From Actinomycetota bacterium (lineage in GTDB: Bacteria; Actinomycetota; Geothermincolia; Geothermincolales; RBG-13-55-18), in assembly GCA_028697145.1 (NCBI GenBank), contig JAQVFR010000024.1, forward strand, positions 1 to 51,430: a DNA stretch of 51,430 nucleotides, in the 5' to 3' direction. The notes beneath the pieces are model-generated. The model was given only the letters and a program-made list of their open reading frames with translations, was not told the DNA's origin and searched no databases. Both the position numbers and the translations under genes were made by a program. This document shows, one piece after another, positions 1 to 51,430 of this stretch. Positions within the stretch are counted from its first letter, which is position 1; every line of letters starts with the position of its first letter.

Positions 1-1263
1 GAGGCCCTCGACCCAGGCGGCGTTATCGGAGACCGCGCCCGCGACCACCGACGGATCGAGCTGCCCCAGCAGGTCGGTGATCCACACCTGGTTGTCGTTG
101 ACGATGGCGGCCACGGTGCCGGTCGAGAGGGCTCCCACGAAATCGGTGAGGAAGGCGGCGTTGGAGTCCATGATGGAACCGAGCTGCGTGCCGTCGAGCT
201 CGCCGATGAGGCCCTCGACCCAGGCGGCGTTGGCGCTCACGGCCCCGCCCACCATCGCCGGGTCCATGTACCCGAGCAGTGAGGTCACGAACCCCGCGTT
301 GGCGTTGATCGAGCCCGCGATGGAACCCGGGCTGAGAAAACCGATGAGCGCGGTCACGAAGCTCTGGTTGTTCATTATCGACGCGATAAACCGCGGATTG
401 AGCAGACTGACGACGTCGAATAAGAGATCCTGATTGTTGTTCAGCACGGTGGCGAGCACGGTGGGGTCGAGATAGCCGAGGGTTTCCACCAGGAACCTGC
501 CGTTGGCGTTGACTGCGCCCGCGAGCACCCTGGGGTTCAGCAGCCCAATGATCCTGGTCACGAAAGGACCGCTGGAGTTGATAACCAGGGCGATCGGCTC
601 GGGATTGAGCCTTGACACGACGTCCACCAGCAATTGCGGGTTCTCGTTTATGGCCCTCGCGATCATCTCCGGGCTCAGCAACGCCACCAGCTGCGTGACG
701 AACGTTGGATTGCTGTTGATCACGTTGGATATCAGCGTGGGGTCTATATAATGAAGTATCTCTGTTGCGAAGCTCTCGCTGTTGTTTATGATGTAAGCTA
801 TGCTTTGGGGGTCCAGGCTCTCCACCACATCCACCATGAAGTCGACGTTGGCGCTGACTATTTCCGCGAGCATCTCCAGGTCGAGCAAGGAGATGAGCAT
901 GGTGATGAGTTCCGCGTTCTCGTTCACCACCGTGGCGGCGACCTCGGCATCCATGCATCCTACGAGCTCGCACAGGAAATCTCCATTGCAATTAATCGCG
1001 TCGGCGATCTGTTCGGGATCGAGCAGGACGAGCAGTTCTGCTATGAGTTCAGGGTCCTCATTCATCGCCTGCGCCACTTCGTTTGGATCGAGGGTATCCA
1101 CGAAATTCACAAGGATGTCCTTCGAGTTGAAGACCTTTCCCAGCAAAGGCCCGAGAGGGCTGTCTGAGGGTATCGTCATCACCGCTCCCGCCACCACCAC
1201 CGCAAGCAACATGACGACGACGATTACGTTGATCGCTTTCTGCACGTTCCTGTTGATGAGCAT
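1..1263 (-). CDS. Membrane-anchored protein of 23-residue tandem repeats (3' end beyond window)
   Basis: This is an unbroken 421-codon minus-strand frame that runs off the left edge, so the C-terminus is missing. It starts at ATG 1263 behind a GA-rich ribosome site. Residues about 8-29 are a hydrophobic signal or anchor helix (INVIVVVMLLAVVVAGAV). From residue 59 onward the chain is about sixteen head-to-tail units of 23 residues (one has 22). The consensus is roughly (D/N/S)PxxIAxxINxNxxFVxxLLxxL; examples are DPEQIADAINCNGDF and SPEMIARAINENPQL. Each unit is 69 bp, and bases 1-24 repeat exactly at 208-231, three units away, so part of the array was homogenised recently. The heptad-like hydrophobic spacing suggests two short helices per unit and an extended helical solenoid outside the membrane. 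I recognise no family and assign no function. Confidence 0.8.
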   Translation of the reverse strand, partial: MLINRNVQKAINVIVVVMLLAVVVAGAVMTIPSDSPLGPLLGKVFNSKDILVNFVDTLDPNEVAQAMNEDPELIAELLVLLDPEQIADAINCNGDFLCELVGCMDAEVAATVVNENAELITMLISLLDLEMLAEIVSANVDFMVDVVESLDPQSIAYIINNSESFATEILHYIDPTLISNVINSNPTFVTQLVALLSPEMIARAINENPQLLVDVVSRLNPEPIALVINSSGPFVTRIIGLLNPRVLAGAVNANGRFLVETLGYLDPTVLATVLNNNQDLLFDVVSLLNPRFIASIMNNQSFVTALIGFLSPGSIAGSINANAGFVTSLLGYMDPAMVGGAVSANAAWVEGLIGELDGTQLGSIMDSNAAFLTDFVGALSTGTVAAIVNDNQVWITDLLGQLDPSVVAGAVSDNAAWVEGL

Positions 1264-1530
1264 TTTCTCTCCCCCTCGCTACCTACCCTCTGGACCCTTA
1301 AACCCCAGCTGATACGTGCTTACGGCATGATGTCCCCGGCACCCCGAGTAAATCGAGACAGCGTCAATCCCCCTGGCAAGGAGATCGGGAATTCTCGCAA
1401 GACGGACAGAGGCATGCTTTCGCCTCGAGAATGGGCTGAGTGCATACCGGGCCATCCCGGTATCAGGATTCCGCCCTGTCTCCGTTATCGCTGCCGACAT
1501 ATACTCGCCTCCATAACAGGGCTCTTTCGC
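1264..1530 (-). ncRNA. Hairpin-rich leader, possible structured RNA
   Basis: This stretch lies directly upstream of the repeat-protein gene and has no convincing coding frame. Read on the minus strand it contains a close series of inverted repeats. These are CCCTGT with ACAGGG, ATACCGGG with CCCGGTAT (4-nt loop), and ATTCTCG with CGAGAAT enclosing AGGC/GCCT. CTGATAC can also pair with GTATCAG about 150 nt away. The density is consistent with a cis-acting leader or a small RNA. It does not match the conserved cores of the riboswitch classes I can recall, and the strand is inferred only from the downstream gene. Confidence 0.35.
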
Positions 1531-1536
1531 TGATCA

Positions 1537-1555
1537 GCTAATCATTTTCAATATC
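1537..1555 (-). promoter_or_regulatory. Fur-box-like palindrome upstream of the repeat protein
   Basis: On the minus strand the 19-mer GATATTGAAAATGATTAGC matches the classical Fur box at 15 of 19 positions by hand count. It lies in an A/T-rich stretch upstream of the structured leader. This could be a metal-regulated operator, but A/T-rich DNA produces such matches by chance and no Fur or DtxR gene is in the window. Confidence 0.25.
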
Positions 1556-1685
1556 AATAGTGCGGCACCTTTTTCCCAAAACATCTCGTCTCGTCGTATG
1601 GCCATATAATATGTCTATATTGCTCGCTTTAGTTATCGATATAGCGGTGGGTGTGTTTAATAGTTGGGGGTGTGAAATTGCCTGA

Positions 1686-1753
1686 TTGTAACAGAATCGT
1701 CACAATTTTGTAACATGCCGGGTAACATAGCGCCCCTCCAAGGGGGCACTATG
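1686..1753. other. TTGTAACA direct repeats and hairpin in the intergenic gap
   Basis: TTGTAACA occurs at 1686-1693 and again at 1708-1715, 22 bp apart, so the copies lie on nearly the same helical face. They are followed by a hairpin at 1726-1753 (CATAG and GCCCCT arms pairing with GGGGGC and CTATG). The hairpin lies about 120 nt past the stop of the lipoprotein gene at 1872 and has no clear U tract. It could be a terminator or an operator pair. The rest of 1556-1871 holds no gene I can support. Confidence 0.3.
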
Positions 1754-1871
1754 TCGTTTACCTGCGTTTTTCCTTTTCAGAGCTGTTATATGGGAACGGC
1801 CTCGTCGATAGCGTTCATGACGGCCATCGCGCGCGTATCGACGAGGCCGGCCGGCTCTACCGCGCCTTGCT

Positions 1872-2585
1872 TTATACGGGGGGCGCTATGGATATGGGCT
1901 CGTTGATGCTGGTGATGGTGGCTGTCACTCGTATGTCGCCGAAGCCGATCTGCTCGGTGATGTTGGCGTTTCTGATGAGAGCCTCGTATTTCAAGCGGAA
2001 GCTGGTCTCCTCCTCCACCCACACGTCCACCTCTCCGCCCGCATTTGAGGTAAGTTGGGAAGCCTGCACGTTCTTGAACAGGCTCTTTACCTCATCGGGA
2101 GTGAGGGCAAAGGAAAGGTGATAGGCATCGCTGCCCCCCAGGGTCTCCAGCCCAAGGTTCTCCGAGGACGAGGCCTCGGACGGGAGGTTGGCAAACCCCT
2201 GCATCTGGGTGAGCGACTGGCGGTCAACGGTGGCGGTCTGCTCCGTCCACTCCTCGCTCCCCATGGTCCGGCTGTATTGCTTGCCATTGACCACGATTAT
2301 CTCGCTGAAGCTCTGCCCGAACAGCGAGCTGGAAGCCTGGACGTTCTCGCCGCTGACGTTGATGGAGGTGGTCTGGATCTGGCCACCGCCGAAATTTGTG
2401 TTCTCGTAACTTATCGATATCTCCATATGCAGCGAATTGATGCCCTTCTCGGCCTCCAGGCTTTTCTCCCAGACCTCCTCGACGCCGGGCAGCCCTCCAC
2501 CGCAACCCGGGAAGGCGACCAGCGTGCCGGCGGCCAGCAGCAGGACCAGCGCGCAGACGGCCAGACGTGACCTCAATGTTTTCAT
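1872..2585 (-). CDS. Secreted lipoprotein, LppX/LprG-like, paralogue A
   Basis: The product has 237 residues. It starts at ATG 2585 with an AAAGGA-type ribosome site. The N-terminus has basic residues, a hydrophobic stretch (residues 9-25) and Cys28 in an atypical lipobox (FPGC), so it is probably a lipid-anchored exported protein. The mature part has the alternating beta pattern of the LolA/LppX/LprG type, which carries lipids in a hydrophobic cavity. Assignment to that fold is inferred from the pattern (YENTNFGGGQIQTT, NAGGEVDVWVEEET, FRLKYE), not from a search. It is clearly paralogous to the protein at 4105-4860: both share YENTxxGxGQIQ, NAGGEVDVW and a final I-PP motif. A beta-propeller gene lies between the two, all on one strand. 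Confidence 0.75.
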   Translation of the reverse strand: MKTLRSRLAVCALVLLLAAGTLVAFPGCGGGLPGVEEVWEKSLEAEKGINSLHMEISISYENTNFGGGQIQTTSINVSGENVQASSSLFGQSFSEIIVVNGKQYSRTMGSEEWTEQTATVDRQSLTQMQGFANLPSEASSSENLGLETLGGSDAYHLSFALTPDEVKSLFKNVQASQLTSNAGGEVDVWVEEETSFRLKYEALIRNANITEQIGFGDIRVTATITSINEPISIAPPV

Positions 2586-2743
2586 CTATACCATCCTTTC
2601 CTCGACTCGATCTAAAAAGCGTCTTCCATCATTATCGTAATATGTCGCCATTCCTTGACTTTCCCTGTGCCTTAGATCCCCCATGCCGGACCAGCCAATC
2701 TCAAAAGGGCTCACGCGCTCTGCCCGGTACCCTTTATATATTT

Positions 2744-3898
2744 CTATTCCTCGAAGCAATAGACCTTGCGCGAATCGCTGCCCACCAGCAAGATGCCCTC
2801 GGTCACCGTCAGCGTCTCAGGCAGGATGCCGTCGAGCTCTTTCTCCATGCCGGGGATACCCGATGCAACGGCAATGGTGTTGATGCCGCGTTTTCCGCCG
2901 AGGTAGAGGTATTCGTTGGTGGCATAGATCGCCGTTCGGCCCGCCAGAGAACCGCAGGCGGCTTCCCACACGAGGTCACCGGTCCTGGTATCCAGGCTTA
3001 ATGTGCTCGACTCCACCGACGCGCTGCCGCGCGTCACCATGAGCTGGTTGCCGCGCATGGCGAGGTTGGAGATGATGGTTGGCGTAACCGCATGTTTCCA
3101 CAGTAACCTGCCGCTCTGCGCTTCCGCGCAATGCACCTCGAACTCGCTGGCCATGAACACCATGCCGTCGGCGGCGCTCGGGAAAGTCACCGGTAAGCTG
3201 TGCGAGCGATAGGTCCACAGCAGCCGCCCGTCCTTCGCGTCGAGGGCGAAGAGTTCTCCCTCCAGCGAGACCCCATAGACCTGCCCTTCGTAGACGCAGG
3301 GGGAGACCTCCACCGGTCCCTCCGCCTCGAAGGACCATAACGTCGACCCGTCCCCGGCGTCCACGCAGTAGACGTACCTGTCGCTCGAGCCGAAATAGAT
3401 GCGGCCGCCGTCGGGAATGGGTGTGGAGCTCACGGCGCCGCCGACTTCGAGCGTCCACTTCAATTCGCCCCCGGCGTTGACGCAGACGACTTTTCCATCC
3501 AGGGTCCCCACGATAACGCCCGCCTCTGACACCGCGGGCATGGAGGCGATACCACTTGCGACGTCCACCCTCCAGACGGGTCTCCCGCTGTCCGTCTCGA
3601 GGCAGTACAGAAACCCGTTGCGACAGCCGACGTAAGCCCTGCCTCCGGCCACGGCCGCCGGACCCGCCAGCTCGCCCTCGAGGCGGGTGCTCCACTGCTC
3701 CCGCAGGGGACCGTGCGGCGCGAAGGTCAGGTAGGAGGAGTGCGACGGCCCTCCCCCGGGCATGGTCCAGTCGCCCTCCCCCACCGCGATCTCCTCGCCC
3801 GACGGCCAAAAGAGAAGGAGCGGCGCTCCGGCGACCACGAGCGCAACGACGATGGCCGCGACCCTGATGATCGTTCTTCTCCTCCCCGAACGGTTCAT
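2744..3898 (-). CDS. Membrane-anchored PQQ-like beta-propeller protein
   Basis: The product has 384 residues. The ATG at 3898 is preceded by CAGGAGGCG. Residues about 9-30 form a single N-terminal membrane anchor or signal. The remainder is a run of blades with the PQQ/BamB-type signature: a hydrophobic strand ending in GG or DG, then YVG or YFG, YC or FAL, D or E, and SGRPVW, DGSTLW, DGRLLW or SGRLLW. At least six blades can be traced. Such propellers outside the membrane usually act as scaffolds or bind partners; no quinoprotein dehydrogenase catalytic motif is evident. It sits between two paralogous lipoproteins, suggesting one envelope-associated cluster, though gaps of 150-200 nt leave room for separate promoters. 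Confidence 0.8.
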   Translation of the reverse strand: MNRSGRRRTIIRVAAIVVALVVAGAPLLLFWPSGEEIAVGEGDWTMPGGGPSHSSYLTFAPHGPLREQWSTRLEGELAGPAAVAGGRAYVGCRNGFLYCLETDSGRPVWRVDVASGIASMPAVSEAGVIVGTLDGKVVCVNAGGELKWTLEVGGAVSSTPIPDGGRIYFGSSDRYVYCVDAGDGSTLWSFEAEGPVEVSPCVYEGQVYGVSLEGELFALDAKDGRLLWTYRSHSLPVTFPSAADGMVFMASEFEVHCAEAQSGRLLWKHAVTPTIISNLAMRGNQLMVTRGSASVESSTLSLDTRTGDLVWEAACGSLAGRTAIYATNEYLYLGGKRGINTIAVASGIPGMEKELDGILPETLTVTEGILLVGSDSRKVYCFEE

Positions 3899-4104
3899 TG
3901 CTGCAGATCGCCTCCTGTTTCTCCGCTATGATCCACCGCTCCCGCCATCCCCGGCAGGGCGGCGCGCGGGCGGCGGCGTCCCGCCCCGGCCCATGCGTCC
4001 CCCGCTCGGCGCGATAGTGTTAACGGGCATTCGCTCATACGTCCGTATCGCAGGTCATGAGCGGTGGAATACCTTTGAGCAGATTGCCTTTTCATGTGGC
4101 GTGA

Positions 4105-4860
4105 TCAGATGGGCGGTTCTATCTTTATGGGCTGGTTGATATCGCGTATGCTCACCACGAACCTGATGTTGCCGTGGCCGATCTTCTCCGGGATGATCAC
4201 GTTGCGGACCACCAGTTCGTAGCGGACCAGGAAGTAATCGTCGTTATCGATCCAGACGTCGACCTCCCCTCCCGCATTCTCGCTGAAGTCAAACGAGGGC
4301 TGCGTGGAGAACATCTGTTTCACGCCCTCCGGGCTCAAGGTGAAACGGAAATGCTCGGTCTCCACTCCCTCCATGGTCTCGGCGCCAACGTGCTCGTGGG
4401 TTTCAGCAAGGGAAGGAAGTTCCAGGAACTGGGAGGTGTAGTCCGAGGCATCGGCGGAGGCCTGCTCGGCTGCCACTTCGCTCCAGGCCCCGCTCTTCAT
4501 ATCCTTGTTGTACTGCTTCTCCCCAACGCGCATGTATTCGAAATACACCTGCCCCAGGAGGAGATCCTGCTCGTGCACGTCCTCGCCGTTCACATCGATG
4601 ATTATGCTCTGGATCTGCCCGCTCCCGTACTGGGTGTTCTCGTAATAGCTGGATATCTCCATGTGCCAGGATTCGATGGCGTTATCGGCTTCCTCCGCCC
4701 TGGCCCAGAGCTCTTCGATGCTCAGCTCGCCCGCCTTTTCCGGCTCACCGGAGCCGCCGCAGCCAGGGGTAGCGGCCAGGAGGAGCAATAGGATGAACGA
4801 GACGGAAATGATGGCTGACCTGAGTCTCCCCGCCGTCTCCAACATATCTGCCGGTACCAT
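4105..4860 (-). CDS. Secreted lipoprotein, LppX/LprG-like, paralogue B
   Basis: The product has 251 residues from ATG 4860. Met6 is an alternative start because GGAAGG abuts the first ATG. A signal peptide with a long hydrophobic core ends at Cys34 (ATPGC), followed by GGSGEPEKAG, a typical lipoprotein linker. The mature domain parallels the protein at 1872-2585 along its length: SWHMEISSYYENTQYGSGQI, then NAGGEVDVWIDNDDYF, then a closing KIEPPI. This suggests a duplication after which the beta-propeller gene lay between the copies. The fold is inferred to be the lipid-binding LolA/LppX type. No regulatory site was identified. Confidence 0.75.
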   Translation of the reverse strand: MVPADMLETAGRLRSAIISVSFILLLLLAATPGCGGSGEPEKAGELSIEELWARAEEADNAIESWHMEISSYYENTQYGSGQIQSIIIDVNGEDVHEQDLLLGQVYFEYMRVGEKQYNKDMKSGAWSEVAAEQASADASDYTSQFLELPSLAETHEHVGAETMEGVETEHFRFTLSPEGVKQMFSTQPSFDFSENAGGEVDVWIDNDDYFLVRYELVVRNVIIPEKIGHGNIRFVVSIRDINQPIKIEPPI

Positions 4861-5044
4861 CCTTCCAGGGCGTTTATCAGCGCGGCTTTCAGCCTCTTTT
4901 TACCACAGTAATACGCTCTTTTTCAAACCAGACGATGGCTTATCCCTCCAGGTTCCGCTGCTGGAAACGCGGAGTGTGTTGCGGCGTCAGGAACCGCACG
5001 GCTCCCGTTGCCGCCATCGTCCCCGCCATGGGCTGGCATACCTG

Positions 5045-5073
5045 TTGACAATGTTTAAGAACTTTATTAATAT
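5045..5073 (+). promoter_or_regulatory. Promoter of the Tad pilus operon
   Basis: A perfect -35 box TTGACA (5045-5050) is separated by 17 bp from TAATAT (5068-5073, 4 of 6 to consensus) in a strikingly A/T-rich patch. AAGGTGG follows at 5091 as ribosome site for the ATG at 5108. The position and the lack of any gene between make this the likely sigma-70-type promoter for tadZ and the genes behind it. Confidence 0.6.
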
Positions 5074-5107
5074 TGCTATGTTAATATATAAAGGTGGTGG
5101 ACATGGT

Positions 5108-6376
5108 ATGGAACCGGTATCCGTCGCAGTAGCCCTGACCAATGGCGAGATAGCCTCGGGCATCATCGCCGCGATCGACGCCCATCCGCTCCTGGACCTC
5201 TGCGGGATAGCCCGTTCCGTCGCGGACCTCATGAGACTGCTCGAGCGCTTTCGGCCCGACGCCCTCCTCGTCTCCCCCTCTCTACTGGAGGAACTGGCGC
5301 CCTCTGTCCTTGGCGCGGACGGCTCCGCCCGGCTGAGCAAGCCCGTTTCCTTCCTTCTCTCACAGCCGGATGCGCAATGGGGAGAGGAGAGGGTCTCAGA
5401 TCTTCTGCGTCTGCCGTTGAGGTATGGCGGCCTTTTGGACGCACGCGGGAATCGCCCGGATGACCTGTTCGGCGAGATCAGGCGGAAGCTGGACGTATAT
5501 CGCGCCGGCGAAGGCCTGTCCTTCCCGCCTGTGAGCAAGGACGGGACGGCAGTCAGCGGCAGGGGGCTTTTTGCCGTCATCGGATGCAAGGGGGGCGCGG
5601 GGGCCACCCTGCTGTCCTGCGCGCTGGCCGCGGCCGTATCGTCCTCCGGGCGCCGCGTGCTCCTTATGGAGTCGAGACGGGACCTGTCTCAGCTCCAGCA
5701 CCTGAAGCCCCGCGGCGAGGGAAAGACGTTGCTCGACCTCTTCCCTCTCGCGGAGGAGCTGTCGTGGGACCTGATCCGGGTATCCGTTTATCGCCATGCC
5801 GCGGGCTTCCACCTCCTGCCCTATTGCAGTGGCGACGGGCCCGTGACCGATGCGGACGTGCCCGATGCACTCCTTCGCAACCTCTTGTTCCTGTTCGACC
5901 TGGTCATCCAGGATATTCCATCATGCCACCTGCATGCTTTTTCGCCCCTGCTGCACCACAGCCCCGAAGTGCTGCTGGTGTCTCTTCCCGACACCATGGC
6001 CGCCACCTGCGCCTGCGGCGTCGCCGCCCGCTTGCGCAGGACCGGCATGGACTACGATCGTGTGCGCCTCGTGGTCAACAGGTGCGGCCCCCACCACACC
6101 CTCAGCCCTCCCGAACTAGCCGGGTTGGCCTCGACGGGACTTCTTGCCGCGCTGCCCGACGACGCGCGCTCCGGTCTGGATTTCGCAGAGCTGGGGGAGC
6201 TGCCGCATCCTGACTCTCCCCTGGGCAGAGCGGTGGGCGGGATGGCGGGAGCGCTCGGTTACGGTTCCGGCCTTACGGCAAAGGCCAATCCGCTGCGGCG
6301 CCTCATGAAGTCCCGGGTACGCGCGGGCGACAGAGAGGCGGAGGTGGAAAATGCAGGAATCCTACGCAAAGCTTAA
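5108..6376 (+). CDS. tadZ: TadZ/CpaE-like pilus-assembly ATPase
   Basis: The product has 422 residues. The frame is open far upstream, but ATG 5108 is chosen because AAGGTGGTGG precedes it and a promoter lies just before. The N-terminal about 120 residues resemble a degenerate receiver-like domain. The C-terminal part is a MinD/ParA-type ATPase with a deviant Walker A, IGCKGGAGATLLS: Lys161 of KGG is kept but the usual second Lys is Ala, as is common in TadZ. TadZ proteins place the Tad pilus machine at its site in the cell. The stop overlaps the tadA start by 26 nt, showing tight translational coupling. The Asp-rich Switch I region is weak, so ATP hydrolysis may be low or lost; this is inference. 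Confidence 0.8.
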   Translation: MEPVSVAVALTNGEIASGIIAAIDAHPLLDLCGIARSVADLMRLLERFRPDALLVSPSLLEELAPSVLGADGSARLSKPVSFLLSQPDAQWGEERVSDLLRLPLRYGGLLDARGNRPDDLFGEIRRKLDVYRAGEGLSFPPVSKDGTAVSGRGLFAVIGCKGGAGATLLSCALAAAVSSSGRRVLLMESRRDLSQLQHLKPRGEGKTLLDLFPLAEELSWDLIRVSVYRHAAGFHLLPYCSGDGPVTDADVPDALLRNLLFLFDLVIQDIPSCHLHAFSPLLHHSPEVLLVSLPDTMAATCACGVAARLRRTGMDYDRVRLVVNRCGPHHTLSPPELAGLASTGLLAALPDDARSGLDFAELGELPHPDSPLGRAVGGMAGALGYGSGLTAKANPLRRLMKSRVRAGDREAEVENAGILRKA

Positions 6377-7595
6377 GGAAAAGGTCCGCGAGAGGCTTCC
6401 CGAGGTCATCCTCCCGGACCGACCAGGCTCCGGCGCGAGCGGGAGCAGGAAGTCGTTGATGCGAGTCGCGCGGGAGGTGGCATGGGAGGAAGGTCTCGTG
6501 CTCGACCCGCGCGAGATGCAGAGCGTACTCGAGAGGCTCGTGGACGAGATCCTCGGCCTCGGACCCCTGGAGGCGCTGGTGCGGGACGAGGAGATCACGG
6601 AGATAATGGTCAACGGCTCGCATGGGGTGTTCGTGGAAAGGGAGGGCCGCATCGTCCCCTGCGCGATGCGACTTGACGGCGAGGAGATCTACCGTGTCAT
6701 CGACCGCATCATCGGGCCCCTGGGCCTGCATGTGGACGAGGCCTCGCCCTACGTGGACGCCAGGCTGCCCGACGGGTCGCGCGTGAACGTCATCCTCCCC
6801 CCTCTGTCGCTTTTAGGGCCGGTGGTGACCATCCGCAAGTTCCGGCGACGGCCTTACGACATCGATGAACTGGTATGCGCAGGGACCCTCACGCGCGAAC
6901 AGGCGGATTTCATCTCGCGGGCCGTTGAAGCCAGAAGAAACGTGGTGATCTCGGGCGGGACGGGCACGGGCAAGACGACCCTTCTTGGCGCCTTCTCCGC
7001 CTGCATCGGTGAAGAAGAACGTGTCATCACCCTGGAGGACGCGGCTGAACTCCGCCTGCAGCAGCCCCACGTCATACCCCTGGAGACGCGTCCCCCCAAC
7101 CTGGAGGGCAAGGGCGAGGTGAGCATGAGAGATCTCCTGCGCAATGCCCTGAGGATGCGCCCCGACCGCATAATCATCGGTGAGGTGAGGGGACCTGAGG
7201 CCCTGGACCTCCTGCAGGCCTTGAACACCGGGCACCGCGGCTCCATGACCACTGTGCACGCCAATTCCCCCCTAGACGCCCTGTCCCGACTGGAGACCAT
7301 GGCGCTCACCGCGGGCGTCGGCCTCCCCTCGCACGCGGTGAGGGAACAGATTGGGCGGGCAGTAGATGTCCTGGTGCACATGGAGCGGTCGAGCAGCGGA
7401 AAGAGATGCGTGTGCGATATAGCGGTGATGACCGGCGTCCACCGGGACGGACCAAGGCTGGTCAGCGCCTGCGGCGACGATCGTGACTCCCGCCAGGAGG
7501 AGCTCGCCTCCCTGAAGCTGGTCACGCCCGATTCAAAAGCGCCCCCTCCCCGGAAGGTGGTGAGAGTCGAGGTCCCGACCTCGACGCCGGGGTGA
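6351..7595 (+). CDS. tadA: TadA/CpaF secretion ATPase
   Basis: The product has 414 residues, starting at ATG 6351 inside the end of tadZ. It is a classical type II/IV secretion hexameric ATPase of the CpaF branch. Visible features are the N-terminal domain with EIMVNG and RLPDGSRVNVI, Walker A SGGTGTGKTTLL with Lys208, the Asp box (VITLEDAAEL), Walker B (RIIIGEVRGPEA) and the His box (GHRGSMTTVHAN). It drives Flp pilus assembly from the cytoplasmic face. The length is normal for CpaF. The stop codon TGA overlaps the GTG start of tadB by four bases. Confidence 0.95.
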   Translation: MQESYAKLKEKVRERLPEVILPDRPGSGASGSRKSLMRVAREVAWEEGLVLDPREMQSVLERLVDEILGLGPLEALVRDEEITEIMVNGSHGVFVEREGRIVPCAMRLDGEEIYRVIDRIIGPLGLHVDEASPYVDARLPDGSRVNVILPPLSLLGPVVTIRKFRRRPYDIDELVCAGTLTREQADFISRAVEARRNVVISGGTGTGKTTLLGAFSACIGEEERVITLEDAAELRLQQPHVIPLETRPPNLEGKGEVSMRDLLRNALRMRPDRIIIGEVRGPEALDLLQALNTGHRGSMTTVHANSPLDALSRLETMALTAGVGLPSHAVREQIGRAVDVLVHMERSSSGKRCVCDIAVMTGVHRDGPRLVSACGDDRDSRQEELASLKLVTPDSKAPPPRKVVRVEVPTSTPG

Positions 7596-8458
7596 TTTTA
7601 CTTTTGTCCGCGTGCTGCGCGCTTTTCGCGGTCAGCCTGTACGCCTTCATGTGCCGGGCTGCGGCCCGGAGGCGCGAGATAGCCCTTGCCGTGCTGTCCC
7701 CGCGGGAAGGCCCCACCCACAAGGCCCCACCCGTCGCTCTCTGGGCCGCCGGTGTACGTTCCTGTCTCGCGGCGGCAAGCCGGCGTCCCCTCGCATTGAC
7801 CGCGGCCGCGGGCATGGCGGTCCTATTGCTGACACGCAGCCTGCCGCTTGCCCTTCTTTCCTTGCCCGCGGGTGCGCTCCTGCGGCGCTTCGCGGCCAGG
7901 CGCGGCCGCTACCGGGCATCGGCAAGGAAGGAGGAACAGGCTCTCGAGTTGATCGACTCGCTGTCACAATCCCTGCGCGCCGGAATATCGCTCAGGCGTG
8001 CCCTCGAGATAAGCCTGGAGGACATTGGACGCGAGCTGGGCGAAGACGTGCGCGAGATCCTGAAAGACATCAACGTGGGCGGTGGCCTGGAGGAGTCACT
8101 CGCGAAGGCGGCGGGGGGATCCTCGTCTCCCTCCCTTCGCCTCACCTTCAACGTGCTCGCCCTCATGCACGCCAGGGGCGGAGACCTCCCGCGCATACTG
8201 CACAGGTTGCGCCAGCGTGTAGCGGACGGCCTGGAGGTAAGACGGGAGAAGCGCATCCTCACTTCGCAGAGCCGTGCTTCTGGTTACCTGGTCTCGTCCC
8301 TTCCCGCCTTCTTTCTGCTCCTGCAGGCGGCGCTCAACCCGAGCTCGCTGCGCCCTCTCTTCACAACTGCTGCGGGGAATCTCATCATCGCCGCGGCTTT
8401 CGCGCTGAACGCCGCGGCCTTCTTTCTAATCCGCAAGATGGTGGAACAGGAGGTATGA
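7592..8458 (+). CDS. tadB: TadB-like inner-membrane platform protein
   Basis: The product has 288 residues from GTG 7592, which overlaps the tadA stop. The N-terminus is hydrophobic, with a membrane hairpin around residues 65-95. A central T2SF/GspF-type cytoplasmic domain follows (LIDSLSQSLRAGISLRRALE ... GGDLPRILHRLRQR). Two C-terminal membrane helices close the protein. TadB and TadC form the membrane platform on which TadA acts. The last codons overlap the tadC start, continuing the coupled chain. Confidence 0.9.
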   Translation: MILLLSACCALFAVSLYAFMCRAAARRREIALAVLSPREGPTHKAPPVALWAAGVRSCLAAASRRPLALTAAAGMAVLLLTRSLPLALLSLPAGALLRRFAARRGRYRASARKEEQALELIDSLSQSLRAGISLRRALEISLEDIGRELGEDVREILKDINVGGGLEESLAKAAGGSSSPSLRLTFNVLALMHARGGDLPRILHRLRQRVADGLEVRREKRILTSQSRASGYLVSSLPAFFLLLQAALNPSSLRPLFTTAAGNLIIAAAFALNAAAFFLIRKMVEQEV

Positions 8459-9306
8459 TGGACCTGGCCACGGCGGTGTTTGCGGCCATCGCGCTCTTGG
8501 CCGCCGCGGGTCGTCTGGCGGGCCGCCGCACGCGACGCGCTGCCGTCCTTGCGGCAGCGGGCCGGGAAACGGCCGCGCCCTCCGGTCCGGCCGGGCTGCC
8601 GCCCTCCCGCCGCCCGCGAGCTTGGCTGGCCAGGCTGGGGCGGGCTTTCCCGGCACGCCCAGGGGAAGAGGTGCTCAGGCTGATGGAGGTGCAGGCTGCC
8701 GCATGGTCTCCCCATGCGCTGCAGGGCCTGCGCGTCGTCTCCGGGGTTGCGCTGGCCGTGTTGTCTCTGCCACTCGGCGGGATAGCCCTCACGCTCTCCC
8801 CCCTTCTTTTCGCAGCCGGCTACCAGGTCCCGGTCATGGTCCTGAAACGAAGGCACAGCCGGCGCCTGGAGCTCATCGCCTCCGATCTGCCGGAGGTCGT
8901 AGACCTCATGGCCGTCCTCTGCTTCTCGGGGGTGAGCCTGCAGATGGCCTTTCGCCATGCCGTTTCGGCCTGCGGCAATCCGTGTTCGCAACGGGAGATG
9001 GAGGGTGTGCTCGAACGTATCGGGATGGGCGAGAGTGCCGCCGCCGCCCTGCGCGACGCCAGCCGGCACCCGTGCCGGGAGATGCGCCGTTTCAGCCGCA
9101 CCCTGATGAGGGCGGAGGAATTCGGAGCTTCCGTGGCGGATACCCTGGAGGAACTGGCCGTAGAGCTGAGGAGCGCCCGGCGCGAGAAGGACAGGGCGCG
9201 GGCTGCGCGCGTCTCGGTGCTTATCCTCCTGCCCCTTGTGTTTATGATACTTCCCTCATTCCTGCTGCTGACCGTGGGCGGCATGGTCCTTGGCTATACC
9301 CCCTAG
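8455..9306 (+). CDS. tadC: TadC-like inner-membrane platform protein
   Basis: The product has 283 residues. Two adjacent ATGs (8455, 8458) follow AGGAGGT, and the first is used here. The order is a membrane helix near residue 5-22, a further membrane pair around 95-130, a T2SF domain (LIASDLPEVVDLMAVLCFSG, then a MRAEEFGASVADTLEEL helix), and a C-terminal hydrophobic hairpin ending LLTVGGMVLGY. The sequence differs from tadB but has the same fold and order, the usual tadB-tadC pair. It overlaps the tadB stop by four bases. Confidence 0.9.
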   Translation: MMDLATAVFAAIALLAAAGRLAGRRTRRAAVLAAAGRETAAPSGPAGLPPSRRPRAWLARLGRAFPARPGEEVLRLMEVQAAAWSPHALQGLRVVSGVALAVLSLPLGGIALTLSPLLFAAGYQVPVMVLKRRHSRRLELIASDLPEVVDLMAVLCFSGVSLQMAFRHAVSACGNPCSQREMEGVLERIGMGESAAAALRDASRHPCREMRRFSRTLMRAEEFGASVADTLEELAVELRSARREKDRARAARVSVLILLPLVFMILPSFLLLTVGGMVLGYTP

Positions 9307-9331
9307 AAGGACGGAAAGGAGGTGAGAGAGA

Positions 9332-9511
9332 GTGCGCCAACCCCTGGATATGATCGCTGACGAATCGGCGCAGACAACGGCGGAATACGCCCTGGTCATT
9401 CTGGGTGCCGCGGCCGTGGCCGGGGCGCTCATAGCCTGGGCGGGCGGGACGGACGTAATCAAGAGCTTCTTCAATAAGATATTCCAGCAGCTCATGGGCG
9501 CCCTGGGATAG
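9332..9511 (+). CDS. flp: Flp-type major pilin, short
   Basis: This is a 59-residue product from GTG 9332, eight bases after GGAGGT. It has a short polar leader (MRQPLDMIADESAQ), the Flp signature TTAEYALV with Glu18-Tyr19, then one hydrophobic helix (ILGAAAVAGALIAWAG) and a short amphipathic tail. Flp prepilins are cut by the TadV peptidase ahead of such an EY motif and polymerise through the helix. The gene lies between tadC and the prepilin peptidase gene. I infer the role from motif and context; the exact cleavage site is not obvious because no Gly sits at the classical position. Confidence 0.85.
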   Translation: MRQPLDMIADESAQTTAEYALVILGAAAVAGALIAWAGGTDVIKSFFNKIFQQLMGALG

Positions 9512-9538
9512 GCCCCGCCGACAAGGAGGCTGGTTTCG

Positions 9539-9997
9539 GTGTGGACGCTCAGGTCGATCTTCCTGTGGATGTTCGCGGCGGGAGTCACCTATTACGACCT
9601 CCGCTATCGCAAGGTACCCAACCGCTTTGTCCTGCTGTCGGCAGCTGGTGGGTTTGCGCTGGCTGCCGCCGGAGGATGGAGCGCCTGCCGCGCGGGCTTA
9701 TGCGGCATGCTCCTGGGATTCGCGCTCCTCTTCCCCGCTTTCCTCCTGCGCATGGTCGGCGGGGGAGACGTGAAGTCCCTTGCCGTGATCGGGCTGGCGA
9801 CCGGACCCGGCCTCCTCTGGATATCCTTTCTGCGCGGCGCCGTTGCGGGAGGCCTCGCGGGAGTTTTCGTGCTTGCAGTGAGGACGCGGGTCCGCGGCCG
9901 CTTCCCGGCCGGGGCGGAGAGGGGCGCGGCCGCATGGACGCTGCCCTATGCGGGAATCCTCGCCGTGTGCGCCGCTTTTTCCTTCCTCTTTTCCTGA
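9539..9997 (+). CDS. tadV: TadV/CpaA prepilin peptidase
   Basis: The product has 152 residues from GTG 9539 (AAGGAGG upstream). It is a type IV A24 aspartic prepilin peptidase without the methylase half. Both catalytic Asp motifs are present: YYDLRYRKVPN near residue 18-28 and GGGDVK near residue 74-79. Several membrane helices surround them. It would process the Flp pilin encoded just upstream. No secretin, tadE/F/G or cpaB gene follows, as expected for a lineage without a standard outer membrane, so this appears to be a complete minimal Tad set. Confidence 0.9.
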   Translation: MWTLRSIFLWMFAAGVTYYDLRYRKVPNRFVLLSAAGGFALAAAGGWSACRAGLCGMLLGFALLFPAFLLRMVGGGDVKSLAVIGLATGPGLLWISFLRGAVAGGLAGVFVLAVRTRVRGRFPAGAERGAAAWTLPYAGILAVCAAFSFLFS

Positions 9998-10079
9998 GGT
10001 AACGGCGCGGCGGGCATGCCGCGCCGGGCTTGGCCACGGTGCTTGCACTCCAGGCCTCGGGATGGTCGTTCCGAGCGCT

Positions 10080-10085
10080 TATAAT
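10080..10085 (+). promoter_or_regulatory. -10 box of priA; possible leaderless start
   Basis: A perfect TATAAT ends six bases before the ATG at 10092, and no ribosome site lies between. Transcription normally starts about 7 nt past the -10 box, which would fall on the A of the ATG. This suggests a leaderless mRNA. No good -35 is seen. Confidence 0.45.
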
Positions 10086-10091
10086 GGACCC

Positions 10092-12605
10092 ATGCCCGGC
10101 TCAAACGAACTCAAGGAAGGCGCGGAAGCCTACGTCAACGTCGTTATCGACGCGCCTGCCCGACAGCTGGACCGTCCTTTTACCTACTCCGTCCCGCGCC
10201 ATCTGGCCGGCAAGGTGGAGACCGGAAGCGTGGCGCTGGTGCCGCTGGGGAGCACCCTGCAGATCGGCTACGTGCTCGATTTCTGCGATCCGCCCGACCT
10301 GCCGCGCGTGCGCGCCATCGAGGCCGTCGTCGACGAGCCGCCGCTCTTCGACACGCGGATGGTCCGCCTCTGCGAGTGGATGGCCCACAATTACCTCAGC
10401 CCGCTCTCCCAGGTTTTTCGCCTGGTGGTGCCGCCCGGCCGTTCCCGTCGCGTCATCGAGACCGTAGCCCTTGAACGCGAAGCCGCGCAGGCTTTGGAGG
10501 GCCTGCCCGCGCGTGCCGTCCGGCAGCGCGAGGTGGTGGAGGCGCTCGCGGCCCACGGAGAGATGCCCGTATCGGAACTCAAGTCCCGTCTCGGCGGCCG
10601 CATCTCCTCTTCCGTGTTGAGAGCCCTGGAGGAAGGCGGATGGGTGGAGCGGAGGTTCGTCATGCCCAGGCCCCGGGCCTCCCGTATCAAGGTGCGCGTA
10701 GCCATGCTTACGGAAACGGGCAGGGAGGCCGTCGAGGACCACGGACGGCAGGGGCTTTCCCAGGCAAGGCTGCGATTGCTCGAGGCGCTGCGAGACCACG
10801 GCGGGAGCATGACCGTGCCGGAGCTGCTGCATGCCACCGGGTCATCGTCTTCGGTCTTGCGCGGCGCGGCGGAAAAAGGCCTGCTCGTCGTGGGAGAGGA
10901 GGAGAGGTTGCGCGACCCCTTCGCCCAGCGCTCATTTCCCTCCATGGACCCCCATGAACTGAACGCGGAACAGCGAAAAGCCCTGGACGAGATAACCGCG
11001 AGCATGAAAGCCGGAAAAAGCGAGGTCTTTCTCCTCCATGGCATAACCGGCAGCGGCAAGACGGAGGTATACCTGTATGCCATAGAGTATGCCCTGCGCC
11101 AGGGGCGGACTTCGGTGGTGCTGGTACCGGAGATCGCCCTCACCCCGCAGATGGTGCAGCGTTTCAAGGGCCGCCTGGGGGAGGAGGTGGCCGTGCTCCA
11201 CTCCCGCCTTGGCCTGGGAGAACGGTACGACCAGTGGAGGGGCATCAGGCGGGGAAAGTACAAGGTCGTCATCGGTGCCCGTTCCGCCCTCTTCGCTCCC
11301 CTTCCGGACCTTGGCCTTATCATCATCGACGAGGAACACGAGACCACCTACAAGGAGAACTCGGCCCCGCGCTACAACGCCCGCGAAGTGGCCGCCGAAA
11401 GGGCACGTTTGAGCGCCGCGACGCTGGTGCTGGGAAGCGCGACGCCGCAACTGGAAAGCCGTTACGCCGCCGCTCGCGGCGATTACGTGTACCTGGAGTT
11501 GGCTCGCCGCGTGGACAACCGGCCTCTTCCCGAGGTGGAGGTGGTCGATATGCGCGATCCCGGGGATGCGGGGATGCGCACCATACTCTCCCCCCGGTTG
11601 GTCAACGCCCTGGGCAAGGTTTACAGGGCGGGCGAGCAGGCCATCCTCTTCCTCAACCGCCGCGGCTTCGCCCGTTTCATGCAATGCCATGCCTGCGGTA
11701 ACATCCTGCAGTGCCGCAACTGCTCCGTAAGCCTCTGTTACCACGCCCGTGGAGAGCGCTTGTTGTGCCACCACTGCGGCTGGACGCTCCAGCCTCCTTT
11801 CGTATGTCCCGCATGCGGCGGCCCGGTGCACCGTTATACGGGGGTGGGTACCGAACGGGTGGAGGAGGAGCTGCGGCGGTTGCTCCCTCCCCTGCGTTGC
11901 ATACGCATGGATGCCGATACCACCAGGCGCAAGGACTCCCATTGGGATATGCTGGAAGATTTCAAGTCGGGCCACGCCCAGGTGCTATTGGGGACGCAGA
12001 TGATAGCCAAGGGTCTGGACATACCCAATGTCACCCTGGTCGGCGTGATCAACGCTGATACCTCGCTGGGCCTTCCCGATTTCCGCGCCGGTGAGCGCAC
12101 CTTTCAACTGCTTACCCAGGTCGGCGGGAGGGCGGGCAGGGGAGCGAGGCCGGGGAAGGTCATCGTGCAGACGTTCAACCCCGACCACTACGCCATACGC
12201 GCTGCCGTGCGCGGCGATGCCTCCGCTTTCTACCGCAAGGAAACCGAGTACCGGCGGGAAGCCAATTATCCGCCCTTCTGCCGCCTGGTAAACCTGGTCA
12301 TCTCCGCGCCCGCCGAAACCCACGCCAGGGACGCGGCGCACGCCCTTGGGGACCTGCTGCGCCCTCGATTGCGCCCCGGCGACGGCGATGTCCTGGGCCC
12401 GGCCCCCGCTCCACTATCGCGCCTTAAGGGCAGGTTTCGCTACCATATCGTCGTGAAGACCACCGCGTTCGAAAACGCCGCCGCCGCCATCGAGGACTCC
12501 CTGCGAGACTACGATACGTTTCGCAACTCATACTGCAGGCGGGAACGGGTCCCGCGTGAGGACATCTCGCTGGCCGTCGACGTCGATCCCGTAACCCTGC
12601 TCTAA
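10092..12605 (+). CDS. priA: Primosomal replication-restart helicase PriA
   Basis: The product has 837 residues; the frame is open upstream but ATG 10092 gives the usual PriA N-terminus (VNVVIDAPARQLDRPFTYSV, the 3'-DNA-binding domain). Next come a winged-helix segment, helicase domain 1 with Walker A (GITGSGKTEVY) and DEEH, and the zinc-binding insert. The insert has eight Cys in CxxC pairs (CHAC, CRNC, CHHC, CPAC). Helicase domain 2 follows, with the GLDIPNVTLVGVINAD and QVGGRAGRG motifs. PriA reloads the replisome at stalled forks. The zinc ligands and helicase motifs are complete, so unlike some actinobacterial PriA homologues that lack helicase motifs, this one looks active. It has its own -10 box. 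Confidence 0.95.
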   Translation: MPGSNELKEGAEAYVNVVIDAPARQLDRPFTYSVPRHLAGKVETGSVALVPLGSTLQIGYVLDFCDPPDLPRVRAIEAVVDEPPLFDTRMVRLCEWMAHNYLSPLSQVFRLVVPPGRSRRVIETVALEREAAQALEGLPARAVRQREVVEALAAHGEMPVSELKSRLGGRISSSVLRALEEGGWVERRFVMPRPRASRIKVRVAMLTETGREAVEDHGRQGLSQARLRLLEALRDHGGSMTVPELLHATGSSSSVLRGAAEKGLLVVGEEERLRDPFAQRSFPSMDPHELNAEQRKALDEITASMKAGKSEVFLLHGITGSGKTEVYLYAIEYALRQGRTSVVLVPEIALTPQMVQRFKGRLGEEVAVLHSRLGLGERYDQWRGIRRGKYKVVIGARSALFAPLPDLGLIIIDEEHETTYKENSAPRYNAREVAAERARLSAATLVLGSATPQLESRYAAARGDYVYLELARRVDNRPLPEVEVVDMRDPGDAGMRTILSPRLVNALGKVYRAGEQAILFLNRRGFARFMQCHACGNILQCRNCSVSLCYHARGERLLCHHCGWTLQPPFVCPACGGPVHRYTGVGTERVEEELRRLLPPLRCIRMDADTTRRKDSHWDMLEDFKSGHAQVLLGTQMIAKGLDIPNVTLVGVINADTSLGLPDFRAGERTFQLLTQVGGRAGRGARPGKVIVQTFNPDHYAIRAAVRGDASAFYRKETEYRREANYPPFCRLVNLVISAPAETHARDAAHALGDLLRPRLRPGDGDVLGPAPAPLSRLKGRFRYHIVVKTTAFENAAAAIEDSLRDYDTFRNSYCRRERVPREDISLAVDVDPVTLL

Positions 12606-12811
12606 TCCGCCCGCCTCACACGCCCGCACTCTCATTGCCAGTCACGCACGCATCCATCCGGAATCAGATCCATAACCTCCCACGTTTTAGGCATATGATT
12701 TACGTCAGGTTGCTTGCTTAAACATCCCCTATATTGGGTAAAGTTGTAAGAAAGGAGCTTGCGTCGCTGTTCGTAATCTCCTTCGGAGCGTCTTTAAGGA
12801 GGGGATCGCTC

Positions 12812-13000
12812 ATGGCGAATCGGAAACTGACCAGGAGTGAGGCGGGCCGCAAGGGAGGCAAAACCACTCTCAAGAAGTACGGGACGGAGTTCTACCAGAA
12901 GATCGGGCAAAAAGGAGGCCGCAAGGGCGGCCAGACGACGAAAGAGAGATACGGGACGGAATTCTACCAGGAGATTGGCAGAAAAGGCGGCCTGAAGTAG
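12812..13000 (+). CDS. Small KGG-repeat protein
   Basis: The product has 62 residues. ATG 12812 is chosen over an upstream in-frame Met because TAAGGAGGGG precedes it by a normal distance. It contains two near-identical units, GRKGGKTTLKKYGTEFYQKI and a second GRKGGQTTKERYGTEFYQEI, plus a final GRKGG. This is the KGG motif of small hydrophilic stress-induced proteins (related to GsiB, plant Em and fungal con-10), which are Lys/Gly-rich and probably disordered. Role in desiccation or general stress is inferred from the family. The gene is monocistronic, with spacers of more than 140 nt on each side. Confidence 0.75.
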   Translation: MANRKLTRSEAGRKGGKTTLKKYGTEFYQKIGQKGGRKGGQTTKERYGTEFYQEIGRKGGLK

Positions 13001-13145
13001 GGCGTGCGACCGGCCCGCATCGATCCACCGACCTGACGTGCCGCGTTTGCTTACTATGCTATAATACGCCCAAATCCCGTTCCCGTGTGGGGCAGCTGTC
13101 AAGCTGTCGGGGTCAAGCACTGAGCCGACCAGGAAGGAGTTCGTC

Positions 13146-13610
13146 TTGCTAAGCAGCGTAGACGTCCACAACTACCTGCAAACGGTCAACATCCCCCACG
13201 AACTCTCCGGGATGCCGGAACCCGCCCGGACAGCGGCCAGAGCGGCGGTAGTGCTGGGCCTTCAGCCACACCAGGTGATCAAATCCGTGTTCTTCGTCGC
13301 GGACGAGGGGCCGCTCATGGCCATGATCCCCGGGGACTGCATGGTCGATTACGACAAGTTGAAGAGGGAGGCGGGGGCATCACGCCTGCGGCTTCTCAAC
13401 GCCGACGAAGTGCGCATGCTCACCGGTTTCCTCATCGGCAGCACTCCCCCCGTCGCACTGAAGGCCGAGATGCCCAAGTATATAGACATCCATGCCCTGC
13501 GCGAGGACGTTGTCTATACGGGCGGGGGGGAGCCCGACATGATCCTCAAGATCCGCTCTTACGACCTCGTGCGCGCCACCGATGCCGAGGTCGTTGACAT
13601 TATCCGCTGA
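13146..13610 (+). CDS. YbaK/EbsC-type aminoacyl-tRNA deacylase
   Basis: The product has 154 residues, starting at TTG 13146 behind AGGAAGGAG. It shows the single-domain YbaK/ProX fold: AAVVLGLQPHQVIKSVFFVAD with the conserved Lys near residue 46, GDCMVDYDKLKREAG, and the C-terminal GGG region. Members hydrolyse mischarged tRNA such as Cys-tRNA-Pro or Ala-tRNA-Pro in trans. A TATAAT box lies near 13060. The next gene, a TauE permease, begins 20 nt after the stop and is probably cotranscribed. Substrate cannot be told from sequence. Confidence 0.8.
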   Translation: MLSSVDVHNYLQTVNIPHELSGMPEPARTAARAAVVLGLQPHQVIKSVFFVADEGPLMAMIPGDCMVDYDKLKREAGASRLRLLNADEVRMLTGFLIGSTPPVALKAEMPKYIDIHALREDVVYTGGGEPDMILKIRSYDLVRATDAEVVDIIR

Positions 13611-13630
13611 CCCCACTGGAAGGACGAGCC

Positions 13631-14416
13631 TTGATCGAGGTAGCCAGATACCTGTTCATCATCCTGGTGGGCTTCGCGTCCGGATTCGCATCGGGGGCAT
13701 TCGGCGTAGGCGGCAGCGTCATCACCACCCCCGCCATTCGCATGCTGCTTTCCCAGTCCTCGGACATCGCCCTGGGCACCCCCCTCCCGATCATCATCCC
13801 TTCGGCGCTGGTGGGAGGTTTCAACTACTGGCGGGCGGGAAAGATACTGCCGCGCATCGTCATCTACATCTCCCTGTTCGGGCTGGCCGGTACGGCGGTG
13901 GGTTCCTATCTGACCGCCCTCATCGACACGCGTTATATCATGATCGTCACCGCCATCATCATCTTCTATCTTGCCTGGCGCACGGCAAGGACGACCTTTT
14001 CGGACGTCCCCGATGCATGCAGCGAAGACGAGGCCGAGCGCAACTGGCCTGTCTGGAAACTGGCCTGCATAGGACTCGTGGCCGGTTTCTTCTCCGGCTT
14101 CCTGGGCATGGGGGGAGGGGTCATCCTGGTTCCCGCTCTCTTCTTCGCGCTCCACCTCGAGCTCAAGGAATGCCTGGGTAACTCCCTGGTGATCATCGCC
14201 ATCCTGGCCGTCCCCGGGAGCATCATCCATACCCAGCTCGGGCACATCGACTGGTCCATTGCCCTCGCCATGATCCTGGGGGTCATGCCGGGCTCATACC
14301 TTGGTTCCTTTTTCACCCTGCGTGCCCGCAACCGGCGCGTCCTCCTGCTCTTCTCCTGCTTCCTCTTCGCCATCGGTATAATATTCTTGTTCAGAGAGAT
14401 CCGGGGGCTTGTCTGA
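13631..14416 (+). CDS. TauE/SafE-family membrane permease
   Basis: The product has 261 residues from TTG 13631 (GGAAGGACG upstream). About eight membrane helices are arranged as two repeats, each starting with the family glycine motif: FASGFASGAFGVGGSVITTP near residue 16 and FFSGFLGMGGGVILVP near residue 154. TauE/SafE proteins export sulfite, sulfoacetate or related organosulfur anions; the substrate here is unknown. It is likely in one transcript with the upstream deacylase gene. No odd features. Confidence 0.85.
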   Translation: MIEVARYLFIILVGFASGFASGAFGVGGSVITTPAIRMLLSQSSDIALGTPLPIIIPSALVGGFNYWRAGKILPRIVIYISLFGLAGTAVGSYLTALIDTRYIMIVTAIIIFYLAWRTARTTFSDVPDACSEDEAERNWPVWKLACIGLVAGFFSGFLGMGGGVILVPALFFALHLELKECLGNSLVIIAILAVPGSIIHTQLGHIDWSIALAMILGVMPGSYLGSFFTLRARNRRVLLLFSCFLFAIGIIFLFREIRGLV

Positions 14417-14440
14417 CCCCCTTCCGATTGTGCAGAGGAT

Positions 14441-15340
14441 GTGGTTGATATCATCGCTCCCGAGGTGCGCGACCATGACAACGACGGGGTGTTCGAGGCT
14501 GCCCCGGAGATGTTCAAGCTCTTCTGGCCAGACGTGAGAGGAAGCTATTTCTTCCGCAGCCGCCGCGCATTCCTGGATTTCATGCGCAAGTGCGGGGGAA
14601 GGATACACTACATCCCTTACGGATCGCGTCAGACCCCCCCGTTCGCCCTGGCGGGGAACTGGAGGAGCCGCGCCGACATCACAGCATTGTGGCACGTCAA
14701 GGGAGAGGGAGCGGTTAAAAGGAAGTTGGTGAACACGGCTGCCTGCCGCAGCTTCGACGCGGGAAGCGAGGCATTCGTCACCAGGCCCCTTGGAGAATAC
14801 GAGGCGGAGGAATACGCAAGATGGGGTTTCGAGCCCGTCTACGAGATAGTGCTTCTGGAGAAGCGGATGCGGCGGGAATCCGTTGCCCCCACGGCGTTAA
14901 CCGGGGTTGAGATCATCCGTTACAGGAAAAAGTATCTGAACGACGTCCTTGACCTGGACGCAACGGCGTTCGACGATTTCTGGAGGCTGGACGAACGCAC
15001 CATGGAGGCCGTGGCCTCGACTTGCCGCCAGAACGCCTTCCTTCTGGCGCTTGGCGGCGGGGAGGTCCTGGGATACGCGGTGGGGGGGGTGAACGGGCGT
15101 TTCGGGTACATGCAGCGTCTTGGAATCCACGCCCTGCATCAGGGCAAGGGCGTGGGGGGATTGCTCTCCAGCAGCTTGATATCAGCGCTCAAGGCCCTGG
15201 GGGCTACATCGGTCATGGTGAACACGCAGAGGGAGAACTCGTCAGCCCTCCAGCTCTATCGCAAACTGGGATTCGAGACCCTGCCCGATCGCCGCTTGAT
15301 CATGCGCCTCACCCCGACTGATACGGAGCAGGTGATATGA
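14441..15340 (+). CDS. Tandem GNAT-like N-acetyltransferase
   Basis: The product has 299 residues from GTG 14441; AGAGGA lies very close to the start, so the exact start is uncertain. The first half (about 1-145) is GNAT-like in strand pattern but lacks a clear acetyl-CoA loop and is probably degenerate. The second half is a canonical GNAT domain with RLGIHALHQGKGVGGLLSSS (the pyrophosphate-binding Q-G-K-G-V-G-G loop) and VNTQRENSSALQLYRKLGFE. The stop overlaps the next gene start (ATG 15337), so it is coupled to the DUF6049-like and murJ genes. Its acceptor may be an envelope or protein amine; this is inference from location only. Confidence 0.8.
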   Translation: MVDIIAPEVRDHDNDGVFEAAPEMFKLFWPDVRGSYFFRSRRAFLDFMRKCGGRIHYIPYGSRQTPPFALAGNWRSRADITALWHVKGEGAVKRKLVNTAACRSFDAGSEAFVTRPLGEYEAEEYARWGFEPVYEIVLLEKRMRRESVAPTALTGVEIIRYRKKYLNDVLDLDATAFDDFWRLDERTMEAVASTCRQNAFLLALGGGEVLGYAVGGVNGRFGYMQRLGIHALHQGKGVGGLLSSSLISALKALGATSVMVNTQRENSSALQLYRKLGFETLPDRRLIMRLTPTDTEQVI

Positions 15341-17394
15341 GGATCCGGGGCTTGATCGCGGTGGCCTTATGCGCGCTGCTCCCGCTCTCTCTAACGGTTA
15401 TCGCGGGAGAGGAGGCGGGTGCACAGGAAGATGTGGCTACGATCTCCGCTTCCATGAATTCTTACTATTATGTTCCCGGGGAGATAGCCTATCTTGACGT
15501 CGACCTCGAACTCTCAGGTGAGGCGAGAACCGACACGCTGTACCTGGAGCTGGTTCTCTATCCCTCCGTCTCGACCCGCTCGCAGTTGTCCGCGTTTCGT
15601 GAAGGGGCGCGACGACACATCATAGCGCGGCGGCGTCTGGAGACGATAGCGCCCGATTCGGAGTGGACGGACAAGATGTACGAGGTAGATCTCAAGATGC
15701 TGGGACTCAGCACGGGGGTCTATCCGTTCGAGGTGAGGTTGCTGCGCAGGGGGGAAGCCATCGCCAGCGACACGAACTTCCTGGTCATCATGGACCCTGC
15801 CATCGGATATCCCCTTAACCTCTCGCTCCTCTGGACCATGGATTTTCTCCCCTCGACCGACGCGCAGGGAAATGCCCTGGACACCGGCCTGGCTTCCGCC
15901 TGCTCGTCTTCCACCAGCGGCAGTGGATTCCTGTATAACCTGGTGAGGACGATGGAGAAAACGCCCGAGGTCAAAGGCAGCGTAGTCATGCCCGGCGCGA
16001 CCTACGCCGACCTGAAGACGTTGGCGGACATGGCAGAGGGAGGGAGCGGCAGTGACATGGCGGAAGGGGCCACCGCGGTCCTCGCCGGCCTCGACCGTCT
16101 TTTCAAGGGCGGCCAGTTGGACCTCGTGAGCACGACCTATGCTTTCGCCGACCCGGATATCCTCGCCTCCCCGGGATGGGAAGGCGGCGGGCAGGAGGTG
16201 GGCGAGGAGGAGGCCGTAGCATCGAGTCAATTGGGGCTCGGGGTCGCTTTCGCGCGTGGAACGGCGAGCGGCGGGACGGGTTTCGTGGCGCCCCTCTTTC
16301 ATCTGAGCGACTTCGTCCTGCCTCTCCTGGTTGAGGAGGATGTTGAATTCGTGGTGGTCGGAAGGGAGGCGCTGGAGGCGAGCGCGGCCGGAAGGCGCCT
16401 GCTGGAAGGCACTACCCTCTCGCAACCGGTCCGTTTCGTCAGCTCCGACGGGTATACGCTCAAGGCCTTCGTGCGTGACGAGGTTTTGTACGCCTACCTG
16501 GAGAACGTGCAGGGGGCGGACGCGTCCCATATCATCCAGAACATCTTCGCCGAACTGGCGGCGCTGCAGAGGGAAAAGCCCAGCGTCGTGCGCTCGTGCG
16601 TCCTGGCCTTTCCGCCTTCTTTCATGCCCGGGCAGGAGTTCCTGAACGAATTCTACGACGCCGTCAAGGCATGCCCGTGGGCGCAGACGCGCCGCCTCGC
16701 CGAACTCAATGCCGACCAGTTCCCCCTGGAGGACGTGACGCTACAGGCCCCGGTATACCCCGAGGCCCCCTCGGACTTCATGCCTGAGCTGGAGGCGGTA
16801 CGGAGCGAGATCGGGGACTTCACCTCCGCGCTCCCCGCGGACCATGAGCTGCGGAAAGACTTGCGGCTCTCCCTGTTCATCGCGGAGAATTACCGTTTCA
16901 CCGGGGACCGCGATACCGCAGCGGCACGATCTTACCTGGGCAGCATAAGGGCAGTCATCGCGGGCGAGACGGACAAGGTAAACATCGCCCTGAAGCGTTC
17001 CGTCACCCTCTCGAGCACCCAGGGCAAGCTGAGCGTGGACGTCAACAGCGCCCTGGAATATCCCCTCGAGAACGTCACCCTGCGCATGGAGAACCCCAAC
17101 CTGACTTTTCCGGAGGGCAGCTCCAGGGAGGTGACCGTAGAGCCTCGCGAGAACCGCTTCATCTTCGACGTCAACACGCGGCGCAAGGGGTCCTTCATCG
17201 TCGATATAGTGCTTGAGTCTGGCGACCTGGTCATCGCCAGCACCTCCACCACGCTGAACACCTCGATTATCAATACCCTGGCTATAATACTCCTGGCCTG
17301 CCTGGCCGGCATCGTTGCACTGTCTTTCCTGGTACGCCGCCTCGTGCGCGGGTATCGCGGGGGAAAACACTCGCGGGGGAGGACGAAAGAGTGA
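15337..17394 (+). CDS. Secreted, C-terminally anchored DUF6049-like protein before murJ
   Basis: The product has 685 residues. A signal peptide (residues 1-29, ending AGAQ) is followed by a large extracytoplasmic region. This contains a beta domain (about 35-150), a central alpha/beta region with LSLLWTMDFLPSTDAQG and SVVMPGATYADLK, and an Ig-like segment near 560-635. One membrane helix (near 648-670) and a basic tail RRLVRGYRGGKHSRGRTKE follow. Mycobacteria carry a comparable secreted protein right before MurJ (Rv3909-Rv3910, DUF6049), so a role in peptidoglycan assembly is inferred. The stop overlaps the GTG of murJ by four bases. Family assignment rests on architecture and synteny, not on a search. 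Confidence 0.7.
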   Translation: MRIRGLIAVALCALLPLSLTVIAGEEAGAQEDVATISASMNSYYYVPGEIAYLDVDLELSGEARTDTLYLELVLYPSVSTRSQLSAFREGARRHIIARRRLETIAPDSEWTDKMYEVDLKMLGLSTGVYPFEVRLLRRGEAIASDTNFLVIMDPAIGYPLNLSLLWTMDFLPSTDAQGNALDTGLASACSSSTSGSGFLYNLVRTMEKTPEVKGSVVMPGATYADLKTLADMAEGGSGSDMAEGATAVLAGLDRLFKGGQLDLVSTTYAFADPDILASPGWEGGGQEVGEEEAVASSQLGLGVAFARGTASGGTGFVAPLFHLSDFVLPLLVEEDVEFVVVGREALEASAAGRRLLEGTTLSQPVRFVSSDGYTLKAFVRDEVLYAYLENVQGADASHIIQNIFAELAALQREKPSVVRSCVLAFPPSFMPGQEFLNEFYDAVKACPWAQTRRLAELNADQFPLEDVTLQAPVYPEAPSDFMPELEAVRSEIGDFTSALPADHELRKDLRLSLFIAENYRFTGDRDTAAARSYLGSIRAVIAGETDKVNIALKRSVTLSSTQGKLSVDVNSALEYPLENVTLRMENPNLTFPEGSSREVTVEPRENRFIFDVNTRRKGSFIVDIVLESGDLVIASTSTTLNTSIINTLAIILLACLAGIVALSFLVRRLVRGYRGGKHSRGRTKE

Positions 17395-19058
17395 CCGAGG
17401 GGATAGAATCCGCTCCGAGGGAGGAACCTACCGTCTTCGCCAGGGACGCCGCCGTGATGGCCGTGGGCACGGCCATCAGCCGCATTACGGGGTTCCTGCG
17501 CTATGCCGCCCTCGCCTATGTGCTCGGCCTTACCCTACGTTTCGGCCAGACCAACCTCCCCAGCACCTACAGCCTCGCCAATTCCATGCCAAACATGATA
17601 TACGACCTCGTTCTCGGAGGCATCATCGCGTCGCTCTTCATCCCCGTCTTCGTGGAGTACCTCAGCACTCGGTCCCGGGAGGAGGCGTGGTACATCGCCA
17701 GCTCGGCAACCAACATATCCATGATCGTCCTGGCGGTCGTGACCGCTCTGGGAATAGTGGCCAGCCCCCTTATCATCAGGCTGATGACCCTCTTCGGTTC
17801 CTACTCCGCCGGCGACGTCACCACCCAGGTGGTCAGGGACCAGGCATCCTTCCTGTTGCGTTTCTTCGTGCCGCAGATCATCTTCTACGGCCTGAGCGCC
17901 ATATTCGGCGGCCTGCTCAATTCCCACCGCCATTTCACCGCGCCGGCATTCGCGCCCATCGCCAACAATATGGTGGTGATCGGCACGGTGATCATATTTC
18001 ATTTCCTGCCGGGTCCCCGCGACAACTACCTGCACCTGGTCGTCCTGGCGGTCGGCACCACGGCGGGAGTCCTGGCCCAGGCCCTGGTGCAGATCCCGGC
18101 CCTGTTACGCATCGGGGTGCGTTACCGCCCCGTGCTCGACTTCAGGCATCCCGCCATACGCAAGATCGGCCGCCTCGCCATCCCCCTGCTCGGATACATC
18201 CTGTTGTGGCAGGTCGGCACGTGGGTCGTGTTCGCGCTGGCCATCCAGGTCGACGGCGGCGTGCCCTCTTACCAGTACGCACAGATGTTCTTCCAGCTGC
18301 CCTACGGCATATTCGCGGTCTCCATCATCACCGCCATCTTTCCCGCCATGAGCGAACACGCCGCCTTGAGCAAGATGAGCAGGTTCAAGGACACCATGAA
18401 CATGGGCATCCGCTCCACCCTGCTCATCATCGTCCCCTGCGCGGTCGTCTACCTGACGCTGAGCGAGCCCATCATCCGCTTCCTCCTGGAGCACGGCTTC
18501 TTCAAGACCGGGGACACTGAGCTGCTCTCCGGCGTGCTCTTCTACTTTGCGCTGGGCCTGATCCCTTATTCCATCGACATGCTGCTCACCAAGACCTTCT
18601 ATTCCATGCAGGACACGCGCACCCCCATGTTCATCAACTGCTTCGTGGTGGCCATAAACATCGGGGCGAACCTGCTTTTCTTCCATCTCATGGGGGTAAA
18701 GGGCCTGGCCCTGGGCTTCGCCACCGCCTACCTGTTCTCCATGCTCATCGACGGCACGGTGCTCCGCATCCGCCTGGGACGCCTGGGGGGCAACCGGGTG
18801 CTCTCCACGGCGCTGAAGACCCTGGTCGCAGCGGCGGCCATGACCGCGGTGATCTACGCCTCCAATTACCTCATCGCCGAGCTCCACCCGGCGGGCGGGC
18901 TCTGGAGGGACCTGCTGGAGATGCTGCTGCCCATGGCCGAGGGCATCGTGGTCTTCTTCCTCGTGGCCCACGCCCTGGGCATGGAGGAGCTCGACGCCCT
19001 CAAGTCCATGCTCGCGCGCCTGCTCGGCCGGCTGACGCAACATCGCCGGGGCGCTTGA
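17391..19058 (+). CDS. murJ: Lipid II flippase MurJ (MviN)
   Basis: The product has 555 residues from GTG 17391. About fourteen membrane helices show the MurJ/MviN signature: the AVMAVGTAISRITGFLRYAA start, then PNMIYDLVLGGIIASLFIPV. Later conserved stretches are FYGLSAIFGGLLNSHRHF and a KTFYSMQDTRTPM loop with the conserved Arg. MurJ moves lipid II across the cytoplasmic membrane for peptidoglycan synthesis. The length is typical without the long C-terminal pseudokinase extension found in mycobacteria. It is translationally coupled to the upstream DUF6049-like gene. Confidence 0.95.
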   Translation: MTEGIESAPREEPTVFARDAAVMAVGTAISRITGFLRYAALAYVLGLTLRFGQTNLPSTYSLANSMPNMIYDLVLGGIIASLFIPVFVEYLSTRSREEAWYIASSATNISMIVLAVVTALGIVASPLIIRLMTLFGSYSAGDVTTQVVRDQASFLLRFFVPQIIFYGLSAIFGGLLNSHRHFTAPAFAPIANNMVVIGTVIIFHFLPGPRDNYLHLVVLAVGTTAGVLAQALVQIPALLRIGVRYRPVLDFRHPAIRKIGRLAIPLLGYILLWQVGTWVVFALAIQVDGGVPSYQYAQMFFQLPYGIFAVSIITAIFPAMSEHAALSKMSRFKDTMNMGIRSTLLIIVPCAVVYLTLSEPIIRFLLEHGFFKTGDTELLSGVLFYFALGLIPYSIDMLLTKTFYSMQDTRTPMFINCFVVAINIGANLLFFHLMGVKGLALGFATAYLFSMLIDGTVLRIRLGRLGGNRVLSTALKTLVAAAAMTAVIYASNYLIAELHPAGGLWRDLLEMLLPMAEGIVVFFLVAHALGMEELDALKSMLARLLGRLTQHRRGA

Positions 19059-19138
19059 TGGCGGCATGCGCATGGCGTTCCCGCCAGGGATCCCGGGCTA
19101 AAGGAAACCGACTACTTGCGTCGAAGCAAATTATTGAT

Positions 19139-19558
19139 ATGAACGGAAAAGTCATGCTGTCGAGGCTGCGCAGCGAGGACGGGCAGGTGTGGAGCATCGC
19201 CCTCAAGATACTCCTCGTGGTGATCGTGCTCGGCGCGATCATCATCCAGGCGGGTCCCGTAATCTGGAATCACATCTCCATACGCGGCACGGCCGACGAC
19301 GCCGCCGATGAGGCCGTCATGACCTACCGGAGTTCGCGCGGAAACATGCAGGAAGTCGAAAAGGCGGTGCGGAAGCTGCTGGACGCGCGCGAAGCCCGCC
19401 TGTACACCGAGATCACCTTTATCAAAGGGAAGAACGGTGAGCAGGACATGATAGGCATTTCGGTGCGCAAGATCGTGAATACATACTTTTTCGAAAAGGT
19501 CGGCTACCTTTGCCGCTACACCGAAGCCGTTGCCTACAGCGAACGCCCCATTTATTAG
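19139..19558 (+). CDS. Single-pass membrane protein of unknown function
   Basis: The product has 139 residues if started at ATG 19139; the frame is open 84 nt further up, and no start has a good ribosome site. One membrane helix (ALKILLVVIVLGAIIIQAGP, near residue 23-42) follows a short basic cytoplasmic head. The external part, about 95 residues, resembles small TadE/pseudopilin-like or Tad-associated membrane proteins but has no motif I can name (TADDAADEAVMTYRSSR, FIKGKNGEQDMIGIS). It lies 80 nt after murJ and converges on the next gene, overlapping it by four bases. Confidence 0.55.
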   Translation: MNGKVMLSRLRSEDGQVWSIALKILLVVIVLGAIIIQAGPVIWNHISIRGTADDAADEAVMTYRSSRGNMQEVEKAVRKLLDAREARLYTEITFIKGKNGEQDMIGISVRKIVNTYFFEKVGYLCRYTEAVAYSERPIY

Positions 19559-19836
19559 AACGAGGTTTGAAAGTCCTCCCTCGACCTCGCCTGGGCCTCC
19601 AAGGGCCGCAGCATGACGATATGGCTGCGGTTGACATCGATGAAATCGGTGCGGAACAGCTCCTGGCCGCTGGCCAGATCGTAGACCTCGACGTCGGTGA
19701 GGGCGAAAAACGACGCCGTTTCCCTTGATTGCATGATGTCGGTCAAGCGTGCCCCGGCGAAGATGTGCAGATCGGCGAGGATGCGGTGCGCCGTGGTATA
19801 GATCTCCACCCGTATCTTCTCTTTCTTTGCATGCAT
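19555..19836 (-). CDS. Small conserved-looking hypothetical protein
   Basis: The product has 93 residues from ATG 19836, preceded by GGGAGGT. The frame is open further up but the ribosome site fixes this start. The sequence is a compact beta-rich domain (VEIYTTAHRILADLHIF, SRETASFFALTDVEVYDLA, DVNRSHIVMLRPL) typical of small single-domain hypothetical proteins in anaerobic Actinomycetota and Firmicutes. I do not recognise a function. Its 3' end overlaps the convergent gene at 19139-19558 by four bases. Confidence 0.65.
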   Translation of the reverse strand: MHAKKEKIRVEIYTTAHRILADLHIFAGARLTDIMQSRETASFFALTDVEVYDLASGQELFRTDFIDVNRSHIVMLRPLEAQARSREDFQTSF

Positions 19837-19946
19837 TCCGGACCTCCCAACCTCTTTCGCTAGCGAGAGCCGTCCCCTTCCCGGTGGATTCCAGTTAAAT
19901 ATACCATAAGGGATCGCCTTTCCCCTCTCGGCTCGCCTTCCGCCGC

Positions 19947-20651
19947 TCAGGCGGGAGGAGCCCTGCGTGACCCGGCGACTGGGGCCGGTCCGCCCGCCGA
20001 GAAGAGACGGTGCAGCCAGTATGATCCCGCCAGTTCGAGCACCGTCAGCAGAGCAGCCATGGCCGCCCTTCCCGCCGTCAGTCCCCCTCCCCCCTTCCCG
20101 GCGACGAGATAAACCAAGAGGAGATTGAGAACCCAGAAGGTGCCCAGCATGCTCGCCAGCAGCCAGAGCTGCCCCAGGCGGAAAAAGGGGGAGGGGCGCC
20201 ACAGGTACAGGAGGACCGCGGCGCCCCCCGCCAGGCCCGCCGCCGCCAGGTCAACGGGGCGTGACCCGACCTTCCTGGAGCGGTCTCCGGCGAAGACCTC
20301 GCGGTTCACCAGCGCCGCCCCCGGAAAGGCCATCCCCGCGCCGGCGGCAAAGCCGCTCAGAAAGCGGAGGGCATTGGTGCTTTCCCTCCAGCCGAGATAG
20401 CTGGTGAAGCCGTCCCATACCATGAAGAGGATCCCCGCCGCGCCCACGGCCATCAGGGGCCATGGCGGCATCCCCGCCCTGTCTCTTCCCCGCAGCAGGG
20501 AGAGCACGAGCACGAGGGTGAAGAAGGAGACGAACAGGCCCGTGTCCCGGGAGCACACGAAGAGTGCGCGCTCCCCAAAGCGCAGCAGCCGCTCCGGCCG
20601 TTGATGGCAGATGGCGAAACCCAGTTCCCAGAGCCAGCTGTCCCACCACAT
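19947..20651 (-). CDS. DUF2085 family membrane protein
   Basis: The product has 234 residues from ATG 20651. The N-terminus carries the DUF2085 hallmark pair, ICHQRPERLL near residue 14-23 and CSRDTGLFV near residue 33-41. Several membrane helices follow and the C-terminus is a proline/alanine-rich tail. Function of the family is unknown; the conserved CHQ and CSRDTG motifs suggest metal or thiol chemistry at the membrane face. It is separated by 51 nt from the PLP enzyme gene upstream and may share its transcript. Confidence 0.8.
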   Translation of the reverse strand: MWWDSWLWELGFAICHQRPERLLRFGERALFVCSRDTGLFVSFFTLVLVLSLLRGRDRAGMPPWPLMAVGAAGILFMVWDGFTSYLGWRESTNALRFLSGFAAGAGMAFPGAALVNREVFAGDRSRKVGSRPVDLAAAGLAGGAAVLLYLWRPSPFFRLGQLWLLASMLGTFWVLNLLLVYLVAGKGGGGLTAGRAAMAALLTVLELAGSYWLHRLFSAGGPAPVAGSRRAPPA

Positions 20652-20702
20652 CGCTTTCAGCCTGCCTGTCCGGCCGCCCGGGTATGCCGGCCCGCACCCA
20701 TG

Positions 20703-21806
20703 TTACATCTCGTATTCCAATGCCCTGCAGGGCATCTCGAAGAAGCGGTGAAATGGCTTGGAGAGCAGCCGGTAATCCGTGCCGGCGATCTGCGGGGAGA
20801 AATCCACGCTGTTGTAGGTGTTGACGAAAAGGACGCTCTCGTCCCCGCTCAGGCCCCTCCCCATCTCCAGCGCGGCCGCCAGCGCCTTTCCGGTATACGT
20901 GCCCTCGAGCTGCAGGCCCTCCAGTTCCCGCGCCTCCCGTACCGCCTTGACGTCGGCCGGGGTCAGGTGCGCATACCCTCTTCCCAGCTCGTTTGCGATA
21001 TAGACGAGATCGGAGGGGCCGGCCTGGGGCGCCCGTATCCCCGGGTCCAGACGGTTGAGCAAGGCGGCGGTCCTGTTCACCAGCCGCGCCCACAAGGCCG
21101 CGTTGCAGTAGGCCGTCTCCACCACCGCCACGCCCACCACGCGCGAGCGCAGCCCGGACAGCCGCAGGCCCAGCCACAAGCCCGCCGAGGTCCCGTGGGT
21201 CCCCATGGCGGTCACCACGAAGCCGGGTTCCGGCAGCACTCCTTCCTCGACCTGCTCCGCCAGCTCCAGCCCCGCGTTCACGTAACCCAGGCAGCCCAGG
21301 GGCGAAGACCCTCCCGGCCCCAGCCAGTACAGCCTCTCCCCGCGCAGGCGGGCGCCGGTCATCTCCCTGAGGAAGGCCAGCGGTATCAACGGGATGGAGT
21401 GCGCCCAGACCATGCGCACCCCGCTGCGGTAGTCCATGAGCAGGTTGCGCCGCACGTATTCGGCGCAGGTCTGATCGAAGAGCAGGGCCGTGGTCGAGAG
21501 GCCGAGGCTCTTGCCGTGTATGGCCGTCGCCAGCACGTGGTTGGACCCGGCGGCCCCCATGGTCATCACGCCGTCGCATTTTCTAGCCAGGGCGTCCGCC
21601 AGGACGAATTCCAGCTTGCGCACCTTGTTGCCGCCGTAGGCCTTCGAGCTGAGGTCGTCCCTCTTCACGTAGAAGCCGGGGAGACCATGCGCCTCCTCCA
21701 GCTCGCGCATGCGCTCGACCGGGGTGGGCCATTCCCCCAGGGCAACATGGAGAAGTACGTCCCTCAAACGGGGAAATCTGCGGAACAGGGCCGGTTCTTC
21801 CTGCAT
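20703..21806 (-). CDS. PLP-dependent enzyme of the D-cysteine desulfhydrase / ACC deaminase family
   Basis: The product has 367 residues. ATG 21806 is preferred to GTG 21815 because GAGGTGA sits just before it. The fold is type II PLP. The Schiff-base Lys is in YGGNKVRKLEF (near residue 64-66), preceded by FYVKRDDLSSKAYGG. The PLP-phosphate loop is MGTHGTSAGLWLGL, and MGAAGSNHVLATA lies between. D-cysteine desulfhydrases and ACC deaminases release ammonia and a keto acid. The real substrate cannot be told, and the variant SNH instead of a longer SNHAR motif may shift specificity. It is 10 nt from the preceding gene's stop, so an operon is likely. Confidence 0.75.
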   Translation of the reverse strand: MQEEPALFRRFPRLRDVLLHVALGEWPTPVERMRELEEAHGLPGFYVKRDDLSSKAYGGNKVRKLEFVLADALARKCDGVMTMGAAGSNHVLATAIHGKSLGLSTTALLFDQTCAEYVRRNLLMDYRSGVRMVWAHSIPLIPLAFLREMTGARLRGERLYWLGPGGSSPLGCLGYVNAGLELAEQVEEGVLPEPGFVVTAMGTHGTSAGLWLGLRLSGLRSRVVGVAVVETAYCNAALWARLVNRTAALLNRLDPGIRAPQAGPSDLVYIANELGRGYAHLTPADVKAVREARELEGLQLEGTYTGKALAAALEMGRGLSGDESVLFVNTYNSVDFSPQIAGTDYRLLSKPFHRFFEMPCRALEYEM

Positions 21807-21816
21807 AGCTATCACC

Positions 21817-22305
21817 TCACAGGCGGGGCAGCGCGCGCAGGTCCCTCAAGAAGAGGAGCATGGCGACGATGCCCACGGCGAAAAAAAAGAGGCCGCCGTA
21901 GGCGGTCATTTTACCGTATTCCCAGTCTATTCCCGGCGCGGCGCGCCAGAGATAAGCCCACACCCCGAGTGGCAGGTATAGGGAGGCTATGAGCAGGGCG
22001 AGGTTGCGCCTCCTCGCCAGGACGGCGGCGGGACATCCCAGGCTGGCGAGCATGAGCACGGTGAGGACGATGAACCAGCCGAGGTCTTCCGTGCCCAGGA
22101 GATAGAGGACGCAGAGGGAGAGGCCCGCCAGGGCCATCGCCAAGAGGCACATGGATGATAGCAGCAGGAAGGTCTTGGAGCTCAACGTGCGCGGCGGTTC
22201 CGGCCCGTTTACCTGCAGGTGGTAGCAGCGCCCGCACATCAGCTTGACGCCGTATTCCACACCTCCGGCGTCGATCTCTCGCCCGCAACCTCCACAGGTG
22301 ATCAT
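21817..22305 (-). CDS. Zinc-ribbon membrane protein
   Basis: The product has 162 residues from ATG 22305; the frame is open upstream, but this start yields a clean N-terminal zinc ribbon, MITCGGCGREIDAG followed by KLMCGRCYH (CxxC ... CxxC). Four hydrophobic helices follow. No clear ribosome site is seen. The layout is common among uncharacterised bacterial membrane proteins. Function unknown. It ends 10 nt before the PLP enzyme gene, suggesting shared transcription with that and the DUF2085 gene. Confidence 0.65.
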   Translation of the reverse strand: MITCGGCGREIDAGGVEYGVKLMCGRCYHLQVNGPEPPRTLSSKTFLLLSSMCLLAMALAGLSLCVLYLLGTEDLGWFIVLTVLMLASLGCPAAVLARRRNLALLIASLYLPLGVWAYLWRAAPGIDWEYGKMTAYGGLFFFAVGIVAMLLFLRDLRALPRL

Positions 22306-22337
22306 ATCCAAACGGTAACGGGTGCTCCCGCCCGGGG

Positions 22338-23141
22338 TCAACCTATGGCCGGCCTTACGCGGGAGAGCAGCTCGCGGAAGAGGGCTCCGGAGGAATCGAA
22401 CTCCACGCGGATGGCCCCATTGGGACAGGCGGCGGCGCAGCGCCCGCATCCCTTGCACTGTCCGGGGTCGATATGCGACCTTCCGTCACGTATGGATACC
22501 GCCCCCACGAAGCAGGTCTCCACGCAGGTGCCGCAGCCGGCGCAATCATCTCCCACCGAGATCCTGACGCCATCCAGCTTCTTTATGGCCTGCTTGAATC
22601 CGGGGCCGGCCTCCTTTATATCCGCGCGCACCAGGCAGCAGCAGTCACAGCAGAAACACACCACCAGGAAGTTGCGGAAGTCACGCAGCACGCCCATGGT
22701 GGTGGCGTCGAACCAGATGCGGCCGATCATCCCCGTGAGCCCCGTCTCCGACGCCCTCTCCAGGTGCTCCAGGCATTCCTCGACGCTGGCGCGGTGCCCG
22801 AGGGACGGGTGCAGGCGCGAGGCCGCCTCCCCCAGGAAGATGCACCCCAGGTCCCGCGGGTAGTTTACGCAACCCTCCTGGTTGCGGCAGATGCAGCCGT
22901 TGTGGATAAAACGGTGGGACGACGCCCTGATAAGCTCGGCGATGACCTGGCGGGGCAGCGCCGTGCTCTCGGAGCCGGGGATGTCCTCGTACACAGGGAT
23001 GAAGGTGACGTCGAAGATGCCGTCCCTGACCAGGGGAGCGAAGAGCTGCTTGAAGGGCGCGTGGGCGCTGAGCTTTTTCACCGCGTGAGTGAATGGCCAC
23101 AGCGAGAGGAACATCTTCACGACCTGTTTCGGGTAACCCAT
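22338..23141 (-). CDS. Iron-sulfur protein with C-terminal 2x[4Fe-4S] ferredoxin domain
   Basis: The product has 267 residues from ATG 23141 with GAGGAG upstream. The N-terminal half is a domain with Cys-rich spots (NGCICRNQEGCVNYP, VVCFCCDCCCLVRADI). The C-terminal 60 residues form a bacterial-type 2[4Fe-4S] ferredoxin: CAGCGTCVETCFVGAV and CKGCGRCAAACPNGAI. The N-terminal Cys clusters could hold further cofactors. It is likely an electron carrier or a sensor for redox enzymes; partners are not evident from context. No frameshift or truncation was seen. Confidence 0.8.
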   Translation of the reverse strand: MGYPKQVVKMFLSLWPFTHAVKKLSAHAPFKQLFAPLVRDGIFDVTFIPVYEDIPGSESTALPRQVIAELIRASSHRFIHNGCICRNQEGCVNYPRDLGCIFLGEAASRLHPSLGHRASVEECLEHLERASETGLTGMIGRIWFDATTMGVLRDFRNFLVVCFCCDCCCLVRADIKEAGPGFKQAIKKLDGVRISVGDDCAGCGTCVETCFVGAVSIRDGRSHIDPGQCKGCGRCAAACPNGAIRVEFDSSGALFRELLSRVRPAIG

Positions 23142-23415
23142 TAAGCTCCTCTTGTTTTGAGCGGCGTATTCTCTATCCCGATAGGAATACTCGATTATCG
23201 CACGCGCATATATCTACCGTACCGCGGCAAGCCGATCTCCGTACCTACGCTCGCCGGTGCCCCCCCATTATTCCAACTGCCGGACGCCCGGGCAACAGTA
23301 AGGGTCGGGTTCGACACTGCTATTGTTTTGCAGGCTCCTCGAAGAAGCCAACCGCCGTCACGGTTGACGGGCCGCACTTGGCCGGGCTCCCGGCACCCGT
23401 CAGGGGATGGAGGGG

Positions 23416-24222
23416 TCAGGCGTAGCCCGGGTCGTCGGGGAGGAGCAACTTCAGCTTCCCGTCCTCCATGCTCAGCCTGGGGAGGATGGCTGCGACCTCC
23501 TCTCCCGCGGGGGAACGCAAGGCCTCCTCCACGTCCGGGAAACGCGCCAGCGCCATGAGGTTGATGATGGTGGGGGGAAGCATCGGAAAGGAACCGCCCT
23601 CGTTCTGTTCCAGGGCATCGGCGGGAGAGATCCATACATGGCCGGTGACCTCCAGGTCGTCGTGGAGCGCGTCCTGGCATGGAGGTGCGGGAGCCAGGAA
23701 GAAGCGGGTATCGTAGCGGATGGGGGAAAGCTCCGGGGTGATCCAGTGCGCGAAATAGGCCAGGCTGTCAGTCGCCAGCTTCAGGCCCTCCCCGGCCACC
23801 ATCTCCCTGAACGATATGCGGTCCTTCCTCGCGTCCTCGCGCAGGGAGGCGAACCTGGCCGCCCTCTCGCCCCGGCAGGAGACGAACTCTCCCGTGGCAT
23901 CCCAGGCGAGAAGGATCCCCGTCTCCTCGAAGGTCTCCCTTATGCCCGCGATATAGAGCCCCAGGGCCCGGTCCGGTGAGGGCGCGTCCTTGATGACGGA
24001 CATGGCGTCCCCGGGGCCCACCCCAACGCACAACTCCACCATGTCCTCGCCGCAATCGGATTCCTCCAGCGCCCCTCCGGGGAAAACGTACACGTCCGCC
24101 GCGAAGTCGCTGCGGGCGTGCCTTCTTACCATGAGGACCTCGATGCCCTCACTCCCCGGTGCATCCCTCAACAGCATAACGGACGCCGCGTCCTTGGCTA
24201 CGGCTGGCATTCTATCTCCCAT
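23416..24222 (-). CDS. Nudix hydrolase, NUDT19-like
   Basis: The product has 268 residues from ATG 24222; Met5 is an alternative because GGGAGA stands before it. The Nudix box is split by an insertion: VYVFPGGALEESD at residue 45-57 and, about 40 residues later, AGIRETFEETGILL. This is the arrangement of the larger NUDT19/CoA-pyrophosphatase-like group. WITPELSPIRYDTRFF follows, also typical. Such enzymes cut nucleoside diphosphate-linked compounds, often CoA derivatives. This would fit the acyl-CoA genes that follow on the right, but that link is inference. Confidence 0.85.
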   Translation of the reverse strand: MGDRMPAVAKDAASVMLLRDAPGSEGIEVLMVRRHARSDFAADVYVFPGGALEESDCGEDMVELCVGVGPGDAMSVIKDAPSPDRALGLYIAGIRETFEETGILLAWDATGEFVSCRGERAARFASLREDARKDRISFREMVAGEGLKLATDSLAYFAHWITPELSPIRYDTRFFLAPAPPCQDALHDDLEVTGHVWISPADALEQNEGGSFPMLPPTIINLMALARFPDVEEALRSPAGEEVAAILPRLSMEDGKLKLLLPDDPGYA

Positions 24223-24661
24223 GACGTTCGATTTGCGGGCGTCATCTCTTTGTCTTCTGCCGCCACTATCTTAACACCACGATCGCAGGCAACCATACGA
24301 AGCCGCATCCCCGCCCAGGGCCGGGGAGAAGGATTGCTGAATCGCACGCCCTATCATTACATGGTTGACCGGATACGGCGCATCCACGCTGGGCCTTCGA
24401 TAATCAACTGCACCGTGGCTCCCCGGTGTGGGACCCGATATATGAATTACCCTTCGTCTTGCTTAACGCTTCTCCATGCGATATATGGCAGTTAATCCTC
24501 TTTGCCTGCATTCGAACACAGATGCGCTCCGAAACGCCGCTGTCGCGATCCTGTTCCGGCGACAATATGGCGCCTCCACATCCGTAAATGCGGAGGCGCT
24601 GCCAATACGACTTCCTGGCCTCGTATGGCCCTTAATCGAGCCCGGAAGTGCTAAGAAGCCA
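24223..24661. other. Intergenic gap with two hairpins
   Basis: No gene can be supported here. Two adjacent strong hairpins lie before the stop of the acyl-CoA ligase gene: TGTCGC with GCGACA at 24541-24566, and GCGCCTCC with GGAGGCGC at 24570-24599. They are in the right place to end transcription of that minus-strand gene, though no U tract follows. The boundary coincides with the point where base composition becomes visibly less G+C-rich. Confidence 0.45.
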
Positions 24662-26251
24662 TCAGGCCTCTAGGGTAAGCTGCTCACTGAGCTGCTTCCT
24701 GAGCATATGCTTGAGTGACTTCCCGGCTGGGTTGCGGGGAATCTCGTTTAGAACCACTACCTTTTTCGGAACCTTGTACCCAGCGATCTTCTCCTTGCAG
24801 TATGCGATGATTTCTTTCTCGCTAATCTCCTGTTCCGGCCTGGGCACAACCACCGCTACAACCGCCTCTCCCCACCTCGGGTGCGGAAGACCCACGACGG
24901 CGGCATCCTGCACTTTTTCATGAGAGAAAAGGAACTGCTCTATCTCGAGCGACGAGACGTTTTCGCTGCCGGTCACGATGATGTCCTTCTTGCGGTCGAC
25001 AAAATGAAAGAAACCATCTTCGTCCCGTCTGGCTAAGTCGTTAGTATGCAACCAGCCATGGCGAAGTGTCTCGGCAGTTCTCTCCTCATCCTTGAAATAT
25101 CCGATCATGATGGTCGGGCCCCGCATGACTATCTCACCGACTTCACCTGTGTCCACCTCTTTCTCCTCGTCGTCAAAAATCTTGACCTCCACGAGGCGGT
25201 GGGGTTTCCCTATCGAGCCGGGGTGTGCGATTATGTCCTCGCCGGAGGAGCAGGTACCCAGTGGCCCTGACTCTGTCTGCCCGTAATAATTGATCATCTT
25301 CACATCGGGAAGTATACCTTTCCATACCTCCGCGATGGCCTTAGGTAGCGCCGAACCGAAAGCTATGATCATCTTCACCGACTTCACGATCTCTTTCGAA
25401 AAGCCAGGGAGGCTGGGGAACAGAGCCAGCATGGCGGGTGGGAAAGTCCAGATAGTCACCTCATGCTTGCTGGTGAATTCCATGATGTTTACGGGATCGG
25501 GAAAGGTGTCTATGACTATCTTCGCCCCCATGTAGATACTGGTGAGGCAGAGCACTATCCCCGCTACGTGATACAGGGGCGCTACGAGCAGCAGGGCTTC
25601 TTTCTTCCCGATCTCAAGATCCGATACCAAGTGCATGGTCGTCATGTACATATTGAGATGGCTGCCCATGACGCCCTTGGGCCTGGCCTCCGTCCCGCTG
25701 GTATAGATCAAGGTCGCGGGATCGTTATCGCCCGCGATCACCAGTGGCTCTTCCAGGCTAACGTCCGCGTCAATCACTACCCCTATGTCCTCCCATCCTT
25801 CGCCGACGGCGGACCCGGTGAGGTCGATGGAAAGAAACTTCTGAACGCTCTTGATCTGTCCCTTAACCTCATCCACGTTGGGAGTCAGTGCGTCCTCGAC
25901 CACCAAGATCTTGGGCTCGGCATGATTCAGGATGTACTCGATTTCCCCACCCTTCAGCATCACATTGATCGGGTTCAGCACTCCCCCTATCTTCATGAGC
26001 CCGAACCAGATGAAGATGTACTCCAGGCATGGGTGGGATATGACGGATATCCTGTCCCCACGTTTCACCCCTAGTTGCAGAAGAGCGTTCGCCACCTGGT
26101 TGACCTTGTCGTTGAGTTCGGCGAAGGTCACCTCCCTGTCCCCGCAGACCATCGCCACATCCCCGGGGTAGATCTGCGCGGATCTCTTGACGTAATCGCT
26201 GAGGTTGGCCCGGCGCAAAAGGTGGGTCTCCAAATCGCTCAATTCCCTCAT
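24662..26251 (-). CDS. Acyl-CoA ligase (AMP-forming, class I adenylate-forming enzyme)
   Basis: The product has 529 residues from ATG 26251 with GAGGAGG upstream. It is the full ANL fold. The P-loop-like TLIYTSGTEARPKGV has the first Thr-Ser-Gly-Thr. Further motifs are YYGQTESGPLG (A5), LHTNDLARRDEDGFF and DRKKDIIVTGSENVSS (A7-A8). The C-terminal catalytic Lys is in PRNPAGKSLK. It would activate a carboxylic acid to its CoA ester. Specific substrate is unclear. The next gene upstream in the same direction is a 4-hydroxybutyryl-CoA-dehydratase-like enzyme, so a hydroxy- or short-chain acid is plausible. Confidence 0.9.
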   Translation of the reverse strand: MRELSDLETHLLRRANLSDYVKRSAQIYPGDVAMVCGDREVTFAELNDKVNQVANALLQLGVKRGDRISVISHPCLEYIFIWFGLMKIGGVLNPINVMLKGGEIEYILNHAEPKILVVEDALTPNVDEVKGQIKSVQKFLSIDLTGSAVGEGWEDIGVVIDADVSLEEPLVIAGDNDPATLIYTSGTEARPKGVMGSHLNMYMTTMHLVSDLEIGKKEALLLVAPLYHVAGIVLCLTSIYMGAKIVIDTFPDPVNIMEFTSKHEVTIWTFPPAMLALFPSLPGFSKEIVKSVKMIIAFGSALPKAIAEVWKGILPDVKMINYYGQTESGPLGTCSSGEDIIAHPGSIGKPHRLVEVKIFDDEEKEVDTGEVGEIVMRGPTIMIGYFKDEERTAETLRHGWLHTNDLARRDEDGFFHFVDRKKDIIVTGSENVSSLEIEQFLFSHEKVQDAAVVGLPHPRWGEAVVAVVVPRPEQEISEKEIIAYCKEKIAGYKVPKKVVVLNEIPRNPAGKSLKHMLRKQLSEQLTLEA

Positions 26252-26337
26252 CTTACTGGCCTCCTCCTCTCTCGAACCGAGTCACATCGAGGGGTGGCTC
26301 GGCTATGGCCTTGTACCTCCAACACTGCCTTTACCGA

Positions 26338-27771
26338 TTAATCGTTCTTGATCTTGGCCAGCTTGCGCGCAAGCTCTTTGTATTCCTCGATCGGAACGAC
26401 GTTGCGTATGACCATGCGTTCCGCCTGACTCGGACCGGCCCCCACGCAGATCTCCACCTGGATGGGTCCCATGGTTAGGTTCTCGATATAGCGAAAGATC
26501 TTCATGCGGTCCTCGGTATCCACCTCCGCGACGCCCTTGAGATATTTCTCGACGTACTTGCCAACCTCAGGGTGGCGCAGGTCCTTCTCGGAGGGCATAG
26601 TGACCAGCAAACCGCCGCAAATGTCATGGGCGTTGTTGACCATCTCATACACCCACTTGCTCCCTATGTTCTTCATGCAGCTCGTGTAGATAGGATTGGA
26701 CAGGCAGACGCCCGAGGGGTGCTCCCGGCCCAGGGCCGCAGCGGCTATTGAGCATGCGTATATGGCCTCGGTTTGGATGAGCATGTCGCTGAGCTTGTCT
26801 TTGATATGGCCGGTCTGCGCCAGGCCGTTATACTCCGCGGCCAATGCCGTAGCGCCGACGAGGGTATCGAACACGCCGGCTTTGCATCCGTTTTCACGGT
26901 GATAGGATGCGAATCTCCATACCGCGTCCAGCGAGTGCTCCGTCTCCCCGCACAGGAAAACCCTTTCCCAGGGCACGAAGACATCGTCGAAGATGATCAG
27001 GGTCTCATGCGCGCCGGCGCCATAATCGATGTTCCCCGTGTCCATAAGTTCGGACTCCAGGCGCCTGGTGTCGCTGGGAACCCTGCCGAGGATGTGGATC
27101 ACGCCCTCTGCGTTGTTGGGCACACAGAACGAGACGGCGTAATCTTCCTCTGCCGGCCGCATGGTCTGGGTGGGGACCACAAAGAGCTCGTGCATCAGGG
27201 CCGCACCCGTTATGTGTGCCTTGGCTCCTCGCACAACTATCCCGTCCTTGTTCCTGTCCACCACGTGAACGAACATGTCGGGATCCTGCTGCTGATTGGG
27301 ACGCTTGCCTCGGTCGCCCTTGACGTCGCTCATGGCTCCAGCAACGGCCCAATCGTTTGCCTGCGCCTGCTTCAGCCATTCCTTGAAGCGCTTGTGATAC
27401 TCCGTTCCCTTAGCCTGATCCACATCATACGTGGCGGACCACATGGCGGAGATCATGTCCATGCCCACGCATCTCTGGAAACACGATCCCGTCATCCTCC
27501 CGAGCATCCTCTCCAGGTTTATCTTGTTCATCATGTCGTCTTTGGTGAAATAAGGATGTGTCCACAGGCTTATGGGCTCACCATCCAGCAACGTGCTCTT
27601 AGCTTGCCACTCCGGCCTGTGTGACACCGCGTATGTGAGTTTCATGGAATTCAGCGAAGGCGCAAGCAGGGGGTGTTTGAGAAGGTCCTCCGCCAGCTCG
27701 CCATGGATGTAGACTTTAGGTTTCACTTTCTCGAGGCTCTCCAGATATTCATTAGGGGTCATGATCGCCAT
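26338..27771 (-). CDS. 4-hydroxybutyryl-CoA dehydratase / 4-hydroxyphenylacetate hydroxylase family enzyme
   Basis: The product has 477 residues from ATG 27771 (AAAGGAGAG upstream). It has the acyl-CoA-dehydrogenase-like fold of the HpaB/AbfD family. In clostridial AbfD a [4Fe-4S] cluster is held by Cys99, Cys103, His292 and Cys299. Here Cys97 and Cys101 (GSCFQRCVGMD) and His291 and Cys296 (YHRENGCKAG) fall at matching places, though the His-Cys spacing is two residues shorter. So a dehydratase or vinylacetyl-CoA isomerase activity is more likely than flavin monooxygenation. It is in the same direction as the acyl-CoA ligase and 86 nt before it. Confidence 0.8.
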   Translation of the reverse strand: MAIMTPNEYLESLEKVKPKVYIHGELAEDLLKHPLLAPSLNSMKLTYAVSHRPEWQAKSTLLDGEPISLWTHPYFTKDDMMNKINLERMLGRMTGSCFQRCVGMDMISAMWSATYDVDQAKGTEYHKRFKEWLKQAQANDWAVAGAMSDVKGDRGKRPNQQQDPDMFVHVVDRNKDGIVVRGAKAHITGAALMHELFVVPTQTMRPAEEDYAVSFCVPNNAEGVIHILGRVPSDTRRLESELMDTGNIDYGAGAHETLIIFDDVFVPWERVFLCGETEHSLDAVWRFASYHRENGCKAGVFDTLVGATALAAEYNGLAQTGHIKDKLSDMLIQTEAIYACSIAAAALGREHPSGVCLSNPIYTSCMKNIGSKWVYEMVNNAHDICGGLLVTMPSEKDLRHPEVGKYVEKYLKGVAEVDTEDRMKIFRYIENLTMGPIQVEICVGAGPSQAERMVIRNVVPIEEYKELARKLAKIKND

Positions 27772-27843
27772 AACAGCTACTCTCCTTTCTTCGGGTGCTC
27801 CCGCTTCTTTTCGCTACGTTTCAAAAGCAATAACGATCCACGA

Positions 27844-28611
27844 TCATTCGTAGGCTTCAGCCAGCTTGGCCTCCCCCGTGAAGAAATCATAATCGTGACC
27901 CGGCAAATATTGAGCGTCGAGCAGATTCGCCAGAGCCTTGAAGCGCTTAATGGAATACTGCCCGAGGATGGGATTCCAGGAGCTTCCCGGCGGTATATCC
28001 TCTTCGATGTTCTTTTTCAGGTATACGGAATCCGCTCCCAGGAGATAAAAGCCGCTCTTGGGCAGCTCAACCGCCAGTCCCTGCAATCCGGGAGTGTGCC
28101 CGTTGGCCATTATCGCCGTAAGGCCCGGGGCAATCTGGGTATCTCCTTCAAGGATATTCCACTTGATATCAGGGCTGTCAAAGGTGAAGGACAAGTATGC
28201 GGTGGCATTGAAGGAGTTGGGGCGAAACGCATATGCGTATTCGTCCTTCTGTACGTACACCTCCGCATCCGGGAAGAACTTCAGGCCTCCTGTGTGATCG
28301 ACATGCATGTGCGACAGAATAACCTTGGCTACGTCTGAGGCAGACACCCCGATCTTCTTCAGCTGCTCGACAGCACTGTTCTCTTCGGCGATCTGCGGCT
28401 CGTATCCGATCTGCTCCAACAGGGGGATCGCCTCGGGCGGCCAGCCCGTATCATATAGTATCCATCCCTCCTCGGTATCGAAGGCGAAGAACGGTGTAAA
28501 GATGCGCCTCCTTTCTTCCAGATCCTTTCCGAAGGTCATCATCCCCATCTCGTAGACGAAACTTCCTGCATCGAGGATAAACATCCTCTTCACCTTGGTC
28601 TTCTCTCGCAT
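27844..28611 (-). CDS. Metallo-beta-lactamase-fold hydrolase, AHL-lactonase-like
   Basis: The product has 255 residues from ATG 28611 with GAGGAGG upstream. The metal-binding motif HMHVDHTGGL is intact, and later His residues (ANGHTPGL; PGHDYDF) and an Asp (LGADSV) complete the usual two-metal site. The layout matches the N-acyl homoserine lactonase subfamily, which opens lactone rings. In this operon it may instead act on a lactone or thioester of the CoA pathway; that is inference. It is first in the minus-strand run and divergent from the MerR-TetR regulator. Confidence 0.8.
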   Translation of the reverse strand: MREKTKVKRMFILDAGSFVYEMGMMTFGKDLEERRRIFTPFFAFDTEEGWILYDTGWPPEAIPLLEQIGYEPQIAEENSAVEQLKKIGVSASDVAKVILSHMHVDHTGGLKFFPDAEVYVQKDEYAYAFRPNSFNATAYLSFTFDSPDIKWNILEGDTQIAPGLTAIMANGHTPGLQGLAVELPKSGFYLLGADSVYLKKNIEEDIPPGSSWNPILGQYSIKRFKALANLLDAQYLPGHDYDFFTGEAKLAEAYE

Positions 28612-28983
28612 TTCGCCCTCCTCTCTGCTCCAGAATCAACACGGATTTATCGATTGAAAGAATGAATGTTCATTTTTTATTGTATAGTTTTGTCCAGTGT
28701 TGCCTTGCTCATATTTTCGTTCATTACCCCTATAATAACAACTATATACAGCTAATTTGTATTATTGTCAACAGATTTTAAGAAGAGTATTGCTTTTGTG
28801 ATATTGCAATTGAATAACATGTATTAATGTAAGGTTGTGTATAATCTAGGACAGTGTGAGCATATGCCTGTTTGCGGAAAGCCGCTTTCTCGTATGATCT
28901 AAGGAGGATATTATCGATCAGCAGGATGATTGCATGAAAGACCATCAAAGCATAGTCTAGAATATAATTAAGCCAGTGCGGAA
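28612..28983. promoter_or_regulatory. Divergent A/T-rich control region with TetR-type palindrome
   Basis: This 372-bp gap separates the hydrolase gene (minus) from the fused regulator (plus) and is the most A/T-rich stretch of the window. A perfect palindrome AATGAATGTTCATT (28661-28674; arms AATGAA/TTCATT, 2-bp centre) lies 50 bp before the hydrolase start. A second half-site GTTCATT sits near 28720. A TATAAT occurs near 28840 on the plus strand. This suits autoregulation and control of the acyl-CoA genes by the adjacent regulator. Confidence 0.5.
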
Positions 28984-29820
28984 ATGGAGAGATGGATGGA
29001 TGAGAAACGGCGCCTGCTGCGCATGAAAGAGCTCGAAGAACTGACTGGTTTGAACCGCAGGATCATTCACTATTATATGAACGAAGGCCTGCTTTCACCT
29101 CCCCTGCGAACGGGAAAGACAATGGCCTATTATAGCAAGATACACGTCGATGAAATAAAACAGGTAAAAGAGCTGCGGGAGCAAGGCTATCCCGTATCCC
29201 TCATAAAGAAGGGAATAGGCAAGAAGGGCGAGCTGGACATCGAAGCGTCCGAGGATGTAGCGAACGCCGGAAGCAGGCGGGAACAGATAATCGACAAGGC
29301 AGTTGAGATCTTCGCCAGGGACGGTTATCACCAGGCCAAGATCGGTACCATAGCGCAGGAAGTAGGGGTGGTTCCCAGTACTCTCTACTTATATTTCCCG
29401 AATAAGAAAGCCCTCTTCATGGAATGCATGAACAAGGTCTACTATGCCATGTTCAAGGATGTGAACGAGGAATTATGGAACGCAAAACAGCCCATCGAAA
29501 GACTGCACAAGAGAGGGGAAATGGTGCTCCGTTCACATACTCAGTTCATAGATATCCTGCAAGTCCTCAGGCAAACCTTTAACGATGACCCGCGTATGGA
29601 GGCAAAGCGCAAGGAGATCTACGACCTCATCCTCTATCCTCTAAAGAGGGACATTGAACGGGCAATAGAAGAAGGGATTCTCCCACCACTGAATGTCACC
29701 ATTGTCAGCTACATAATCCTTGGCATAGTAGAGACCGCCCAGGTTTATTTCAGCCTGGAAAAGGATGCGTCCGTCGATGAGTTTATGGATACTGTGGATG
29801 GCTTGCTCTATCATCGATAA
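28984..29820 (+). CDS. Fused MerR-TetR transcriptional regulator
   Basis: The product has 278 residues. ATG 28984 has no ribosome site; Met5 (28996) is preceded by GGAGAGA and may be the true start. Residues about 13-75 are a MerR-type winged helix (MKELEELTGLNRRIIHYYMN then KQVKELREQGYPVSLIKKGI). Residues about 98-141 are a complete TetR helix-turn-helix (IIDKAVEIFARDGYHQAKIG ... VVPSTLYLYFPNK). The rest is an all-helical TetR ligand/dimer domain. The result is two DNA-binding domains in one chain. It is divergent from the acyl-CoA catabolism genes and likely senses an acyl-CoA or aromatic intermediate; this is inference. Confidence 0.85.
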   Translation: MERWMDEKRRLLRMKELEELTGLNRRIIHYYMNEGLLSPPLRTGKTMAYYSKIHVDEIKQVKELREQGYPVSLIKKGIGKKGELDIEASEDVANAGSRREQIIDKAVEIFARDGYHQAKIGTIAQEVGVVPSTLYLYFPNKKALFMECMNKVYYAMFKDVNEELWNAKQPIERLHKRGEMVLRSHTQFIDILQVLRQTFNDDPRMEAKRKEIYDLILYPLKRDIERAIEEGILPPLNVTIVSYIILGIVETAQVYFSLEKDASVDEFMDTVDGLLYHR

Positions 29821-29988
29821 CCCTCCAGGATGTCGAACTCAGCCCTTCTTGATAGCGTCACAGGTCATCGTCACTCAGAAGTGAGTGGCCAAGAATGCCC
29901 TTTAGCACATTCGTAGCGCGATATGTATAATAGAGAACTGTTGATAGGGCCTAGGACGCCCTGCTCATAACCTTGTGACTTGTTCGGT

Positions 29989-30066
29989 CGGGGTGTGGCG
30001 CAGTTTGGTCAGCGCGCTGCGTTCGGGACGCAGAGGTCGGAGGTTCAAATCCTCTCACCCCGACCA
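29989..30066 (+). tRNA. tRNA-Pro (CGG)
   Basis: The cloverleaf closes with acceptor CGGGGTG/CACCCCG, discriminator A and encoded CCA. The anticodon stem CTGCG/CGCAG encloses TTCGGGA, so the anticodon is CGG at 30024-30026. GGTTCAAATCC marks the T loop. It lies between the MerR-TetR gene and the CoA-transferase gene. No integrase or attachment repeat was seen next to it. Confidence 0.95.
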
Positions 30067-30198
30067 TTTTTACGCGCCGCTTTCCTGTAGTGCGACAGGC
30101 ATCCCCCGGCTCGCCCCGGTGCCTGGACCCCCGAGTCGGGAAATTGTCATATAATACAGGGCGAATGCTCTGCTCGATCGAGGGAGGAGGAACGAGAC

Positions 30199-31350
30199 AT
30201 GACCGCTGCGCTAGAGGGCATACGCGTCCTGGACCTCACCATGCTCTATCCCGGGCCCCTCTGCACCATGATCCTGGCCGACCTGGGGGCGGAGGTCATC
30301 AAGGTGGAGCCCCCGGGCACCGGGGACCACGCCAGGGCTTTTCGCTTTCTCTTCAATCAGATAAACCGCAACAAGAAGAGCTTGTGCCTAAATCTCAAGG
30401 ACCCCCAGGCTCAGGAAGCCTTCCGCACCCTGGCGCGTACGGCGGACGTGGTGGTGGAAGGCTTCCGGCCTGGCACGACGGCTCGCCTTGGCGTGGACTA
30501 CGAGACACTCAGGGGGGTAAATCCGCGCATCATTTACTGCTCCATCAGCGGTTTCGGCCAGGACGGGCCATACCGCGACCGTCCGGGGCACGATATCAAC
30601 TACATGGGGCTGGGTGGTGTGCTGGGGCTTACCAGGGATAGGGAGGGCAATCCTATAGTCCCTGGATTCGAGGTCGCAGACATCACTTCCGGCTTGAACT
30701 CGGTCATCGGCATCCAGGCTGCCCTGCTGGCGCGCGAGAGGACCGGCGAGGGGCAGTTCGTGGACATATCCATGCTGGACTGCGTTGTCGCACTCCTCCA
30801 CAACAGCATCGGCCCCTATCTGGAGACAGGGGAGGAACCGGCGGGGAACCTTCTGCATACCTTGCCACATTACGGTATATTCGAAACTTTGGACGGAAAG
30901 GGGTTGGCACTGGGTATAGCCCACGAGGATTGGTTCTGGAACAACCTCTGCGAGGCATTGGGAATGGATGAACAAAAGGGCTTGAACACCGTAGAACGAG
31001 CCATACACGGCAAGGACCTCCTTCCAAGAGTGGCCGAGGCCATCCGCCGGCGTCCACTCGATGAATGGATGCGCATCCTTACCGAGAACGATGTCCCTTG
31101 CGCGCCCTTGGCCAGCGTAAAGGAGGCTCTGGACGATCCCCAGGTGCGCTATCGCGAGATGGTCGTGGAGATAAAAACCCAGGATAACAGCATAAAGCAG
31201 TTGGGAAGCCCCTATAAGCTGTCCGAGACCCCCGTGCGCTTCGAGATGCCGCCACCGCGGCTGGGTGAACACACCGACGAGCTTCTGCAGGAGGCGGGTT
31301 ACGACGCGGCTCAGATAGCGGAAATGCGGGAAACGGGCGCCGTTCTATAG
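30199..31350 (+). CDS. CaiB/BaiF family III CoA-transferase
   Basis: The product has 383 residues from ATG 30199 with GGAGGAGG upstream. It has the family III features: the VLDLTMLYPGPLCTMILADL N-terminus, GAEVIKVEPPGTGDHAR, and the catalytic Asp161 in PGFEVADITSG. Such enzymes move CoA between carboxylates, or racemise 2-methylacyl-CoA when they resemble Amacr. The substrate is unknown. It lies downstream of tRNA-Pro in the acyl-CoA region and probably acts with the ligase and dehydratase-like genes, although it is on the opposite strand and has its own start region (TATAAT near 30150). Confidence 0.9.
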   Translation: MTAALEGIRVLDLTMLYPGPLCTMILADLGAEVIKVEPPGTGDHARAFRFLFNQINRNKKSLCLNLKDPQAQEAFRTLARTADVVVEGFRPGTTARLGVDYETLRGVNPRIIYCSISGFGQDGPYRDRPGHDINYMGLGGVLGLTRDREGNPIVPGFEVADITSGLNSVIGIQAALLARERTGEGQFVDISMLDCVVALLHNSIGPYLETGEEPAGNLLHTLPHYGIFETLDGKGLALGIAHEDWFWNNLCEALGMDEQKGLNTVERAIHGKDLLPRVAEAIRRRPLDEWMRILTENDVPCAPLASVKEALDDPQVRYREMVVEIKTQDNSIKQLGSPYKLSETPVRFEMPPPRLGEHTDELLQEAGYDAAQIAEMRETGAVL

Positions 31351-31373
31351 TCCACGGCCCTCGTGATCGCGCT

Positions 31374-31401
31374 CCGCGGCGCTAGCGCCCGGACGCCGCG
31401 G
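31374..31401 (+). terminator. Hairpin after the CoA-transferase gene
   Basis: The arms CCGCGGCG and CGCCGCGG pair perfectly over a 12-nt loop 24 nt past the stop. There is no U tract, so termination is only likely, not shown. Confidence 0.4.
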
Positions 31402-31530
31402 CGCAGACGCAAGGCGGGCCCCGTGCAGGCAGATTCGGCTATCCTGATGATCGCCATTTGCGGTAATCACTTCTATCGGATAAAATACGCGCAAATCGGT
31501 CTATAGTTAGCTTGCCTGGGGGAGGCGCCC

Positions 31531-32127
31531 ATGGTAAAAATCGTGGGGATCGCGGGGAGCCCGCGCCTGAACGGCAACACATCCTTGCTGCTCGACGAGG
31601 CTCTGGGCGGCGCGAAAGAGGCAGGGGCCTCCGTGAACAAGATAATCGTCTGCAACCGGGAGATATACCCCTGCCAGGGTTGTGGAGACTGCCGGAAGAC
31701 CGGCGAATGCACGGTCGATGACGGCATGGACAAGATCTACGGCCTGACCACGCAGGCGCACGGCATCATCGTCGCGGCCCCCATATACTTCAACTCTCTG
31801 AACGCCCAGATGAAGGCACTCATCGACCGCCACCAGTGCATCTGGGTGCGGAAGGTCCAGGGGGAGGACGTCACCGATGCCGAGACCAGGCAGGCCAGGC
31901 GGGGCCTCTTCCTCTCCACCGCCGGCGCCGATGATCCCCGCGCCTTCGACGGAGCCCTTAAGGTCATAGATATGTTCTTCGACGTCCTGGACATCAAATA
32001 CTACGAGAGGCTGCTCTTCTTCCGCATAGACCAGAAGGGCGCGATCAAGAACCACCCCTCGGCCCTGCGTAACGCCCGCGCCGCGGGAGAGCATCTCGTG
32101 CTGGAGATCTCACGCAGCATGGAATAG
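31531..32127 (+). CDS. NADPH-dependent FMN reductase / iron-sulfur flavoprotein family
   Basis: The product has 198 residues from ATG 31531 with GGGGGAGG upstream. The flavodoxin-like FMN loop GIAGSPRLNGNTSLLL is followed by a compact Cys motif, YPCQGCGDCRKTGEC, as in archaeal and clostridial iron-sulfur flavoproteins with a CxxCxxC-type [4Fe-4S] site. Then come AAPIYFNSLNAQMKALIDR (flavin binding) and a C-terminal helix. It would shuttle electrons from NAD(P)H or ferredoxin. It precedes selD on the same strand, 137 nt away, with a separate promoter for selD between. Confidence 0.85.
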   Translation: MVKIVGIAGSPRLNGNTSLLLDEALGGAKEAGASVNKIIVCNREIYPCQGCGDCRKTGECTVDDGMDKIYGLTTQAHGIIVAAPIYFNSLNAQMKALIDRHQCIWVRKVQGEDVTDAETRQARRGLFLSTAGADDPRAFDGALKVIDMFFDVLDIKYYERLLFFRIDQKGAIKNHPSALRNARAAGEHLVLEISRSME

Positions 32128-32213
32128 GGCCGTGCCCCAACCCCCGTACGGTGATCTTGCCGGGAGCGACGGCGCGTTCGGGATCGAAGCCCGCCAGGGA
32201 AGAGATGTGGCAC

Positions 32214-32241
32214 TTGATATCAGTCCATAATAATATATTAT
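32214..32241 (+). promoter_or_regulatory. Promoter of the selenium operon
   Basis: TTGATA (32214-32219, 5 of 6) is separated by 16 bp from TATTAT (32236-32241, 5 of 6) in an A/T-rich patch. AAGGAGG at 32251-32257 is the ribosome site for ATG 32265. Confidence 0.6.
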
Positions 32242-32264
32242 TTGCTATATAAGGAGGATTAATA

Positions 32265-33305
32265 ATGCCGGAGAAAGTCAGGTTGACACTTCTCTCAACC
32301 AAGTCGGGGTGAGCGGCCAAGGTGGGTCCGGAGGACCTCGAGAAAGTGCTGCGCCTGCTCCCGCCGGGCGATGCGCGCCAGGATGTCCTGGTGGGTCTGG
32401 ACACCCCTGACGACGCCGCCGTGTTCATGCTCGACGGGGAGACGGCGCTCGTGCATACCCTGGACTTCTTCACCCCCATCGTCGACGACCCCTATCTTTT
32501 CGGGCAGATAGCCGCGGCCAATGCGCTCAGCGACATATACGCCATGGGGGGCACCCCCATATCGGCAATGAATATCGTGTGTTTCCCCTGCTCCCTGGGC
32601 ATGGATATCCTGGTCCGGATACTCGAGGGAGGGCTGGCTAAGATACGCGAGGCGGGCGCGGTCCTGCTCGGCGGGCATACCGTCGACGACGAGGAGCCAA
32701 AGTACGGCCTGGCGGTCACGGGCAAGGTGCATCCCGATCGCATCATGACCAGCCTGGGAGCGGAGCCCGGCGACCACCTCGTCCTCACCAAATCCCTGGG
32801 CACCGGGATACTGGCCACCGCCCTCAAGGGGGACTTCCTCAACGAGACGGAGATGGCCGGAGCGATAGAGGGCATGACCAGGCTGAACGTGGCCGCGTCG
32901 GCGGCGGCCCTCGCGGCTGGAGCCCATGCCTGCACCGACGTCACCGGCTTCGGGCTGGTGGGACACCTGCTCAACATGCTGCCGCAAGGCGGCCTCGCGT
33001 GCGAGGTGTCAGCCTCGCTGTTTCCCGTGTACGAGGGGGCGCGCGAGATGGCGGCGATGGGCATGATCCCGGCGGGAGCGCACAGGAACCGGGAATTTCT
33101 CTCGACCAGGGTAGAGGTGTCACCGGGGGTGGAAGAGATAGACCGAGACCTGCTTTTCGACCCCCAGACCTCCGGCGGGTTGCTCATCGCCCTCCCTCCA
33201 CAGGGGGTGGAAGCCTTCGCGCAGCAGATGGGGGGTGCGGGAAGCTGGACCCGCATCGGGGAGTTCACCCAAAGCCCCGGACCCGTGATCCGGGTGAACC
33301 CTTGA
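32265..33305 (+). CDS. selD: Selenide, water dikinase SelD, itself a selenoprotein (Sec16)
   Basis: The product has 346 residues if UGA at 32310-32312 is read as selenocysteine. ATG 32265 follows AAGGAGG. The first residues, MPEKVRLTLLSTKSGUAAKV, give Sec16 and Lys19, the position and spacing of the catalytic Cys17/Lys20 pair of E. coli SelD. A gene call starting after the UGA (GTG 32322) would lose the catalytic residues and the ribosome site. The rest is a normal SelD: ANALSDIYAMGGTPISAMNI, GGHTVDDEEPKYGLAVTG, DVTGFGLVGHLLNML, DPQTSGGLL. SelD makes selenophosphate from selenide and ATP for SelA. It heads the sel operon. Confidence 0.93.
32310..32337 (+). promoter_or_regulatory. Sec UGA codon and SECIS-like hairpin in selD
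   Basis: UGA (32310-32312) is followed, 12 nt later, by GGTCC-GGA-GGACC (32325-32337). This is a hairpin in the window where bacterial SECIS elements lie. The stem is short, so the element is less certain than that of fdhA. Confidence 0.6.
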
Positions 33306-33411
33306 ATCGAAGAAGTCCCCGCCACGGCGCAGGGCGGGATCGTGTTGGAGCCTGACCCGTGCGCGGCCATGAACCGGGGAGGCCGACGCTGAAGATAATG
33401 GAGGAGGCTTG

Positions 33412-34005
33412 ATGGACGGGATCGTGGATGCCAGGGGTATGGCCTGCCCGGCCCCGGTGGTGAAGACGAGGGACGCGCTGAAGGGCGGAGCAAGGGACAT
33501 CGAGGTGCTGGTCGATAACCCCACCGCCCGCGACAACGTGTGCCGTTTCGCCACTTCCCAGGGCTGCACGGCAGATGTGAGGGAGGAGGGTGACATCTTC
33601 CGTATCGCCGTCTCGAAAACGACCGAGGCGCCTTCGGACCGGCCAGAGCCGGAAGCCGCAGACAGCGGAATACGCAGCGTTGTGGTGTTAAGTGAAGACA
33701 TCATGGGACGCGGCAACCGGGAGCTGGGTGAGATCCTCGTCAAGGCCTTCCTCAACACCCTGGCCGAAAGCGATCCGCCGCCCTGGAGGATGGTGCTCTT
33801 CAACAGCGGCGTCAAGCTGGCGGTGGAGGGGTCGGATACGGTGCAGGCCCTGTCGAACCTGGAAAGCCTGGGCGTCGAGATACTCGTCTGCGGCACCTGC
33901 CTCGATTTCTTCGGCCTGAAGGAAAAGCTGGCGGCGGGCACGGTGAGCAACATGTACGACATCCTCACCACCATGCTCTCGGCCACCAACTCCGTCGCCA
34001 TCTGA
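33412..34005 (+). CDS. yedF: YedF-like selenium metabolism protein (TusA + DsrE domains)
   Basis: The product has 197 residues. ATG 33412 follows GGAGG; an upstream TTG is also in frame. Residues 1-70 are a TusA/SirA domain with the CPAP motif (DARGMACPAPVVKTRDAL), and residues about 85-195 are a DsrE-like domain (VVVLSEDIMGRGNRELG, LFNSGVKLAVEGS, LVCGTCLDFFGL). This two-domain form is the one found next to selD in many bacteria. It is thought to carry or deliver selenium or sulfur. It lies 106 nt after selD and 23 nt before selA. Confidence 0.85.
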   Translation: MDGIVDARGMACPAPVVKTRDALKGGARDIEVLVDNPTARDNVCRFATSQGCTADVREEGDIFRIAVSKTTEAPSDRPEPEAADSGIRSVVVLSEDIMGRGNRELGEILVKAFLNTLAESDPPPWRMVLFNSGVKLAVEGSDTVQALSNLESLGVEILVCGTCLDFFGLKEKLAAGTVSNMYDILTTMLSATNSVAI

Positions 34006-34028
34006 TTTTTCGTGTAAACTATATCTCG

Positions 34029-35450
34029 ATGGAAAAGAAAGACTACTTGAGGAGCCTGTCCTCGGTAAACGACCTCATCCAGGCCGTGTACCGCAGCCGC
34101 AAGCTGGGCGGAGGCGTGCCGCGTGAGCTGGTTACCGAGGCGTCCCGGGTGGTCATAGACGGAGTGCGCGAGGCCATCCTCGCCGCCAGGGACGAGATGT
34201 CGCTGGAGAATATCAGGACCGACGCCGAGGAGCTGGTTCCCCTGGTGGAAAAAGAGGTCGAGGAGAGGATGCAGTGGAGTCTGCGCCGGATCATCAACGC
34301 CACCGGCGTGGTCGTACACACCAACCTGGGACGCTCCCTGCTCTCCGGGGCCGCCCTCGAGGCGCTGGCCACGGCGGGGTCGTACTACAACAACCTCGAG
34401 TTCAAGCTCGAAGACGGCTCGCGGGGATCGCGCCAGGTCCACCTGGGGAAGCTGCTGTGCGAGCTCACGGGGGCTGAATCCGCCCTGGTCGTGAACAACA
34501 ACGCCGCGGCAGTCCTTTTGGCGTTGACCGCCCTCGCCTCCGGCCGAGAGGTGGTCGTCAGCCGCGGTCAGCTCATCGAGATCGGAGGGTCCTTCAGGCT
34601 CCCCGACGTCATGGCCCAGAGCGGCGCCCGCCTGGTGGAGGTGGGCACCACGAACAAGACCTACCTGGAGGATTACCGCCGGGCTATAACCAGCGAAACG
34701 GCCATGCTCATGCGCGCCCATCCCAGCAACTACCGCATCATGGGTTTCACCTCCGAGGCGGGTATAGAGGAACTCGCCGGGCTCGCGCGCGAATACGAGC
34801 TCGTGCTCCTCGATGACCTCGGCAGCGGCGTATACGTCGACCTCTCCTCTCGCGGCCTCGCCTATGAGCCGACCGTCATGCGCTCGCTCGAGGAAGGCGC
34901 CCATCTCGTCTGTTTCAGCGGGGACAAGCTGCTGGGAGGGCCCCAGGCCGGCATCATCCTGGGCAGGAAAGACCTCATCGATGTACTGGCCAGACATCCC
35001 CTGGCAAGGGCGCTCAGGGTGGACAAGCTGACTGTAGCGGCCCTGGAAGCCACACTGCGCCATTACCTGGACCCCGAGCGGGCGTTTTCCGAGATACCGA
35101 CGCTGGCCATGCTCACCGCCGACCCGGATGCCCTGCGCGGGAGGGCTCGCAAGCTGGCGAAGAAGCTCGCGGCCCAGGATGATCTCGAGGCGGAGGTCAT
35201 CGAGGACGTCTCCCGCGCCGGCGGGGGCGCCCTGCCCATGGAGGACCTGCCAACCTGGGCGGTGGCCGTGACCTCGCCCTCGCACAGCGCCAACCTCATC
35301 GAGAAGGGGCTGCGCGAGGCGGAGACTCCCGTGATATGCCGCATCTCCGATGACCGCGTCATCCTGGACATGCGCACGGTAAGCGATGACGAGGTCGCCC
35401 TCATTGCGGAGGCCTTCGCGTCCATCGTCTCGCCGGATATTCCCGAGTGA
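34029..35450 (+). CDS. selA: L-seryl-tRNA(Sec) selenium transferase SelA
   Basis: The product has 473 residues from ATG 34029. It is a PLP enzyme converting Ser-tRNA(Sec) to Sec-tRNA(Sec) with selenophosphate. The N-terminal tRNA-binding region is followed by INATGVVVHTNLGRSLLS, ESALVVNNNAAAVLLAL, SRGQLIEIGGSFRLPDVM and the PLP-binding Lys300 in FSGDKLLGGPQAG. The length and all key residues are normal. Its last codon overlaps the possible GTG start of selB by two bases, indicating coupling. Confidence 0.97.
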   Translation: MEKKDYLRSLSSVNDLIQAVYRSRKLGGGVPRELVTEASRVVIDGVREAILAARDEMSLENIRTDAEELVPLVEKEVEERMQWSLRRIINATGVVVHTNLGRSLLSGAALEALATAGSYYNNLEFKLEDGSRGSRQVHLGKLLCELTGAESALVVNNNAAAVLLALTALASGREVVVSRGQLIEIGGSFRLPDVMAQSGARLVEVGTTNKTYLEDYRRAITSETAMLMRAHPSNYRIMGFTSEAGIEELAGLAREYELVLLDDLGSGVYVDLSSRGLAYEPTVMRSLEEGAHLVCFSGDKLLGGPQAGIILGRKDLIDVLARHPLARALRVDKLTVAALEATLRHYLDPERAFSEIPTLAMLTADPDALRGRARKLAKKLAAQDDLEAEVIEDVSRAGGGALPMEDLPTWAVAVTSPSHSANLIEKGLREAETPVICRISDDRVILDMRTVSDDEVALIAEAFASIVSPDIPE

Positions 35451-35452
35451 GT

Positions 35453-37360
35453 ATGAAAAACTTCATCATCGGCACCGCCGGACATATCGACCACGGAAAG
35501 ACCGAGCTCATAAAGGCCCTCACCGGCATCGACACCGACCGACTCAAGGAGGAGAAGGAGCGCGGTATCTCCATCGAGCTGGGTTTCGCCGATATCGCCC
35601 TGCCGGGCGGGATCACCGCGGGAGTGGTCGACGTGCCCGGGCACGAGCATTTCGTGAAGAACATGCTGGCGGGAGCCACCGGTTTCGACATGGTGCTGCT
35701 GGTGGTGGCGGCGGATGACGGGGTGATGCCGCAGACCGTCGAACACCTGGCCATCGTCGATCTCCTAGGCGTGAAGGACGGGGTGGTGGTGATCACCAAG
35801 TCGGACCTCGTCGACGAGGACATGCTCGAGCTGGTAAAGGAGGACGTCGCCGAGGCGTTGGCGGGCACGGCGCTCGAGGGGGCGGAGACCGTCGTGACCT
35901 CGAGCCGTACCGGCCAGGGCCTGGACGAGCTGCGTGAAGCCATCCTGAGGGTCGCGGCCCGGGTCGTCCAGCGCGAGCCGGGGGGTCCGTTCCGCCTTCC
36001 CGTGGACCGCGTGTTCACCCTCAAGGGGATAGGGACGGTGATCACCGGGACCATGTGGGAGGGCAGCGTGTCCGACGGCGAAGAGGCGGTCATCCAGCCT
36101 TCCGGCAGGAAGGTCCGGGTGCGCAACATACAGGTGCACGGGGAGGACGTGGAGCACGCCTACGGGGGGCAGAGGGTCGCGCTGAACCTGCCGGGCGTTT
36201 CCACCGACGAAATAGAGCGCGGAGACGTCATCGGCACGCCGGGGCACCTGCACTCCACCCTTATGGCCGACAGCCTGTTCCATCTCATCGCGAGCGCGCC
36301 CCGCTCCCTCAAGAACCGCGCGCGTGTGCGTTTCCACCACGGCACCAGGGAGGTAATGGCCCGCGTAATCCTCCTGGGGGGGAAAGAGGAACTGCCGCCG
36401 GGGGAGAGCGCATACGTACAGTTCCGCCTGGAGAGGCCGGTCATCGCGCGCTACGGTGACCGCTATATCCTGCGCAGTTATTCTCCCGTTACCACCATAG
36501 GCGGCGGGCTCATCCTCGACTCCCACCCCAGAAAGCACCGTCACCATCAGGGGGCGGTGCTCGAGAACCTGGGAGTGAGGGAGCGCGGTGTCCCGCGGGA
36601 ACTCGCCCCGCTCGTGGTGGAGGAAAGGGGGCTGCCTCTCTCCTGGCGGGAGCTTCTCTTCTGGACGGAGCTGCGGGAGGACGGCCTCGAGAAGGCGCTT
36701 GCCGAGCTGCTGTCGCGAAAGGAGATGGTGGAGATCGCGGGCGACAGCGGTCCCCTGTACGTAACTCCTTCCCTCCTCGCATCACTGCGGGAGCGCATGG
36801 TCGCCCTGACCGGGGAGCTGCATGAGTCGAATCCCCTGAAGCCGGGGATCGAGAAGGAGGCGCTGCGCCGGCGCTTGGACGCGGAGCTGGCGGTGGATGT
36901 CTTCGAGGCGCTGCTACGCAGCGCCGTATCCGCGGGAGAACTCGAGGTGGAGGCGGGCCGGGTCCGCGTCGCGGGAAAGGGCAGATCTCTCTCGCGGCAG
37001 GACAGCGAGGCAAGGGACGAGCTGCTGCGGTCCATCAGAGCGGGAGGTTTCACTCCCCCGCTCTTCAAGGAGATGGCCGAGGCGACCGGCCTCGACAAGG
37101 GGAAGCTGCGCGACCTCCTCGGCATCCTCCTGGAGGAGGGGGAGATCGAACAGGTGAACCCGGAATATTTCGTCGCCACGGGCAGGATCGCGAAGGCCGA
37201 GGAACGCATACGCTCCCACCTCGCCTCCATTGGCAGGCTGGGGGTGGCGGACGTGAGGGACATGCTGGGCGCCAGCCGCAAGTACGCCATCCCCCTGCTG
37301 GAGTACTTCGACCGCAAGAGGGTAACCAGGCGCGACGGTGACTACCGCGTTTCTTATTGA
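35453..37360 (+). CDS. selB: Selenocysteine-specific elongation factor SelB
   Basis: The product has 635 residues from ATG 35453 (GTG 35447 is a possible earlier start). The EF-Tu-like GTPase part has G1 GTAGHIDHGKTELIKALTG, G3 DVPGHEHFVKNM and G4 TKSD. Domains 2 and 3 follow, then about 250 residues of winged helices that bind the SECIS hairpin (the final ones include LRDLLGILLEEGEIEQV and SRKYAIPLLEYFDRKRVTRR). SelB brings Sec-tRNA to UGA codons of fdhA and selD. It closes the protein part of the sel operon; the tRNA-Sec gene follows 131 nt later after a palindromic repeat. Confidence 0.97.
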   Translation: MKNFIIGTAGHIDHGKTELIKALTGIDTDRLKEEKERGISIELGFADIALPGGITAGVVDVPGHEHFVKNMLAGATGFDMVLLVVAADDGVMPQTVEHLAIVDLLGVKDGVVVITKSDLVDEDMLELVKEDVAEALAGTALEGAETVVTSSRTGQGLDELREAILRVAARVVQREPGGPFRLPVDRVFTLKGIGTVITGTMWEGSVSDGEEAVIQPSGRKVRVRNIQVHGEDVEHAYGGQRVALNLPGVSTDEIERGDVIGTPGHLHSTLMADSLFHLIASAPRSLKNRARVRFHHGTREVMARVILLGGKEELPPGESAYVQFRLERPVIARYGDRYILRSYSPVTTIGGGLILDSHPRKHRHHQGAVLENLGVRERGVPRELAPLVVEERGLPLSWRELLFWTELREDGLEKALAELLSRKEMVEIAGDSGPLYVTPSLLASLRERMVALTGELHESNPLKPGIEKEALRRRLDAELAVDVFEALLRSAVSAGELEVEAGRVRVAGKGRSLSRQDSEARDELLRSIRAGGFTPPLFKEMAEATGLDKGKLRDLLGILLEEGEIEQVNPEYFVATGRIAKAEERIRSHLASIGRLGVADVRDMLGASRKYAIPLLEYFDRKRVTRRDGDYRVSY

Positions 37361-37370
37361 CGTCTCGATG

Positions 37371-37455
37371 GGGGTCAGGTCTTGTTTTTTGCATACCGCT
37401 GTATGTTGCCTGTTGGCAGCTGCGGCTCTTCTGCGTGAAATCAAAACCTGACCCC
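37371..37455 (+). repeat. 85-bp palindromic element, copy 1
   Basis: It begins GGGGTCAGGTCTTGTTTTTT and ends CAAAACCTGACCCC, so the tips are inverted repeats. Inside are two small hairpins, CATAC/GTATG and TTGCC/GGCAG. An inverted copy lies at 41424-41507, about 83% identical by hand alignment, with the hairpins conserved through paired changes. It begins 10 nt after the selB stop. The form resembles REP/MITE-type elements moved by IS200/RAYT transposases, but no transposase is in the window. Confidence 0.85.
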
Positions 37456-37478
37456 GCGGCGCGGGTGGATGGATGGGT

Positions 37479-37484
37479 TATAAT
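37479..37484 (+). promoter_or_regulatory. -10 box of tRNA-Sec
   Basis: A perfect TATAAT ends 7 nt before the mature 5' end of tRNA-Sec. No good -35 box is seen, since the position falls just after the palindromic element. Confidence 0.5.
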
Positions 37485-37491
37485 CGGTTGT

Positions 37492-37587
37492 GGAGATGCA
37501 TTCGTCCTGGTGGGCGGCCCGGTCTTCAAAACCGGTGCGGCGTCGTAACGGGCGCCGGGTAAGTTCGATTCTTACGCATCTCCGCCA
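37492..37587 (+). tRNA. selC: Selenocysteine tRNA (UCA)
   Basis: It is 96 nt with encoded CCA. The acceptor stem is 8 bp (GGAGATGC/GCATCTCC) and the T stem 5 bp (GTAAG/CTTAC around TTCGATT), giving the 13-bp stack of bacterial tRNA-Sec. The anticodon stem CCGGT/ACCGG carries TCA at 37526-37528. A long variable arm (CGGCG ... CGCCG) and discriminator G are present. It follows selB in the same direction. Confidence 0.97.
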
Positions 37588-37654
37588 TTCTTCTTCGCGC
37601 GTGACCGGCTTGATGAATTCAGAGCCGCGTTTCCCCGCCTTCCGCCCGCGGTCC

Positions 37655-38764
37655 TCAGGGCACCACCGTCTCCACGACGCTGCCGGACGTACCCTCCAGG
37701 CCGGGAGAGACATGTACGGATCCCTCCGGGTCGACAGCCAATGTCTCGGCGTCCCCCAGGCCCTCCAGCCAGTTGATCCCCTCCGGGTATCCCAGGGTAA
37801 AGGCGGCGGTGGACATGGCGTCGGACCAGGCGCCGCTGCCTCCCCCGATGACCGTCACCGCAATCATCCCCTGGGCCGGATATCCGGTCCGCGGATCGAG
37901 GATGTGGTGGTAGCGCACGCCCCCGTACTCGAAATATCTCTGGTTGTCCCCGGAAGTGCTGATAAAGGTCCGGCCGGGAAGCGAGAAGGTTGCGAGGTAT
38001 CCCTCCCCGCGCGGATTGGAGATGGCGATGAGCCAGTCGGGGCCCCCCGCGGGCTTCGGCTTTTCCCCCAGGGTCATGCTGGTGCTGATCATGTCTATTA
38101 TCGCCGCATCCACACCCCGCGACGTCAACGCTTCTGCCGCCTTGTCCAGGGCGTATCCCTTCGCTATCCCCCCCAGGTCGATGCCCATGCCGCTGCGGGA
38201 GAAGAACACGCTGTGCGCGGTCTCGTCCAGGACCAGTCTGTCCGCCCCCACCAGGGGTAAAATGCCCCCTATTTCCTCCCCAGACGGCGGAGGGTCGCCA
38301 CGCTCGTCGCGCCCCACCACGTCCCACACGTCAACCAGGGGCGCGACGGTAATGTCGAAAACGCCGCCGCTCGCCTCGTATATCTCCATGCCCGTCACGA
38401 TCATCTGCCACAGCTCATCGGACACGTACACCGGCGCGGCGGCCGCCGTCGCGTTTACGCGTGCTATCTCGCTCTCGGGATCATAGCGGTCGGCTATCTC
38501 CTCCACGCGGAAGACCTCCCGGAAGGCCTCTTCCACCGCGCCCTCCACCTGCGACTGGTTCCTGCCGTAGGCGGTGATGGTCACCACGTCGTCAAGCACG
38601 TATTCCTGGCGCTTGTAGGGCTCGCTGGAATAACCGGGGTTCAACCATATCGCGAGCGCCACCGCTATGCCCGCCATCACTATGGCCGCGCCGATGACCA
38701 GCAGGGTGTCACGCCGGTTCTTCCTGCCAAGCCCCTTTTCGTCGCATGCGTCCTGTCTCATCAC
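37655..38764 (-). CDS. apbE: FAD:protein FMN transferase ApbE, membrane-anchored
   Basis: The product has 369 residues from ATG 38764. An N-terminal membrane anchor (LLVIGAAIVMAGIAVALAIW, residues about 21-41) puts the catalytic domain outside. ApbE motifs are intact: DRYDPESEIARVN, GVFDITVAPLVDVW, GIDLGGIAKGYALDKA, HHILDPRTGYPAQG and a GAWSDAMSTAAFTLG loop with the Mg-binding Asp. ApbE attaches FMN through a phosphodiester to Thr in proteins such as RnfD, RnfG and NqrB. A likely target, RnfD (41562-42509), is encoded on the same strand about 3 kb away, with only the P-type ATPase between. Confidence 0.93.
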   Translation of the reverse strand: MMRQDACDEKGLGRKNRRDTLLVIGAAIVMAGIAVALAIWLNPGYSSEPYKRQEYVLDDVVTITAYGRNQSQVEGAVEEAFREVFRVEEIADRYDPESEIARVNATAAAAPVYVSDELWQMIVTGMEIYEASGGVFDITVAPLVDVWDVVGRDERGDPPPSGEEIGGILPLVGADRLVLDETAHSVFFSRSGMGIDLGGIAKGYALDKAAEALTSRGVDAAIIDMISTSMTLGEKPKPAGGPDWLIAISNPRGEGYLATFSLPGRTFISTSGDNQRYFEYGGVRYHHILDPRTGYPAQGMIAVTVIGGGSGAWSDAMSTAAFTLGYPEGINWLEGLGDAETLAVDPEGSVHVSPGLEGTSGSVVETVVP

Positions 38765-38842
38765 GCATGACAGTATATCACTGCTGATCCGGGACGGGAT
38801 ATACGATGGTCGGGGCGGTCACGTTGGGGAGGCGCGAGGGAT

Positions 38843-41317
38843 TCACTCCCCTTCCCCCATGCCAACAGGGGCCGTGGTCTCCACCTCATCCATCTCCTCC
38901 ACGGCCGGAGGGGCCTCGCCGCTCCCGCGTATATATCTCATCATGTAGCGCACGGAGAGCTCCAGGAGCAGGGAGAACAATGCCGCGATGGCCAGGGACT
39001 GCAGCATGACGATGAGGCCCGGCAGGTCCAGCTGGAAGAAATCCCGGAACCAGGGTATGGCCAGGACCCCCACGAAAGAGCCGGACATCACCGCCACCAG
39101 AGCTCCTCTCCATGAGAACATCGGGCGCGAAAGGTACGCCAGCACGGCCAGCCCCACGATGGTCAGAACGATGACCGCCACCGTGCGCGACTCCTCGAGG
39201 CTCGCCCCGTGGGCCCGCGCCATGGCGTTGGCGGTGAAGGTCGCGGCGGCAGCGATAAAGCCCGCCGGGACAGCGAAATAGAGGACCCTCCGCAACAAAC
39301 CGGGCCGGTACCTTTTCTTGCTGGGGGCGAAGGAGAGCACGAAGGCCGGTATGCCTATGGTCAGCGAGCCCACCAGGGATATGTGGCGGGGCAGGAAGGG
39401 ATAAGGCCAGGCGATGATGGCGATGCCTATAGCGAGAAGCGCCGCATATACGGTCTTGGTGAGGAAGAGGTTGGCGACCCTCTCCATGTTGGCCATCACC
39501 CGCCGTCCCTCGGCGACGACCCGCGGCAGGGTGGAGAACCTCCCGTCGAGGAGCACCAACTGGGCCACGGACTTCGTCGAGGGGGCGCCTGAACCCATGG
39601 CTATGCCCATGTCCGCGTCCTTCAGGGCGAGGGTGTCGTTTACGCCGTCGCCGGTCATGGCCACCACGTGACCGTCGGACTGCAGGGCGTGCACCATCAT
39701 CCTCTTCTGCTCCGGGACCACGCGGCCGAACACCGTCCTGTCGTGCATGACATCGGAGAGACCGTCCAGTTCCGTGGGGAGCTTGCGTGCGTCCACGGGT
39801 GCGTCGGCGCCCGGGACGCCCACCCGCTCCGCTACGGCACCCACCGTGCGCGGGTTGTCCCCGGAGATGACCCTTATTCCTACCCCCTGATCCATGAAAT
39901 ATTCCAGGGTATCGGCGGCATCGGGACGGATCTTCTCCTCGATCACCAGGAGAGCCGTGTGCTCCAGGCGCGGCGGCAGCTCCTCCTGCGTGACCGCCTC
40001 CTCAACCCGGGAAAGCAGGAGCACGCGCAGCCCGGAACGGGCAAGGGAATCCGCTCTCTCCCGCATCTCCCTGTCCAACGAGTCCCGCAGCAACACCTCC
40101 GGGGCGCCCATCACCCAGGAACCGTGCCCCTCGAACGACACGGCACTCCACTTGCGCGCGGAGGAGAAGGGCACTGTGGCCGCTACCCTCCAGTCCGGCG
40201 GCGATGGAAAGGCGGTGGATATGGCCCGCATGGTGGAGTTCTCCGCTGGAGATGCCGCCGCGAAGGCGCCCAGCACCTCGTCGAGGCCGCTGCTCCCATC
40301 CAGGGGCTCGATGCGGCCGAACTGAGGGGTCCCCTCGGTGAGCGTCCCCGTCTTGTCCAGACAGATGACGTCCACGCGGGCCAGGCCCTCGACCGCGGGA
40401 AGTTCCTGTACCAGCACGTTCTGACGCGCCAGGGCCATGGCGCTCACCGCGAAGACCAGGCTGGTGAGGAGCACCAGCCCTTCCGGCACCATGCCCACCA
40501 GGCCCGCCACCGTGGCGATGATGGAATCGTCGAAGGTGTTGTCCGCGAGGAACTGGCTTGTGGCCAGGAGAATGGCCGTGGGGATCATTATGTACGTTAT
40601 GTACCGCAAGATGGTGTTGATGGCATCGCGCAGGTCGGACTTGACCAGTGCGTAGCGCCTGGCCTCAGAGGCGATCTTCTGGGCATAGGCGTCTTCGCCC
40701 ACGGCAGTCGCCCTGAACCTGCCCGCACCGGCGGAGACGAAACTGCCGGAGAGGAGTCCGTCGCCCTCCATCTTCACGATAGGGACCGATTCCCCCGTGA
40801 GCAGGGACTCGTCCACCTCCAGTCCCTCCGAGAAAAGCACTTCCCCGTCCACCAAGACCTGGTCGCCGGCCACGAGCTCTAGGAGGTCGTCCAGCACCAC
40901 CTCGTCACGCGCTATCTCCATGCCCGCCCCGTCTCGGACGACCCGCGCCCCGGGGGCGCTCAACAGCGAGAGGCGGTCCAGGGTGCGCTTGGCGCGAAGC
41001 TCCTGCAGGACGCCTATGAGGGTATTGAAGACGAGCACCCCGGCGAAGAGGGCGTCCCTGATGGGTCCGATGATTATCACCACCACAGCCAGGGCGCCCA
41101 GAAGGGCGTTAAAGCGGTTGAAGACATTGGCCCTGATGATGGAGCCATACGAACGGCTCGACTTGTCCGCTACCAGGTTGGTCTTCCCCTGGGCTATCCG
41201 CTCCCGTACCTCGCCGTCGCTGAGTCCGCGCTCCGCGAAAAGGGCGTCTCCGGGAGGTGACGCATCCGCTTGCGCGGCGCCGCGTTCTTCGCCGTGCATT
41301 ATCTCGCCGTCTTTCAT
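38843..41317 (-). CDS. P-type cation ATPase, CtpE-like
   Basis: The product has 824 residues from ATG 41317; Met7 is an alternative. It has the P-type layout: actuator motif LLTGESVPI, phosphorylation site CLDKTGTLTEG, hinge MTGDGVNDTLALKDADMGIA, and about ten membrane helices. Helix 4 has MVPEGLVLLTSLV, with PEG in place of the metal-binding CPC/SPC, which excludes heavy-metal pumps. It is also shorter than typical P2A pumps. This matches mycobacterial CtpE, a calcium transporter, but substrate is inferred. It is placed between two palindromic elements, with apbE downstream. Confidence 0.85.
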   Translation of the reverse strand: MKDGEIMHGEERGAAQADASPPGDALFAERGLSDGEVRERIAQGKTNLVADKSSRSYGSIIRANVFNRFNALLGALAVVVIIIGPIRDALFAGVLVFNTLIGVLQELRAKRTLDRLSLLSAPGARVVRDGAGMEIARDEVVLDDLLELVAGDQVLVDGEVLFSEGLEVDESLLTGESVPIVKMEGDGLLSGSFVSAGAGRFRATAVGEDAYAQKIASEARRYALVKSDLRDAINTILRYITYIMIPTAILLATSQFLADNTFDDSIIATVAGLVGMVPEGLVLLTSLVFAVSAMALARQNVLVQELPAVEGLARVDVICLDKTGTLTEGTPQFGRIEPLDGSSGLDEVLGAFAAASPAENSTMRAISTAFPSPPDWRVAATVPFSSARKWSAVSFEGHGSWVMGAPEVLLRDSLDREMRERADSLARSGLRVLLLSRVEEAVTQEELPPRLEHTALLVIEEKIRPDAADTLEYFMDQGVGIRVISGDNPRTVGAVAERVGVPGADAPVDARKLPTELDGLSDVMHDRTVFGRVVPEQKRMMVHALQSDGHVVAMTGDGVNDTLALKDADMGIAMGSGAPSTKSVAQLVLLDGRFSTLPRVVAEGRRVMANMERVANLFLTKTVYAALLAIGIAIIAWPYPFLPRHISLVGSLTIGIPAFVLSFAPSKKRYRPGLLRRVLYFAVPAGFIAAAATFTANAMARAHGASLEESRTVAVIVLTIVGLAVLAYLSRPMFSWRGALVAVMSGSFVGVLAIPWFRDFFQLDLPGLIVMLQSLAIAALFSLLLELSVRYMMRYIRGSGEAPPAVEEMDEVETTAPVGMGEGE

Positions 41318-41423
41318 CTTGCTCTCAGCCCTCGATCAAAGATCCGAACCCGTCCGGCTCCCAACTATTTTGACACAAACTCCGTGCGTTACCTACCACC
41401 CACGCTCCTATCCCCGATCCCGC

Positions 41424-41507
41424 GGGGTCAGGTCTTGCTTTCATCAAGTAAAACCCCAGTTGCCAACTGGCAACATACTGGAGTATGCAAAAAACAAGAC
41501 CTGACCC
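41424..41507 (-). repeat. 85-bp palindromic element, copy 2 (inverted)
   Basis: It is the inverted partner of the element at 37371-37455. The tip GGGGTCAGGTCTTG and its inverted match are kept, and the internal hairpins GCATAC/GTATG and TTGCC/GGCAA remain paired although the bases differ. It lies between the ATPase gene and the rnfD terminator. The two copies bracket tRNA-Sec, apbE and the ATPase gene, a 4.1-kb segment that could invert by recombination. Confidence 0.85.
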
Positions 41508-41513
41508 ATGAAG

Positions 41514-41539
41514 AAGGGCCGGGTGAAGACCCGGCCCTT
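41514..41539 (-). terminator. Terminator of the tat-fdh-rnf gene run
   Basis: An 11-bp perfect stem (AAGGGCCGGGT with ACCCGGCCCTT) with a 4-nt loop lies 22 nt past the rnfD stop. CTTCTTC follows on the minus strand and ATCTTTT on the plus strand, so it may work both ways. Confidence 0.8.
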
Positions 41540-41561
41540 ATCTTTTGCGGTTCCTGATGCG

Positions 41562-42509
41562 TCAGGCCGCGACCACTTCTCCGAACCTCTTGGGTTTGAA
41601 CACCTTGTCCAGCAACGGCACGAAGCAGTTGCCGATGATGATGGAGTAAGCCACGGCCCCCGTGGGCGCTCCGAAGACCCGTATGAGCACGATGCATACC
41701 CCGATGATCAGGCCGAAGATCACCTGCCCCCAGGTGAACATGGGGCTGGAGACCCAGTCGGTAGCCATGAAGAAGGCGCCGAGCATGACGCCGCCGGCCA
41801 GGATCTGGTACAGTCCGTCCGAGCCCACGATGTAGGAGAGGACGAACACGGTGGCCAGGATAGTCGTCGGGATCACCCAGCCTATGACCTTGCGGTAGAT
41901 GAGATAGGCGCCGCCCAGGAGCACCCAGAAGGCTCCCACCTCGCTGATGGCGCCGCCGTAGTTGGCGAAGAGCAGGGACCCATAGGAGGGGCCCATGCTC
42001 TCCAGGCCAGGCCCGATAAAGGCCAGCGGAGTGGCGCCGGTCACGCCGTCGAATCCGGCGGAGAGGAATCCGAGGTGTCCTGTCCAGCTCGCCAGGATTC
42101 CCGAGCAGGTGATGATGAACACGTATCCGAACAGCGCCGGGTTGAAGATGTTGCGACCCAGGCCGCCCATGAGTTCCTTTATGACCACGATGGCTATGAA
42201 GGACGCGATGATCATGTTCAGCCAGTGGATCTGCGCCGGCATGAGCAGTGCCAGGAGAAGCCCGGTCACGGCCGCGCTTCCGTCCCGCAGGGTTACCTTC
42301 TTCTTGCGCAGCTTGCGCACCGCCCACTCGAAGAACATGCATGATCCTACGCATACCGCGATGACGAACAGGGCATTGTAGGTGAATGCCACCAGCGCGG
42401 CGATGGTCACGGGCGCCAGGGCGATTAGCACGTCCCGCATCGCAACGGCGGTCTGCTCCTTGCTCCTCAGGTGCGGGGGCGGGGTCTGGACCAGGTTATC
42501 TGTAGCCAT
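41562..42509 (-). CDS. rnfD: RnfD-type membrane subunit with flavinylation motif
   Basis: The product has 315 residues from ATG 42509, with GGGAGG upstream. It has about ten membrane helices, with the RnfD/NqrB features MGGLGRNIFNPALFGYVFI and FFMATDWVSSPMFTWGQV. The stretch DGVTGATPL fits the ApbE flavinylation motif Dxx(S/T)GAT, so Thr of GAT should carry FMN. RnfD spans the membrane in the ferredoxin:NAD+ oxidoreductase. It follows rnfC by 15 nt. No rnfG, rnfE, rnfA or rnfB follows: a terminator and a repeat come next. So this is either half of a split Rnf operon or a separate module tied to FdhAB. Confidence 0.92.
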   Translation of the reverse strand: MATDNLVQTPPPHLRSKEQTAVAMRDVLIALAPVTIAALVAFTYNALFVIAVCVGSCMFFEWAVRKLRKKKVTLRDGSAAVTGLLLALLMPAQIHWLNMIIASFIAIVVIKELMGGLGRNIFNPALFGYVFIITCSGILASWTGHLGFLSAGFDGVTGATPLAFIGPGLESMGPSYGSLLFANYGGAISEVGAFWVLLGGAYLIYRKVIGWVIPTTILATVFVLSYIVGSDGLYQILAGGVMLGAFFMATDWVSSPMFTWGQVIFGLIIGVCIVLIRVFGAPTGAVAYSIIIGNCFVPLLDKVFKPKRFGEVVAA

Positions 42510-42524
42510 ATGCCATCGCCTCCC

Positions 42525-43850
42525 TTATTCCTTCTTCTTCTTTAAGGCCGCAATCTCGGCCTTTGCTTTGCGGACGTACTCTACATGGGGGATGAAGGCC
42601 GGGCATTCGAAGGAGCAGCAGCCGCACTCGAAGCAGTCCAGCGCTCCCCACATCTCGGCCTTGTCCCACTGTCCACGCTTGGCGGCCTGGACTATGAAGT
42701 TGGGGGAAAGGAACATGGGACAAGCCTCGATGCACTTCGAGCAGCGCACGCAATCCGTCTCCTCGCCCATCTCCACCACGTCGGAGGTGAGCACCACGAC
42801 GCCAGAGGTCCCCTTGACCACGTTGGCCGTGGTCCCGGACTGGGCCCAACCGGTCATGGGGCCGCCCATGATCAGCTTGACGGGATTACCGACGAAGCCG
42901 CCGCAGGCTTCGATGAGGTCCGATATCGGGGTGCCGATGGCCGCCAGCAGGTTGCCGGGCTCGCGGATGCCGGGCCCGGTCACCGTGAGCACCCTCTCGT
43001 AAAGGGGTTTGCCCCAGGCCGCCGCCTCGTAGAGGGCGATGGCCGTGCCCACGTTCTGCACCAGGCAGCCCACCTCGGAGGGGAGCTTGCCCGGAGGCAC
43101 CTTGCGGCCGGTGAGGGCGAAGATGAGCATCTTCTCGGCCCCTTCCGGGTACTTGACCTCGAGCACCTCCACCTCCACGTCGGAGAGCCCGGAGGCCTTC
43201 GAGCGTATGGCGTCCACGGCGTCCATCTTGTTGGCCTCGATGCCGATGATCACCTTGCCGGCCCCCACCGCCGTCTTCAGCAGCCGGGCGCCGGCGATGA
43301 GGTCGTCGCCCTTCTCCAGCATCTGGCGATGGTCGCAGGTGAGGAAGGGCTCGCACTCGCAGGCGTTGATGATGACCAGGTCCACGGGCTTGTCCTTGGG
43401 CGGGGTAAGCTTGACGTGGGTGGGGAAGGCGGCGCCTCCCATACCCACGAGTCCCGCCTCCTTTGCTATCTCGCGGATCTCGTCAGCCGAGAGAGAATCG
43501 ATGTCCTTGCCGGGCTTCTTGGCGAATTCCGGCTGCTCCGCGTCGGTCGTGATGACCACGCTCTTCACCTTGTTGCCGGTGAAGTTGGGCACGTCGACGA
43601 CTTCCTTCACCACGCCCGCCACCGAGGAGTGCACCGGGGCGGAGACGAAAGCGTCGGAGGAGCCTATCTTCTGGCCCACCTCGACGCGGTCTCCCGCGCT
43701 CACCAGGGCCTCGTTGGGGGCCCCGATGTGCTGCTGCAGGGGGATGATGACCTCCGCCGGCACCGGGGCGCGCTTTATCGCCTTGCCCGAGGCCAGCTCC
43801 TTATTGTAGGGGGGGTGGATGCCTCCCTTGAATGTCTTGGCTTCCGCCAT
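42525..43850 (-). CDS. rnfC: RnfC-type iron-sulfur subunit
   Basis: The product has 441 residues. ATG 43850 is chosen because GGAGG is correctly spaced; an upstream GTG overlaps that site. In order: the N-terminal RnfC domain (GGIHPPYNKELASG, VPAEVIIPLQQHIGAP), a biotinyl-lipoyl-like part (VSAPVHSSVAGVV), an FMN/NADH-binding core (GLVGMGGAAFPTHVKL, INACECEPFLTCDHR), then two [4Fe-4S] sites, CVRCSKCIEACP and CFECGCCSFECP. RnfC oxidises or reduces NAD(H) at the membrane. Its gene is adjacent to fdhB (stop at 43852, 1 nt away), which suggests that electrons from formate reach this subunit. Confidence 0.93.
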   Translation of the reverse strand: MAEAKTFKGGIHPPYNKELASGKAIKRAPVPAEVIIPLQQHIGAPNEALVSAGDRVEVGQKIGSSDAFVSAPVHSSVAGVVKEVVDVPNFTGNKVKSVVITTDAEQPEFAKKPGKDIDSLSADEIREIAKEAGLVGMGGAAFPTHVKLTPPKDKPVDLVIINACECEPFLTCDHRQMLEKGDDLIAGARLLKTAVGAGKVIIGIEANKMDAVDAIRSKASGLSDVEVEVLEVKYPEGAEKMLIFALTGRKVPPGKLPSEVGCLVQNVGTAIALYEAAAWGKPLYERVLTVTGPGIREPGNLLAAIGTPISDLIEACGGFVGNPVKLIMGGPMTGWAQSGTTANVVKGTSGVVVLTSDVVEMGEETDCVRCSKCIEACPMFLSPNFIVQAAKRGQWDKAEMWGALDCFECGCCSFECPAFIPHVEYVRKAKAEIAALKKKKE

Positions 43851-43851
43851 G

Positions 43852-44769
43852 TCAATCACCTCCCCCTTGCACCTTGCGTTCCATACCTTCGTTGCGCTTG
43901 TTGATCACGTAACCGGCGCCCGCTGCGGCGACCAGGCCCACCAGGGCCAGGCCCCCCCAGGGCGCTCCCGGCTTGACCAGGGTCTCCCAGACATGTACGC
44001 CTGCCGGCACCGTGGGCTTGGCGGGCAGGCCGTACTTATCGGGCTCGTCCTCGAGCACGTAGATGTAGTGGAGGCCTCCCACCTGGTCCAGGCCGTATAC
44101 CTGGGCGTTCTTCGAGCCGTTCTGCTTGAGGTAGTCAGCCCTGTCCTCCGCCTTGGCCAGCATCTCCTCGCGCGTGCCGAAGTCGAGGGCACCGGTGGTG
44201 CAGGTCTGCACGCAGGCGGGGCGGTTGCGGGTCGGGTACGGGTCGGGCTGGTTCTTCATGTCCAACCCGGCCTGCTCGGGCGTGGGGAAGGCATCGGGCT
44301 CGTTGGTGATGCGGTCGAAGCACATGATGCAGCGGAAGATGCCCTTCTCGGCCGCGTCGTAGCGGCAGGCCTGGAAGGGGCAGGTGGCCACGCAGTAGTT
44401 GCAGCCGATGCACTTCTTCGGGTCCGTCTTCACCAGCCAGGCCTCGCTGTCACCGTCGCTCACCTTATATTTCTGGGTTGCGCCGCTGGGGCACACCTTG
44501 ACGCAGGTGGCGTCGGTGCAGTGCATGCACTGGTACTTGGTGAAGTACCAGTACAGCTCGTCATCGGTGGCCGGGCGCTTCTCCGGCTCGTTGAAGAGGA
44601 TACGCATCCAGCACTGTGAAGTCAGCTCGAGCGGGTTCTCGTATGTGCCATTATTGTCCGTCCTGGTGTAAGTGCGCTGGTTCCAGTTCTTGCATGCGAC
44701 CTGGCAGGCCCGGCACCCCGTGCATTTGCTGGCGTCGAAGAGGATCGCCTTATCGGTAGGGTTAGCCAT
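43852..44769 (-). CDS. fdhB: Formate dehydrogenase iron-sulfur subunit FdhB
   Basis: The product has 305 residues from ATG 44769, one base after the fdhA stop. Four ferredoxin-type [4Fe-4S] clusters are visible (CTGCRACQVACKNW, CMHCTDATCVKVCP, CIGCNYCVATCP, and CIMCFDR with CVQTC). The C-terminus holds one membrane helix (LALVGLVAAAGAGYVINKRN), like FdnH of E. coli. It passes electrons from FdhA to a membrane partner. In E. coli that partner is the cytochrome b subunit FdnI; no such gene is present here, and rnfC and rnfD follow instead. Confidence 0.95.
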   Translation of the reverse strand: MANPTDKAILFDASKCTGCRACQVACKNWNQRTYTRTDNNGTYENPLELTSQCWMRILFNEPEKRPATDDELYWYFTKYQCMHCTDATCVKVCPSGATQKYKVSDGDSEAWLVKTDPKKCIGCNYCVATCPFQACRYDAAEKGIFRCIMCFDRITNEPDAFPTPEQAGLDMKNQPDPYPTRNRPACVQTCTTGALDFGTREEMLAKAEDRADYLKQNGSKNAQVYGLDQVGGLHYIYVLEDEPDKYGLPAKPTVPAGVHVWETLVKPGAPWGGLALVGLVAAAGAGYVINKRNEGMERKVQGGGD

Positions 44770-44770
44770 C

Positions 44771-47700
44771 TCACTTCACCTTCCTCAGGTTCACCAGGAA
44801 TGCTTTGTATTCCGGGATGGTGGTATTCGCGTCGCCTACGTGGGGCGTGATCTGATTTGCCGCATAGCTCCTGTCGGATATACCGTTGCGCTCCGGGCCG
44901 CCTGGTACGAACCCGATGTAACCGAAATGCCAGGTGATGCCGACTACGTGTATCGTCTTCTTGCTGCCGTTGTCGGAGACCTGAAGCGGCTTCAGGCGGG
45001 TGGTCACTACCGCCACCCCGCGGACCTTGCCGCGCACGCTCTCCAGCTCCACCAGGTCGCCCTTCTTGATGCCCAGCTCGTCGGCGAGCTCAACCGAGAG
45101 CTCGACGAACTGCTCGGGCATGGCCTCGCCCAGCCAGGTGTTGTTGCGGGTCATCTGGCCCGCCTGCCAGTGCTCGGTGACCCTGTAGGTGGTGCACACG
45201 TAGGGGTATCTCTCGTCTCCGGTCTCCGCGAAGCCGTACTTGTCCGGCTCCTCCTTGGCCGACGGCCATTCCAGCACGGCGGCCGGGTTCCACTGCGTCC
45301 CCGACAGCGCGTTCTTCACCGGTCCCTCCCTGGGCTCGTAATGCTCGGGGAAGGGGCCCTCGACCATGCTGCTGGAGAACAGCCGCCCTGCCTGCACCCC
45401 CACCTCGCGGTTCATGATATAGGGGCTGGCGCCGGAGTCGGCGGCCAGCGAGCCCTTCTTGTTGATGGCGAAGAAGTCGTTGACGTCGTTCTTCATCACC
45501 ATGTTCTGGCCCGATTCATCGAACAGGAACAGGGCCTTGTCCGGCGCGAAGGGTTTGCCGGAGTAGTCCATGGAGCAGCGGTTGTAGATGATGCGGCGGT
45601 TGACCGGCCATGCCCAGCCCCACACGGGGTAGGTGCCGACGTTGATCTTCTTGGCCGATGACGGGGCCTCATCCACTTCGCCGTACGCGCCGGTACCGTA
45701 GTTGTAGGTACCGACCTTGCCCGTCGCCGCGTTCGGGTAGTAGAGGGTCTTGCCCGCCTCGTCCCACCAGTAGAGCGGGGTCTTGAGCAGGTGCCACTTG
45801 GCCTTGTCGAAGGGGATGCCGTTCCACTCAAGGGCCTGCTTGTCCCTGGGGATCTTGACCTTGCCGTCGTCGCCCTTGGGCAGCTGGCCGTCTATACCGA
45901 TGATCTTGGCCGCTCCCTCTACGTCGGCGTCGGACGCCCATTCGCCGCAGTACAGCCAGTTGCCGCACGCGGTGCTGCCGTCGTCCTTGAGGTTGCCGAA
46001 GCCGAACACCGGCTTCTTGAAGGCCTCTTCCCAGGAGAACTCTCCTTCCGGCCAGGTGAAACCGTTGATCTCGAACAGCACCTGGTCCATGTTGGGGTCG
46101 CCGTGCTCGTCGTCGTCGTAGGCCCAGAACAGCTCCGTGAGGGCTTCCTTGACCGGGCCGCCCTCGGACTTGTACAGCTCGATGACCGCCTTCATGATCT
46201 GATGGGCAATGTAGGCGTCGCTCATGGCGTCGCCCGGGGGCTCCACCGCCTTCCAGCGGTACTGGGCCAGGCGGCCCGAGGTGCTGACCGAGCCGCTCTT
46301 TTCCACCGACGACGCGGCGGGAAGTGCCCACACCTCGGTCTGGATGTTCTTGGGGTCGGCGCCGGGTCGCTGCCAGAAGTTCATCAGCTCGGTGTCCCAA
46401 AGGTCCACCGCCGCCAGCCACTCCAGCTTTTCCAGGGCCGCGCACTCCAGGTTGGCGTTGGGGCCGCCCACCGGCGGGTTCTGGCCCCAGGACACCAGCC
46501 CCTTGATGATGCCGGCGTACATGTCCTCGAAGAGGGCGATGTGGGTGTAGTTCTTTCCCTTCTTCACCTTGGGGTGGAGGTCGTAGGCCTTGGCGAGATC
46601 CTTCCTGGCGTAATCTCCCCACCACGCCACGAGCAGGCTGGCCATGAACTTGGGGGTGTTCACCCAGTACCCGGCCTTGGGGGTAACCGCTCCCAGGTAC
46701 GCCTGGTAATCGGCATTGCTGTTGTTGGGGACGGCTATGTATGCGGGGATGATGTGTGAGAGCAGGGCGAAGTCCGTGGACCCCTGCACGTTCGACTCCC
46801 CGCGCAGGGCGTTGATGCCGCCTCCCGGCATGCCCGTGTTCCCCATGAGCAGCTGCAGCATGGCGAAGCAGCGGAGCTTCTCCGAGCCGGTGGTGAACTG
46901 CGTCATCCCCATGGCGTACATGAGGTTGCCGCTCTTCTCCCGCTTGTGGGTTATCCCGACGTACAGCTCGGCGATCTCCTTGAACTTGTCGGGGTCCATG
47001 CCGCAGACCTTGGCTATCATGCTGTTTTCCCCGTCGTAGGTGTAACGGGAGTAGTGCTCCTTGAGCTTTGCCCACACGGTCCCGGCTGCGGCATCGTCAT
47101 TGGGGATGTAGTTGCCGTTCGAGTCCATGGGCCCGCTGGGGATACCCCGGTTCGGGAAATCAGGGTTGGGGGCGAGCGGGATGAGGTCGGCGCGGATGGG
47201 CTGACCGTCGGGGCCCGCCTGGTAGGTCCAGGTCTTGGTATCGTAGCTCCTCTTCTCGGCGTTGTAGCCGCTGAAGAGGCCGTCCAACTCTGCGGCGCCC
47301 TTGAAGTCCGGGTTCACCATCACGGGAGCGTTGGTGTAGTTCTGCACGTACTCCCAGTTGATGTAGTTCTTGTCGATGGCGTACTTGATGAGCGCGCCGT
47401 AGAAGGCGATGTCCGTCCCAGGGCGGATAAAGGAGAACGCGTCCGCCCTGGCCGCGGAGCGGGTGAAACGGGGGTCGACCACGATGATCTTGGCGCCTCG
47501 CTTCTCCCTTGCCTCCTCCATCCATTTCCAGGACACCGGATGGTTTTCGGCAGGGTTGGCGCCGCATACCATGAAGACATCGGTGTTGCGGAGGTCGATC
47601 CAGTGGTTGGTCATGGCTCCGCGTCCGTACGTGCCGCCGAGACCGGCGACTGTGGCGGAGTGTCATATTCGCGCCTGATGTTCCAGGTACACGATGCCCA

Positions 47701-48235
47701 GGGCACGCGCGAACTTGGATATCAGGTAGCACTCCTCGTTGTCCAGGGCCGCCCCTCCGAGCTGGGCTACGCCCTCGCAGCGGTTCACCGTCACCTTGCT
47801 GCCGTTGACATCCTCGGTCTCTACAAAGGTGGCGTCACGGGTGTCCTTGATGAGGCGGGCGATCCTCGGGATGGCATCCTCCCAGGTCTTCTCCTCCCAT
47901 TCCGTGGCGCCGGGCGCGCGGTAACGAACCTTCTGCAGCCGCCTGTCGTTGTTGGCGACCTGGTAGATGGACTGCCCCTTGGAGCAAAGAGCAGCCTGGT
48001 TGATGGGGCTGTCGGGAAGACCCTCGAGACCCACCACCTTCCCGTCCATCACACTGACGATGGCGGAGCACCCGACGGAGCAGTACGGGCATACCGTCGT
48101 GCTCTCCTTCGCCTCGCTGATGCGAAGCTCCTCGGCAGCGGCGAAGGCAGGGGTGGAGAATCCGAGTTGCGCGAGGGCCGCGACGCCGATGCCGGCGCCC
48201 GACAGCTTGAGGAAACCTCTTCGCGAAAGTTCCAT
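44771..48235 (-). CDS. fdhA: Selenocysteine formate dehydrogenase catalytic subunit FdhA
   Basis: The product has 1154 residues from ATG 48235, reading UGA at 47663-47665 as Sec191. Upstream of the UGA the frame has a Tat signal (SRRGFLKLSGAG), the [4Fe-4S] motif CPYCSVGC ... CSKG, and ends LEHQARI. Downstream it goes on HSATVAGLGGTYGRGAMTNH with no start codon of its own. The Sec-His pair is the active-site motif of Mo/W formate dehydrogenases. A gene caller would split it in two. The rest is a normal molybdopterin oxidoreductase (NPAENHPVSWKWMEEAREKR, GMTQFTTGSEKLRCFAMLQL). It oxidises formate outside the membrane; the signal implies folded export with Mo or W cofactor. Confidence 0.95.
47633..47665 (-). 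promoter_or_regulatory. Sec UGA codon and SECIS hairpin in fdhA
   Basis: UGA is followed 12 nt later by GTCGCCG-GTCT-CGGCGGC, a 7-bp stem with a GGUCU apical loop. This apical loop is the same kind as in E. coli fdhF and is the expected SelB-binding site. It is on the minus strand inside the fdhA frame. Confidence 0.85.
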
Positions 48236-48400
48236 ACTTTCCCCCCACTTTCCTAGGTCGATTCCTGCAGTTGTGGAAATACAAAACTTGCGGTCACTAG
48301 ATATCTATGTTTAAACCCATGCGGGATTTGATTTCCTTTCCATGGCATGCGTTTCCTGCCCTCCTCGTTTGCGGCTTTCAAAGAACGATACGTCTAGTCC

Positions 48401-48417
48401 ATAATCTTAAGGATTAT
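48401..48417 (-). promoter_or_regulatory. Palindrome upstream of fdhA
   Basis: ATAATCTTAAGGATTAT is an inverted repeat with arms ATAATC/GATTAT and includes a TATAAT-like stretch on the minus strand, 166 bp upstream of the fdhA ATG. It may be a promoter plus operator controlling fdhA apart from fdhE. The rest of 48236-48476 shows no gene. Confidence 0.4.
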
Positions 48418-48476
48418 ACTATCCTTCATCTCCGCAAGGCAACAGCATCGTGCAGGGCAGAAGGCCTTTCCTTCCG

Positions 48477-49328
48477 CTATGAGAACGCCGTTCTGCAGCC
48501 TCTCTCGTAACCCATTTCATCCGCCGCCAGGTCGAGGTGCGCCGTCGCCAGATCCTCCAGCGGAAGCACGAATTCCTCGTCTTTTTCGCCGGGCGGGGCG
48601 CTTATCTTTATGTACTTCCTGCACGCCTCGCACAGGTAGACACGGCGGGAATCATCTTTGTCCGCGAATATGTATCTCAGCTTCTCCTGGTCCATATTGC
48701 TGCAGAAGGGGCACATGATGCGGGGGAATCCCCAACGCGCGCCGCAGAGAGAGCATTCCAGCACGCGCAGTCCGTCATCGGGACGAAGATAGCCCATGAC
48801 CGGGAGGTCCCCACATACCGGGCAGCGGCCTTGCGGCACCTGTCCCAGGTTCGTCTTGCGCAGCAGCGCCCCCGTCGTCTTCCAGAAGAAAGGGGCCAGG
48901 GATATGTGCAGCAGCATGTGGAGGACGGCGGGGCCGAGCGAGCACGCCTCCATGCGTTCCGCCAGCTCTTCGTCATCGTGTTCCAGGAATGCATCTATCA
49001 GGCCGCGGAGCTTCTCATCGTCCTCGAGTTCCTCCTCCAGGAACCTTTCCATGCCCTCCAGCGGCCCTTCGCCCTTCTTCTCCAGCACTTTTCCCAGCTC
49101 ACGCAGGATTTCCCTCAGGACCTGGAGGTCTACCTCGAGTTCGTCCGGCTTGATGAGCAATTCATTCTCCTCGATCCGGAAGGATACCTGCGCCCCCCTG
49201 ATATGCGGGAACTGGTCCGGGATGTCCCGGGACAGCTTCCTCTGGGTGGAGAATACCTCGCGGTAGAGGTTCATGACCCCCTTCAACCTGGGGTTCTTCC
49301 CCACGTATCTCTTCACCTCGCGGTTCAC
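48477..49328 (-). CDS. fdhE: Formate dehydrogenase accessory protein FdhE
   Basis: The product has 283 residues if GTG 49328 is the start. The C-terminal half has the FdhE rubredoxin-like CxxC series: CPVCGDLP, CSLCGARW, CPFCSNMD and CEACRKYI. FdhE helps mature or hold formate dehydrogenase before Tat export. The N-terminus is uncertain: the frame stays open 51 nt beyond GTG to a TAG without any ATG, GTG or TTG. Yet a strong GGGAGGT (49384-49390) lies just before an in-frame ATC, and the extra residues (IEIVEFELKQRKINKSL) look coding. It precedes fdhA on the same strand, 241 nt away. Confidence 0.88.
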   Translation of the reverse strand: MNREVKRYVGKNPRLKGVMNLYREVFSTQRKLSRDIPDQFPHIRGAQVSFRIEENELLIKPDELEVDLQVLREILRELGKVLEKKGEGPLEGMERFLEEELEDDEKLRGLIDAFLEHDDEELAERMEACSLGPAVLHMLLHISLAPFFWKTTGALLRKTNLGQVPQGRCPVCGDLPVMGYLRPDDGLRVLECSLCGARWGFPRIMCPFCSNMDQEKLRYIFADKDDSRRVYLCEACRKYIKISAPPGEKDEEFVLPLEDLATAHLDLAADEMGYERGCRTAFS

Positions 49329-49485
49329 CAGGCTCTTATTTATCTTGCGCTGTTTCAGTTCGAATTCGACGATCTCGATCTACCTCCCTCGCTGGTCTCT
49401 CCAAGTCACCCGCATGAGCCGCCGGGCCTGTCCCGGTCAGGCTTTCATATCCCGCTGCTTTCCGGGAGTCAAGGGATACTCATTA

Positions 49486-49505
49486 TATGACATGCTATGA
49501 CATGC
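49486..49505. repeat. Tandem 10-bp repeat TATGACATGC x2
   Basis: Two perfect head-to-tail copies of TATGACATGC lie between fdhE and tatC, one helical turn apart. A minus-strand TATAAT (49482-49487) overlaps the first copy. They may be paired binding sites for a regulator of fdhE. Confidence 0.4.
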
Positions 49506-49528
49506 GCAAGACCCGAAAAAGCCTGTCG

Positions 49529-50287
49529 TCACTCCTCAACCTCCGCCTCGACCGCCTCGGCCCTCATCTTTGCACCGCGTTTTCCCAGCATGGCGAAGAG
49601 GATGCTCCCTTCGTAGAGGACGAACATGGGAGCGGCCACGAGCAGCATGGTCACCGGATTCCAGTCCGGGGTTATCAGGGCCGCGAAGGCCAGGATGATG
49701 ATCACCGCGAAACGCCAGTTCTTGTGCAGCCTCTGGGGGGTGACGATCCCCAGCCTCACCACCAGCCATACCACCAGGGGGGTCTCGAAAGAGATGCCTA
49801 TCCCCACCATAAGCAGCGCCACGAAGCTCACGTATTGTCCCGCCATGAGGACCGGGGATATCACGCCCCCCGATTGGTCGGTAAGCCATTTTATTCCCAC
49901 CGGCAGGATATAGACGTAACAGAAGGCCACTCCGACCAGGAAGAAGAAGATGATGAAAAAGAGCGCGGCGAACATGAAGCGTTTTTCCTTCTTGCGCAGG
50001 GCGGGGGCTATATAGGCGATGATCTCGTAGATAATGACCGGCAGGGCGATGACGAGGGCCACGTACATGGCGATCTTGAAGCGCACCATGAAGGGCTCGA
50101 GCACGGTCTGGTAATAGAGGTTGAGGGGGATGCCCGCCCTGTTGGCGGGCTCCTTGAGGAAGGCGAGGATGTCCCACGAAAAGACGAATCCCACGCCGAC
50201 GGCCACCACGAGGGAAAGGAACATCACGATAATGCGCCTTCGAAGTTCCTCGAGGTGCTCGATAAAGGTCATCTTCTGGTCGGCCAA
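49529..50287 (-). CDS. tatC: Sec-independent translocase subunit TatC
   Basis: The product has 252 residues, starting at TTG 50287 six bases after GGAGG. Six membrane helices carry TatC marks: MTFIEHLEELRRRI at the N-terminus (signal-recognition loop), FMVRFKIAMYVALVIALPVI, PALRKKEKRF and the conserved LITPDWNPVT. TatC recognises twin-arginine signals; FdhA encoded three genes on is a direct customer. It follows tatA by 62 nt. The C-terminus is extended and acidic. Confidence 0.95.
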   Translation of the reverse strand: MADQKMTFIEHLEELRRRIIVMFLSLVVAVGVGFVFSWDILAFLKEPANRAGIPLNLYYQTVLEPFMVRFKIAMYVALVIALPVIIYEIIAYIAPALRKKEKRFMFAALFFIIFFFLVGVAFCYVYILPVGIKWLTDQSGGVISPVLMAGQYVSFVALLMVGIGISFETPLVVWLVVRLGIVTPQRLHKNWRFAVIIILAFAALITPDWNPVTMLLVAAPMFVLYEGSILFAMLGKRGAKMRAEAVEAEVEE

Positions 50288-50349
50288 AAAAGCCTCCGGA
50301 GACGTTAGGGGTTGGTTAAGGGGTGCTGATCAGCGGTTTCCCGGTAAGC

Positions 50350-50619
50350 CTATTCCTCTTCCTCTTCTTCCTCTATCTCTTCCTCTTCCGCCTTCTTCTT
50401 GCTTGCCTTCTTCTTGCTTGCCTTCTCTTCCTCGTCCTTGCCCTCCAGGCCTTCCTGCACGGCCTTGGTTACCTCGGAGCTCGAGGCCCTCAGTTCCCTG
50501 ATGGCCTTTCCGATCGAACGTCCCAGCTTGGGCAGCTGCGTGGGGCCGAAGATAACCAGGGCTATCCCGAGGATGATCAGCAACTCCGTCGGACCGAAAC
50601 TCTGAAAAAGCGCGAGCAT
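50350..50619 (-). CDS. tatA: Twin-arginine translocase pore protein TatA
   Basis: The product has 89 residues from ATG 50619 with AAAGGAGGG upstream. One short membrane helix (PTELLIILGIALVIFGPTQL) and the amphipathic helix with FGPTQLPKLGRSIGKAIREL are canonical for TatA. The tail is oddly repetitive and charged: EEKASKKKASKKKA followed by an all-acidic run (EEEEIEEEEEEE). No tatB-like gene is present, as in Gram-positive TatAC systems. It heads the tatA-tatC-fdhE-fdhA-fdhB-rnfC-rnfD series. Confidence 0.95.
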   Translation of the reverse strand: MLALFQSFGPTELLIILGIALVIFGPTQLPKLGRSIGKAIRELRASSSEVTKAVQEGLEGKDEEEKASKKKASKKKAEEEEIEEEEEEE

Positions 50620-51141
50620 CTGCTTTTCCCTCCTTTACGCCGTTTTTTCGCCCTCGAAGCCGTTGCTTCGAACACGCTAAAGATATTAGTCTCCGCTCTG
50701 TTAATAGTCAAACACACCGCCCGGATCTTGGGGTCACCTTTAAAGACCCAAGTCAAGGGTAAACTCCTCTAGGCCCCTTTCCCAAGGGGTTCGCGAAGTT
50801 CTATTGACTTGGGAGGACGCCTCCGAACGGGCACCTTGCCCCTTTCGCCTTGGCGGATATAGCCTCGCTCTTTCGTCTGCACTTGCGGACCCTTCCAAAC
50901 CTCTAGTTCACCTGATGGAGGTCTTTTCGGCCAGTCACCTTTATGAGCATCTCCCGCCTCATGGCGGGGTGCTATGGAATGATGGGGCCTGCATGCCGGG
51001 GCCTATCCAGGTCTTGGATCCTCGCCCCCCTTTTCGGGAGGGCGGGATATGACCCCAAGTGAGACTTCCCGGCAGCCCGGTCCGCTCGCGGGCAAAGAGG
51101 CGAACCGCCGCGCAAAGGGGGCACCCCCATGCGCGGCTCCC
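50620..51141. other. Structured non-coding region beside an IS110-type transposase
   Basis: No gene is supported in these 522 bases. CTTGGGGTCA (50727-50736) has a perfect inverted match TGACCCCAAG (51050-51059), bounding about 330 bp. Inside are further inverted repeats: CCCAAGTCAA/TTGACTTGGG near 50748 and 50804, and hairpins with CCCGCC/GGCGGG near 50960 and GCCCCCC/GGAGGGC near 51025. Between this and the transposase stop is a strong hairpin (GCCGCGC/GCGCGGC around GGGGG/CCCCC). It lies downstream of the transposase, where the IS1111 branch of IS110 elements keeps its bridge RNA. That makes it a candidate element end; this is inference. Confidence 0.5.
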
Positions 51142-51430
51142 CTACAAGCGGGCCCCGCAGGCCCCGTTTTTCATGTCAATGTCGTCGTCGTACGCCGTGC
51201 CGTCCCTCCACATGGCCCACATGATGGCCAGTATCTTGCGCTGGACATTGAGGCGGGCGTGATCCTCCTTGCCGGTGACCGCCAGCGACCGCGCATAGGC
51301 TCTCTTTATGAGGTTATCTTCGCGGGTTCTCATGGCGGCCCGGAAGGCTTTGTTCGAGATGTCTTTGAGGGCCCCGTTCCCCGAGGGGTCCAGGTGCTGC
51401 CGGCGCAGGCTCCTCCCCCCGGTCTCTGAC
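51142..51430 (-). CDS. IS110-family transposase, C-terminal part (5' beyond window)
   Basis: About 95 residues are visible, open at the right edge. They read SETGGRSLRRQHLDPSGNGA, then KDISNKAFRAAMRTREDN and RKILAIMWAMWRDGTAYDDD before the stop. This is the usual end of IS110/IS116/IS902-type transposases (Transposase_20 domain: Ser-Gly-Gly stretch, basic patch, then a helix with a Lys-hydrophobic run). These enzymes recombine DNA with a bridge RNA. Whether the N-terminal DEDD part is intact cannot be seen. Confidence 0.75.
   Translation of the reverse strand, partial: SETGGRSLRRQHLDPSGNGALKDISNKAFRAAMRTREDNLIKRAYARSLAVTGKEDHARLNVQRKILAIMWAMWRDGTAYDDDIDMKNGACGARL

Follow-up and report, generated by a model that had tools for sequence, protein, structure and literature searches.

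How does an exported formate dehydrogenase pass on its electrons when its operon encodes RnfC and RnfD at the position usually held by a cytochrome b subunit? The electron acceptors usually described for exported formate dehydrogenases and for uptake hydrogenases are quinones or cytochromes. The operon considered here lies in a window of 51,430 nucleotides (the whole stretch of DNA analysed) from a relative of Candidatus Solincola/Geothermincola, Actinomycetota, whose genome is 97.6% complete.

Gene content of the formate dehydrogenase operon

As proposed in the initial annotation, seven genes lie on the minus strand in the order tatA-tatC-fdhE-fdhA-fdhB-rnfC-rnfD, with profile matches to TatA, TatC, FdhE, the FDH-N alpha subunit, the beta subunit, RnfC and RnfD. 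They are followed on the same strand by genes for a P-type ATPase and ApbE, which lie beyond the coordinates of that annotation. The Tat translocase is represented by tatA (50350–50619; PF02416, TIGR01411) and tatC (49529–50287; TIGR00945 above cut-off). The operon had been credited with its own Tat exporter, and the Tat genes are indeed part of it; however, they are not a dedicated second set, since tatC gives the single PF00902 match in the genome, and these genes are the only Tat translocase detected there. A divergent gene for the maturation factor FdhE (48477–49328) scores above the cut-offs of PF24859 and PF24860 and below that of TIGR01562.

The fdhA gene (44771–48235) encodes a Tat-exported, selenocysteine-containing catalytic subunit of the FDH-N type (TIGR01553, 1041.6 bits against a cut-off of 814.2), with the Tat signal SRRGFLK and an in-frame TGA in the context EHQARI-U-HS; its closest PDB chains are 1h0h, 9qm0 and 1kqf. 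The ORF finder splits this single gene into two ORFs at the TGA codon (Sec191; 47663–47665, minus strand, read from 47665 to 47663), which is retained in most relatives checked and replaced by a Cys codon in two (L058 and L070). A tRNA-Sec, needed for decoding this codon, is encoded nearby on the plus strand (37492–37587; ARAGORN), as are selB (35447–37360; GTP_EFTU and SelB-wing domains), for the selenocysteine elongation factor, and selA (34029–35450; PF03841, E 2e-154), for selenocysteine synthase. The product of fdhB (43852–44769, minus strand) is a ferredoxin-type beta subunit with the cysteines for four [4Fe-4S] clusters and a C-terminal membrane helix (residues 271–289). Its best PDB match is 1kqf_B (FdnH; E 1.6e-48), extending into the membrane helix, and its score against the FDH-beta equivalog TIGR01582 is below the cut-off (201 against 335 bits).

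The rnfC gene (42525–43850, minus strand) encodes the NAD(H)-reactive subunit with FMN and two [4Fe-4S] clusters (TIGR01945, 519 bits against a cut-off of 246; PDB 7zc6_C, E 4e-132), in which the FMN/NAD domain is intact and all eight cluster cysteines are kept and invariant across relatives. Its ORF opens at 43859, and the likely start is the ATG at 43850. Because this start lies 1 nt past the fdhB stop codon and the ribosome-binding site, GGAGGTGATT, is located within the end of fdhB, fdhA, fdhB, rnfC and rnfD appear to be tightly packed. The membrane flavoprotein RnfD (41562–42509, minus strand; 315 aa) matches TIGR01946 with 255 bits (cut-off 207) and has PF03116 as its sole domain, and its structure model gives a TM-score of about 0.8 to the RnfD of Rnf. 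In profile alignments to NqrB and to RnfD of 7zc6 and 9eri, its conserved T160, within the motif DGVTGAT, aligns with the covalent-FMN threonine T236 of NqrB, and ApbE is encoded in the same neighbourhood, consistent with the suggestion that RnfD is flavinylated. The flavinylation threonine is kept across the RnfD alignment, with Ser in the canonical RnfD of the host, and the GA context varies. The strict pattern DxxSGAT fails in most RnfD relatives and is too strict, since the threonine is conserved in varying context, including in RnfDs of complete Rnf complexes. At the proposed ion site (E219 in A. vinelandii), this RnfD has Ala193, as does C. tetanomorphum, and relatives have Ser, Leu, Val or Ile.

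A terminator had been placed at the end of the operon. A GC-rich hairpin is present 3' of rnfD (41514–41539), but its T tail on the minus strand is weak, and the same strand continues with the P-type cation ATPase (38843–41317; PF00122) and apbE (37655–38764; PF02424, E 2.4e-73), which encodes the only FAD:protein FMN transferase found in the genome. Within one family of the class, the ATPase gene likewise separates rnfD from apbE (the same position in 8 relatives), whereas in the relative L051 apbE comes directly after rnfD.

Conservation and a sister hydrogenase operon

A strong FdhB match was found in 22 of the 31 genomes of the class, which comprises uncultured bacteria, every one directly beside rnfC. 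The gene order is kept in several families and in many genomes, nearly all of them MAGs, at amino-acid identities down to about 43–50%, with divergence highest at third codon positions, which argues against chance. Formate dehydrogenase– or hydrogenase–rnfCD pairings in other gene orders also occur in a few Bacillota-type contigs (L097, L098 and L099). In contigs of Dethiobacter and Halanaerobiaceae, RnfCD pairs lie beside UbiA or polyprenyl synthase genes.

In 18 genomes of the class, a sister rnfC-rnfD pair lies within an operon for an exported [NiFe]-hydrogenase resembling exported uptake enzymes. This operon encodes a Tat-exported small subunit, a large subunit and a 166-aa protein, followed by rnfC-rnfD. 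The match of the 166-aa protein to the cytochrome b fold of hydrogenase-1 is weak, and with no more than one conserved His the protein is unable to bind two bis-His haems. By gene content, the hydrogenase system repeats the logic of the formate dehydrogenase–RnfCD operon. At about 80% RnfC identity, RnfD averages 72–78% identity within the formate dehydrogenase, hydrogenase or Rnf groups and 39% between the formate dehydrogenase and hydrogenase groups (56 pairs), a pattern suggesting that RnfD is donor-specific and that the output is shared.

Predicted electron path

The gene set, its order and conservation, the intact cofactor sites and the missing cytochrome b candidate, all read from sequence, make it probable that the products of the operon form a membrane-spanning formate:NAD+ oxidoreductase, in which inward electron flow would charge the membrane without RnfA, RnfB, RnfE or RnfG. 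Textbook potentials permit such a route (about -19 kJ/mol, or about 100 mV for two charges). The selenocysteine-containing FdhA and FdhB would be exported by Tat to the outer side of the membrane, where the C-terminal helix of FdhB would serve as its anchor. Electrons from formate would run along the [4Fe-4S] chain of FdhB and reach the FMN that ApbE attaches to RnfD on its outer side, FdhB taking the place of RnfG as donor; a contact between FdhB and RnfD is suggested by gene order and by the known positions of FdnH and RnfG. From this FMN the electrons would move to the riboflavin of the same subunit and then, via both [4Fe-4S] clusters and the FMN in RnfC, to cytoplasmic NAD+, matching the reported order of RnfD FMN, riboflavin, RnfC and NAD (PMC12174285). 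RnfCD would stand in for quinone as well as for FdnI, the cytochrome b subunit, and the membrane would be charged as one proton is released outside, one is taken up inside and two electrons cross inward. The sister RnfCD would play the same role for the exported hydrogenase. The predicted complex would be specific for NAD and pump no ions; the Phe of the proposed RnfD/NqrB ion gate is kept, so ion movement through RnfD is possible. It is doubtful that RnfD-RnfC serves as a general plug-in joining exported dehydrogenases (for formate, H2 and perhaps others) to NAD with RnfD alone moving Na+ or H+, that is, as a minimal Rnf-type pump without RnfA, RnfE, RnfG and RnfB.

If the proposed formate:NAD+ oxidoreductase exists, these cells probably make NADH inside from formate outside while charging the membrane, and such direct, electrogenic coupling to NAD would represent a different way for formate and H2 oxidation to conserve energy close to the thermodynamic limit. 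In a 2025 review (PMC12174285), RnfD/NqrB and the RnfA-E pair are the two competing candidates for the site of ion transport in Rnf. Because RnfD is present and RnfA and RnfE are absent, such a complex would offer a natural and direct test of the ion-pumping site.

Alternative explanations

The absence of rnfA, rnfB, rnfE and rnfG, noted at the outset for this locus, extends to the operons of relatives, and could indicate that rnfC and rnfD are a decaying or rearranged fragment of an Rnf operon beside an unrelated formate dehydrogenase. However, the host carries a complete rnfCDGEAB operon on another contig, the sole location of these four genes in its genome, and the rnf operon is likewise separate in relatives. 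In the RnfC tree, the stand-alone RnfCs form a set (39 rows) without any complete-operon member, and the canonical RnfC of the host falls elsewhere (SH-aLRT 87, moderate support), indicating that this is not a recently broken Rnf. Together with the sequence conservation and the recurrence of the pairing in Bacillota, these results effectively rule out a fragment. The complete operon also raises the scenario that the formate dehydrogenase-linked RnfC and RnfD are exchanged into the full Rnf complex, sharing its RnfA, RnfB, RnfE and RnfG and giving formate electrons an additional entry to an Rnf that is also able to reduce ferredoxin. The two RnfCs are 45% identical, as such exchange might allow, but the two RnfDs share only 39% identity and each operon retains its own C-D pair, making this scenario very unlikely. 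An alternative FdhAB partner is not supported either, as no FdnI (TIGR01583) or b561/Ni_hydr_CYTB (PF01292) homologue was detected in the 97.6% complete genome.

The direction of electron flow is less certain. The small driving force means that it may reverse in life, and the same complex could use the membrane potential to drive electrons from NADH outward, forming formate from CO2 outside the cell and disposing of electrons as in syntrophy. The redox span of only about 0.1 V and the Wood-Ljungdahl markers in the genome (FTHFS, CdhC/AcsB) are compatible with this reversal; however, well-characterised FDH-N enzymes oxidise formate, and the conserved sister hydrogenase resembles uptake enzymes. 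Although Rnf itself is reversible (PMC12174285), formate oxidation is modestly favoured, and reversal is the less likely but possible direction. Electrons could also pass to menaquinone at RnfD, with RnfC being merely structural, given the homology of RnfD with NqrB, the UbiA and polyprenyl synthase neighbours in other lineages, and a UbiA-family protein, one of which is encoded in the genome and possibly, though not necessarily, serves menaquinone. This is improbable, as RnfD lacks the N-terminal extension forming the NqrB quinone site and RnfC retains its cluster cysteines and FMN/NAD domain, unlike the cofactor-free NqrA (PMC12174285).

Comparison with known systems

In agreement with the initial annotation, which knew of no described complex of this make-up, no earlier description of a formate dehydrogenase– or hydrogenase–RnfCD complex was found in the open-access literature searched, including PMC6895022, PMC7325909, PMC9751293, PMC10213532, PMC10215811, PMC4014512 and PMC5736913. 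Like FdnGHI of E. coli (PDB 1kqf), the system has a Tat-exported selenocysteine alpha subunit and, although below the FDH-beta equivalog cut-off, a beta subunit with cysteines for four clusters and a membrane helix at its C-terminus. RnfC-RnfD, however, are encoded in place of the di-haem cytochrome b FdnI, and the predicted acceptor is NAD+ instead of quinone. It shares RnfC and RnfD, with equal cofactor sites and fold, with the Rnf complex (PDB 7zc6, 9eri and 8ahx), whereas RnfA, RnfB, RnfE and RnfG are missing, the predicted donor is an exported formate dehydrogenase in place of cytoplasmic ferredoxin, and electrons would cross the membrane only once.

One leg of the Rnf/Nqr path with one-way transmembrane electron flow is also found in the two-subunit NQR/RNF-like systems, in which an RnfD/NqrB domain without the flavinylation threonine is fused to an NqrF-type NAD domain, accompanied by an FMN_bind protein, and electrons move outward from NAD(P)H (PMC8238504; PMC11334425); formate, hydrogenase and RnfC go unmentioned in both papers. 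In contrast, the RnfD described here has no PF00175 fusion, and no FMN_bind partner was found among the operon proteins scanned. The system differs from Na+-NQR in having no NqrB-type N-terminal extension and in having an RnfC with Fe-S cysteines and an FMN domain in place of NqrA. The sister operon resembles group 1 [NiFe]-hydrogenases (HyaABC) in its exported small subunit, large subunit and weakly cytochrome b-like protein, but differs in that protein's inability to hold two bis-His haems and in the rnfC-rnfD that follow. As expected for ApbE-flavinylated proteins, the flavinylation motif and ApbE are both present here.

Gene content of the operon and its host genome

The minus strand of the window carries tatA, tatC, fdhE, fdhA, fdhB, rnfC, rnfD, a P-type ATPase gene and apbE (37655-50619), and the single-strand order tatA-tatC-fdhE-fdhA-fdhB-rnfC-rnfD described in the initial annotation was recovered with all seven genes. 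The fdhA product is a Tat-exported, FDH-N-type catalytic subunit of 1154 residues, whose active-site position is encoded by an in-frame TGA (EHQARI-U-HS), and tRNA-Sec, selA and selB lie on the opposite strand of the same contig. FdhB, whose nearest match is E. coli FdnH, ends in a single membrane helix and contains the cysteines needed to bind four [4Fe-4S] clusters. The start of rnfC is best set at 43850, with the fdhB stop 1 nt upstream and GGAGGTGATT within the end of fdhB, ahead of this start; 15 nt separate the rnfC stop from the rnfD start. Among the Geothermincolia-type relatives of the host (hereafter the class), one family keeps the P-type cation ATPase gene (38843-41317) between rnfD and apbE.

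The host genome, 97.6% complete at 2.98 Mb in 52 contigs, gave zero matches to FdnI (TIGR01583) and to the b561/Ni_hydr_CYTB family (PF01292), and thus no usual membrane partner of FdhAB was detected there. The rnfA, rnfB, rnfE and rnfG genes, initially noted as missing, are indeed absent from the window operon and occur in this genome only in a separate, complete rnfCDGEAB operon on a different contig. TatC and ApbE are each encoded by a single copy, located in the fdh operon region. Other FDH-superfamily molybdoenzymes of the host match FdhA over partial length (30-40% identity). FTHFS and CdhC/AcsB were also found, indicating that Wood-Ljungdahl genes exist in the host.

Conservation and evolutionary history

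Close relatives of the host include Candidatus Geothermincola and Candidatus Solincola (Actinomycetota), and nearly all of the relatives are MAGs. Strong FdhB matches (E < 1e-25) were identified in 22 of the 31 class genomes searched, and each directly adjoins an rnfC by coordinates, with a spacing under about 80 nt. Among the fetched loci, the seven-gene order is conserved in three families of the class, across which amino-acid identities fall to 43-50%; the tat genes are absent from a few loci (L062, L071 and L072). In rnfC, rnfD and fdhB, third codon positions are approximately two to seven times more divergent than second positions. L071 (G001:C177) and the f4 loci L065-L072 make up a further FDH-RnfCD subtype of greater divergence (about 45-50% identical), and both subtypes coexist in one genome (G001).

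A hydrogenase-linked sister operon, confirmed in 18 genomes, encodes the small subunit of a [NiFe(Se)]-hydrogenase, which bears a Tat signal, then the large subunit, a 166-aa membrane protein, RnfC and RnfD, followed downstream by the maturation genes hyaD, hypF, hypD and hypE; it is absent from the window genome, which has two RnfC only. The 166-aa protein (L044:10861-11358, with 17 homologues) gave no match in a family search, and its structural model (pLDDT 79.6) bears a weak likeness to FdnI and to the hydrogenase-1 cytochrome b (HyaC), with a best E of 0.003 and a TM of about 0.63. Its alignment contains at most one conserved His, the histidines for haems being missing. As a lead from this model, the protein looks like a cytochrome b fold without its former haems, with RnfCD now carrying the electrons; it is possibly a haem-free relic serving as a scaffold.

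In an RnfC tree built from 97 rows, one set of 39 rows unites every FDH- or hydrogenase-linked RnfC with three other stand-alone RnfCs; this set holds no complete-operon RnfC (SH-aLRT 87, moderate) and lies far from the host canonical RnfC. In the RnfD tree, the FDH group is apart from the hydrogenase group, and both are apart from the three complete-Rnf rows included. The histories of RnfC and RnfD conflict in the FDH and hydrogenase loci of the class (L035-L072). Between the two operons of one genome, RnfC is 61-80% identical but RnfD merely 38-44%; at approximately 80% RnfC identity, RnfD identity averages 72-78% within groups, whereas it is 39% between the FDH and hydrogenase groups (56 pairs). 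The simple reading of these sequences is that RnfC, whose role is identical in the two operons, was swapped between them, and that RnfD stayed bound to its own donor.

A wider scan of 84,980 species genomes revealed, among the matches listed, at least two Bacillota MAG contigs pairing FDH with RnfCD, ordered rnfC-rnfD-fdhA-fdhB (L097) and fdhA-fdhE-rnfC-rnfD-fdhB (L098). A third contig, recorded as Desulfovibrio sp. (L099), carries rnfC-rnfD-FeS protein-hydrogenase genes and is probably mis-binned, since it has a sporulation-sigma-like neighbour gene and is placed beside Bacillota in the tree. Because the same parts occur in differing orders, these contigs argue for a functional linkage of FDH or hydrogenase with RnfCD. 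In Dethiobacter and Halanaerobiaceae contigs (L102:9210-14678 and L119:6974-12020), RnfC-RnfD pairs without rnfABE lie near UbiA prenyltransferase, polyprenyl synthase, FMN_bind or b561 genes, settings that indicate other uses of RnfC-RnfD and possibly a further use of half-Rnf.

Energetics and predicted electron path

From textbook potentials, electron transfer from formate to NAD+ was calculated to yield about -19 kJ/mol, which could sustain about 100 mV if two charges were moved; given this small yield, the reaction may go in either direction. Ion transport in Rnf has been proposed to proceed via RnfD/NqrB or via RnfA-E (PMC12174285). Of the NqrB gate, the window RnfD retains the second Phe and has Leu in place of the first, like the RnfDs of Clostridium and Acetobacterium, and the proposed ion-site residue is Ala, a position variable in relatives. 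Unlike sequence alone, the FDH-RnfCD system could decide between the two proposals.

In Rnf, electrons enter RnfD at its outward-facing FMN and move on to a riboflavin close to the inner side, then through two [4Fe-4S] clusters and the FMN of RnfC to NAD+ (PMC12174285). The initial annotation proposed a flavinylated RnfD, in agreement with the alignment, in which the FMN-carrying threonine is kept as T160 (aligned with NqrB T236) within DGVTGAT, an exact instance of the ApbE motif given in PMC12052999. The host canonical RnfD (L003:9273-10316) has Ser, not Thr, at this site (DVASGAS). The model of the window RnfD (pLDDT 76.8) resembles the RnfD of Rnf (TM about 0.8), and the window RnfC retains its FMN/NAD domain together with eight of eight cluster cysteines. 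With T160 and its motif, the RnfC cysteines and the FMN/NAD domain all retained, the RnfC-RnfD half-path is intact as judged from these residues. FdhB would hand electrons over at the place of RnfG.
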